Positions 1 through 64,000 of a DNA stretch of 64,000 nt are shown here, piece by piece. Made by a program: the position numbers and the translations under genes. The DNA comes from Impatiens glandulifera. Taxonomy: Eukaryota; Streptophyta; Magnoliopsida; Ericales; Balsaminaceae. How positions within the stretch are numbered: the first letter of the stretch is position 1; each line of letters starts with the position of its first letter. Under the pieces are notes generated by a model, which saw nothing but the letters and a program-made list of their open reading frames with translations, was not told where the DNA came from and did no database searches. The stretch lies in NCBI RefSeq assembly GCF_907164915.1, contig NC_061863.1, forward strand, positions 9,983,882 through 10,047,881, written 5' to 3'.

Positions 1-1138
1 TAAAATAAAAATCCAAAAATAATTTAAGGTTAAAATATTGTATTTATTTTACCCAAATTAAACTTAAAAGGGGTTGAAATTATTTAATTGTGATTTTAAA
101 CATAAATTATGTATAATTTATGGTTTAAAACAATTAAATAAATATTCTCCAAATACCCAAAAATAAAAATAATGAACATAATATTTATTATGTTTCCAGA
201 AATAATTTTTGTGGAATTTTTTGTGAAGAAAATCGCAAGAAAATGATTAAAATTCGATTTCAAATCATTATTTTATAAAAAAATAAAATTAATAATCAGT
301 TGTAACCAAAAATAGGAAATTAAATTGCAGCAGGATCTTGGGTTATCAGATGAGCACCTGAGAATCATCCAACGCCCAAGAAGACGCCATGCACCCCGGT
401 GTAATGGAAGAATGCATGCGCTCGATCCACACGGAAGCAACTAACGGGACGTCGAGCTCATTAGCCGAAACGCCCAAACGTGAACGGATCTCCAATGGCA
501 CGCAACGACGTGTTTTGTTTTTAAACAAAATGACGTCGTTTTATTCGTCTTTCCCGGTTGAACAAGGAAATCGCCGGAAATGCGATCGATGGCCGACAAT
601 TCTTCCAGAAGCTCCAGCTCATCCATCTGTCATCCTTATCCTTCCATTTTTCTTCCCATGTGCTCACCTTATCTTCGTCGTCAATAGCCCTATACCTAGA
701 ATCTCCACATTAGCCTAGAACTAGGCTACCGAAAATAAGATCAGACTTAGGGATAGAACTTCAAATGGAGAAAATGAAGTTGAATTCATCCTCCTCAACC
801 GACCTAACCTAGTATAAATAGTCCCTAGGAACTCTCCTTTCAAGTCATCAAACAATTATCACATATTACATATAGAATCAAAGAATTAAAGATTCCTTTG
901 TTAAATTAACTAAAAAAGCCTTAACATTATCCTTTGTTAAATTAAGTTAAAAAGGGAAAAAGGAGGAAATTGCTAAATTAGATTAAATCATGAAAAATGG
1001 AAAATTATAAAAAGGGAAATCATTAAATTAAGTTGAACTATGAAGAACAATTTAATTGATTAAAATGAACTTAGGGTTAAAATGAACACACATGGTTTGA
1101 TCATGGTTTTGATGAATGAATAAAAATAAGTTCAGTAA
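1..1138. mobile_element. Retroelement-like remnant, possibly an LTR cut by the window edge
   Basis: The first 300 bases are very AT-rich. Positions 330-720 are richer in GC and include a palindromic GACGTC core inside T/A runs (about 525-545), a pattern common in plant LTR retrotransposon leaders. A clear TATA box lies at 813-820, followed by a short leader-like stretch. I recognise no protein in any frame; the open frames at 346-718 overlap on both strands and resemble no family I know. The LTR reading rests on composition and the TATA box only, and no matching second LTR is present in the window. Confidence 0.3.
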
Positions 1139-1189
1139 TGTTTTAATGCGCAGGTAAATTTGAAGAAGCGCTGACATTAGACTTGCTCC

Positions 1190-1437
1190 ATCACTTGAGT
1201 AGCCCAACAACAGAGTTGCGCTAATAGCATAGTTGCGCAAACAGCTAAGTAGTCCAACAACAGAGTTGCGCTAACAATTGAGTAGCCCAACAATAGAGTT
1301 GCGCTAACAGTTGAGTAGTCCAACAGCAAAGTTGCGCTAACAACTGAGTAGCCCAACAGTAGAGTTGCGCTAATAGTTGAGTAGTCCAACAACAGAGTTA
1401 CGCTAACAGCTAAGTAGTCCAGCAGAAGAGTTGTCAT
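1190..1437 (+). repeat. 33-bp tandem repeat inside the LTR
   Basis: About seven units of 33 bp follow one another, each built on AGTTGCGCTAACAGTTGAGT plus a short tail ending in CAACAACAG. Units differ by a few substitutions. Because 33 is divisible by three, the complement reads as an open frame of 11-residue repeats, which I treat as an artefact. More degenerate relatives continue at 1440-1502 and 3090-3400. Confidence 0.85.
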
Positions 1438-1502
1438 TAGTAAAGTTGAAGAAGCGCTAGCATCAAAATTTCCATCAGTAGAGCTAAAGAAGCGCTGACA
1501 GT

Positions 1503-3086
1503 TTAACCATTAATGAAATCAAAGTGTGGCATTTTATGGAGGCGTGAAGGACGAAACAAAGCAGGACATCTTCGACATCATGGGCATCAAGGAAGGCAGT
1601 TTTCTCGTAAGGTACTTAGGAATTCCGTTAACCGCGAAATAGATCGAGATCTCACACTACAAGCCGCTGATTAAAAAGGTAAAAAAACATGATATCTGGT
1701 TGGGCAACGAAAAAACTTTCTTATGCAGCGAGGATCGAACTTATCAAAACCGTGGTCATGGGCATAGTTGGCTACTGGGCACATCAGATGGTCATTCCGA
1801 AGAAGGTAATGAAGGATCTCGACACGCTAATATGGAACTTTATCTAGGGTAGTAGCGAAAGAAGAGGAAAAAAAGTCAAATGGACCGCTCTCTGTAAACC
1901 AAAGGGCGAGGGAGGCATCGACTTGAAGAACTGTATCGAGTGGAACAAGGCTCTCACATTCAAGCATCTGTGGGCTTTGGAGCGCAATCAGGAGTCACTA
2001 TGGATAAAATGGAGGCATAAGAGGTTTATGAAATACGAAACCAGCATCTGGACCTACAAAATTCATGAAGGTATGAGCTGGTCTCTAAAAAAAGATTCTT
2101 AAACTAAGAAGCAATATTGCAGATCTTTATGACATCCGGCTAGGGGATGGGAAAGACACTCTATTCTGGAATAACCCCTGGTTCTAAAACCAGCCTATCA
2201 TCCACAAGGAGTAGTTTCAAAATACCCGCATCAGAAAGGACTGCACATAAGCGAAAATCAGAGACATTAAAGACGGAAATTAGGACTCACTCCTAAGAAG
2301 AAATCTAGAAGGACAGAGGATACTTGATCATATAAGTAACATACAACTACACGAAAAACCGGATATTCATGAATGGAAAGTTGAGGACAATGGCAAGCTG
2401 GTATCGAAGAAAATATGGGAGGTAACCCGGGAAAAGTACAGAAAGTAGAATAGGCTCCTCTTGTATAGTCAACGAAAATTATCCCTAAACACCAGTTCAT
2501 CCTATGTCTCGCCTTCTGGGAAAGACTCAGCACTCGTGATCTTATCAGCAAGTATATGAGCATCCCAGACGCGAGTTGTCTTCTATGTAGAAGAAATGAA
2601 GAAACCATAGATCACCTATTCAGGAGCTGTTGTATTTTTATGGAGCTTTTGGACAGATTCTATAAAAGCCTAGAGCTGATTAGTTTCCCGAGCGAATGAA
2701 ATGAAATCAAAGATGCAGTACTACTCAAAGCCAAGTGAAATAGATTTGCAACAAGTGTGTTCAAGTGCGGCTTTGGAGCAGTGGTGTATAACATTTGGCA
2801 AGAACGGAATGCAAGGGTATATGGAAGAACCCGCAGGAGTGTTGAAGAGTTATGGAAATATATTGTATCGGATTGCAGCGCCCTCGCGGGAACGTGGAGA
2901 AGAATTCAAGAACGGAGCAAAACTAGAATATCTTAGAAACTGAAATTTACCGTTTTTTAAACTCACTAGAATTGAAAGCATTATAATCAGATAATTCATT
3001 TACGTTTTTAGCTTTTTAGCTTTTATTCAGAATATTACGACTTCAAAATCATTCTAGGCCTGTCTAGAATGATCTCTTAAACAAAA
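1503..3086 (+). mobile_element. 5'-truncated LINE (end of ORF2), nested in the Copia LTR
   Basis: Joining frames across several stops and shifts gives the C-terminal part of a plant L1-type reverse transcriptase. A segment resembling GGVKDETKQDI followed by RYLGIPLT lies near 1540-1640, then the thumb/connection region, and a zinc-binding RVT domain near 2480-2640 (CLAFWERLSTRD, then a CLLCRR cysteine pair followed by HLF). An IWQERNARVYGR-like end falls near 2790-2830. The element ends in an A-rich tail (about 3080-3089). The flanks AAAGAAGCGCTGACAGT (1486-1502) and AAAGAAGCGTTGATAGT (3087-3103) fit a target-site duplication, though the host sequence is itself repetitive. Many stops show it is dead. 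Confidence 0.75.
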
Positions 3087-4219
3087 AAAGAAGCGTTGAT
3101 AGTACAGTTGTCATTAGCAAAGATGAAGAAGCGATGGCAGTAGAGTTTCCATCAGAAGAGTTGAAGAAGCGTTGGCAGCAGAGTTGCCATCAGTAGAGCT
3201 GAAGAAGCGCGGATAGTAGAGTTGCCATCAGCAGAGCTGAAAAAGCGTCATCAATAGAGTTGATTAAACAACTGAGTGCGCTATCAATAGAGTAGTTCAT
3301 CAGCAAAGTTAATCAAATAGCTGAGTGTACTATAAGCAGAGTTCATCAGTAGAGCTGATCAACAACTATCAGTAGAATAGCTCGTTAGTAGAGCTCGTTA
3401 TTCCACATCAGCTGAATACGTCAAAATGTACAACAAGCTCTTTACTCTGAAAGACAAAACGATAAACGAATATTGCATTCTCATGCGCACTACTATCCCG
3501 TACGATACGCACTAACGAATATTTCATTCGTTTACGCACTACAATCCCGTACATTAAGCATACGATAAACGTTCAGTTGTCACGTATCTACGAAATATAT
3601 TCGACCATTGTACAACTGTCACGTATCTACGAAATAGATTTGACCGTTGACATGCATTAAATATAAAAAGGAATTAAAGAACAACAGCGAACTCTCTCGG
3701 TCATTCTCGCTATCAGAAAAGTCATTGTTCAAGCTATTTTGCAAGCCACTACGTTACGTTATACTTTGAGTGATAATCTTTTGTATTACTTGATAATCAT
3801 GTATCATTGTGTAAGTTGAATAGATAATGGTTTGTTCAACAGAGATTGTGATAGCTAGGAGTTTATAATAGACAAGTATTAAGACATGTGATCTGAGTGA
3901 GTTTGTATAGAGGCTATACAAATCAAAATCTTCTAGTCGAATCCTTTTGGAAACAGAAGAATGAGTGACGTAGGAGCTTTATCTCCGAACATCTATAAAA
4001 TCTTGTGTTGTCCGTTTATTGTTTCATGCACTATTGTATTTTCCGCTTCAAATCTCGCAAGCATTTTCTGCACTTGAAACCGTTCAAGAGCTTGTTACAA
4101 TTTCTCAAAGAATTGAAATAGATTTTCAATATCGAATAGGATTAAAATCGTATTTAAGTGAAAAATCGAACATCAGTATTCAACCCCCCTCTTCTACTGT
4201 TGTCATCGATCCTAACAAG

Positions 4220-4231
4220 TGGTATCAAAGC
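4220..4231 (+). other. Copia primer-binding site
   Basis: TGGTATCAAAGC differs by one base from TGGTATCAGAGC, the complement of the 3' end of initiator tRNA-Met used by most plant Copia elements. It lies two bases after the LTR end. Confidence 0.85.
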
Positions 4232-4270
4232 AACGTTTTCTATTCTCAAGCTACTGTAGATATCCAAAGC

Positions 4271-6348
4271 ATGTCTTACCTAAACAAGATTCTAATGTTC
4301 TTAAAGGAAGATTATAATGACTGGAAGATCAAGATGCAAGCACATCTGACGACATAAGATGATGATATGTGGTATGTCATCACAGATGGTCTCATGAAGA
4401 TTGTAAAGGTCAACACAGTCACAAATATAACGGAGGGTGATCCTAAGATGAAGGAGAAACCAAGATACGAGTGGACTACTGAAAACAAGAAGAAGGCCAA
4501 ACTCGACAATGTAGACAAAAACATTTTCTACAAAATCTTGGACTAGAATATGTTCAGCAAGATCAAGTCATGTCCCACTGCCAAAGAAATCTGAGAGAAG
4601 ATGACTCAACTTTTTGAAGGCAACGACCAAATAAAAGAAAACAAGTTGATGGTTTCTACACAAAAGTTCGACAGCATCAAGATGCGTCCGGGTGAGACTA
4701 AGACTAAGTTCGATAAAAGATTCAGCAGTATAGACATTGATCTCTCAACCCTGGGAAAGATATATAGCAACAGGGAAGTTGTTATCAAATCTATGAGAGC
4801 TTTGCCCAGAGAATGTGATATCAAAACTATGGCCATGAGGGAATCCAAGGACCTCAAGCAGATCGAGTTGTATGAACATTTTGCTGATCTGAAGGCCTAT
4901 GAGTTTGAGATAAACTCAAGGAATGAGGAGGGTCCGTCCACCTCCATCACAACTCAATCATTGGTGACTGCTGAAGAGTCACCTGCTTTGATAGCTGCCA
5001 AGTCTGCTAAACAGATCAACGACGATGCGATGTCACTATTTGTCAAGAAGTTTTGCAAATTCATGAGGAAGAATCATTCTAACTCTAATTCAAACAGAAA
5101 CAATTATAAATTGAGTCTAATGTTAATTTGAGATGTTTTAATTGTGACAAACCAGGTCACTTCAAGGATGACTACAGAAACTCAGAAGGGATGACAAGAA
5201 GTCATTTGAGAGGAAGAATAAGAAGGAACAGAAAGCTCTAATAGCTGAAGAAAGAAAGAGCAAATGAGTTGAAAGTCATTCTGATGAGTGCTACTCAAGT
5301 GAAAGTGAGGAAGAAAGTGTCAAATACTTCATGGCAGACGACAATGAGGTATTTGACTTCACATCTAACGAATTTACAAGAGATGATCTAACTACTGCAC
5401 TCAATAACAAGGTCATTAAGTACAAGAAACTGTCATTTCTTTTTAACGAAATAAATTTGAAAAACAAATCTTACCGTACAAGTTTATTAACTCAAAACAA
5501 TGAACCAGAAGTTTTGAAAAACAAAATAAATGAGTTATCAGTTGAGAATGAGAAGCTAAAAAAAATAATTCAGACTTTTTCTACTGAAAATCAAAGATTA
5601 AACTATGTGGTTAGTTCTTAGGCGAAGTCTAAAAATGCTCTCAAATAGCTGCATGAGCAGTAGAGGCCTATCGGATGCAAATCCGGTCTAGGATATGTCA
5701 AAAGCAATCCAGTTGAGTCCAGCAACAAGTTGAACCTAGTAAAAGGCAAACTTAATTTCATAAGTTTCGTCAAGGAAAATTCGATTGACATTAGAACTAA
5801 TCAAAGTTGTGATAACTTAACTTTGAAAGATGAAATTATATATGTTAAGCCAACTGACAGAAGCCCAAGAACAGGGCATCCAGATGGTCTGGTAAGCAAA
5901 AACCTGACAGAAAGCCAAGAATGTTTTATCAAAAATCATCTTCTAAAGTCAACGGATCATCAGTAGGTAGGAAGACATCTGCCAAGTCTAAAACATACGC
6001 ACAATTAACAACACAAAATGGGAGATCCATAAAAATAACTCAAATATGGATCCCCAATGGACTAATTAATCATGGACCCAAATGAATATGGGTACCAAAG
6101 CTGTCAATGTATATATGTGTAGGTAAATTAGGACAGTTGCCTGGAAGACTCTGTATGATATCTGGACAGTGGCTGCTCAAGGCACATGATAGGCAACAAT
6201 CGGCTACTAACAGACATATCAAAGTGCACTAGACCAAAAATCACTTTCCGTGATAACTCAAAAGATAAAATTGTGGGTAAAGGTAAGATTGTCCACGGTA
6301 ATTTTACTGTTAACAACGTTCTATTGGTAGAAAATCTATGTTACAATC
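4271..6348 (+). pseudogene. Copia gag and protease region, truncated
   Basis: Gag starts at ATG 4271 (MSYLNKILMF...). The UBN2-type gag core reads through 4271-5131 with in-frame stops near 4355, 4543 and 4591. A zinc knuckle (CFNCDKPGHFKDDY) near 5140-5185 has its last cysteine replaced by tyrosine. A charged, coiled-coil-like segment follows (5331-5621), typical of SIRE-type elements. The retropepsin segment near 6150-6345 shows LDSGCSRHM and ends at LVENLCYN, after which homology stops abruptly. Integrase, reverse transcriptase and 3' LTR are missing. Order, PBS and motifs make the Copia assignment firm. Confidence 0.8.
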
Positions 6349-7618
6349 ATTGGGTAAGTGCACTGTCTTTCGTTGTTGCTAGTAATGAGTTATGACTGAA
6401 ATGCACTCTTTATTGACTCTTTGGAGTGTCTAGACAATCGTTGTTTAAATGATTTTAAAGACGACAATGGATGGCAATTTGAAACTGCCCCTCAAAAACC
6501 GAACCGAATTGCCCCGTTTGGGAGGATTTTTCTCCGAAACTGAACGGGGATGGGGCAGGAATGGTATTTGGGTCCATCGCCCCGACCCATCCCGATTTTT
6601 CCCCGAATACTATAAATGTAATTAAATATATAAAATCACCAATATATTTATTTATTCACTATATTTTATAAGAGTGGTAAGTTTATTTCTTTATAATAAT
6701 ATAAAATTTTAATATATTACAATATATATTATATTTAAAAAATATTTTATTGTTTAATTTTATTATTTTTTTAAAAATATATTTTATTAGCGGTGCCCCG
6801 CGGGATTTCCCGAAACCGAAAAAAACCAAACGGGGCGGGGATGGTATTAAAAAAATCCCCGAAATAAAAATGAAGCAGGGATGGTAAATGCATTCCCCGC
6901 CCCGAACCACCCCATTGCCATCCTTAGACGACATCACTTCTTGGACTGTGAGTGTTGACAGATCCTTTGTTTCTTCAATGACAGCTACGATGGGATCATA
7001 TTTCTTAGGAAGGCATATGAGAATCTTTCACACCATTCTCTATTATGTGACATCTTCACCATGAGATTTTGTCTGGTTGACCAAATCAAAGATTTTGATC
7101 GAGAACTCTATCAGGGTCTCTATCTCTTTCATTTTGGCATTTTCGAATTCCCTTAGTAGTGATTGGAGCTTAATTGCTCTGACTTTCACATCTCCTTGAA
7201 ATTCACTCTACAAGATCTCTCATGCCTCTTTGGTTGTATCGGCACGCGTGATTCTGGGAAAGATTGTTTTACTGACTACTCTTTGGAGGATTGAAAGAAC
7301 GTTTGCTTCGGCTTATAGAGACTATTTAGTTCTTTCGGGTCAACTTTATTGAGGTCATTTTCTTCCTCTGGCTCATTCACTCCATTCTCTACAATCTCTC
7401 AATGATTAAGAGATCGAAAGATAGTCTTCATCTTTACGTACCAAAAATCATAGTCTTCTTCATTAAACTCTGAAATGAGATGGTTGATATTTATTGATGC
7501 GGTGAAATTGGATAGATTGGTAGGAGATTTTGATGGATTGAAAGAAACTTGAAGAATTGGATAGATTAGTAGAAGGCTTTGTGGATTGGTAGAACTTGGA
7601 GGAGTCTCTTACACCAAA
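6349..7618 (-). pseudogene. Copia gag fragment (UBN2 domain), interrupted by a MITE
   Basis: Read on the minus strand from about 7500 to 6360, the frames give a gag polyprotein start: an FWYVKM box near 7435-7450, then KEIETLIEFSIKIFDLVN (about 7080-7135), LPKKYDP (about 6990-7010) and KDLSTLTVQEVMSSLKSF, the last phrase being split by the MITE at 6467-6925. Several stops and frameshifts are present. At 6348 it abuts the other Copia fragment in opposite orientation. A primer-binding-like stretch lies at 7603-7616, next to the LTR start at 7619. Confidence 0.75.
6467..6925. mobile_element. hAT-type MITE, 459 bp, family A copy 1
   Basis: Terminal inverted repeats read ATGGATGGCAAT at the left and, as complement, AAGGATGGCAAT at the right. 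Perfect 8-bp target duplications AGACGACA flank it at 6459-6466 and 6926-6933, as expected for hAT transposition. The ends are rich in GGGG/CCCC runs and the centre is AT-rich; there is no transposase. A second family member lies at 24847-25490. Confidence 0.85.
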
Positions 7619-7850
7619 TGTTAGAATGTTTTGAAGAGAGACTCTAAGAGAGAATAATATTTTATTATTGTTTTAATATATTGGAATTGAATTGCAAAGC
7701 CTTAATATATAGGCTATAAAATAACTGAAAAATCTTGCTTGTTAATTAATATGAGAAGTATAATGTTTCACTCATAATTGATTTAAATTAAATAATAAGA
7801 TAATAAAAAAATTAATTGTTAAGATTTTCTAATAAATATGATGGAGGTTA
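7619..7850 (-). mobile_element. LTR of the reverse-strand Copia fragment
   Basis: On the minus strand the LTR ends in ...CATTCTAACA immediately before the primer-binding region, so on the plus strand it opens with TGTTAGAATG at 7619. A TATA-like stretch (TATATATTAAGG on the minus strand) lies near 7710. The far edge is not defined; 7850 is an estimate. Confidence 0.5.
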
Positions 7851-8177
7851 CACCACATTATTAAGATGTAATATTCTTTTTAATCATCGAATGCTATCAA
7901 GAATGGAAATGGGATGGAAATGAGTGGTGGTGAGTGATACAACCAACATGTCATTATTATTTATGATATTGTCCTAATCATTGTTGTGTGTTCCTATGGA
8001 GATATTATTAATAAGGATTAAGATTTTATAATTATGAACTTTATCATGGTAATTAATAAACTTTATCTTGTATACTTTGTATATCTAAATATTGGATGTA
8101 TGTTTTATTAAAGTATTTTAATTAACAATTATTTGAAATATGGATTTAAGTGAAAAACCAGCTTATATTGCTCATAT
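7851..8177. other. AT-rich intergenic stretch
   Basis: No coding potential, RNA gene or repeat recognised. Confidence 0.5.
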
Positions 8178-8191
8178 AAACATTACTGAAC

Positions 8192-8983
8192 CAGAAAAGT
8201 CAGGAAGAAGAAAATAAAAAAAAAGGAAATAGAGGAATTCAAACTCAAAGATCAAACAGTTGTAGAAGAAAGCAAGAAGAATTCTGGGAAAAAGGAAAAC
8301 AGTGAGGGAAAGAAAGTAAAAGAAATCAAGGTGAAGAGGAAAAGAAAATTTTCTGTAATGCGAAGGATCAGGATGGAAAAGGAAGATGAACCTCAAGATG
8401 TTGTTGAGGAAACTCAAGAGGAAGACACCCAGAATTTCAAAGCTGAAACAGAGAATTCAAAAGTCGATGAAGAAGATTCCAAAATCAATTTGAAGTCTGA
8501 AGCCGAAGATAAGAAAGACAAAAACACAAAAATTCAAGTTGAAGATAACAAAGGTAAAAGCCCCGAAATTCTCAGAAACAATTATTTCTATCAAATCAGA
8601 ACGGGCTCGTACAAAGAGAGAATTCAAAATGAGAAACAACAATACTCATCATCCTCTTCAATACAATCTCCTTATATTGTTAGAGGAAGAGGAAGGGGAA
8701 GAAAAAGGGGAAGAGGAAGAGGAAGAGGAAGGGGAAGGGGAAGAAGACCTCTCAATGAAGATAGATGGCTTGCGAAAATCCCAAGCTGGGATAGTTAGGT
8801 TTGAATGTAGTCTTTTCTATTTGTAATCTCTGTTTTTTTTTAGAATGTATGAATGCTACTAATCAGTTTTTTAGGGTCTTTTGATTGTCATCCTTAATCA
8901 TAGCTAGGGTTTGTCTAGCTTTGATTTCTGACCCTCCCACTTTTGGAATTTTAATGAAATGGTTTTAACTGTTTTCCCAAAAA
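8192..8983 (+). mobile_element. Retroposed insert with 14-bp target-site duplication
   Basis: The 14-mer AAACATTACTGAAC occurs at 8178-8191 and again at 8984-8997, the second copy immediately after an A-run. This is the signature of LINE-driven target-primed insertion. The insert holds an open reading frame that runs from its very 5' edge, a 3' untranslated region of about 180 bp, and a poly(A) remnant. It is therefore a 5'-truncated reverse-transcribed RNA: a processed host mRNA, or the tail of an unusual LINE. Confidence 0.8.
8193..8798 (+). CDS. 5'-truncated ORF: Lys/Glu-rich with RG-rich C-terminus
   Basis: The frame is open across the whole 5' part of the retroposed insert (8193-8798, about 201 codons) with no initiation codon at the junction, so the original protein was longer. 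The N-terminal two thirds are dominated by Lys and Glu (mixed-charge, probably disordered). Near the C-terminus there is an RGRGRGRKRGRG-type basic block, then RRPLNEDRWLAKIPSWDS and a stop. RG-rich tails occur in RNA-binding proteins, but no folded domain is visible. It lacks the RNase H or zinc-binding RVT end of typical plant LINEs, which favours a retroposed host mRNA. I do not recognise the parent gene. No promoter is evident, so expression is doubtful. Confidence 0.5.
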   Translation, partial: RKVRKKKIKKKEIEEFKLKDQTVVEESKKNSGKKENSEGKKVKEIKVKRKRKFSVMRRIRMEKEDEPQDVVEETQEEDTQNFKAETENSKVDEEDSKINLKSEAEDKKDKNTKIQVEDNKGKSPEILRNNYFYQIRTGSYKERIQNEKQQYSSSSSIQSPYIVRGRGRGRKRGRGRGRGRGRGRRPLNEDRWLAKIPSWDS

Positions 8984-8997
8984 AAACATTACTGAAC

Positions 8998-10016
8998 ATA
9001 TATCTTTTCATAAAGCTGAGAGATATAACCGACTTAGTTTAATATTCAAGGGAATGAGGGTGAAAATAATACTAAGTCTGTAATTAAAAATAAAAAATAA
9101 AAGTTCCAACGAATAGATGAGGTTGGAGGGAAAATATTCCTAGTCTTATTAGACCGATAAATCACTTGTTGGGACGAACATTTTAACTCAATTAAGTTTG
9201 ACCATTATCGTCTTATGAATGAGCATATTAATATATTATTGAAATGTCGAATATAATAGCAAGGGCAATAATATAAGTGAATTTTTCATTTACTATAACG
9301 AAACAAAAGAACCAAATTTTATTAATTACGCTCTTGCTTTCATGAACTAAACACTCTATTATGATGCGCTTTAACTATTATGAGATGTGTTTTTATCATT
9401 TTCAAAAAAGAAAAAGAATAATGTTACAACACGATTTAGGATTCTTATCATACTCCTCTTATTTGATCCATTCTTATTTTGAAAGTATACTGAGATTTCT
9501 TTTTAATATAAGTCAACCAAATTTTTGAAGCAAAAATTTAATCATTCGTTTTCATCAAATTATAAACTACCTAATGAAAATGTTTTAATACATTGTTATA
9601 CCAAAAATTTTCATGTCCATATTTGAAAAATCTACAATAATTATAACTTATATTTGCCGAAAATCAAAATGATGAAAAACATTGGTTGAATCATGATATA
9701 AAATACAAGCTGATCTTGAGAAAAAAAAGTCAAACATTACCTAATGACTATTCATTGTCAATAAAAATAATATTCACTCTTCTTACACTTGAAATAACAA
9801 TATAAATATGATAAAAAAATATACATTCCACAGATAAGCTTCTTCCTCCAATATCGATGCTACGTTTGACTCTTCTCTCCCATAAAATAATTTTTGTTAA
9901 TTTTTTAATTTCTTTAAAAGTTACATATATATATTAAAAATAAAAAAAAAACGTTTAAACATAACAACCAAACATTACATGAAAATAACAAATAAAAAAA
10001 TATCATACTTAAAAAG
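8998..10016. other. AT-rich stretch without recognised features
   Basis: Only A/T runs are seen. The last 150 bases may be the 3' untranslated part of the reverse-strand LINE that ends at 10017. Confidence 0.5.
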
Positions 10017-12110
10017 TTATCGAGCTCGTAAATTCTCGAAAAGAACGATTAACTCACCGACAGATTCTACTATCTTTCCTGAACGAATCTCAAAAAACAT
10101 CTTAATAATATTATTATAAATGATACGCATCGGATAAATACGATTATTGAAAGTTTGACAATTTCTCTCCAACCAGATAGTCCACCAAAAAATAATTGAT
10201 ATGATAACCCAAATATGTAGACATGTCATATCAACTACATCAATTCAAACTTTCCAACAACTACCTAATAACTCGGGCATCACCAAATAATTCCAGTAAT
10301 ACTCCACAAAAGGCTCCAAATACTAGTCACCCCTCGACAATACAAAAATAAGTAAATTGTTCATTCAACCTCTTCTTGACACATACGACTAGCATAATAC
10401 AAATTTTTCATGCACATATAATCAGTTAGAATTCTACCATGAATAACGCTCCATCAAAGAACGAGATCTTGGATGGAATCTTTGACTCCCAAAGTTTTTT
10501 TTCCAATAAAAATTATATGAAATCATCTTAGAGAACAACTTGTAGCAATGCCCCACATGTAAACTATCAATATCTTGCTAACGCATAATTTCTTGTTCAG
10601 ACGGTGACACTTGTTTGTATCCTACCAAAATAAAACTCTATTATGGGACGAAGTTTTCATAATGTTTAATCTTCTTCTATATCTAATTTGTCTAGAGAAA
10701 CCACTAAACCGTTGATCAAACATGTCCTTAATTGTGGAATTTCTACATATAGCAATGGAAGTAGGCTTGGGATACGTTGTAGCTAGAATTTTGACACTAC
10801 ACCAAATGTCGTCCCAAAATCTAATTGAAGAACCATTCCCCACAATGAATTTAGACTATTCACGAAAATATTTCTACATAGGATATAAATTCCCCTCCAA
10901 ATGCTACACTCCACTAGATAATTAGACATTTTGGTGAACCAATTAGACAAATAATTACCATACTTACATCTGATTATCGATACTCAAAGACTATTCGGTT
11001 CTATTTTAAATCTACAACACCATTTTGATAGAAAAGCTTTATTAAAATAATTAAGATCATAAATATTTAGACCTCCTTGATCTTTAAAACATTTAATTTT
11101 ATCTCAACTAACTAGATGACAAAATAATGAGTTAAAAATTCCTCATATAAATTTATACATTATTTTTTTCATTTTCATCGTCACACTCTTGGGAAGAATG
11201 AATAACGACATCATATATGTAGTCATAAATGAGAACAGACTTTTAATGAGGATTAGTCTACCCCTTTCGAGATTATTTTATTTTTCTATCTAGATAATTT
11301 ATATTCCATTTTAGTGATAATCGGGTTCCAAGAGACCTTGGATCACAATTTAGCACATAATGGCATACCAAGATATGTTGACGGAAGATCACCAATTCTG
11401 AACCTCAATTAGGGTGTTCATCGGTTCGGTTTTTGAGTTATTCGAGTTCCTCGGTTCGGTTGTTAGTAACCAAGAATTGAACTCAGGTCTGTACCATGGC
11501 AGGGTACTATTCTACCACTAGACCAATGGTGATTTTGTTTCTTTTTTCTTTTATTATTAAAGCTAAAATTCAAAATATTCTAATTTGTTTATTTTGAACT
11601 TTTTCTTAAACTAGGTTTGGAAGAATAAATAATAAAAATTGAATTCGGTTTTGTTTTCGAGTTGAAACCCAAACTCAAAAACCAATTTGAAAATTGTATT
11701 CGAGTTCGAATTGGTTTGAAATTCGATTCGAAAACCGAAAATGAAATTCGAATTCGGTTGGATATTCAGTTCAGACCAAATATTGAACACCCATAACCCC
11801 AACACATTTATCAACCTTATCATTCTTCTATTCGAAACAGAATTTAAAAAAAAATATATGTCTGATTTATTAAGATTAACTCGAAGACCGGAACATGCAC
11901 CGAATAACCATAAAATGTCTCGAAGGTGTTTAAAATTCTTATAAGTAGCCTGAACCATGCAGAGTGTGTCATCAACGAAAAGCAAATGTGATATGGTGAG
12001 AAATATATCTTCTTGACCCACAACTTACTCCACAAACGAGTCCCGAGTTTTCTACGAAAGCCATCATTTTTAGAGAGTTTCATAACAATGATGAACAAAA
12101 TATCTTTTTT
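10017..12110 (-). mobile_element. Decayed LINE (RT to C-terminus), reverse orientation
   Basis: Read on the minus strand: a reverse transcriptase segment with the catalytic box FVDD at about 11968-11979 within SHLLFVDDTLC, then SGLRVNLNKS; after the MITE, LPSTYLGMPL-like and LPKSV segments; GNGSSIRFWDDIW near 10800-10843; a zinc-binding RVT region near 10240-10500; and the C-terminal WTIWLERNCQTFNN, ending in stop codon 10017-10019. Stops and frameshifts are frequent. The 5' end is truncated near 12110, just upstream of the RT active site, as is usual for plant LINEs. Confidence 0.75.
11409..11794. mobile_element. hAT-type MITE, 386 bp, inside the LINE
   Basis: Terminal repeats are TTAGGGTGTTCA on the left and, as complement, ATGGGTGTTCA on the right. 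Flanking 8-mers AACCTCAA (11401-11408) and AACCCCAA (11795-11802) differ by one base and fit an aged hAT target duplication. The interior is filled with GGTTCG and CGAATTCG-type repeats. Removing it restores continuity of the LINE protein between NVLG and the LPSTYLG-like segment. Confidence 0.75.
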
Positions 12111-12660
12111 TAATTACTTACCTTTGATTGAAAAGTAATACTGAAACATTTTACTAATCAAATAAATGCTCATAACAAGAATTATTTTAGTCATTGATAT
12201 TGACTATTGAGGTTAAGACATCACCAATGCATAGAAAAGGAATGATTTATGATTCTTGATTTACTCTTGCCAGAAGAAGCAAAACTTACCTTTCTTTTCT
12301 TTTCGTTGAAAGAAACAAATTATTTCAAATTTGAATCTAAATTAATTTATTTACTCGTATTAAGAAATATAAAAATATTGTTTAATCAAATCGTCAAAAA
12401 CATCTATAACAAATAAAAAAAACTGATACAATTTTTCGTCCAATCTTACACACAAAACAAATAAGATAAAAATAAAAAGTTCCCATCAAAAACAAAATTC
12501 TAACCAACAAACATACAAGATGAATCAAAACACAAAAATTCAACATACAAAACATGCATAAATCATTGAGAGCTTACATAGACAAGTGTTTAAAGTATTT
12601 CAAGAATATATGATAATGAGATAATAGATAACCAATTTCTGAATATACCAACCACCAAAC
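12111..12660. other. AT-rich stretch downstream of the NB-LRR pseudogene
   Basis: No coding segment recognised. Part may be the 3' untranslated region of the NB-LRR gene. Confidence 0.45.
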
Positions 12661-13328
12661 TTACTCAAGAGGAAATCTACTCACCTTAAAAATTATTGGA
12701 ATATGTTCAACTTTCCAAAAATCTGGACTAAGTGGTCCATCTATATTTCCTAAGAATATCTTACGCATGTCCATCAGAGACAAATATTGCAAGTCTCTGA
12801 GATGTTCTGTTCCTGTGGGTATCGTTTCTAGAAGTCGGCAGCCTCGGATATGTAGCTTTCTTAGCTTAGGCATAACTCCTTTTATCAACACTATCCTCTT
12901 CAAAAACAACAGTCGATAAAGGTTGAAATCCTTAAGCTTTGGATAGCTTCCTTCAATATCACAACTTAATTCCTCTCCCGATTAAGATTCTTCTAAGAGA
13001 TGAAGCTCTACCAAGTTTTCCAATCCCTGGAGTGCTCTTAGTGGATCATTCTTGAGCCTAGAATGCCAAAAAACTAATTTCCTAAGGTATTTGAGTTCAA
13101 TGATCAAAATTGAATATCTACTATTTTCGTCCCCCTCAAGCTCAAGTGTTTTAAATGAATCAATTCAGTTAACTCTTCAGGGAAATGGTCAAGCGGTAGA
13201 CTTTCAAGCTCCACCACCCTCGACGATCGACAACCATATAAATATGTCTTTAACAATTTAACATCACCAAAGAGAAGTAAGGATCGAAGGCCTGTGGATA
13301 GTGATATCTTGGCTCCATGGGGAGTTTG

Positions 13329-13569
13329 TGTTGATAACAAGATGCCAAAATATATCTTTCTTGTTATCTCAAATAGATTTTTACAACTCTTTATAGGAAA
13401 GAATAGACTCTTCATATGCTTGACTCTTCAAATGACAAAACAAAATTATTCTGCATATTAAATAGCTCTCACACAAATCTTTTGGTTATCCCACTCACCC
13501 CTAGTTATTACTCTAGGATTATTAAACATCAAAAAACTAAATACCTTATTAATTAAAGTTTATTCAACA
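13329..13569 (-). repeat. 3' LTR of the Copia element (241 bp)
   Basis: It opens TGTTGATAACAAG and closes TTTATTCAACA on the plus strand, a TG...CA pair, and matches 17763-18002 almost perfectly. Confidence 0.93.
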
Positions 13570-13581
13570 AATTTCCCCCTT
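13570..13581 (-). other. Polypurine tract of the Copia element
   Basis: On the minus strand AAGGGGGAAATT directly precedes the 3' LTR, where plus-strand DNA synthesis is primed. Confidence 0.75.
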
Positions 13582-13585
13582 AAAC

Positions 13586-16500
13586 TTAAATATTCTTCCC
13601 ATCTCTCATTCCAATCAGCCTTTTACAACTCTCCAGCAGTGTGGTCGGTAATGGCTTGGTGAATATGTCAGCGGCTTGAGCTCGACTTTCAACATGCTCC
13701 AACTCAACCTTTCCTTCTTTGACTTGTTCTCGAATAAAATGAAATCGGACGTCAATGTGCTTGCTCCTTCCGTGATTAACTGGATTCTTTGCCAACTCGA
13801 TCGCCGACTTGTTATCAACTCGAATCACAGTCCCTTCGTCTCGGATCACTCCCAAATGCTTTAGTAAATTTGAAAGCCATACTGCATGACACACACTCCA
13901 AGAGGCCGCCACATACTCTGCCTCGCAGGTCGACAAAGTTACAATAGGCTGCTTCTTTGACAACCAAGTAAAAGCTGAATTTCCGAGTAGGAATACATAA
14001 CCCGGAGTACTTTTCCGGTCATCAACATCACCACACCAATCACTATCAGAGTAACCCACTAATCGGTAGTTATCTGATTTTGAATAGAAAATACCAAGTG
14101 AAAGAGTTCCTCGAACATATCTCAGAATTCTCTTCAAGGCCTTCCAATGTGTATAGCTTGGATCCTCCATGAATCTGCTTGTTATCCCAACACTTAACAT
14201 TAGGTCGGGTCTCGTGCTTGTAAGATACCTTAGACTTCCGACTAAGCTTCGATATCTCCCAGCATCAGCCCGTTCTCCTCCATCAAACTTTGAGAGTTTA
14301 GTGCCTGGTTCCATTGGAGTTGAAACTGGGTTGCAGTCCTCCATTTTAAACTTCTTTAAAATTTCAAGCGCATACCTCTCTTGGGATATAAAAATCCCTT
14401 CCTCTGACTGCTTCACTTCTAGGCCAAGAAAATATTTCATCAAACCTAAGTCTGTCATCTCGAACTCCTTCTTCATTACCTCCTTGAACTCCTCAATCAG
14501 TTTTGTGTTGCTTCCGGTGAATATGAGGTCGTCGACATAGAGAGCGACTACCATCATATCATTTTCTGATTTCTTTGTGTACAAGGCATGCTTGTACGGA
14601 TATTGCTGGTACCCATTTTTCTTGAAATACTCATCAATTCTCTCATTCCAAGCACGAGGAGCCTACTTCAGCCCATAGAGGGCTTTTCTCAATCTCAGCA
14701 CCTTCTTCTCATCACCTCTCTTCATATACCCAAGTGGTTGCTCGACGTACACCTCCTTCTTCAACACTCCATTTAGAAATGCTGATTTCACATTCATCTG
14801 TAGAATTGGCCATTGGTTTTGAGCAGCTAACGAGATTAGAAGTCGGATTGACTCCATTCTCGTGACAGGAGCAAAAACTTCATCATAATCGATTCCCTTC
14901 TTTTGTCTATAGCCCTTCACCACAAGTCGAGCCTTATAACGCTCAACCTCTCCTTCGACATTCATCTTTTTTTATACACCCATTTTACTCCAATGGGTCG
15001 AGTTCCTTCGGGAAGGTCGGTTAGCTCCCAGGTTTTATTGCGTTCAATTGCCCCAATTTCTTCATCCATAGCCGATCTCCATTTCTCGTCTTGTACAGCT
15101 TTCTCAAAATTCAAATCTTCTGAGTCGGCGAGAAGACATACAATGTTGACTTCATTTGTAGTGTCATATATCTCCCGTAGACTTCTCATTCTGGGTTGTA
15201 GAGGCTTAGATTCATCTTCTGAAAGCTCGGTGGATGTTGATATCGGAGGCATAACAGCATCTGAACTAGTTTCTTCCTCAATCGGGTTACTCCAGTTCCA
15301 TGTCATTGATTCCTCCACGTGAACATCTCGACTCACCACCAATTTCTTATTAATAGGATCAAACAATTTATATGCCTTAGATTTTTCATCATACCCGATA
15401 AATATGTATTTCTTGCTTCGATCTTCTAACTTTGTTCTGTGCTGACTTGGTACTTGCCCATAGGCCACACTACCGAATATCTTGAGATGAAAGACACTCG
15501 GCTTCATACCACTCCAAATCTCTTGAGGTGTCTTCTCTCCTAGCTTGGCATGTGGACATCTATTTTGCACATAAACTACGCACTGCACTGCCTCTTCCCA
15601 AAACTGTTTCGGCATATTCTTTCCTTTCAACATAGATCGAACCATATCGAGTATAGTTCGATTCTTTCGTTCTTCTACACCGTTTTGCTGCGGAGAATAT
15701 GGAGCAGTCAAGAAACGCTTGATTCCATGTTCTTCGCAGTATTTGTTGAACTCGTTAGAAGTGAACTCACCTCCTCTGTCAGATCGGACTGTTTTGATAA
15801 CTTTGTTTGTTTCTTTCTCTACCATCACTTTAAATTTCTTGAAGTTTTCAAACACTTCTGACTTCTCCTTCAGAAAATAAACCCACGTCTTTCTCGAAAA
15901 ATCATCAATTAAAGAAAGGAAGTATCTTTTACCACTAAATGATTCTGGAGTTATTGGCCCACATAAATCTGTGTGAATTAGTCCGAGTTGCTCCTTTGCT
16001 CTGTATTCAGAACTGCTTGGGAAAGAAGTCCTCGCTTGTTTCCCGATCACACATTCTTCACAGAACCTCTTTTCGAATATAATGTTAGGCAGTCCAAGCA
16101 CCATCTCCTTTTTCACCAGCTCGTTCAACCCTCCGAAGTGAAGATGACCGAACCGATAATGCCACTTCATGGCCTCATCCTCTAGATCAATTTGCATACA
16201 TTTATCTTGAACTATTTTAAGCTCAAGTTTGTACATACGGTTTTCTTCATTTCTACCTGGGCAATGAGTCTCCCAAGTTTATCCTTCAGTTGCATTTCTC
16301 GGTCCTTCATTATAGCCGAGTACCCTTTCTCCATCAACTGTCCCATGCTCAGTATGTTGCTTTTGAGATCAGGTACGTAGTAAACATCTCTGATTTCTCC
16401 GATTCCCCCATTTTTCTGCTGATACATGATCGTTCCTCGACCTTTGACGGCTACTTTTGAAGCATCGCCGAAAGAAATGGATCCGGACTCCACCTTTGAG

Positions 16501-17609
16501 AGTATTTTGAATAAGCTCTCGTCGCTGCACATGTGGTTACTTTCCCCAGTATCCAAGTACCAAAATGAGTTATCAGAACAGCTTGGTTTGATCTCAGTTT
16601 CTGGGATTTTTGTCACCAGCAACAACCCTTCATCTTCTTTCTCAGCAAAAAAGTTTGTTGGTTCCTCCTTTTTCTTCTCGGATCTACAATCTTTGGAAAT
16701 ATGACCCAACTTTCCGCAATTGTAACATTTTATCGAGTAACAATCCTTGGCAACATGTCCATTCTTTCCACAGTTATAACACTCAATATTATTATTTGTG
16801 TTTGTCCGGCCACCCCGAGCTTGACCTCTGCCATGCCAGTTCTGTTGGCCGACTTGCTCACTTCCTCGTCCACATCTTCCTCTACCACCTAGGCTTCTGC
16901 CTCTTCCTCTGCCTCTGGTACTCTGAGCATAAAGCACCTTCTCCTCTTTTATTGTTGCCTTCTCCTGGAGAGCCTGTTCAAGAGACTCCCCCTTCTTGTT
17001 TTTCCTTCTCTGCTCATGCGCTTCCAAGGACCCAGCAAGCTCTTCAATGGTGAGCGTTGATAGATCCTTAGATTCCTCTATTGCGCACACAATATTTTCG
17101 AAACTATTTGTCAATGACCTCGGAATCTTTTCAACAACTCGGTTTGATGAAAGACTTTCACCATTCCGATTTAGTTTGTTCACCACGGTCTCCACTCGAG
17201 TAATGAACTCAGATACGCTTTCAGACTCTTTCATCCTCATGTTTTCCAGATCGCCCCTTAGGGTTTGAAGTCGGACTTGCTTCACCCGTTCGTCTCCTTT
17301 GTTTGCTATTTCGAGTGTATCCCATGCCACTTTGGAAGATTTTGCGTCAGCTATCTTCTCAAAACCAGATTCGTCGACAGATCGGTATAGTAGATATAGA
17401 GCCGCCCTATCTTTAGCTCGAACGACCTTCAACGCGTTCAACTAGGCATTTGAATACCCATCTGTGTTTTCCGGTTCCTCATACCCAGTCTCGACCACAT
17501 CCCAGTTATCTTGGGAACCGAAAAGGGCCTTCATCTGCACCTTCCAGTTGTCATAGTTGACTCCTTTTGTCAACTTGGGTAGCGGGATGCCATTGGTTAG
17601 ACCTGCCAT
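13586..17609 (-). pseudogene. Copia gag-pol polyprotein with four lesions
   Basis: Start ATG is 17607-17609 (MAGLTNGIPLPKL). In order: gag; two CCHC zinc knuckles ([28 protein letters not shown]); retropepsin [12 protein letters not shown]; integrase with a WHYRFGHL zinc region and D-D-E residues in HTDLCGP, SDRGGEF and GVEERKNR; reverse transcriptase with ALYVDDLIF (about 14515-14545); RNase H with CEAEYVAAS; and the C-terminal TKPLP. Lesions: codon 17442-17444 TAG where CAG (Gln) is expected after YSNA; loss of an A in a run near 16240; a similar shift near 14967; and TAG for CAG after ALYGLK at 14663. Otherwise the frame is well kept, consistent with a young insertion. Confidence 0.9.
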
Positions 17610-17747
17610 TCCTCTCAAGTGTTTACACTCAACACACACACCTTACAAGGCTCTCGATCGCTCTTGTTTTTCTCTCTCGGTCAGCGCACACCGCGGCGTT
17701 CTCTTTTGAGACTAACAGGTTTTCTCACGCTCACCTCACACACAATA

Positions 17748-17759
17748 GCTCTGATACCA
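17748..17759 (-). other. Copia primer-binding site
   Basis: On the minus strand TGGTATCAGAGC, a perfect match to the initiator tRNA-Met complement, lies three bases inside the 5' LTR. Confidence 0.9.
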
Positions 17760-17762
17760 ATT

Positions 17763-18002
17763 TGTTGATAACAAGATGCCAAAATATATCTTTCTTGTTA
17801 TCTCAAATAGATTTTTACAACTCTTTATAGGAAAGCATAGACTCTTCATATGCTTGACTCTTCAAATGACAAAACAAAATTATTCTGCATATTAAATAGC
17901 TCCCACCAAATCTCTTGGTTATCCCACTCACCCCTAGTTATTACTCTAGGATTATTAAACATCAAAAAACTAAATACCTTATTAATTAAAGTTTATTCAA
18001 CA
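17763..18002 (-). repeat. 5' LTR of the Copia element (240 bp)
   Basis: It is the partner of 13329-13569. Differences seen are GCATAG against GAATAG and a small cluster in the AGCTCCCACC stretch. Confidence 0.93.
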
Positions 18003-19111
18003 GTTTGGCGATGAAAATTCTCATAAATTGCGACACGGTGAATCTTCTCACTTGATTGTAATAGTTCTTCATCTTTCAAAACAATGGAAAATGACTCGTC
18101 TCTGGATTTCCTTTGAAGAATATCTCGCAAGACATCATGAAGTTGACAACACTTGACCTTGTTATAATTGCTTTTCAAAACAATTTGAATCATACTTCGG
18201 TTAATCAATTCATTTAGGTAGACATCAGCGACCTCTTCACGGGTATATCCTGGTTTGTCTTCCGCAAATCCTTCAGACACCCATAAACGAATGAGTCTCG
18301 ATCTCCTGATGTGATAATCCTCCGGAAACATGCTTGTGTACAAGATGCAATATTTGAGATGATTTGGCAAGTCATTGTAACTTAATAATAATATCCTCTC
18401 TAGACTCTCAAGTTCCAAGATGACTCTCGTATCGGGAGATAGGCTTTTTAGAATTTTCTGCCATTCGAGAACATGTTTCTCCTTTGTAACCAGCAAACCA
18501 CCAAGGACTACAATTGCGAGAGGCAGTCCTCCGCACTTTTTCATGATGCTCCGCGAGATATCATGCATTTCTTCGGGGCAAACATTTTTGTATTCACCTC
18601 GAAAAGCTTTCTTGCAGAAAAGTTTCCAAGACTCTTCATTTATTTCATTTTTAAAGCTCTTGAAGGAAGCTCGAAGAAGTTCCAAGCTAGTAAATGACTG
18701 GGAAATAGTAATCCAAGCTTGACAATCAAAGCGCCCCTTAACGTGACTCTCATAGACTTTCCTCACAAGAGTGGTCTTTCCTAGGCCACCCATCCCTACC
18801 ACAGTGACGATAAGTAGATCCTTATCTCCCACATCAAGCATTGAAATCAATTGGTTTTTAGAATTATCAATTCCCACAACATCAGTATCCTCAATAAACA
18901 AAGCATCAAGTCTCATGTCATGCCCCGACTTCATACCTCCTAATTCATCATGTGTACTGGGAAGATTAAAGGTCAGTCTTGTTTCTTTGATTCCTTTCAT
19001 CTTCAAGTTAATGAGTTTTATCTTACCAGATAAGAGACACCTTATTCTCAGACCTTGCAGATGAAAGAGCCATGTTTTTAGTTTTATTTTTATAACAGAC
19101 ACATAAATCAT

Positions 19112-19512
19112 GTAACCTAGGAGCCTTTAGTTTTATTTTTATTATTTGAAGACTCTTCAAATTTTAAATATGAATAAGATAAATCATTTTGTTTTAAATT
19201 TTTTTTTTTTTTTTTAACCCAACAAGTTACGTAAGGCCATTTCATATTTTAAATATGAATAAGATAAATCATTTATACGGATTAAGTCATTTATGAATCA
19301 CAAATATTTGGATGAAAGTGTTTGTTTACATATACAGGAATGTTTGTGATCATTTATCTGCTATAAGAGATTCTATTTTTCCTTCAATAAAGAATAATAA
19401 GTTAAACAAATTTATATGAGTTAGGAGATTTTCGTACGATGTAAACGACATCGGACAAATATGTAAGCGAAATAATTAAGACATAAAATTAAAAATAGAT
19501 TTTCACATTAAT
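19112..19512. other. AT-rich stretch with a small direct repeat
   Basis: TTTTAAATATGAATAAGATA followed by AATCATTT occurs near 19160-19190 and again near 19235-19270. No coding sequence was recognised. Confidence 0.5.
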
Positions 19513-19750
19513 TATGGCTCATCGCTGCAAAGGATGACCCTTCGTTAAAAGAGATGGTTCATCGCTTCAAGAGATGACTCTTCGCTACAAGGGATGGCCC
19601 ATCGCTACAAGGGATATGGCCCATCGCTACAAGGGATATGGCCCTTCGCTACAAGGGATGGCCCTTCGCTACAAGGGATGGCCCTTCGCTACAAGGGATG
19701 GCCCTTTGCTACAAGGGATGACCCTTCGCTACAAGGGACAGCCCTTCGCG
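19513..19750 (+). repeat. 20-bp minisatellite
   Basis: About eleven head-to-tail copies of CGCTACAAGGGATGGCCCTT occur, two of them 22 bp long owing to an inserted AT. The first copies are the most diverged. No spacers are present, so it is not a CRISPR array. The open frame across it is a by-product of the repeat. Confidence 0.9.
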
Positions 19751-20159
19751 AGAATCACTTGAATCTTTCCTAAAACGGAACCGATTCAGAGCATCATCTG
19801 CAAATATATATCATCATCGACAAGATGAACAACCAATATGAACAAGATGAACAATAAGAACAACCTCATGGTTTAGAGTTTGAAAATAAACATAATAGAA
19901 ATAAGAACAAAATGGAAATAAGAATATAAATCGATCCAATCACATGATATTAGAACGGATTTTCGTCGTCGATCTGTATGATATTTTCCTTTAGGGTTGT
20001 CGCCGTCGCGAGAGAGAACGCGAAGTAGAGAGAAAAGAAAAAGAAAGAAAAATAACAAAATGAAAAAAATTTGAGTATTTATATAAACTAACATTTATCA
20101 CGTGCATTTGCACGAATAATAATATAAAAACCGTGAAAAAAATATTACGGTAAAAATGT

Positions 20160-20250
20160 GATAGCATTTTTAATTTTATTTTAACCGTTTTAAGTTTATG
20201 GGCGGATCAACAACAATCCGACTCAAGTATCCATTTACTCTCACATTGCA
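20160..20250 (+). repeat. Direct repeat, copy 1
   Basis: A stretch containing TTTTAAGTTTATGGGCGG followed by CAAGTATCCATTTACTCTCA recurs at 20628-20715 with a few differences. It probably marks two copies of a dispersed element. Confidence 0.65.
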
Positions 20251-20544
20251 GAACGATCTCTAAAGCAATTGATACAGTTTGATTCATCAACTCAATTAGT
20301 TTGACATTTAGAGTCCACTTATTCCCCATACTAATGAAAAGAAAAATGTAAATACTACCATTAAAGTAATCAGGCGAGACTTACTATATCCATATGAATT
20401 ATGTCCCATATTTTTATAAATATGACAGAATTCTTCTATTATTGCTCACTAATAATAGTGAAATTTATAACGCAAAGTCAAAAGTGAATTATGACTGATT
20501 AAAACTATTGATGAACCACCGCGTCATCAAATTTGGTGTTAAAT

Positions 20545-20715
20545 TTAAAATATAAAGTATTATAAGCTTAGTTGGTTAAAGGATTGTACTTGTTTTGTTA
20601 GGTTGCAAGTTTGAACCATACCTATAGCGTTTTTAATTTTATTTTTAATCGTTTTAAGTTTATGGGCGGGTCAACACACAATCCGACCCAAGTATCCATT
20701 TACTCTCACATATAT
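20545..20715 (+). repeat. Possible SINE-like element containing direct repeat copy 2
   Basis: GCTTAGTTGGTTAAAGG resembles a tRNA-type A box and GGTTGCAAGTTTGAACC a B box, about 30 bases apart. The downstream part shares its sequence with 20160-20250. A tRNA-derived SINE would explain this, but no target duplication was identified. Confidence 0.35.
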
Positions 20716-20799
20716 ATCCAAATTAACCACAGTTCTCGACCCGACAATCCGGACACTTTAAAAATTAAACATCATTATATATATATATATATATAACAT

Positions 20800-23787
<2,988 letters not shown>

Positions 23788-23793
23788 AAAAAA
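23788..23793 (-). terminator. Pol III terminator of the tRNA gene
   Basis: Six A residues on the plus strand are T6 on the transcribed sense strand, four bases past the tRNA 3' end, as expected for RNA polymerase III termination. Confidence 0.8.
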
Positions 23794-23797
23794 TAAC

Positions 23798-23878
23798 GTC
23801 GCCTGAGAGATTCGAACTCTCGCGGGGAAACCCCATGTACTTAGCAGGCACACGCCTTAACCACTCGGCCAAAGCGAC
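23798..23878 (-). tRNA. tRNA-Ser (anticodon GCT)
   Basis: The minus strand folds as an 81-nt class II tRNA. The acceptor stem GTCGCTT/AGGCGAC pairs over seven positions including one G-T. The A-box region TGGCCGAGTGG, anticodon loop CTGCTAA with GCT (complement at 23843-23845), a long variable arm (TGGGGTTTCCCCG) and B box GGTTCGAATCC-like AGTTCGAATCTC are all present. The long variable arm and GCT anticodon identify serine (AGC/AGT codons). No intron is seen. It looks like an intact nuclear gene. Confidence 0.95.
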
Positions 23879-24846
23879 TTTTGTTTAAACTTTTAAGTTG
23901 TAATAAGTAATTAAATACTTTAATGATATATTTTACATTAAATAGACTAATTTTAATGTTCTTAATATTTGTTACTTATAAAACATGTCTTATTTATTAT
24001 TTCTCTATTTACTATTAAATATTAATGTTATTTACAATAAAAAATATTTTCAGTACAAAGAATTATTTTTAAAAATTCATATATAAATAATAATTATAAT
24101 AAAAGATAATACTTCAATGTTCAGTATGAAAAAGTAAACGCGATTAAATCAAAGAGAATATATTTGGGCCGTTTGAAACTGACGGGTCTATCCAGAAAAT
24201 AATTGTTAACAATAAAATATAATTTTATTGTACTCATACATATAGTTTGACATTAATATTTTATTTAACTATATATATATATATTATTTTCTATGATGGT
24301 ATAGTATACTTAGTTTTTCTATGATCAAAATTTAACATAACCCATATTTTGTTTAGTTTATTTTAACTATTTATTTATTTAATTCTCAAAAATATAAAAA
24401 TTTTACATAATTTTTCAAAAAAAAATCACTCACTATTTTTTTTAAGCTTCGTCCTTTTTCTTGTAATATTGAGAATTAAGGTAATATTTAATCTTTTAAA
24501 TTTGAACCATAATTTTTTTTCTTCTTTATCATTTATATATTTTAATTTAGATTTTTTAATTATGTTATTTTTAATTTTGTTGTTCATAAACATTATTTTC
24601 TTTTAGGTTTTAATTACATATTCTTATATAATTAAATTAGTGATATTAATATTTTATTTATTTTAAATATGAGTTATATAACATAGATAATAAATTAATG
24701 ATACTTTAAAAAAACGGTTAAAAACAAAATCCCACTTTATATAATTTGAAAAATTAAAAATTCCAAAAAATTTAGAAATTTCAATTTCACCCCAATATAT
24801 CTAAGAGTACAATATTAATCTAAATATTTAATTTAATCAGTCCAAT
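23879..24846. other. Very AT-rich stretch
   Basis: No coding sequence or RNA recognised. Confidence 0.45.
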
Positions 24847-25490
24847 TAATGATGACAATTTGAAACAGCCCCGCAAAAATCAAATTGTCCCGTTTGGAAC
24901 AATTTTTCCCTGAAATCGAACGGGGATAGAGCGGGGATAGTATTTGTGTTCCCCGCCCCGACCCTCCCCGATTTCACTTCGATTCTGCCCTGAACAACAT
25001 AAATATAATTTAATATATTAAATCACTAATATATTTTTAATATGAGTAATGATATTATATAACACCCTTATACACCATATTCGTATAGCACCTACCTCAT
25101 TTGTAAAAAAAGAAAAAATATATCTTAAAAAAAATACAAGAGGAAAAAATATTTTCCCTTTCTTTCCAAATGAAGTAAGTGCTATGTTGTATAAGGGTGT
25201 ATATATCATTACACTTTTAATATATTTATTTATTTACTATATTTTATAAGATTAATAAGGTTATTTTTTATAATAATATAAAATTTTAATATATTACAAT
25301 GTATATTATATTTAAAAATTCGTTTATATAATTTTTATTTTTATTTAAAAAAAATTATTAACGGTATTATGCAGGATTCTTCAGAAAAAAAATCAAATAA
25401 GGCAAGAATAATATTAAAAAAATTTCCAAAATTGAAACGGGACAATGGTTAAATTCATTCTAGCCCCCAACTAACTCATTGCCAACCATA
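24847..25490. mobile_element. hAT-type MITE, family A copy 2, 644 bp with a nested MITE
   Basis: It shares the GC-rich ends and AT-rich core of the element at 6467-6925 (for example AAATTTTAATATATTACAAT). Perfect 8-bp target duplications AGTCCAAT lie at 24839-24846 and 25491-25498. It is more diverged at its ends than copy 1 and is longer because of the insertion at 25044-25214. Confidence 0.85.
25044..25214. mobile_element. 171-bp MITE nested in the hAT-type MITE
   Basis: It starts GAGTAATGATAT and ends with the complement of GTGTAATGATAT. The arms continue with ACACCCTTATAC and CCTCATTTG pairing to CAAATGAAG and GTATAAGGGTGT. Perfect 9-bp direct repeats TTTTAATAT flank it (25035-25043, 25215-25223). 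A 9-bp target duplication suggests a Mutator-type MITE. Confidence 0.8.
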
Positions 25491-25785
25491 AGTCCAATAT
25501 TATCCCCAATCTACAAATTTCTTTTCTTCAAAATAAGTTGGCATAACTGTATTTGAAATCCATACCATGATAAATAATAATAATAAAGCATTAAAATTAT
25601 TATTTTTAATACATAAATATATCATTAGAATATTCAATATGCAATTTTATATACTCCAACAAACTATCAACATTCAACATCATCCAAATGAGAATCATCA
25701 AATAAATCTGCAAATTTCTCAAAAACAACAACAATCTGATTCAAGAAGATAGGATTAAAGAGATCTAAGTTTTTCAATTCTTCAA

Positions 25786-26247
25786 TCAAGCACAAGCACA
25801 AGGATTCTCAACAACATCAACATCAACCGCATCTTCATCACCATTCCTAAACAGTAAATATCCAACAGCAAGACCAAATACAATAGCTATAAACACACCT
25901 CCATTGAACGACATAACCGCTAGCATCATAAAGTAACCTAGGGCAGAATTGATTCCAAATAGAACAGATCCTCCTACCTTAACAACGCTCCATCTTCCTC
26001 CTCGTCGGAATAGGAGGAGAGGAGAATCGATCGATGCTCCGGGAGATGGAGATGAATTTATTACTGTTTTAGAACTGTTAAGAGATTGTAATTTGAATCG
26101 GAGACGACGATCTTCGAGGTATTGGTAGAAAGTTGAGAAGAGGAAACAAACAAGGAGCGTGAGGATGTAACTGATCAATGAATCAGTTTTCCAGAAATCA
26201 AACAATAGAGTTACCGTTGTTCCCCAATAGAAAGTCATGTGCATCAT
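25786..26247 (-). CDS. COPT5: COPT5-like copper transporter (CTR family)
   Basis: A 153-residue CTR protein that moves Cu(I) across membranes; the Arabidopsis COPT5 relative exports copper from vacuole and prevacuolar compartments. The chain opens MMHMTFYWG, the metal-binding methionine start of the family, and runs FDFWKTDSLISYILTL into TM1 (about 24-43). It has a soluble loop, TM2 (about 92-113) with the conserved MxxxM at Met108/Met112, and TM3 (about 116-133) with GxxxG at Gly125/Gly129 in SFNGGVFIAIVFGLAVGY. It ends in a short Cys tail (PCACA). Length matches COPT5 (about 146 residues). ATG 26245-26247 is the first ATG in frame; the open frame upstream lacks ATG and is taken as 5' untranslated sequence. 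A single exon with no lesions and conserved residues suggest a working host gene. Confidence 0.93.
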   Translation of the reverse strand: MMHMTFYWGTTVTLLFDFWKTDSLISYILTLLVCFLFSTFYQYLEDRRLRFKLQSLNSSKTVINSSPSPGASIDSPLLLFRRGGRWSVVKVGGSVLFGINSALGYFMMLAVMSFNGGVFIAIVFGLAVGYLLFRNGDEDAVDVDVVENPCACA

Positions 26248-26339
26248 CTTTGCTGCTTGAATTGAAGCTCGCCGTCGCCGTTGCCGTCGCCGGTCGTCGC
26301 CGATGATGTAGAGAGAGAATGAAGGATCTTCAGCCAATC

Positions 26340-27615
26340 CAGCACTCGGATCGGATTTCTTTGTAGTTTGTACTACTGTTTGCAGGATAAGTAATTGCCC
26401 TTATTTGAATCTTATAATTACAGCGTTGCCACTTTCGGTTATTATTCATTGGGAACAATTATTAGTCTACTTTTTAATTTATTTTATTTATATTTTAATA
26501 AATAGTTAAAATTATTATTTATAATGTCTACAAATTAAATTCTTAAATATACAATTGGTTAGATTTTAAGTTGGATTACAAACAATTTAAAGTTTGTTTG
26601 TTTGTTATGAAAATATAATTATGTATGAATTATATATTAAATCAAACAAATATGTTGAAAAGACTGATACACAATTTCATTAAAAAGAACTTCAATTTGA
26701 TTAACTATTGTTGAATTGGTTTTTATTAAAAAAAAATAATTCTCATTCCCATATACTCTTTTATTAATTAAATTAATAAATTCATTAATAAAAATATTAA
26801 AATAATTTTATTTAAAAAAGTAAATTTTATAAAAAAAAAACTCACATCATCTTTTTAAATGAAATAAAATTTAATTCAATAAATCTTTAGGAGGAGCTTT
26901 AAACCTCTATTAGAGCTTGATTGATGTTGAGTTATTTTAGATTAATATTAAATTTTCTTTTGATAAAAAAAATTGTTTGATAAAAAAAGAAGATAAGTTA
27001 TTTAAACTTTTATTTGATTGAATTATTATATTTTTATATTTAAAATTTAAATTAAGTGTATTTTGATATTTAAAGTGACAAATATAATAATTAATAATTA
27101 AAAGTAAAAATTATGATAGAATAGTTTTTATTTTAAAAAAAACTAATTATTTTTAAATGGGATTTTCTCATATATATTTGTTAGTTGGGGTGGAACTCTA
27201 TTTAAAAATGTGCAATGTTTTTATTAGTTCTTAAACTACAAATTAAGATATGCTATAAAAGGTGACTTTACAATTATTCGTCATTAAATATGGGTGTTTC
27301 ATTATTACCTCAGCCAAGTCCTAGAAAAGGCAACAAATAAGTTGTCTAAGGCCTCAAATTATTTTTTATAAAACAATATTTTAAGAAGGTTTTAACTTAA
27401 CACTTTTTAAAAATTATTATATCATTTAATCAACTAAACTAAATTATTTATATTAAATATAATATAAAATTTTAATTTTAAAATATAATATAAAAATATA
27501 AGTTTGGACATCCCAAATTTTTTTCAATGTTTGGGAAGGCCCTATATGACCTTGACATGAATCCAAAAATATAAATTTTAAAGCAATTAAATAATTGATA
27601 GGTTTGAAAGTGATG

Positions 27616-27618
<3 letters not shown>
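26340..27618. other. AT-rich region upstream of COPT5
   Basis: The COPT5 promoter must lie in the first part, but I see no distinctive element. No other gene recognised. Confidence 0.45.

Positions 27619-27673
<55 letters not shown>
27619..27673. repeat. (AT)n microsatellite, about 55 bp
   Basis: A pure AT dinucleotide run. Confidence 0.95.
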
Positions 27674-27674
<1 letters not shown>

Positions 27675-29725
27675 TATTAATCAAAAAGATTAATTTGAAA
27701 AAAAAAATATGTTAGAGAACTACTTATAATATATGTATATACATAGAGATTTGTGGAAAATATTGAAAATAATATTTCTTGAGGGGTTTTATTACGTAAT
27801 AGCATTAAGTTTCAGGGGTTCTATATTAATTATGTTGTACTATTATTACTATGAAGAACAGTGTAGTACAAAAAGGTAATATTCCTAAAAGGGTAAAATA
27901 GTAATTTAATCAGTCCATGTACTACACGGCAGGGCGGCGAAGAAGCTTCCTTACTGATGCTTTTGTTTTTATTTTCAATTAAGAATACATTATAATTTCC
28001 AAAACAAACTAATAATCTTTTTTGAACTATTTCTAATTTTTATATCTTTCTTAGGAAATATTTGTGAATTTTGGGGCTAATATTAGATGGTTTTTTGTTT
28101 ATCACGTTTCATATTTAATATAGAAATATGTTTTAAATAATGATTCAAATTACTTTTTAGATAATATAATGATTAATAAATATAATAAATGAATAAAATG
28201 TTTAACAAAAATAACCTTATCAATTTTTATTTTTATTTATAATAATAAATAATGAAATTTTCTATTAATTTTGTTAAGTTGAAATTTATCTTGAATTAGA
28301 TATCTGTAATACAATAAGTGGATATTTTGATTATACAAATATCTCTTTATTCGAAGAATATGATAACGAGGGACGGATTCATGAATTTGAGTTCGGTTAA
28401 ACTTAAAAAAAAAAAGAATAAAATGAGTTGTTAAACATATGTTTGACCACATTTTCTATTAATTAGAGAAGTAATAATAAATTAAATTGAAAAAAATATG
28501 AAATTAAATGTTACTGTCACATTTTTATCGTCAAATTTTATAAAAAAAAATTGTTCAAAGTGGTTTAGATTGCCCTGATTGTATAGATACATTCTCTTGT
28601 TATTAAATATTCTTAAAGAATGTATCAAAATAACATATAAAAATTGGAAGTAAACAAGAAATTTTAACATTTAATTTTTTTCCAGAAATAAACTATATTG
28701 TTTAACAACAAAACAAGCTGTTACAATTCTTAACTATTATATGAAAATATATACCAAGGTTTAGAATCTGGAATAAAATTTTCACTTTCACCCGACATGT
28801 ATCCGTATCCATCACCTTGTAATTCCATGTCCTCTTAAGTTATATATCGTTTTATTTAGTTCCATCACCTTGTATTTGACTGTTTCTTGCCATCTTCTAG
28901 AAATGCATCTGTCTTCATTTTGCATTTACGGAATTGAAGTTGAGAATAAAGCGAAATAATCACCACACTTGTAATAATAAATTATTCCCTACTTGATTAG
29001 ATTTTTAGAAACGAGAAACAACAAACATAAAAGGAAATATAAATGAAATAAGAACACCAAGAATTTAACGTGGAAAAACCTCCTCAAATCAAGGACTAAA
29101 AACCATGAGACTATTGTTCCAAATTTTTTTTTTACTATAATCAAATGTTAAACAGGAAACAAATGAAGATAAGAGCTAAACAAAGAAGATATCTCATTAT
29201 CTCTCTACAAATGTATGCTAGATGACTTTCAGATGTAATTTGATAAGACCATTTTCTCTACCTTTTATAGCAGAATGAAGACAACTCAAGAGTCTTTTTT
29301 TCAATAAGACAATCATATGCCCCTATTTAAAACAAAGCGAGACTCTCAAGCTTCTAAACTTCTAGATTTATGGACTTCTAAACTTCTGGGGCTTCCTAAA
29401 CAGACTGAGCTTTTTATTACATAGTTGGGAGCCCAAACAAATAACCCAACAATTGAGAGGCGCAACAAAGACAATTTAGATTAGTGATGGTTAATATTTT
29501 CTCAATCACCAAAATTTTATTCATGACTTTCAATCGTCTAAATTGAATCAAAATAGAGATTGGAAGATTATACGAATTTGCATTGACTATTGCTAAAACA
29601 CTAAAACATAAATCTTACATGTCACAAGTTAAAAGAAACTTAAAATAAAGAATAAAAAAATCAAATCAATGAATAATACTCCTTAAAATATATACTTGTT
29701 TACATGGTCTAAAGATAGGCAATTA
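27674..29725. other. AT-rich stretch; possible solo-LTR remnant near 28960-29460
   Basis: Most of it shows nothing recognisable. Around 29040-29110 the wording GAACACCAAGAATTTAACG then GTGGAAAAACC resembles sequences inside LTRs or near the 3' LTR of plant retrotransposons, but no matching boundary or coding region is present. Confidence 0.3.
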
Positions 29726-29870
29726 AAACTATATTTTTTTCTAGCGATTGTGAAACCTTATATGAAGAAACCATAGGTCGCAGTTGCAAGAAAATCGTGC
29801 ATCGTTCGTTATCGTTCGAACTATGCGAACTATGCCATATGTGTGATACATGCGTCTTATGCGCTGCGAC

Positions 29871-29901
<31 letters not shown>

Positions 29902-31030
29902 CAACGCCCCCCACAACGCCGACAGTATAGTGTGGTCATAATCGTTGCGGAAGAAACCCTAAGTCGCAGTCACAAAAAGTTACACATCGTTCGTTGTCGT
30001 TTAAACCATGCGAACTGTGTGATCCGGTCGTATACGGTTCTTCGTTGTCGTTTAAACCATGCGAATTGTGTGATCCGGTCGTATTAACACTTACTACGGT
30101 TCTGTTGAAATTTTACTCAAGAATTTCATATTTGTCGATATTGGAAATTTGTTAAAAGCTTCACTAACACGAATACGTTTGTGTTTTCTAGTTTTGATAA
30201 TCTTAGCACTCATATAACTTCTACAATATGAACAATTTCCCTCATTATCTAATGGTTGTACAAGCCCGACTAACCCTCTAAATCGGGCAATGAGGAATCC
30301 AGCACTTTCCCTCCTAATCCCCCTAAAGACAATTTGAATTCAACTCACCAACTCAAGGAATAGAGGGGAGAACACACAACCCCCTTAATAATAATGAAAA
30401 GCTGACTCAAAAAGGTATGGATGGAGATCCTATCATTGTGAACGAAAACATTAGTGAAGGAAATACTGAAAATACATCGGGTATGTATACTTACATTCTT
30501 AATAAATCTGCTAAAATGAATGCAAACGGACATAGGAATGATAGTGGAATACATTCTGATAGCCTAGGAAATAATGATAGATCGATTAGGAAATGTAGAT
30601 AGCCTAAGAAATGTTGATAGCCTATGAAATCAAACTTTAAATCAAACTTTAAATAATGAATGTACTATTAAGGAAAACAATAAACATGTTTCCTTTGATG
30701 GAAAAAAACTCGGACTCCAATGGGAATCAAATTCAACTAGAAACTGTCGAAAATACTTATTCATCTAACAACAACGGTAAAAAAAAATTCTAAGAAACCT
30801 AAGGGAAAGAGTTTGTCTCAGAAACAAAGAAATAAAAGGTTAATGGGAATGAGAAAAAAATGAGAAAAATAATATAGTAAAGGAGACAAAACATAATGAT
30901 AAATGTCATGTAAGTTTCAACGAAATGGCGAACCTAAAAGGCTTGAGGAACTAGATTTATAAACTTTTGATCCTAACTAAGAAATGTTGGATAGTCCTCA
31001 ACAAGGAGAAGAGTTAGCAATATACTATTC
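29726..31030 (+). repeat. Left outer inverted-repeat arm
   Basis: It contains two or three diverged copies of a roughly 80-bp unit (GTCGCAGTTGCAAG...ATCGTTCGTT...) and then about 900 bp matching the complement of 53880-55612, for example ACTTACTACGGTTCT, GTTAAAAGCTTCACTAACAC and CAACAACGGTAA. The end sequence AAAACTATA occurs at both outer limits. Coding-like phrases (KKPKGKSLSQKQRNKR) appear but with many stops. Confidence 0.7.
29872..29900 (+). repeat. Poly(C) tract of 29 bases
   Basis: An uninterrupted C run followed by ACAACGCCCCCCACAACG. The corresponding place in the right arm has only a short C5 (TTTCCCCCTCACAACG), so the run expanded in the left arm. Confidence 0.9.
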
Positions 31031-31034
31031 AACT

Positions 31035-31975
31035 CAACATCCTTTATCTTCAAGATTGGAACCTTCTCTAGAAAAAAGAGTATGATTAAATTATTGGCTG
31101 GTCCGTAGAGACTATGAGAGAGTTATCAAAATGCGCCAAAACCAATGTATACACAATAAAGAGCAATACAAACTAGAAGGTGGACCAAGTATGGAAGAAA
31201 GGCAAGTAACGTGAACAAACTGCACAAAAACAGAATGTTGAACATAATTAGAATGTGGGGCAGAAACATAATTTTGGACATAAACATAATATGGGTCAAA
31301 AATAGAATGATGGGCAAGGACAAAATGTAGAGCAAAAAAATGTGAATCAATTTCGGGAGAAGAGTCATATATTTTTGGAACTTTAAAACCAAAGGTAGAA
31401 ACTCTTGGTTCTCCTTTCGAGTTCAAACTACCATAGAAAGTGGATGAACAATGTCTAAAATCATGAGAAAATGTAGTCGGAAACTAATTTGGAAAAAATT
31501 AAAATGAGAGAATGTTTGTACTCCCAAAGAAGAAAGAGGTCTGGGAATACATCATTTTTTTCATGAGTTTACACATTGTTCCTCCACTTCCTAGGGTATT
31601 TTGAACTTGAAAGGAAAACCAAGTATTTCTACATTTGGTTTGAAAGTTCCAAGAAATATATGACCCCTGTCCCGAACTGAATTAACAATTTTTTGCTCAT
31701 CATTTTGTTTCTACCCAAAATTCTGTTTCAACCCCGCATTCGGTTTCTGTTCAACATTCTATTTTGATGCAGCTTGTTCATATTTCTTGACTTTCTTCTA
31801 TACATGGTCCACCTTCCAATTTATATTGCTCTTTATTATGTAGACCTTGATTTTGACGCATTTCGATGACTCTCTCAAAGTCTCTACGGACCAACCAACA
31901 ATTTTATAATACTCTTCTTTATGGAGGAGGTTCCAATTTTGCAGATTATGGATGTTAAGTTAGATATTATATTGT
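31035..31975. repeat. 0.94-kb palindrome (foldback) in the left arm only
   Basis: Positions about 31040-31490 are complementary to about 31560-31970, with a short loop. Matching phrases include TTGGTCCGTAGAGACT-type TGGTCCGTAGAGACT, AATAAAGAGCAATA and GAAGGTGGACCA read on opposite strands. Its limits are marked by CAATATA and TATATTG. The right arm lacks it. A transcript would fold into a long hairpin. It contains protein-like wording (RRDYERVIKMRQNQ) on each arm but no intact gene. Confidence 0.75.
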
Positions 31976-31978
31976 TCA

Positions 31979-33010
31979 ATTCAGATCTTCTACTACCGAT
32001 TGCTGTGTTCCCCTGTGGCGGACCAATCAGATTGCAGCATTATTATTTTAATAATAAATCAATCTGGGGAGGAGACGGAGGGAGGGAGAATTCGGAATCC
32101 GGGTTTCGGCCCGGGTTCACACCAGACGCCGTTAACGGCAGCGCCTGTTAACGGCATCAATTAATATAATAATCATATAGCACCCAGATAAGATATCTTC
32201 GCTCATGGCACCGTGTTAGAGGGAAGGGTGAGATGCGATGGGAGCAAAGATCTACACGCCCGTTGCCCTAACCCTCATGTAAACCCCCCATACCCACCCT
32301 TGAGAAGACCGCTTGCCTTTCATGTAAATACACTTACCCGTCTATGTAAAGACCAAAATTACATGTATTTTATATTTCCGTTTATTAAATATTAATTTAA
32401 TTATTGAAAATCGAATGCAGCGATATAATATTCGCTTCAAGTAATTCATTCATTTTTTTTCTAGGAATTTTATTTAATTTTTTATTTCATTTTTTCGGCT
32501 TGGAGACCCTCAGGAGCGAAGATATATTTGCTTCAATTAATTTTAATAATAACCTCATGTAAACTCCCAAACCCACCCAAGAGAAGACCGCCTGCCTCCC
32601 ATATGAATACACTTACCCGTGCATGTAAAGACCCAAATGACATGGATTTTATATTTCCGTTTATTAAATATTAAATTAATTTATTAAAAATCACATGCAG
32701 CACCCGAACAAATCTTCGCCTCAATTACTTGGCTATTTTATTTTTATTAATTTTATATTTCCGTTTATTAATAAATGTAAATTCAATGAATTTAAAATGA
32801 CATGTAGTAAACGACCAAATATTCTCTTTAATTTTGTTTTTCGAGGAGACGATTGAAAGCGAAGATTTCTTCTTTTCAATTATTTTTAGCCTGACGTTCA
32901 TGTAAAACCCACTCCCCTCCCATGAGAAGCCAACTTGCCTGTCATGTAAATTCACTTACCCGTGCATTTACATCCCGCGAATAAATCTTCGCTTCGAATA
33001 ACAGTTTTTA
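31979..33010 (+). repeat. Left inner inverted-repeat arm with subterminal repeats
   Basis: It starts near TTCAGATCTTCTACTACCG, includes a GC-rich part with CGGCCCGGGTTCACACCAG and the double motif GCCGTTAACGGCAGCG / CCTGTTAACGGC (about 32127-32155), and continues with copies of the 120-bp module and the 18-bp quasi-palindrome. It matches the complement of 52400-53872 with small length differences. Confidence 0.75.
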
Positions 33011-33244
33011 TTTTCAATTTAATTTTTGAATTTTTTTAAGAAGTTACGATATCGAACGAATATTTATTCGCTTCCATTACTAGTTGATATAATTTCAATT
33101 TCCCGCTACAATCCCACTCTCCATCATTTTCATTTTCATAAGCAACTGTTCATATTCTTCTCTCTCTATCTCCCGGCGATAATCCAAACAATCAACGTCG
33201 AAACCCTAAATATTTCTTTTATTCTACAAGGATTTCTTCTGAAG

Positions 33245-36200
33245 ATGTCAGGGAACCAAGGCAACAACATGAAAGTGGATACCATCGACTCCCAAGAGGT
33301 CGTCTTGGAAGTCTGTAGGAGCATAAACGAAAACGAAACTGCCCCAACTCCTGCATCCAACGTCAATCCCAGCAATAAACCAGAGAGGTATGTTAATCTT
33401 ATTGTGTTTATACTAATTTTACACCTGTTTATTCACTTTATTTCGTTGAATACTGATTTATGCTATCCCACCAAAAATAATGACTTCGAGGTTTAATAAC
33501 TTTACATATGAAAGGAAGAGGAAGAGAAATCCGAAGACGAATACTAAGTCGTCATCGACTGCTGAATCAGTTTCCACAGTTGCTGTCGAAGCTACTGATG
33601 TTGCTGCAGGTACTACCCATTTTGATGAGATTTTACCACCACCTTTTCCCCCTAAAAAAAAACCCAATGTTATTCCTACCTCCACTCCAACAGTCGATGA
33701 AGAGTTACCAGAACCACCCCCAGAACCACTAATATTTCTCCGTGTACTACCCCATTCGATGAAGAGTTACCACCATCTCCCCCAAAAACCAAAACCCTCA
33801 AGAAACGTAAACTGACATTTCTAACCAGATCATCACCTCATGGCCTCGCTCAACTGATTCCTAAATTGAGCGTAGAACAGAGGGAAGCCGTGAAGGAAAT
33901 CAGGTTTGGTTCTCTTCTTACAATGGGTGTCTCCAAGTGCCTGGCGCATTTTTCCAGACACGTAATCCAATGTTTTGACCCGGATAAGAGTTCTCTGGTA
34001 TTGGACAACGGTGATGAGATCCTTATCGATGAAGATCTCGTACAACTCGTGATGAACCTCCCTAGAGGGGCAACGAACGTAGTCGAGTCCGTTGGGGGGG
34101 ACAAGACTAAGGACCCTGATTATTTTAATTTCTTGAGGGATTGGAAGACCAGATGGACTGGGGAAGACTCAAAAGCTCCCGAAACACTTTCTATGATCCC
34201 CAAGATATTAAGTAACACAAGTGCAGACAACGATTTCAAAATCGACTTCGTTGTCTTTGTTGTCTCAAGTTTTTTATGTCCAGTTCAAAATTCACGAGCC
34301 AGGTAAACATGTATTCAAACCTATTATATATCTAATTGTATTTGTGAATACTGACACATGTATTTTTTTCATTTCAGGTTCAAAATTCTCAAATCCTTAA
34401 TGGATGTTGATAACATAAAGGAACTGAACTGGTGCCACTTCACACTACAACGATTGGTTGACAGTGTAAGAAGTTGGAAAGAAAAAGCAAGTAAAGATAA
34501 AAATCCATATTTCGATGGACCTATAACCCTTTTATCGGTAAGTATTGTTGCCTCTCTTGTATATGATTTATAGATATGTAATATTTTCTAACATGTTTCC
34601 CATTCTTTACTCCAGATTTGCTACCTAGATGGTGTTTTTGTGGAAGGTGAACGTATCCCCTACGAAAGGAAATTTCCAATAATCTCTTGCTGGGATGACG
34701 TCACCGTGTTAGAGTTTACCAACTTAGAAGTTCGTGCCGGTGGTTTTGGGCTGGGCAGGGCAAGGGCGCGCCTAGCAGGTAAACAACCCGAGAATCCAGT
34801 TGACTCGGTTGAATTAAAAGAAGACGATAATGAGGTATGTGGAAACAATCAATTGACTCCCATTGTTCTTTATTATCCTGTTTTCAAGATTAATGAAATC
34901 TGTTTTTCATAATGTACAGATGTTGACATCCAAAATCCTGCAAACTTTTAAAGATACCGCCCAACAGCTGAATTACCTATCAGGGGAGTTAGAGAAACGC
35001 AACATCGATCCGAAGCCCTTTTTTGAGGCCGGTTTCCTGAACCTCAGAGAGTCTGAAGGGTTCATGAAACACTTGAAGGTGGTGAACGATGGTGAGGTTC
35101 GTGTAGGTGTGGAAGATCCTACAAGGGAGGCACTTGGGGACACTTTACAGTGTGCGGGCTTGAAAATCAATAGTCCCCGGGTTGATTACACATGTGAGAC
35201 TGCAGTGGAGGACCATGCAGACAATCCACTAGCACGGGTTGAACAGAATGATTTAGAGGATGCAGTTATGCCAAATCAAGAAAATCGCTCAGATCACGTT
35301 GAACCGAATGATCTCGATGATGCCGTTCTGCACAATGAAGATCAGTCACTCCCTGTTCAACCGAAAGATGTTGAGGATGTAGGTCATGACATTGACGATG
35401 AATCACTCCTTGTTGAACAGGAAGATGTACAGACTGCATTTCAGCCCATTCAAGCCAAGTCACCCCCTTCTCAACAGGACGAACCTGAGGATGCAGTTCT
35501 GCCCAACAAAGATGACTCACCCAGTGTTGAACCAACTGATCATCAGTGTGAAGGCAAGGAACCGGATGAGGTACCCAAAGTGCAGACACCCACTGTTGAA
35601 GACGATGATCAGGGTGAAGGGAAGGAACAGGTTGAGGAACCCAAAGCGCAGCATGTTGAACTAAATGATCAGGGTGAAGGGAAGGAACATGTTGCGGAAC
35701 CCAAAGCTCAGTCTGTTGCACCAAATGATCAGGTTAAAGGCAAGGAAAAGGTTGAGGCTTCTAAGGCCGTTGAATCTTCTGAAGATGAAGATGAAGATGA
35801 TGGGGGGGGATGCATCAACATTAGAGAATATCCTAAGAGGAAGATCACGAAAATTCCTGTGCACCTTCGACCCCCTTACATGCAACAGGTTGCGGATATG
35901 TTGGACCACAACATAACCAACAAGGAACAGAGATTAGCCGATTTTGTGTTTGATGAAGACCTGCCTCCAATGTAAGTTACCTCTCATGCTTTTCGGAATT
36001 TCAAATATGAAATTAGTTAGTTATGGTCTTCTAAATGAATGTATTTTGCAGGGACGTTCTGTACGAAGGTGCACCGGGTAATATCACCCGTAAGCTATTT
36101 CAAACAGTGAAAATGGGTCATGAAATTGCGAGCGAAGTTGTGGACGCTTGGTCCATAATTGTGCACTTCAAATGCCGTAGGTTTCCAAGGCATGAACCAC

Positions 36201-37005
36201 GAATAATTTGTTTTTCATCAATTTCACATGTAAGTGCTTCTCTTGTTTTGTGCTATGTATCCTTCAATGTTCATGACTTTGAGTCTCCACCCTTATTTTG
36301 CAGGTTAATCTGCAGTATGATAGGACCTTATTTTGTCAATCCCTTGAAGAAGACATGAGAAACTACCATGTCACAAAAGAAGACCTCATCTTCGCTGACC
36401 TGGTATGTACATATCCCTCAATTCCAAGTAACGAGAATGCCATAAAATAACAAATGTTTATGTTCTTTTTGCAGATATTCCTACCTGTCGTCACTTCCGG
36501 ACATTTCTTTCTTGTATGTGTGAATATTAAAGACTCCCAAATCAATGTACTAGACAACTCCGGTCGTCCGCATAGAATGAAAATTTTGGACAAGTATGTC
36601 CAGTTGAGGAATCAACTCGATAGTTTTTCGACTTTCTTGTAAAGGCAAGGCATACAAAGATTTGCAGAAAAGGTTAAGAAATACAAGATAACGGCCCCAA
36701 AGCTGCCTTGGCAAGACCAAACAAACAAGACAGACTGTGGTGTATATTTAATGAGACATATGGAAACATATAGAGGAACGATGAAGGGTTGGTCTTGTGA
36801 CATCAACAAAAATAATGTAAGTGTTATACCATATGTTATTCTATGACATTTAACAATTTTAAATGTTCTTATACTTTCTCTTGTTCTTTTGAAGGCCGAC
36901 GAAGCTTTGAGTACATTGAGGATAAAATATTTATACAGAATTCTTATGTCTGAGCACAATGTCAATAGGTTCAAGTTAAAGACTGCAATTAGATCAAGAT
37001 ATTAG
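33245..37005 (+). pseudogene. Ulp1-like (C48) cysteine protease gene A of the MULE
   Basis: Encodes a SUMO/ubiquitin-like protease relative. Exons with GT-AG borders: 33245-33387, 33515-34302, 34378-34537, 34616-34834, 34920-35971, 36052-36229, 36304-36402, 36475-36816, 36895-37005. The N-terminal domain (EIRFGSLLTMGVSKCLAHFS..., FKIDFVVFVVSSFL, LMDVDNIKELNWCHFTL) is the one usually found ahead of Ulp1 in plant transposon ULP genes. A long acidic linker with about four 20-residue repeats (DQGEGKEQVEEPKAQ type) follows. The catalytic core shows His in GHFFLVCVN, Asp in NVLDNS, Gln in LPWQDQ and Cys in TDCGVYLMRHME. Two lesions: a frameshift near 33729 and stop TAA 36640-36642 inside the protease. 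It is a paralogue of gene B (42851-46871). Confidence 0.8.
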
Positions 37006-37249
37006 GGATTTGTATGTGTTATACGGAATTATACTTGTACAGTAATTCTTATGTTTACACAGGTCAATTGACCTATTTTTAATGTATGGATGTTTGATAT
37101 TGATTTATAACTTATAATGCAATTCAGATCTTAATGTATGGAAGGCAATTCAGATCTTAATGTATGGAGTTATAATGAATTGCTTATAATGTATTGATGT
37201 TTGATATGTCTTCTTGTACCCATATTTGTGAAATCCTAAACGAGGTTAT

Positions 37250-37700
37250 TTTCTTAACTGTATGTTTTAATATTCTTAAACGAAGATATATTCTTAACAT
37301 GATGAAACTGATAAACTTGCAACCGTAATATTGACATGATGACCACCTTTGAAACTAAATTATCTTGTTATGTCTTCTTGTGGCCCTCTTCTTAACTATC
37401 AATTTTCAAATTCCTAAACGAAGATATCTTCTTATGTTCCTTTTTGGTGCAATCCATATTTTGAAAATCAGAGACGAAGATATCTTCTTCAATATATGTT
37501 TGCAAATTACTAAACGAAGATATCTTCTTCACTATATATTTTGAAATTTCTAAACGAAGATATCTTCTTAATTTTTTTGGGGTACAATCGATATTTTGAA
37601 AATCAGAGACGAAGATATCTTCTTCAATATATGTTTTTAAATTCCTAGACGAATATATATTCGTATAGACATGAACTAAAAAATATAATACGAAGATATC
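37250..37700 (+). repeat. Cluster of GAAGATATCTTC palindromes
   Basis: At least seven copies of the form ACGAAGATATCTTCTT, spaced about 45-65 bp, lie in a tandem-like array between gene A and the DUF7745-like gene. They are a local variant of the element-wide quasi-palindrome. Confidence 0.8.
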
Positions 37701-37798
37701 TTCACAACATGTAATGCACCTACCAGAGTTATGTATTGATGTGAATTCAAGAATGAAAACTCATTTATTACTTCAACTACTGCTGTATCAACATCATC

Positions 37799-37858
37799 AC
37801 TCTCATACCCTCACTCTCACTCTCACACTCCACTCTCACTCTCACCTCTCTCTCTGTT
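37799..37858 (+). repeat. TCACTC/CTCTCA microsatellite
   Basis: A CT-rich run of CTCACTCTCA units just upstream of the next gene, probably in its 5' leader. Confidence 0.8.
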
Positions 37859-37898
37859 TTGACTCTTTCCTTCATTCATTTAGTATAAAACTCATAAG

Positions 37899-39063
37899 AT
37901 GGATGTAGAGATGGACCCAGACATGCTTGTTTTATCGTAGCAACAGCTGGAGCGATACTTAAGTCTAATCAACGATGACCCTGTCCCTTTTAGTGTCTAT
38001 CATGTAGATGAGATTCTACCTCTATTACGAATAAACGTTAACGACGGACTGATGACCCACATGCAAAGCAGATGGAATACGGACTCTCGTTCTTTTGTTA
38101 TTGGGGAAATGCACATATGCCCGACGATAGAGGACTTTGCTTCAATCCTTAGGTGTGGTAGTCTTGCACTCATGATTTTGCCTGTCAATCAAGATCCTCA
38201 TATGGCCGTCCACATTTGCGACAGCTTCTATGGATGTACAATGTTTGATGCTCTTTTGTTTACCCTCCAACATGGATTTCTCAATATGACAAACATAGAC
38301 GAGTACATTTGGCGTGTCCAAGGAGCTGAGAGGACCATCAACCACACACAAAGCAAACTGATCATGCTTGTGGTTCTGGCTCATTTTTTTTATGTCCGGC
38401 TGCAGGACGACGGCCTTCGGAAAGGATCCTGCAGGTAGTTCCTGCACTGATGGGAAACGCCCCAAACCTGGCTAGCCTGGTACTTGTTGAGACATTACTT
38501 GGTCTTAACGAATTTGTTCCAGAGGAAAACAACTATTCTCGCCGTGAATCACCTTTGGTTCTCTACCTCTGGTTGTTAGACAAGTTGCATTGGTTGCCCC
38601 GTCCTTTAATTCCCTACACTTCCTTTGCCAATCTACAAGTGCAAAGGGTCAATGGACTCGTGCCTCCGAATTTTATTTCGGATATTCACCCAATTAGGTT
38701 CATTGTTCCGTGGTATCTCTTTACTGTAATGATGTACGAGATGAGGGGTTCTCCATTCATCATTTTGTTGGGCCTTAAGGGAACTACCTCCTACTGCACA
38801 ACTGTCATATACAGACAATTTGGCCTACGGAATCCCCTACCTTCGAATGGACTCAATCCTCCGGAGGACTTCATGCTTACTCCTCACCATCTTTACCTAG
38901 AGTACGCATCAATAATTGAAAATTCTTTGACGGTTTTAATCCCCAACGATGGATCAATGCTGTGAACGAAGCCATTCAGCTATACATTCCACCCGTCATC
39001 GAACATGAGGTCGTGTCACTGACAGGACCGATTGACGAGTCATCCTCTCATGAATCAGACTAG
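37899..39063 (+). pseudogene. DUF7745-like (plant mobile-domain-related) gene
   Basis: Starts at ATG 37899 (MDVEMDPDML) and ends at stop 39061-39063; about 388 residues when frames are joined. Features: RWNTDSRSFVIGEMHICPTIEDFASILR near residues 57-84, resembling the opening of DUF7745 and other plant mobile-domain proteins; a helical middle (ILQVVPALMGNAPNL); and GLRNPLPSNGLNPPEDF followed by FNPQRWINAVNEAI. Lesions: TAG at 37938-37940, a frameshift near 38418 and another near 38925. Mobile-domain proteins are often found in or derived from transposons; their biochemical role is poorly known. The domain name is a judgement from overall wording. It lies between the two Ulp1 genes on the same strand. 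Confidence 0.55.
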
Positions 39064-42000
39064 AACTTCATTTGTATTTTTGAACAGCTATTTTGTTGGT
39101 TAATCTGTGCAGTACTTATGTAAACGGATTATGGAATGTTTTTCTGTATTCAACAATATTATGAAGTTATGTTTGATTATAGTCTGAAGTTATATTTTAC
39201 ATTATGTAGTTAGTTTATTCTGGAGTGATATAAATCGAATCATTGTCGTTATGTTTGATTGTTTGATTGCAATTTGGATGTCATGATCAATTCAAAGTAT
39301 AATGTAAAACAACTGATGTGTTCATGTAAAACCCTTAAATTGATCCATCGATTGGTTGTTCGCTTCATTACACAGTATCTAATCAGTAAATGGAACGGAC
39401 ATTTCTTCGTTTGTTTGTTAGTGTATTACTTTTTACCATGTGATTGAAAACGAAGATGAAGTCGCATCACATCTTTGAAGTTACATATTATTGTATTTGT
39501 GCCACTTTCATGTCATACTCTAATGAATTTGAAAACGAAGAACCATTCGCCTGTAAGTTTCTATATTAAACACAACATTGTTACGAAACGAAATACTATT
39601 CGCTTGATATTCATATTTGAGGTCGACCACATTGAACGAAAATGTATTCGCTTGTATATTATATCCAAGGAATGGTTGAATGATTGAAGAAGCGCCAAAA
39701 CATTTTACATTACATGTCACGTCAGATTACAATTAGGGCAATGATTTCACTTATGGGAAACATATAATTAGCCAGAAGAGTAGATATTATAATACTTTAA
39801 TATTTATAATAAATTCGTTATTTTATAAATGTTTAATGACATGTGCATGAAAATATAAATAACAAATAATTATTATAATTCGACGTACAAAATTTCATTA
39901 CAAGTTTCATAAACATTTCTACGTTTCATAAACATTTGTACATTTTAACAATATTCATCTGCATCTCCAGCTTCAAGGCATCTCCATTGAAGCGACCACA
40001 GCGGATCTCTCACGCATAACTGTGGTCATACACCTGTTGAGTTATCTCTTGAGATGTTTTCCATCCCAGGGAATCTCCCACAGCTGGCGCTTCCCACCAG
40101 CAGTGGACACGAATGATCTTCATTTGATCGGTAGTTTCTACTTGAGTTATCAAGCATTCGTGGTAACTGAAGATGTTTTCCACCAGTTGATCTTCATTGT
40201 ACAAGTTTTCCATCACAGAGAATCTCCCAAATGATACAACCCAACAAACTATCTGAAAAAAACACACACTCTCAACAACAACGCTGACGAAATATTTCAT
40301 GCTGCCGACGAAGATTGTTTATGTAATCCCTACATTTATAGCAAACAGAAAATCTGTTTTCTTCATAAAATATTTAGATCTATTAATTCAGAAAAAGTAA
40401 ATTTCCCGTGATGAAATATCAAATCGGAACAGTTTGCAGTCCATTGGTCACATCATGAAAAAGTAATTTCATTAACGAAAAAGTAATAACACTTATATTA
40501 AATAAAAAAAATAATTCAATATTGTCATTCACATTATATTAAATAATAAATTATTTCCACATTAATAAAAATATTTTCATAAATAATTATAAAATTATAT
40601 TCAATATAATATTATTGCTATATGAAGGAAATTATGTTCAATATAAATAAGAATTAAAATATATTTTATTGAAAACATTAAGCCTGAAAACATTTTAATA
40701 TCCCACAAATTACCAAAATTAACATGAATTTTGAAGTTCCGTGTATCATATAAAAAAATTAATTCGAACAGCGAAGAGATGTTAGCTAAAATAACTCCAT
40801 AAGTGAAGAAATCTTCGCAACAATTGTTTTCCACCTGTCCCCCGTGTACACCCCCCAACACAACCATGAGAAGCCCGCTTGTCTGTCATGGAAAGACACT
40901 AACCCGTGTATGTGAAGACCAAAATTAAATGTATTTTAAATTTCCGTTTATTAAATATTATATTAAATTATTAAAACTGACATGAAGCGAACAAATATTC
41001 GCTCAAATGACTTGGCGGATTAGTAGGCAGTCCTTTGTTTTGTCACATCATGCAGAAATTATATTTCATCATTGAAAAAGAAGTGTGTTTTTGTATAAAA
41101 CCCTATAAAGAAATCATTTCATATCTATGGATTTAGTAAAAGTATTAAGCCCGTCATCATATGTCAAATCGGAACAGTGTGCAGTCTTTTTGTCACATCA
41201 CAAAAAGTAATAAATATTATATTTTAATAAAGTATTTATATTATATTAAATATTTCATTATTGATAAAGTATTGTTACAATAGTGTAATGTTAACATTAT
41301 ATTTTATTAAATATTATTTCTATATAGATAAAATTATGTTAGGAAATAAGTATAAATTTTTATTATATATACTATTATTTCTATATGAGCAAAATCATAT
41401 CGAATATAATTTACATTTAAAATATCATGAATTAAAGAAATTCATATAATTCAATTATAACGTCCGAACAATTTAATCAAAGACTTGGAAATGACATGCA
41501 GCGAATAAATCTTCGTAAACATATTAACATTAAATTATTTTTCAATTTTTTAACACATGAATTCATCTTATTAAAGATGAAAAGAAGCGAACATATATCC
41601 GTGTACAGTGAAAACTGCAATTTATGAGAAACTAATATGAAGCGAATAAATCTTCGCTTCAATGATTTTTAAGCTGACGTACATGTGAAACACTCAACCC
41701 TTACATGAGAAGACCCTTTACCCCTGATGTAAGTACACCAACGCTTGTATATGAAGACCAAAATTATGAAGGAATGTGGGAGGAAAATACACGCAGCGAA
41801 TAAATCTTCGCCACAAACAATTTTTCAATTTTTATCCCGTAAATCACATTTCATTTTTATTTATAATTCATTACTGAAATATTTTCGTACGGTATATCAT
41901 ATCTTAAAGTAATCATTACACATCGAATCGGACCAGTCTTCAGTATTTTAGACAGGAAACATCATTCATAATTTATATATTGTTAATTAAAAGGAAGAAA

Positions 42001-42850
42001 CAAAAATTAGGTGCTGTTTGATCTTGGTACACTTATTATCGAAAACAAAAATTTATAGAAATAAAGGCTGAATACTCCGGTCATAAATCAAAAAATGACA
42101 TTTAATATAATTAACATTATATGAAATATTAAATTATTCATACATAACAAACATTATATTTATTACATCAGTGTAAAAGTAAAATATATATATTGTTATT
42201 TATATTTGAAGAAAAATAAATTAAATTTAATTCACAGCTCAATTAAAAATGAAAATATTAAAATGAAGCGCCAAAATTTTTTTCACATGTCAATTCAACT
42301 GTCACAAAGTCTCAGGCTTTGTGATGACGGCAAGTCATTTCCACCGCTACCATCCCATCAAATGTCAATCCTTTAGATTGGATACGATCTGTTAAATTTG
42401 CAGATCGAAGATTTGTTCGCTTCTTCAGCATTGAGAAGCAAATAGTTGTTCACATTGTGGGAATTTTTTTCCAAATAATGTGAAACGAGAAAGACATGTC
42501 CTAAGCGAAGATATATTCGTACATTGCTGAATTCTGCACGAATACATCCTCGCCTATTCTAGTATGTTTCTTTTCATAATGCAGAATTACATGTCACATT
42601 CCATGAGCGAATATCGCTTCTACTCATACGAAGTTCATGAGAAACTCCTTATTCATGTTTGTGAAAACCGATACGGCCTCATGAAAATACACTCACACTA
42701 ACAGAGCACTTTACAAAGTAAAACATCTCAAGCCCGAATCCGGCCGTCATACACCCAGGTTATTCTACCATCTGACCTAGCGCTGTCGTCTCCGGCATTT
42801 CGACTACGAATCCATTTCTCTTCTGATTAGTATCATCTGCTCCTGCGAAA
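39064..42850. other. Non-coding spacer of the MULE, rich in quasi-palindromes and repeat modules
   Basis: No gene recognised over 3.8 kb. It contains scattered copies of AGCGAANANATNTTCGCT-type sites (40986-41003, 41500-41516, 41641-41658, 41796-41812, 42503-42520) and partial 120-bp modules (about 40838-40945, 41673-41765, 42640-42720), separated by AT-rich filler. The last 150 bases are the leader of Ulp1 gene B. Confidence 0.6.
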
Positions 42851-45800
42851 ATGGTAAGAAGTGTTTACGGTTGCATGCTTGGGTCTATTTCGTTTTCTTA
42901 GTTTAGTTCGTTCGAATCTAAATGTGACTCTATCATCTCAGAATCAGGATTCCGATATGCAAATAGTTCCATATACTGAATCCACGACGGAAGTTAACAC
43001 ACTAAGGTAATTACGCTAATGTTAGAATTGTACAAATTTGACTATATTTGTATTAGGGAAGTAATCCAATTTGCTAATGATAATGTAGTATTCAACAAAG
43101 GAAAAGAAAACCCGATGCATCAGGCACGCCCACGACACCACTGGATATTCTGGCCAACGCGGCGAATGAAGCACTTAGTGAGAACCAAGTTAAGAAGAAA
43201 AGAAGAAGGACTCGTGACCCTGATGTTGATTTCAAGAGCAGAACCTCTCCATCGTTACTTCATCACTTGATTAACAGGTTATCTGAAGAACAGAAGCAGG
43301 CTGTTAGGGACATAGGATTTGGTTCCCTTCTGTCACTTGGCATATCAAAATGCCCACTTCAATTCTCACGGTGCATTGTGAGTCTATTCAATCCCAGAAG
43401 GAGGAGCATCGTCCTACACAGTGGAGAGGAGATGCAGATTGATGAAGAGGATGTTCAATGTGTATTGAACATACCAGAGGGGAATTAGTAGTTGCAGAGT
43501 GTTTAGGAAATCACACGGACGACAAGGTGTACAAGGACCATCTCACGGCGTGGAGAAGGAGATGGGGATTCGAGAACACTGGAGGTCCTTCAACCTACCA
43601 AATGCCTGAGAAAATTCTACAGAACACAGAAGGAGACAGTAACTTCAAGATGGACTTCGTGGTGTTTGTTGTATCCAGTTTTTTGTGGACATCCCAAAAT
43701 CCACAGTGCATGTACTTCATTTAGAACTTCAATATCATTTTAAATGGCTTGAGTCACTCCTTTTTTATGTACAGATTCAAAGTACTGAAATCCCTCCAGG
43801 ATGTATCTAAAATCAAAGACTACAACTGGTGCAAGTTCACGTTAGACGGGCTAGTCGACAGTGTTTATAAGTGGAAAGAAAAGAAGACATCCTATTTCCA
43901 TGGACCATTAACGTTTCTTTTGGTGAGTGTAGAAATCTATTTGCTGTAGGTTGTACCTTCATAATTTTTCATGAGTTTGAACGTAACATATATTTGTTCA
44001 TGCTAATGTATCAGTTGTGCTACTTGGACCGTGTGGTTGAGTTCAAGGTAAACAGTCAGATCTCAAGGAGTTTCCCTATTTTAGGATGCTGGGACGAGAA
44101 AAAGATGTACGAAAGGGTTGAGTTTGAGGCTGCACAGGGGGGTTTGGACATGGTAGGGTAGTTGCTCGCATAGCCATTCCGAATGAGCAACCACCGATTC
44201 AACAAAATGTGGAGCCAACACCACCACAATCTGGAGAACACCATCAAACTGAGCAGGCTCCAATTACACAAAACCTGGCATCATGTTTGAGGAAGGTTGC
44301 GGCCGCTGCAGACGAATTGGCACAAGGGGCTAAATATCTGAATGAGATGCACCAGATAAACGCCATGGAACTTGTACAGTCTGCATTTGAGCCATTGGCC
44401 ACGGTACTAAACTCCAATTCAATCCTGAGGGAAGGCTTACAGCGGAGCCTGGACCAAAAAAAAAACCAGCAGCCCGGAGGAAGTGGCATTAACCCAAACA
44501 CAGAAGCCACCACCCAAGCGAAAGGCAACACCAACCCTACCAACAACCCTGCCAACACCAATCCAACGGCCCCATCCAACAAGAACACATTAACCCCCAC
44601 CACCGAAACAAACACCCCATCCAACACCACTCCAACAGACCAAACCAACAAGAGCAGCCTTTCTCCCAACACACAAAAAAACACCAAAGCCAACACCACT
44701 CCAACAGCCCTAGCCAACAACAACACCCTTTCTTCCAACACCGTAAAAAACACTAAAGCAAACACACAAGAAAAATGCAACACCCTTCCTCTAAACACCC
44801 AAGACAATACACAAACCACCCTCACACCAACGACCCAATCCCACAAGAACCCAATTCCACTAAAAACAAAAACAAAAACCCCAACCCCAACCCCTCCACT
44901 TGCACAATCCAAACCCAATGCCAACCCCATTCCTCCAACCCCAACCCCAACCCCTCCAATTGCACAACCCAAACCCAAAGCCAACCCCATTCCTCCAACC
45001 CCAACCACAACCCCTACCATGGCACAAGCCAAACCCAAAGCCAACCTCATTCCTATAACCCCAAGCCCAACCCCTACCATGGCACAAGCCAAACCCAAAG
45101 CCAACCCCATTCCTATAACCACAACCACAACCCATACCATGGCACAAGCCAAACCCAAAGCCAACCCCATTCCTCCAACCCCAACCCCAACCCCTACCAT
45201 GGCACAACCCAAACCCAAAGCCAACCCCATTACTATAACCCCAACCCCAACCCCTACCATGGCACAACCCAAACCCAAAGCCAACCCCATTACTCCCAAA
45301 ACAGAAACCAACAAGAACACCAGCACTCCAACCACTCCAGCCTTGCCTCCTACCCAATTTCTCCCCAAAAAAGAGGAAGCAGGACCGTCAAAGGCCTTAA
45401 ATGTCTGCAGAAAAGTCCCCCGAAATTTGAAAACAGATTGGTTAACCGATGTCATCAAAACCGAAACCAACAACAACTCCCCTTCTTTGGCGATAGTAAA
45501 AAATGAACCGGAAGAATGCATTTCCAGTCTACCACCGCCACTTCAAACGGCCTCTTCTTTGGAGATAGTAAAGAATGAACCAGAAAAAGGCATCTACAGT
45601 CTACTACCGCCACTTCAAACTGCCTCTTCTCGTCCAAACATGCAAATGAAAGAATGGCTTAAAGCATTGGAATTGCCTCCAGCTTTGAAGACCCCATATT
45701 TCAATAAAATGTTTAGGGATGTAAAACAAATGACAAACATTCAGAAGATTTTTGTGGGTTTCATATTTGCTACAGGACTTGATCCAAGGTAATGTTTCCT

Positions 45801-46871
45801 GGACATACTTAATTATTCATAAAAAAATATAATTTGTACACCATTCTGAAACATGTTTTTCTGTTTTCATGTAGTGAAATGTTATTTATTGCGGAGAACC
45901 TATGTCTACACGTGACTCGCGGGGACATGCTTACAATGGCTGATCAAACCTGGGTAGACAGTATGATTATTGACGTTTGGTCATACATGTTGCACGACCT
46001 TTCTAGGAAAAATGTAAAACGTCGTTACAATAAGATTTTCTACACAACCGTGCTCACCGTAAGTTGTACTAGCACTGTTATTTATCAATTATGTTATTCT
46101 TGTGAGACTAAAGACTGCTGTAAACAGATTTTTTGTGAAGGTGGGATAACTACCCGAGACAAATTCAATGAAAGGTTCTGTCGAGAAGGTCGGGCTTTCC
46201 AAATTTCGAAAATGGACCTCTTAGAAGTGGACCTCGTAAGTACATCTCTGGCTATGATACCTTATAATAGCATGTACCACTCAGTTCAAATCTAATCTTT
46301 TTAAATTCTATCCACAGTTGTTTTTCCCAATCATTGATGACAGACATTTCTACTTGGTTTGCTATAACTTCATACAAAGGCAATTTCAAGTAATTGATAA
46401 CCGGCAGTCACCTATGCAATCGCCCTTCGAAAGAAGATATAAGAATGCACAAATCTTGGTATGACACTACAATTAAAATTTAAAATAGTTCAATTTTGGA
46501 ATTCTAGTAGCACTAAAATACAGTACATCATGTTGTTTGTAATGATGTATCAGGATGACTACATTCAACAATATATGAACGACGTAGACCCCGTTCTTGC
46601 TGAAAAGTATGGCGGTTTGGAAAAGATATGTTTGAAATTGCCATGGCAGGATTCCAAGAATTACACTGACTGCGGCATTTTTTGCATGAGACACATGGAG
46701 ACGTATGAAGGTGAGGTGAAGGGTTGGAAAACTGGCTTTGGCGTTAAAAGAAATGTAAGGAACCAAATAAAGACATTGAGGATGGAATATTGTTGGCGTG
46801 TCATTGGCTCGGAGCTCAACAATGCCAGGAGCAAGGTCTACAATTCCTGCCGTAAATGGATAAGTCCATGA
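42851..46871 (+). pseudogene. Ulp1-like (C48) cysteine protease gene B of the MULE
   Basis: Exons: 42851-42853 (the ATG alone), 42942-43006, 43101-43705, 43775-43922, 44015-45788, 45875-46059, 46128-46235, 46318-46458, 46554-46871, nearly all with canonical GT-AG borders. Domains match gene A: DIGFGSLLSLGISKCPLQFS, FKMDFVVFVVSSFL and LQDVSKIKDYNWCKFTL. A 500-residue Thr/Asn/Pro/Lys-rich linker with seven 20-residue repeats comes next, then the protease with His in DDRHFYLVCYN, Asp in QVIDNR, Gln in LPWQDSK and Cys in YTDCGIFCMRHME. Single-base losses in G-runs near 43483 and 44135 break the frame, but the protease exons contain no stop. Predicted role is processing of a ubiquitin-like modifier; why MULEs carry such genes is unknown. 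Confidence 0.8.
44881..45300 (+). repeat. 60-bp coding minisatellite in Ulp1 gene B
   Basis: Seven units of exactly 60 bp, each giving a 20-residue Pro/Thr/Ala/Lys repeat such as MAQAKPKANPIPPTPTPTPT. The antisense strand is also open by chance, because of the lack of complementary stops. Confidence 0.95.
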
Positions 46872-47722
46872 ATTAGGAACTGTATACATATTGTGTAATT
46901 AAATTTTACAAAGAATTTTAGTTGACATGAGTACAATAATGTAGATGCAGACAGATGGGGTAATTAAACTATTCATATAATTTTAATGATTTATTGTTAC
47001 AATAAAGAATATGTTGTGTAATTTCAATTCTCAAAAAATGTTACTTCACATCTTGACAATAATGAACATGTATACATGCAGATTGTTTTTTATGAAATTT
47101 GATTTTCAAATACTTGTTCAATTATGTGTTAAATGAATAAATTAAGTGAAAGAAACATGAGGCGCATAAATATTCGCTTCAAATACTTTTTCTTCATTTA
47201 ATAAACCCTTATAAAATTTATATGTGAAGACTCGAATTTCATGAAAGAAATATGAAGAGAATAAATATTCGCCTCAAATACTTATTTTCTATGAAGCGAA
47301 TACATATTCGCCTCAAATAATTGTTCATGTAAAACCCCCACCCCATCCATGAGAAGCGGGATGACTTGTCATGTCATTACACTTACCCCGACATGTAAAG
47401 ACCAAATTCCACATAAATATCAATTTCATCAAAGAAATATGAGGAGAATAAATATTTGCCCCAGATACTTGGTGAGGTTGAAGCGAACACATATTCGCCT
47501 CAGTTTTATGTTTCATATTCTCAATTTGTAACTAAAAGGATACTTAATATTAGTTGACTGGGGGCGAATAAATATTCGATTGATTTAGGTGTTTTTATTT
47601 TTTTTAGAAATGAATTAGTGTGGTCATTCATTTGGTATTGCATAAAACTTCGCATGCATACATTCGACCTTATTCTTGGTTTCAAATCCAACATACATAC
47701 AATACTATATACATATCAGATT
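46872..47722. other. Spacer between Ulp1 gene B and the transposase gene
   Basis: The two genes converge here. The spacer holds quasi-palindromes at 47161-47178, 47295-47311 and 47482-47498, with one 120-bp module near 47323-47405. No coding sequence. Confidence 0.6.
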
Positions 47723-50475
47723 TCACATGAAACTGGAATTCGATAGTTGAGATGACAAAAGAACAATGAACGGAGTATTGGCGTCCATGCTGAAACTTTC
47801 GTCCCATTGTTGAGGAGTTGAGAACTGAGGAGTTGTCGTTGGCATTGCATTTGATGGCTGGAAAGGAATATCAAATTTATTTAAAAGTATGTTATTATAT
47901 GAATATTAATAACCCAATTATTAGTAAAGAAGGTAAGTCAGCAAATTCATACCGGAATCTGTGATTCACTAGTTATTCTTGTTGATTTTCTTTTTCTGGA
48001 GTTCTTCTCTAGTCCACATTTCCTTCTCTTACCAGACCTTGTTGGCTTCTTAGTTTTCATTCCTTTCGCTTCAACAGGGGCACCCTCGGCAGAACGTGAT
48101 ACACCGGTTGGTGGAGTTTGCATATTTATACTCTCCTGTAATTTTTTTATCCACAAACGTGCACTGGCTCAGCATGATTTCTTTGACATGCTTGTAAGTG
48201 TCATCTCTTTCGGCTGCCTTGGTAAATAAATGCATGGACAACTCACACAAATATCTGTATCTTATGTTATGAAGCTCACTCGGATCAACATTAGTACTGT
48301 CCACGATTGGATCAGTTCCAAATATTCCATCTTTGGCTGTTCTTGTCCACCTCTTCAATATCAACGCCGGAGGAATCTTCAACACGTCAATCGTTGTGAA
48401 AATCTTTAGGATGTGAGCACACAAAATCCCTCCAAATTCAAATTTACAGCAGCTACACTCGATATTCTTATCGTCATTCTTATGAACTGTAACTGTATGA
48501 GAGCATCTCCTAGTGTGGGGTGTTACCTTGTATTTTTTGTGTGTCGACATCCTCTAACATTTCTACACCACAATCATGCGACATAAACCATTGTTGTTCA
48601 AAGCACTTAAAGACCTCTGGGGTGTAAACTTTGCAGGCATCCTTTAAGATCAAAACTGGATAGTTAAGACTTGGTTGGCTGGTAATTGATTTGAAATCAG
48701 CCTTCAACACATCATATCTTCTTTCATCGAGTAGTCTTTCAAAGTGTTTGAAAAATTCTAAAAACTTGTGTTTGTAGGAGCAGTACCTTTTCAACATACT
48801 GTTCATACTCTCACTTCTCTGTGTTGTCGTCATATCAGCACAAAACATTTGTCGTCCATAGACTAATGCCCACTTTCGCCTGATGGTAAACATGCGTTTC
48901 AACTAGTCGTTGTTTTCAAGCCCGTAGTTTGTCAACATTTGATTCCAAGCTTCAACAAACTCTATCTCTTCTTCAAAATCATATATACACGAAGAAAAAT
49001 CCTTAGAAAAATCTCTGAAATTATGGAACACCGAGCTAAGATGTATGGCTGCATTTTGAAATATGTGCCAAATACAGAGACGATGATTTGTTTCGGGCCA
49101 TGTAGACGCCAAGGCCTTAGCCATGGCCGCGTCTTGATCTGTAAGAATGGTTTTTGGTTTTTTCCCACGCATAGCTTTGGTGAAAGTCTCAAACAACCAA
49201 TCAAAAGTCATCGCAGTTTCATCGTATAATAGAGCTGCTCCAAAAATAATTGATTGTTTGTGATGATTGACACCTACAAAAAGCGCAACTGGACGACCTT
49301 CATTATTCTTCTTGTATGTGGTGTCAAAACTGACCACGTCTCCGAAGTATGAATAATCGGACCGCATGTTGGAATCACACCAAAAAATATTCGTTATCAA
49401 ATCGTCCGCATCAAGTTGAAAAGCATTATAAAAACCAGGATTATTGGATTGTTTTTTCTGCAAATACTCTAATACACCCCCTGTTTCCCCAAAATTACAC
49501 TCTCTGGTTCTTTTCGTGCGCAGGTAATTTTTGTAATCCTCAAGAAGAAAACCTAAATTCTCCCTTCCACCGATTTGTTTAGACATTAGAGCATGTGATG
49601 ACTTAGGAGGAATTCCAACGTTAGTGGCCATCTCGATATGTAAGCCTGCAACTACAGAAATATTCCTATGGCATCTATACCGGTGAGTTTTCTTTGGACT
49701 TGCAAGAGGATGACTATGATCACTAATAAAATTTACCACTTGGAACTTTCCATTGTCTGCCCTCTTTATCCTCAATTTCGCTTCACAACAGAACCTCGTC
49801 ATAGAACGTCTACGTTTCACATAGACATCACGTTTGTCCTTTCCCCGTTCACCCTGTGCACTACAACAAAAAACTCTATCCAGTATTTTACCCTCGTTGT
49901 CTACATGTTTTGAACTGCGCCTTATACCAAATCCTATTAGTTTAGCGTATGCTAGGTAGAATACGTAGTCTTCTTCTTCACTCTCAAATTCCCTACCTAA
50001 AAGTGGAATTAAATTCGCTTCGATGTCCTCCAAAGGTTGGCCGTTTCCATCGAAATTCAATTGACGACGACAAGTAGCAGATTCGCTGTTCAATTTGAAC
50101 ACGTGGAAAATAAAGGTTCAACTAACCAGAACTTGTAGATTATTGTAAAATGAAAACAATATAAGCGAATAGAGCTTCTCTTCAAGATTAATAACATTGT
50201 AATATTATGCGAATATAGTTTCGCTTTAAAACTTATTATCAAAAAAGCTATTAGGGAAGAGATCTTCGCTTACATATGAACGAAAAAAATTAGAGAAGTT
50301 AAACCATGTTACCTTAAATCATTAATATCATTCTCGTTCATATCATTCTCGCTCATATGTGTTCCTTCCTGATAATCAACCAGAACAGAACATTTCATGT
50401 CGAGTATTCGAAAAACATAAAAAAGGTTGGGATGAAAAGTAAAGAAGGTATAGATGACATTCAAAAACATACCAT
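47723..50475 (-). pseudogene. MULE transposase gene (FAR1 + DDE + SWIM)
   Basis: The enzyme that would excise and insert the element. Exons on the minus strand: 50475-50473 (ATG alone), 50368-50313, 50085-47953, 47857-47723. The third exon encodes an FAR1-type zinc DNA-binding region (EFESEEEDYVFYLAYAK, FCCSAQG, FCCEAKLRI, FISDHSHPL). The MULE catalytic core follows (VVSFDTTYKKN, ILTDQDAAM, HRLCIWHIF; the glutamate probably in EFVEAWNQM), then a SWIM zinc finger (CSCCKFEFGGILCAHI) and a basic, nuclear-signal-like tail (KKPTRSGKRRKCG). Lesions: TAG at 48903-48905 where tryptophan is expected, an extra base in the A-run near 48540, and another near 48150. Otherwise complete, so inactivation looks recent. 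Confidence 0.85.
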
Positions 50476-51097
50476 TTTCTAATTTAGGAAGATGGATTGA
50501 TATTATAATGCAGTCTCCGACGAAGGAGAGGTCGATGGTAGACAATGGAGTATCACTCCGGCGAAGAAATGGTCGTACAGGTGAGAGAGAGAGAACAGTA
50601 CAAACTTTGTCTAGCTTAGCAGCATGGCTTGCTGCATGCAGCATTTAATGAAAAGGTGGCAGGTGTTAGGTGGCGGTGAGGTGACTTATTAAAAAAATTA
50701 TTTAATTTTAATAATTAAATGACTAAAATTATTATGAATTAATATTAATAAATCAATCAATCAATCAGTAAGCGAAGATTTCTTCACATTATTATTTTGA
50801 CAATTGTTTTAGAAAGATTATTTTGACAGTTGTTTTAAAACATATTAATTATTTATCACATTAGGGGCGATTAACTTACATAGATGGCTATGTATTAATA
50901 AATGAATAAAAATTTATACTTCAAGTTATACATTATTTCTTCATGTTTCAAGATTTAGTTTAATATAAGGCTGGTGTTTTAAAAAAACACAATTCGAAGA
51001 ACCAAAAAGAGAAATCTGAAATCAAATATGACATTAACAAATTGAAGAATGCAAAATATTCAAATATTCGGTAACAAATTAAACCAACACATGTCTA
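50476..51097. other. Leader of the transposase gene and spacer
   Basis: The first 150 bases are a CT-rich leader (on the minus strand) of the transposase gene. The rest is AT-rich with one degenerate quasi-palindrome near 50770. Confidence 0.5.
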
Positions 51098-52270
51098 TTA
51101 CAACAACAAAGGCTGCAAATCACAGGCAGCAATGGATTCTAGCAAGCTTGTGTGAGGAACACCAAACACATCCAAATATGTCTTTAAAGGATTCTCTGCC
51201 TCAAATACCCAAACAAGTTCATTAACATCGTGCCGAGACTTGTCGAATACAACTATAGTTTTGTCGTCCTCGGGCTCGACAAACGGATTCTCCATTTCTT
51301 TAGTTGTACCTCCTCCAGCAATTACAAACCCCATAAGATCCAGTTTGTAAGCCGGGATGAATTCCCCTGCAAATATGAAGGTGTAACTGTCGAACAGTTT
51401 CGGCAGCTGAAAGAAAATACAAAACATTTTTAGTAATCATGGAGAATTGAATATCATATGGAGGAGTAGTAGGAATAAGACAAAACTTACATTGTTCAAA
51501 TACCGCATTCTGCCAGCTCTTGGACCGCCCACAGTCCCATGATTATCTCGCTGCACCTCGTATGGTTCCTCGTCCACGTAACAGTTAAATCTGATTGATG
51601 ATTTTATCCCTGTACAAAAGCAATAGGTGTTTTTAGTTTCATATATGTGAAAATGAATATTCAGTTAAGAGTAAAGGGTTAAGAATAACAGAGTCTCACA
51701 ATAAATGGTAATGACCCAACTACCGTTCAATATTGCCTTCAATACTTTGATAGTGCGACCGCATCCACCATTAGAATCGGTGGATGCTATGACGTGGGTC
51801 ACATCGTCTCGCCACCTCATTGTCACCGTGGCACCACATGTGTTAGCATATTGTTGCATCAAGTGCTGTTTAAGAACAATCATAAATATTTCAGATAAAC
51901 AGGATGAAAACTTAAACAATATGGAAAAAAAGGGAGATATGTCAAGAATAGTACTATCTCTTCACTTGTTAAATGATTTGGGCATAAAATCCAGTCTTTG
52001 CCAAAGTTTTGGACGGATGCTGTGGCGGTTGCCTGCACGTGCATGAAAAAAAAGGTCTTTGTTAGTATGTACTAGGGTTTCATGGAAATAATATCCCAAA
52101 ACCTAACACTAGGTAAGTTTTCCTAAATCCGATGGATTTACATTGAAGGTGACATTTGGAGAGTAGGGTTTCCTAAAGATTAACGAGACAACAACATCAC
52201 ATAACAGAATCTAGTTTAGTAGTTCCATAATCCTAAATATGAAAAGTTACTATTCAGGAATACGTACCAT
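51098..52270 (-). CDS. Captured tandem-BRCT gene (BARD1/BRCA1 C-terminus-like), intact
   Basis: Five exons on the minus strand: 52270-52268 (ATG alone), 52032-51955, 51865-51700, 51609-51491, 51406-51098. All borders are GT-AG and phases agree, giving 224 residues without stop or shift. Residues about 10-21 (FGKDWILCPNHL) look like the tail of the extended PHD finger that precedes BRCT in plant BARD1/BRCA1. BRCT1 follows with GATVTMRWRDDVTHVIASTD, GRTIKVLKAILNGSWVITIYW; then the typical linker DEEPYEVQRDNHG...GPRAGR; then BRCT2 starting LPKLFDSYTFIFAGEFIPAY and ending ESIAACDLQPLLL. BRCT pairs bind phosphopeptides in DNA-damage signalling. The RING and most of the PHD are absent. Sitting inside the MULE, it is best read as a transduplicated host fragment with a new start. 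Which of BARD1 or BRCA1 was the donor is undecided. Confidence 0.8.
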
Positions 52271-52398
52271 TGTGGAGTCGTGAAGATGTTGATTCTGGTT
52301 AGGTCGACGGGGAGCCGGTTGCGAATCGCCGTGAAAGGAGGCAGGAAGAGAGAGAGATGAATCGGGCGGAAATGATTATAAAATAATCATATTAGGGG

Positions 52399-52408
52399 GT
52401 ATATATAT
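52399..52408 (-). promoter_or_regulatory. TATA-like box upstream of the BRCT gene
   Basis: A TATATATA stretch lies about 130 bases upstream of the BRCT start codon, at the inner edge of the right inverted-repeat arm. It fits a transcription start about 100 bases before ATG. The arm would then supply the promoter. Confidence 0.4.
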
Positions 52409-53872
52409 TCATGTAACCGGGGCGAACATGTCTTCTTTCGAAAAGCGACTATTAATTCCATGTCACATGACACAGGGACCAGGGGCGAATAAGTTTTCTC
52501 TCGAGAAGCGACTATTCAATCCATTTTACATGGAACATGGTCTAGGCGAACAAATATTCTCTTCCAGCAAAAAAATTTAAATAAAAAAAATATATTAATG
52601 AATTAATTGAAGCGAATATTATATCGCTGCATGTCATTTTAAATTAATTGAATTAACATTTATTAATAAACGGAAATAAAAAAAACAAGAAAAAAACTAG
52701 CCAGTAATTGAGGCGAAGATTTGTTCGGTTGCTGCATGTCATCTTCAATTAATTGAATTAATATTTAATAAACGGAAATATAAAATCCATGTCATTTTGG
52801 TCTTTACATAGACGGGTAAGTGTCTTTACATGGTAGGCAAGCGGTCTTCTCATGGGTGGGTATGGGGGTTTTACATGAGGTTTTTATTAAAATTAATTTA
52901 AGCAAATATATCTTCGCTCATGAGGGTCTCCAGCCAAAAAAATGAAATAAAAAAAAAACAAAAAAAATAGCCAAGGAATTGAAGCGAAGATGTGTTCGGT
53001 TGCTGCATGTCATCTTCAATTAATTGAATTAATATTTAATAAATGGAAATATAAAATCCATGTCATTTTGGTCTTCACATAGACGGGTAAGTGTCTTTCC
53101 ATGGCAGGCATGCGGTCTTCTCATGGGTGGGTTGGGGGGTTTACATGATGTTTTTATTAAAATTAATTGAAGCAAATATATCTTCGCTCCAGAGGGTCTC
53201 GAGGCAAAAAAAATTAAATAACAAAATTAAATAAAATTAATTAAAAAAAATATGAATTAATTGAATTAATATTTAATAAACGGAAATATAATTATTAAAA
53301 TTAATTGAAGCAAATATATCTTCGCTCCTGAGTGTCTCCAAGCCAAAAAAATTAAATAAAAAATTAAATAAAATTCATAGAAAAAGAATGAATGAATTAA
53401 TTGAAGCGAATATTATATCGCTGCATGTGTTTTTTAATAAATTAAATTAATATTTAATAAACGTAAACATAAAATCCCTGTCAATTTGGTCTTTACATAG
53501 ACGGGTAATTGTATTTTCATGGAAGGCAAGCAGTCTTCTCATGGGTGGGTATGGGGGGTTTACATGAGGGTCAGGGCAACGGGCGTGTAGATCTTCGCTC
53601 CTATCGCATCTCACCATTCCCTCTGACACGGTGCCCTGAGCGAAGATATGTTATCTGGGTATCATATGAATATTATATAATTTCCTGGCGTTAACAGGCG
53701 CTGCCGTTAACGGCGTCTGGTGTGAACCCGGGCCGAAACCCGGATTCCGGATTCTCCCTCCCTCCGTCTCCTACCCAGATTGATTTATTATTAAAATAAT
53801 AATGCTGCAATCTGATTGGTCCGCCACAGGGGAACACAGCAATCGGTAGCAGAAGATCTGAACTGTATATTG
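52400..53872 (-). repeat. Right inner inverted-repeat arm with three module copies
   Basis: This is the complement of 31979-33010, longer because the subterminal unit (module plus quasi-palindrome, about 270-430 bp per period) is repeated three times. Modules lie near 52795-52885, 53065-53155 and 53485-53580. GC-rich sequence with GCCGTTAACGGC near 53690-53715 mirrors the left arm. Confidence 0.75.
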
Positions 53873-54170
53873 TTGACTCTTCTCCTTGTTGAGGACTATC
53901 TGACATTTCTTAGCTAGGATCAACAATTTAGAAATCTAGTTCCTCAAGCATTTTAGGTTAGCCCTTTCATTTAAACTTACTTGTCATTTACCATTTTTCT
54001 TTGTCTCCTTTATTGTATTATTTTTCTCCTTTCCTACATTATTCTAATATTTCTCACTAACCTTCTCCTTCTCTATTTCTAAGGCAACCTCTTTTCCTTA
54101 GATTATTTTGAGATTTTCTTACCGTTGTTGTAAGATGAGTCAAACTCTCTTGTATTGTTGAAAGAACTAA

Positions 54171-54280
54171 CAGGCCATTTGAACAACTCCAACTGCAACT
54201 TCAAGCTCTTTGGAATATTTTTCCGCTGATTTTGAGGACGTGAAAAGAAGCTTGTTGAGATTGTGATTGTGACCCTCCAT
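54171..54280 (-). pseudogene. Captured first exon of a HAL2/SAL-type (PAP) phosphatase gene
   Basis: ATG at 54278-54280 opens MEGHNHNLNKLLFTSSKSAE, then KYSKELEVAVGVVQMAC. The phrase YSKELEVAVxVVQMAC matches the N-terminus of plant 3'(2'),5'-bisphosphate nucleotidase (SAL/HAL2-like) proteins, where it is followed by SLCQRVQ. Here the sequence leaves the exon after MAC at about 54171 and continues into arm sequence, so only the first exon was taken. Without the rest, no enzyme can be made. It lies in a segment absent from the left arm. Confidence 0.6.
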
Positions 54281-54314
54281 TGATGAACAAGAAGGAAGAG
54301 AAGGGGGTTGATTG

Positions 54315-54322
54315 GTTTTATA
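54315..54322 (-). promoter_or_regulatory. TATA box of the captured phosphatase promoter
   Basis: TATAAAAC on the minus strand lies 35 bases before the ATG in a CT-rich leader context. With the exon it suggests a promoter-plus-first-exon capture. Confidence 0.55.
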
Positions 54323-54499
54323 CAAAGAGAGGATGGATATTGATCGGAGATGAAAGTAGCATCTATTATCGCTGCCTACTACATGGTTTGAAGTGAAACT
54401 GGTTATTCTGGTATAGAGCAATGCCTACTACAAAGTGTGTTATCTCTCCATGTCTCCTCATCTAGACTTGCTTATATTTGGATTGTCTAGGACGGTTTC

Positions 54500-54700
54500 G
54501 TAAGTTCCGCAAGCATTAACAACCCATTTTAACCTAGATTTAGTGGCTATACCAATTAGTATTATAGCCAATCAGTATTATGCTAATAATATCCATTAAT
54601 ATTATAACCAATCGCTATTATTAGATTAATACCGATTGGTTATAATACCAATCGGTATTATTAGCTTAATACCGATTGATATCATAACCAATGGCTAGAG
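54500..54700. repeat. AT-rich inverted-repeat cluster
   Basis: Alternating TAATACCGATTGGTTAT and ATAACCAATCG-type units form several overlapping hairpins. It may be a small MITE or repeat array. No target duplication identified. Confidence 0.5.
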
Positions 54701-55612
54701 ATGAAAAGGTAACTAGTGATTCTCATTGGAATTCGAGTTTTTTCCATTAGAGGAAACTTGTTTATTGTTTTCCTCAATAGTGCATTCATTATTAAAGTTT
54801 GATTTAAAGTTTGTTTCCTAGGCTATTTGCATTTCATAGTCTACCAGCATTTCCTAGGCTATCAACATGTATTTCACTATCATTCCTATGATCATTTGTA
54901 TTCATCTTATCATATTTATTAAGAGTGTAAGAATACATACCCTGTGTGGTGTGTTTTCAACATTTCCTTCACTGATGTTTTCACTCACAATGGTGGGATC
55001 TTCACTCATACCTTTTTTAGTCAACTTTCCATGATTATCAAGGGGGTTGTCTTTGTGTTTTCCCCTCTGTCATTTGAGTTGGTTAGTTGCATTCATATTT
55101 GTTTTGTGGGATCAGGAGGGCAGGTGCTGGATTCCTCCATTGCCCGATTTACAGGGTTGGACGGGCTTGTACCAACAATTAGATAAAGAGGGAAATTGTT
55201 TGTATTGTAGAAAAATTTTATGAGTACTGAAATTTTCAAAAGTAGCAAACACAGACAGATTCGTGTTAGTGAAGCTTTTAACAAATTTCCAGTACCAACA
55301 TATTTGAAATTCCAGAGTAAAATTTCAAGAGAACCGTAGTAAGTGTTGATACGACCGAAAATAGCACACGGATCACACAGATGGCACAATTCGCACAGTT
55401 CAAATGACAACGAACGGTATGCGATTTTCTTGCGACCACTGCTTAGGTTTTCTTTATAGACGATTATGACCGTGACTATATTGTCGACGTTGTGAGGGGG
55501 AAACATCGCATCTCACAAATTGCACGGATTGCACAACACAGTTCACACGAAAACGAAAAATGCACGATTTTCTTGCGACCGCGACTTAAGGTTTCTTCAG
55601 TGACTGTTGTAT

Positions 55613-55857
55613 AGTTTTTATTCCATCTTTCTCTAGTTTTCTGAGAATAATATCATCTTTCAATTTATCCACGTCTAATTTAATTTTGATAACGTCTAAG
55701 TTACCTTCCTCTATCATAAATTTGGTAAGGATCATATTCCGAATCTCCATGTCTAATTTTATTAACTATCAATAATATTAAAATTTAGAATTTTGAGAAA
55801 AGGAATAAGTGATTATGTTCAGTGTTTTATGGAGAGTAATCTTTAGGAGATAGTTGT
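55613..55857. other. Short segment between MULE and Copia element
   Basis: On the minus strand it reads with protein-like wording (LKDDIILRKLEKDGIKTIQQ) and could be an extension of the right arm or a gene scrap. Not assigned. Confidence 0.3.
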
Positions 55858-55969
55858 TATATATTTTAAAAAGTTATGTATGGTATGTTGTAAAGAGACC
55901 CATTTAATAAGTTATAAGAATCTCTCTCCCTTGACTCTCTCTTGTTCTTTGTATTATTAGTTTATAACA
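55858..55969 (+). repeat. 5' LTR remnant
   Basis: GGTATGTTGTAAAGAGAC and the terminal TTTATAACA match the 3' LTR near 61075-61110 and 61312-61324. The first three quarters of the LTR are missing. Confidence 0.7.
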
Positions 55970-56130
55970 CGTGACCAACACGAGTCTCTCGTTCTGAAGC
56001 AAAGGTCAAGGCTCCCTCCTCGTCCGTGGTAGCTAAATTTCGCACATCATTTGCGAAAGCCAAATCGGTCAAGGTTGACAAAAGGTATCTTCAAAAATCT
56101 TTTAAACAAATTTATTTTATCTCGAATTTC

Positions 56131-59100
56131 ATGTCGAACCTCATGAAATTGGATTTCACGGCTCTTGTCATCACCGCAAAGAATTACCTTTCATGGATTC
56201 TAGATGCTGAAATTCATCTTACTGCCAATGGTCTTGGAAATACTATCAAAGATGAAAATACCACATCCGACCAAGATAAGGCCAAAAGCAATGATTTTCC
56301 TTCATCGTCAACTTTACGAAGGTTTAAAAATTGAGTATCTCACCGTGAAAGATCCATTGGTCCTATGGAAAATGAAAAAAGGTACGATCATTTGAAAACC
56401 ATCAGTATTCCAAAATCTCAAATTGAATGGCTTCATTTACGCCTTCAAGATTTTAAATCGGTGAGTGAATATAATTCGACGTTATTTCGGATTATTTATA
56501 AACTCAAACTATGTGGAGAAGTTATTTCTGATGGAGATATGTTAGAGAAAACATTCTCCACTTTCAATGCATCGAATGTGCTCTTGCAGCATCAATATCG
56601 TGCAAAAGGATTTGAAAAGTATTGAATTGATATCATGTATATTATTGGCCAAATATAATAATAAGCTTTTGATGAAAAATCATGAGGCCCGTCCACCTGG
56701 ATCGATTCCATACCCTGAAGTGAATGTGACATCATATAATTATAGAGGGAAACATCGTGGTCATGGTAACAGAAATGGTCGTGAATGTGGTGGTGGTCAT
56801 ATGATAAAAGGGAAGAACAATAAAAAAAATACATGATAATAAAAGGGATCAAATCAATAAGACCGTAGAAAACAAATGTCATCGTTGCGGTATGAATGGT
56901 CATTGGTCGCGTACCTGTTGCACGCCAAAACATTTTATCAATTTTTATTAAGCATCGCTAAAAGAAAAAGGGTCCATCGAGACCAACTTTGTTTTCAATG
57001 ATGAAAAAATAATAATGAAGTCCAACTTGGCTTCGGCTTCCGGTGATGATAAAATAACTTTTGGTCTCGATGATTTCTCCTAGTTTGATGTAGCCGACTT
57101 TCTTGTCTAGCATGAAAATTAGAATGAGATCATTGGATATTTGTGTTTCTTTTATAATGTTTAATAAAATTTTCTAAATATATATATATATATAATAGTA
57201 ATAATAATAATAATAATAAATAAAACTTAAATTTTATCGAGACTATATTTAGTTTGATACTGGGTTTGAATTATTATTATCGGTTCATGTATTCGTTTAT
57301 TATTAATATTTATTTTATTTAATGAAGAAAATGAAGATTCTGAAAACGAATACTTGTTGAATGAAAAATGCAGTTGTCTCGTAGTTAATGCATCAACACA
57401 TACTATTTGAAAAAGTAAGAGATTTTTTTTTATTTCTTTGGTGATGAATGAGACATTCGTGAATACGATATAGGGTAGTTAAAAAATTATTGAAGGCTCC
57501 GTAAGAGCAAGTATTATATTACCTAGAGGAACAAATATTTGAGTTGATAATGCTTTATATTCGTCAAAGGCTTAAAGAAACTTTTTGAGTTTTAAAGATA
57601 TCCATAGAAATGGATATCACATTGAGACTTCAAATGAAAGTAATAAAGAATATTTATCTATCACGAGTATCATCTCAGTAAAAAATGTTTCTTAGAAAAA
57701 TTACCCGTAGTGCCTTTTAGATTATATCTCACAAACATAAGTGTTGGCGAAGTACATGTGGTTACAAACTAGAAGTTTTTCAATCAAAATAATTTTATTA
57801 CAGGGCATGATAGATTGAGACATCCTAGAGATATTATGATGCGAAGAATAATTAATCATTCATGTGCGCATTCACTGAAAAACCAAAAGATTTTTCTACC
57901 CAATGAATATTTTTGTGTTCCTTGTTCACAAGGGAAGTTAATAATAAGGCCATCACCATCTATAATCAGAGTTGAACCCTTAAAATTTCTTGAAAGAATA
58001 CAAGGTGATATATGTGGGACTATCCACCCACCATGTGGACCATTCAGATATTTTATGTTATTAATTGACACATCAACAAGATGGTCACATGTGTGTTTAT
58101 TATCAACTCGTAATCAAGCATTTACGAGATTGTTTGCTCAAATTATCAAATTATGAGCTCACTTCCCAGACTATTTAATTAAATCTATTCGTCTTGATAA
58201 TGCTGGAGAATTAACCTCCCAAGCTTTTAATAATTATTGTATGTCAATTGGGATAAGTATTGAACATTTAATAGCACATGTTCATACACAAAATGGCCTT
58301 GTAGAGTCATTGATAAAACGTCTTCAATTAATTGCAAAACCATTGTTTATGAAAACAAAACATTCAATACAAGGACATGCTATTTTACATGCAACAACAT
58401 TAATTCATATCAGACCCATAAATTATAATGAGGTCTCCCCTTTAGAAATAGTTTATGGTCAGGAACTAAATATTTCCCATCTAAGAATTTTTTTATGTGC
58501 AATATATGTGCCAATTGCTTCACTACAACGCACAAAGATGGCAAATTAGGAGATTGAGGATATATGTTGGATATGAATCACCGTCTATATTTAAATATCC
58601 CGAGTCATTGACGGGTGATTTATTCACAACACGATTTGCCGATTGTCATTTCGATGAAATGATATCTCCAACATTAAAAGGGGAAAATAAGCATTTGGAA
58701 AAGGAAATAATCTGACGTGAGTTATCATTAGCTCATTATGATCCCCGTACAAAACAATCTGAACTTGAAGTTTAGAAAATTAATCATTTGAAAAATTTAG
58801 AAAATCAATTTCCAAATACTTTTACTAGCCCTAAAAAAGTTACAAAGTTCTATATTCCAATTGCAAATGCTCCAATTATGATTGATGTCCCTAAAGGACA
58901 ACCCATTACTACTAACGAGCCTAAAATGCAAGTGAAGAGTGGTAGACCAGTCGGTTCCAAAGATAAAATCCTCAAAAAAGAAAAAATATCAAATTGAGGA
59001 AACAATTACTCTAAAAGAGTACCCAGTCATCGAAAAAATGATTCCGAAGGAATCACATGTACCTGAAAATGAAGAGATCTCTATAAACTATATTTTGACT

Positions 59101-60800
59101 GGAAAATGATGGAATCGAGATGAAATTGACATCGATGAAATTTTTTTCATATGCTATAGCATGCGATATTGTTAATGAAGATGAGGATCTTGAACCAAAG
59201 TCTGTAGAAGAATACAGACGGATAAATGATTGATCAAAATGGAAATATGCGATTGAAGATGAATTAAAATCGCTCGCAAAACATAAAGTTTTAGGACCTG
59301 TTGTTCGTACCCCCGAAGGTATTAAACCGATTGGTTATAAATGAGTATTTATAAGAAAAAGAAATGAGAAAAATGAAATTGTCAGATATAAGGCACAACT
59401 TATAGCCCATAGATTCTCGCAAAGGTATTGATTCTGAGGAGACATATTCTCCTATGTTGGATGCAACAACATTTAGATATTTTATAAGTTTATCAATACA
59501 CGAGAAGTTACAAATGAGATTAATGGATTTTGTTACAACATATTTGTATGGCTTCCTTGAGAACAACATATACATGAAACTCCCTAAAGGATTTAAAATG
59601 CCTGAAGCATGTAGTTCTAATCGTCGAGACCTTTACTCGGTTAAATTATGCAGATCTTTATATGGATTGAAACAATTTGGACGTATGTCGTATAAACGTC
59701 TTAGTGAATATTTGTTGAGGAATGAATTTCAAAATGATCCAATATGTTCATGTGTGTTTATCCATAGATCTGGATCACAATTTATAATAATTACAATTTA
59801 TGTGGACGATCTGAATATTATTGGAACAACAAATGAACTATCTTTAACAATTGATTATCTCAAGAAAGAATTTGAGATGAAACATCTTGGGAAAACAAAG
59901 TTATGTATTTTCTTGCAACTTGATCATTTAGAGAATGAAATTTTTGTCCATCAATCTGCTTATACATCAAAAGTACTAAAAAGATTTTTTTATGGATAAA
60001 GTATATCCCTTAAGTAGTTTAATGATTGTGAGATTGCTTGATATAAATAAAGATCCATTTCGACCTCGTATGAGTGATGAAGAATTAATTGGTTCTGAAG
60101 TACTATATCTTAGTACTATTGGAGCGTTAATGTATCTAGCTAGTCATACTAGACTCGATATATCATTTGCAGTAAATTTATTAGCGAGATATAGTTCTTC
60201 ACCGACAAAGAGACATTATAATGGATTAAACATATTTTTCGGTACCTTCAAGGAGCTATGGACATGGGATTATATTATCCATATGTATGTGAAGATGAAT
60301 TGATTGAGTACGCAGATGTAGAATATTTATCTGATCCTCATAATGGTAGGTCTCAAACGAGTTACATATTCACATATGATGGTACAACTATATCATGGAG
60401 ATCTATGAAACAAACAATTATCTCTATATCTACTAATCATTCAAAGATCATAGCTATTCATGAAGCAAGTCGAGAATGTGTGTGGTTGAGATCAATTATG
60501 CATCACATTCGAGAATCATGTGGTTTATTAGTAAGTAAGAATTCTCCAACAATTTTATACGAGGATAATGTTTTTTGTATTGCACAATTAAAGGAAGAAT
60601 ATATTAAAGGTGATAGAATGAAACACATATTACCAAAATTCTTTTTCACTCATGATCTTCAGAAGAAAGGTGATATTGATGTTCATCAAATTCGTTCATC
60701 AAATAATCTAGCAGATCTATTTACAAAGGCATTGCCTACTACGAACTTTGTAAAGTTAGTGTATAAAATTGACACGCAGAGATTCAAGAGTATAAAGTGA
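56131..60800 (+). pseudogene. Copia gag-pol, multiply broken
   Basis: Gag opens at ATG 56131 (MSNLMKLDFTALV) with NYLSWILDAEIHL; a zinc knuckle CHRCGMNGHWSRTC lies near 56878-56920. The integrase region (57815-58550) shows GDICGTIHPPCGPFRYFMLLID, RLDNAGELTS and NGLVESLIKR in place of the usual D, D and E contexts. Reverse transcriptase (59454-59999) includes IYVDDLNIIG. RNase H (60258-60800) includes ISTNHSKIIAIHEASRE and ends TKALPTTNF. Stops and shifts occur throughout, and a microsatellite interrupts it at 57178-57222. Confidence 0.85.
57178..57222 (+). repeat. (TA)n(TAA)n microsatellite inside the Copia element
   Basis: About ten TA units are followed by TAG and then TAA/ATA units, in the spacer between gag and protease remnants. 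Confidence 0.85.
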
Positions 60801-60807
60801 TGTTACA

Positions 60808-60818
60808 AAGAGGGGAAG
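60808..60818 (+). other. Polypurine tract
   Basis: AAGAGGGGAAG lies shortly before the 3' LTR, about 25 bases upstream of its TG. Confidence 0.6.
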
Positions 60819-60842
60819 TATAATCCCACTAAGCATGCGAAC

Positions 60843-61324
60843 TGCACTCTTTTTCCTTTCACCATGGTTTTATCCCACTGGGTTTTCCTGTTAAGGTTTT
60901 TAATGAGGCAGTATGCAAATGACATCCAATGGGTAATATTATAAATATAATAATAAATGAATGTCATTATGTATGACTTTTGGTCTTTCATATTTAATCA
61001 TTAATAAAGATCTTTCATTTAATATTCTATATTTATTACTCTTTGTTTTTAGTCTTATAAATAGGACATTTATGGTATGTTGTAAAGAGACTCATTTAAT
61101 AAATAATAAGAATCTCTGGCAAAGGTTTTATATGCAACTCTTGGAGCTAATTCAATTAGTTTTGAGAGTGAACACAATGAGAGATAAAATCTCATCAACC
61201 TATGAGGGGTGGAAAAATAGAAGAAGGGACCAGGAATGAAGCTAGACTTGTCATCAAACCGTATCTTATAGTGGGGCAACTTATAAGTCTACTCTCTTGT
61301 TCGTTTTATTATTAATTTATAACA
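60843..61324 (+). repeat. 3' LTR (482 bp)
   Basis: It opens TGCACTCTTTTTCC, includes CCATGGTTTTATCCCACTGG and GGTTTTTAATGAGGCAG, phrases common to LTRs of this Copia group, and ends TTATAACA. Relative to the 5' remnant it has roughly 170-190 extra bases between about 61117 and 61290. Confidence 0.75.
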
Positions 61325-63919
61325 AAATATATATATATATAATACCCGGAAAATTCAAATTAAGTTAAAAAAACCTAAATTTGTTTCAACAGCAATATTT
61401 TATAGAGCTAATAAGTTATCTATTTAATAATAAAAAAATCCAATTATTTTACAAGAATATTTGAGGAGATAATAAATTAATTAATTAGATGTATTTTGTT
61501 TACCGACACCTAACATGGGCCGATATTTTAGCATAGGTAGAAGTTGGTGCATATGATTGGCCTTCTAATGAAAAAAATAAAAGAACTAATAATCATAATA
61601 ATAAACAAGAAAATAAAAATAAAAATAAAAAACCAAAGTTTTATTTTTATTTCAAATCTAAAATGCCCAAACACAAAAGTAAGCCTAGCTGGATACATGG
61701 AAAATAAAAAATAGAAAAGGAGATGGAGGGTTTATTTGAAACGAAGGCAAAAGATGAGGGGCCACTCCACTGAAGTAAAGAAGCAGGTGAAGAAAACGAC
61801 GCCATTTTCACAATGAATTAAAAAAGGAGTCCGGATTAAACGGACGGTTTCAATAGATCCGCAATTGATGGAGAAGTTCCGGATTTGCCCCCATGTAATT
61901 GATTTAATGTACAAATATTATGTTATAAATAATTATTAAAATTATATTTTAGATAGAACAACCTCCTATGTTCTTCATCTCTAAGATAAAACAACATCCT
62001 AAATTTATTATATTAAGGTAAGTAAAAGGGTTATATAACATATCTTCTATAGAAAAATGTTTTTTTAAAAAACAATGCACGGGTCGAGTATACCATCTAA
62101 GTCCTTCATTCCGTCCCTTTCATGGGCGGAACACTCGACATGATAGGTAATACATGTGACCGAATAATTTCGGATCGCATAAACCGCCCTTAAAGATGGA
62201 GAATTCGAATGGATAAAACTGACGATTAGGACAAATTCTTTCACGGAAGAGAAAATATTTTAATTTTAACAAAGCGGGAGTGAAATAAAATACGTAAATG
62301 TGACAATTCTAAAAAGTCAAAGTTAGTCTAGCGATATTTATTAAACCCTATTTTCAGTTCCTCACCTAACTTTAGACAGATGATTTCTGAGAAAATTGTT
62401 ATCTCATTTTTTGTTACGAGATTCGAGAGGAATGTAAGTACCGAGATTTAATGAAATCGATATTAAGTTAGACTTTAGTTTAGTTTATCATTTTGATTTC
62501 TTATCCCATTCAGAATTCGTGCATAAGGTAAGTTAGAGGCAAAAAAACTATCGAGTTGAATAAACATTTTAGGATGTCCATATCTCTTGATTGAGAGAAA
62601 TGCGCCTGACTCGATCGGTTTCACTCCATCTTGGGGCTAGCTAGCTATTGACTTTGATTCATAGTAGAAATAGGAATTGAGACTCTTTGCAATTTGCAAT
62701 TCAGATGACTTTCTTTTTTCATCGTCTCTTTCCCTTTCTCCCAAAGAATTCTGCCATTCAGCTCTCTAACAAGAAATAAGGGCTAATAATCGTCCAGGTG
62801 CCAAGTTACACACCAAAAATAAGTTAGTTAAGTTACTTCTACAGTTTTTAAACATTACACATACTAATTTGTTATAAATTATTAAAAATTAAAAAAAGAA
62901 GTTTAAGGTGATATTTAAAACATACTTATTAACCAGCCAATGTCAAATTCAACGAATTAAACTATATATTAGATTCTTTCTAAAAATTATTAAAAAATAA
63001 AACAAAGTTTAATTAAGGTGATATTTAAAACATATTTACTAACCAGCCAACTTTAATTCAACGAATTAAATTATATATTATATTCTTTGAATAGTCAATA
63101 CAAGAGTCAAATTCAATGTTCAACTAAAAATATTAAATTAAAACCATAAACATAATTTAATAATGATTATTCACACTAGGTGTTCTAATTGATAGAAACT
63201 ATATTTACAAGAATTTTATTAATATAAAGTATAATAAAAAATATTTATTAAATTAAATAAAAAATATTATATATAACTTAAACATATTAAGGCTTGTATG
63301 ATGTAGTTTCATAAATTATTTGAATTTATTTAGCTTAAAAGATTATAATATAAAAAATGACTGATTAAACCAAATAATCCCTACAAGTTTAGGGTCTTAA
63401 ACGATAGTTTCTTACAAGTTCAGGGATCTATTCGATCTTCTTCCCCATCGTCATATATTAAATATTGGACCTCTCTTCTTCAAGCCAGCATTTATAATTG
63501 ACTTTTTTCTACACATTCTTAATTGCTTTAGGTTTAGTTTGATTTCAACTCACAGTTTCTATTCCATTCCATTGTAAACCAACCCACTTTGCTTCAATCT
63601 CAACCTGTAAAACAAATTGGGATTACAATTGTTGATGCTGACTTTGTCGAGACAACAAATTAAGACTCCAATGGCAAAGGGTAATTTTTAATTTTTTAAA
63701 TTTATTTAGTCTTGAGTAAAGGTATGAAATTTACAACGGAACACATAATATGACTTGGTAATTGTTACTATACGACGTTGAAATTTATTCTTGTAGTAGG
63801 TCAATGAATAATCATACATGAATAAATATAATATGTACAGAGAGATATGAAGAGAGAAGAGAAAGAAAGCTGAAAACTTGGAGAAGAAGAGTTTTAGTTC
63901 ATAATAGTGTTCTTGAAAG
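61325..63919. other. Intergenic stretch
   Basis: AT-rich, with no coding segment I can identify. Two similar phrases, TTTAAGGTGATATTTAAAAC and TTAAGGTGATATTTAAAAC, near 62900-63030 show a local tandem duplication of about 110 bp. The last few hundred bases must contain the promoter of the gene at 63920; an AATAAATATAATATG stretch near 63820 is a possible TATA region. Confidence 0.45.
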
Positions 63920-64000
63920 ATGGGTATTAGGGAGTTTTACTTCCTGGTTTTAATCTTTACGCAATCACTGCTGGTATATGTTGAAGCACAAACAAATAAT
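63920..64000 (+). CDS. 5' end of a secreted or membrane protein (signal peptide), cut by window edge
   Basis: Twenty-seven codons run in frame from ATG 63920 to the last base: MGIREFYFLVLIFTQSLL, then VYVEAQTNN. The pattern is a textbook signal peptide: a short charged start, a hydrophobic core of about 14 residues, and a likely cleavage after VEA. Upstream is a purine-rich leader (GAAGAGAGAAGAGAAAG). Leucine-rich-repeat receptor kinases often begin this way, with AQT(N/D) right after the cleavage site, but 27 residues cannot decide the family. The downstream part lies outside the window. Confidence 0.6.
   Translation, partial: MGIREFYFLVLIFTQSLLVYVEAQTNN

Follow-up and report, generated by a model that had tools for sequence, protein, structure and literature searches.

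The end of the host gene BARD1 appears to have been taken up by transposons in Impatiens glandulifera, where it now forms an amplified family, carried in two families of MULEs and present in a few hundred copies in the genome. The capture itself, the gain of a new splice acceptor, the use of the gene as a working part of two MULE lineages and its multiplication together with them are strongly supported. The account as a whole, in which the captured tandem-BRCT protein would also act as a reader at the sites of transposition breaks, is one that we favor with moderate confidence.

In the window (the entire 64,000-nucleotide stretch of DNA analyzed), the gene has five exons joined by GT-AG introns and encodes 224 residues in a lesion-free frame (Table 1), just as the initial annotation had described. 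The model is backed by the lengths of exons 3 and 4 (166 and 119 nt), which are common to the window gene, its family B relative (see below) and host BARD1 (L073, contig C5; exon ends set by hand). A 216-residue model was rejected: its intron-3 donor lies 24 nt too early and, by comparison with a plant BARD1 relative, excises the Trp motif of BRCT1. This 216-residue version was the query in the Pfam, solved-structure and protein-versus-genome searches. With it, the Pfam BRCT match scored 27.4 bits against a cut-off of 21.3, and the best match among solved structures was the tandem BRCT of BARD1 (3fa2, E 3.4e-6), in agreement with the kinship to BARD1 proposed at the outset and with the tree described below. 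These two matches and the common exon lengths show that the gene model is not a chance product.

Both the RING and the PHD are absent from the window gene, whose model starts downstream of the two. That the RING is missing had been recognized from the start, and the Pfam matches of the protein are limited to three BRCT-type families and a weak DUF. The end of an extended PHD finger had also been thought to survive, and this part of the description has to be dropped: Pfam gives no PHD match in the window protein, and the PHD exons of host BARD1 (exon layout by eye) lie upstream of the captured part. The word "intact" is right for the frame and too generous for the residues, since two substitutions, Q21H and D82Y, set the window copy apart at positions conserved in most or all of the copies sampled. 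Among 30 A1 rows it is the sole one without Gln at position 21; at position 82, Asp stands in 27 rows and Tyr, Glu and Asn in one each. Because of these two changes, the window copy, open as its frame is, may not be a good one.

Table 1. The MULE, its tandem-BRCT gene and neighboring features, by position in the window
Feature	Position	Strand	Remarks
MULE element	31977..53865		21,889 bp; TIRs and 9-bp TSD; right border recurs in L096-L098
Left TSD	31968..31976		TATATTGTT; perfect 9-bp duplication
Right TSD	53866..53874		TATATTGTT; perfect 9-bp duplication
Left TIR	31977..32550		92.7% identical to right TIR, 575 columns
Right TIR	53291..53865		92.7% identical to left TIR, 575 columns
DUF7745-like piece	37941..38435	+	weak; Pfam 18.8 bits, below cut-off 26
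Transposase C-terminal part	48074..48553	-	SWIM zinc finger, other frame; Pfam E 8e-9
Transposase part	48906..50117	-	FAR1 DNA-binding and MULE domains, open frame; Pfam E 9.7e-21, 9.4e-30 (PF10551 9.4e-30)
Tandem-BRCT gene	51098..52270	-	5 exons, 224 aa
Tandem-BRCT exon 1	52268..52270	-	coding part is ATG alone
Tandem-BRCT exon 2	51955..52032	-	
Tandem-BRCT exon 3	51700..51865	-	BRCT1 core; 166 nt, equal to host BARD1
Tandem-BRCT exon 4	51491..51609	-	end of BRCT1 and linker; 119 nt, equal to host BARD1
Tandem-BRCT exon 5	51098..51406	-	BRCT2; stop codon 51098-51100
Subterminal repeats	52571..53290		upstream of BRCT gene; also at left end

The placement of the gene inside a MULE holds at both borders. 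The element has a MULE-domain transposase, TIRs and a 9-bp TSD (9-11 bp being the expected range), and its length follows from the TATATTGTT duplication that flanks the TIRs on both sides. The right border recurs in three other copies, known from right-end reads only, in which similarity ends at 53865 (L096), 53861 (L097) and 53871 (L098), an agreement within 6 bases. The FAR1-type transposase adjoins the BRCT gene and has the same orientation; as the initial annotation had reported, it carries a lesion, its FAR1 and MULE domains lying in one frame and its SWIM zinc finger in another. When two ORFs of the window were tested for a C48 peptidase, neither gave a match at E 1; a DCGIFC motif was seen by eye.

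Several other features of the window may be recorded here. Within the MULE, a long and repetitive open frame rich in proline and threonine (44128-45789) has no Pfam match and contains direct repeats in 60-base steps (44877-45296). Inverted repeats, ~77-84% identical, lie just outside the MULE borders (29761-31031 and 53859-55599), and because they flank those borders, the MULE apparently inserted into an older element with inverted repeats; positions 31018-31974 form a palindrome (73%). Farther away are a piece of a disease-resistance gene that covers NB-ARC and winged helix (17996-19126), adjoined by Copia gag-pol pieces (13589-17441), and an open frame for a Ctr copper transporter on the minus strand (25789-26400).

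Where the initial annotation saw a single gene captured in one MULE, we find many copies across two MULE families. A search of the plant's own 654-Mb genome with the 216-residue protein, in which the best 150 of 1609 candidates were scored, gave 530 matches, a number that counts exon matches and not copies. The places listed matched residues ~104-115 to 212-216 at 91-99% identity, and nine of them carry a stop, in a ranking by score that favors good copies. Among the matches listed, 149 places are spread over all nine large contigs and small ones as well. A second search with the Pfam BRCT profile (best 150 of 646 candidates scored) added 150 places, only 2 of which fall within 2 kb of a protein-search place, so that there are at least 297 distinct BRCT places, a count that includes host genes (at least host BARD1, L001 and L002). 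L001 and L002, the top two profile matches, were set aside as other host BRCT genes, judged by eye. A listed BRCT exon (from the 149 places) lies at most 4 kb away from 34 of the 40 transposase places, the window's included.

Beyond the top two profile matches we inspected 26 places, of which 23 belong to what we call family B and three to family A. The latter comprises at least two subfamilies, A1, which holds the window copy, and A2, whose copies share ~95% identity with the window across the gene. An older branch of family A, ~90% identical, is seen at L095 (G000:C1:81803300-81804500), where the BRCT frame has a stop. The BRCT relative in family B is 58% identical in protein to the window gene. 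Its element, which measures ~13.6 kb in the 20-kb stretch around one B copy (L069 and L075), has TIRs 89% identical over 888 columns and matches to MULE (2.6e-23), Transposase_mut (1.8e-11), the Ulp1 protease Peptidase_C48 (2.8e-17) and DUF1985 (3.1e-23). A search for its TSD found no exact shared 8-11-mer; by eye, the 9-mers TTGAATATA/TTAAATATA, with one mismatch, are a candidate, provided that the element ends at the outer one of its two tandem right termini. We take the transposase of this element to be MuDR-type, and, judged by gene content, family B is a MULE lineage different from that of the window. The same element (L069 4317 to L075 ~7946) lies upstream of a 631-aa open frame, at a distance of ~0.2 kb; by eye, this frame resembles a host membrane protein.

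The two families appear to go back to one BARD1-derived ancestor. In a tree of 32 rows, which included family A as majority sequences, a BRCA1 row assembled by eye and 26 of 95 database proteins, A and B form one clade (100/100) that is sister to host BARD1 (100/99) and stands apart from the 26 database relatives and from the putative host BRCA1. The transposon proteins are 50-55% identical to host BARD1, with which the window gene shares not only the tandem BRCT and the two exon lengths but also intron positions and an R-T-x-K motif; it differs in lacking RING and PHD and in having been multiplied inside MULEs. A and B also hold features in common that host BARD1 lacks. Their splice acceptor AG|GCAAC falls within exon sequence in BARD1, and they have the words CPNQL (CPNHL in the window copy), FIF and ACDLQ, against CGSAL, FYF and ACQLQ in the host gene. 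Among the 95 database relatives, examined for the same gene in other plants, none has CPNQ or ACDLQ and two have FIF somewhere, and none of the 26 placed in the tree falls in the transposon clade. From the low identities, our guess is that close relatives of Impatiens glandulifera are absent from the protein database. A single BARD1 capture in the host lineage, followed by presence in two MULE lineages, is the simplest account.

The presence of a few hundred copies in two different MULE families suggests that the captured gene is in use by the transposons and is not one accidental pick-up. A versus B gives dN/dS of 0.40-0.42 at dS 0.75-0.81 (~0.78), with a bootstrap range of 0.30-0.60 for A1-B7, whereas the neutral dN/dS expected from the intron mutation spectrum is 0.81. 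In a neutral simulation run over half the distance between A and B, 0.39 changes per site, the open frame was kept in 0 of 200 runs with either of two spectra. Comparison with the donor gene, which the initial annotation had proposed as a check, points the same way: A or B versus host BARD1 gives 0.43-0.50, and the A majorities 0.45-0.50, below the neutral 0.81. The older A members L094 and L095 yield 0.30-0.44 against the A1 and A2 majorities. Because the frame survived between the families, at dN/dS 0.41 versus 0.81 and with 0/200 simulations retaining it, it is very probable that the gene is of use to the transposon.

Within families the evidence, taken alone, is modest. For A1 we used 29 copies picked by intergenic DNA rather than by the gene (L039 is the window, counted once). 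The BRCT gene is lesion-free in frame, start, stop and splice sites in 12 of them and has some lesion in the other 17; the 972-nt transposase part is lesion-free in 13/29, a count that includes L048, whose homology ends at its break. The variant ratio is 0.59 for the A1 BRCT gene and 0.46 for the transposase part of the same element (L048 left out). Fixed differences between A1 and A2 number 2 N : 7 S versus 65 : 30 for singletons (p 0.009), fixed and shared variants together versus singletons give p 0.088, and shared versus singleton variants in family A do not differ (p 0.62). When variants were mapped on a tree of family A, in which the A2 rows are not one clade under the rooting used, the ratio was 0.28 for inner branches and 0.49 for terminal ones (p 0.24). 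The older members L094 and L095 both have stops in the gene. In the B sample, 6 of 23 rows are strictly lesion-free and 9 more have only a 3-base in-frame insertion; L008 duplicates L069 and was dropped, L093-L095 were excluded as family A, and 17 of the 23 rows were taken from the Pfam profile list among equal or nearly equal scores. Most B rows, like the 15 A2 rows, were picked by protein-level score. Family B looks neutral, with a variant ratio of 0.84 and a dN/dS of 1.03 for the pair L007/L003. dN/dS values of 0.34, 0.04 and 0.20 from 30 loci of the protein search (the window, L009, entered as 'win') were set aside because those loci had been picked by protein score. The within-family data fit a situation in which single insertions decay freely and only source copies are kept working.

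Most Pack-MULE captures are passengers, and the gene described here could likewise be a host fragment that multiplied with the element and is of no use to it. The near-neutral variants of family B, the L007/L003 pair, the many copies with lesions and the fact that the tests within family A reach significance only in part would all agree with such a history. It is nonetheless unlikely in our view, since neither the A nor the B branch has lost the open frame, at an A-B dS of 0.75-0.81 and a dN/dS of 0.40-0.42, since neutral simulation lost it in 200 of 200 runs, and since the variant ratio of the A1 BRCT gene is near that of the transposase part. The comparison across families supports selection on the frame, and the tests within family A do so in part.

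The constraint between A and B could, however, have acted on a host gene, if the two families had each captured an unsampled short BARD1-like host paralogue. A-B dS is only slightly below the dS of A versus host (0.82-0.91), as two captures would allow, and the inspected places beyond the best two are just 26 of the 150 scored with the BRCT profile. We nevertheless consider this reading quite improbable. None of those 26 places (23 B, 3 A) is such a paralogue, and a search with the PHD region of plant BARD1 gave three matches, the putative BARD1, the putative BRCA1 and one weak one, though this search is blind to a paralogue without PHD; moreover, the upstream acceptor common to A and B is most simply a feature of the transposons.

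Our preferred account, that of one capture turned to the element's use, runs as follows, with strong support for the steps up to the multiplication. In the host lineage, a MULE took the final exons of BARD1 together with their introns. The captured stretch starts within the exon that precedes the BRCT1 core and extends to the stop; RING and PHD were left behind. The splice acceptor common to both families arose just upstream of BRCT1. The truncated gene then turned into a working transposon part, came into two unlike MULE lineages and multiplied with them. Its product would be a free tandem-BRCT protein that lacks RING and PHD and reads phosphopeptides, which, made by the element, would act in trans at transposase cut sites and bind phosphorylated chromatin or repair proteins there. 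Being unable to ubiquitinate, it may steer or compete with the host BRCA1-BARD1, such that the repair of donor-site breaks would preserve the element or bring it back. Action at transposase-made breaks as a reader unable to ubiquitinate is, we infer, the most likely role, and modulation of the host DNA-damage response, as raised in the initial annotation, would be part of the same inferred picture.

The predicted binding site gives some guidance as to what such a protein might read. The phosphate pocket of BRCT1, which we take to consist of Ser/Thr-Gly and Thr-x-Lys, retains Thr65 and Lys67 in 30/30 A1 and 15/15 A2 rows, and the Ser-Ala of the host BARD1 pocket is replaced by Asn-Gln in the four transposon sequences aligned (Asn-His in the window copy). 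The alpha-3 Trp that is usual in BRCT2, and present in BARD1, is missing from the same four sequences, which have Ser in A and Lys/Arg in B, so partner choice is probably altered, or else the fold is weakened. The retained Thr and Lys speak for our account, the changed Ser-Ala and the missing Trp against it. Through the alignment to BARD1, and through BARD1-BRCA1-MDC1 equivalences that we assume, Gln21 of the transposon family presumably occupies the place of a glutamine in Arabidopsis BCP4 and BCP3. According to PMC11014961, this residue (BCP4 Gln823, BCP3 Gln567), at the place of MDC1 Gly1899, is a predicted contact of the gamma-H2A.X phosphate, and BCP4 binds gamma-H2A.X. BCP4 and BCP3 resemble the transposon family in being tandem BRCT proteins whose phosphate site has Gln and Thr (PMC11014961) but belong to another BRCT branch, so the resemblance of the pockets would be convergent. 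We regard the position of Gln21 at a phosphate-contacting place as a lead.

The elements can also be set beside known gene-capturing MULEs. Pack-MULEs are non-autonomous, host fragments replacing the transposase; the elements described here resemble them in having host exons between MULE TIRs and, at the window, a 9-bp TSD, and differ in that both the window element and the B element have transposase genes and that the captured frame is kept across families. A shielding of the element from host methylation, either VANC/KIU-like or by camouflage, in that silencing it would harm BARD1, is very improbable: Ulp1 and DUF1985 do occur together in the family B element, but tandem BRCT is, to our knowledge, not a known anti-silencing fold, and small RNAs would hardly cross to BARD1 at 50-55% protein identity. 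Such anti-silencing roles, of VANC in Vandal MULEs and of KIU, are treated in a MULE review (PMC13317346), as is the long retention of captured Ulp1 in MULEs. The KI (Kaonashi)/KIU MULEs of that review are a close parallel, with a captured host domain (Ulp1) long kept and with the Ulp1 and DUF1985 that family B also has; they are, however, described there as non-TIR (PMC13317346), whereas the elements here have long TIRs and a BARD1-derived reader, and the window element a FAR1-type transposase. BRCT and BRCA1 do not occur in the main text of that review (PMC13317346), and in the open-licence literature, judged by titles, we found no report of BRCT or BARD1 in gene capture by MULEs or other transposons.

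In its broadest form, our reading is that a host double-strand-break reader was recruited as a core transposon gene and selected in two unlike MULE lineages, one of them also with a Ulp1 SUMO protease, and that it takes over break signaling at transposition sites for the benefit of the element; this we offer tentatively, as possible but still somewhat doubtful. Cut-and-paste transposons normally borrow host repair steps after excision, and which of these steps they need is an old question. A transposon that keeps its own BARD1-type reader would make that question testable by the removal of one gene. The case would also parallel that of Ulp1 in KI-MULEs, as captured host DNA that became a lasting transposon gene. 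For the plant itself, the family would be a high-copy source of BRCT proteins, which may interfere with the host BRCA1-BARD1.
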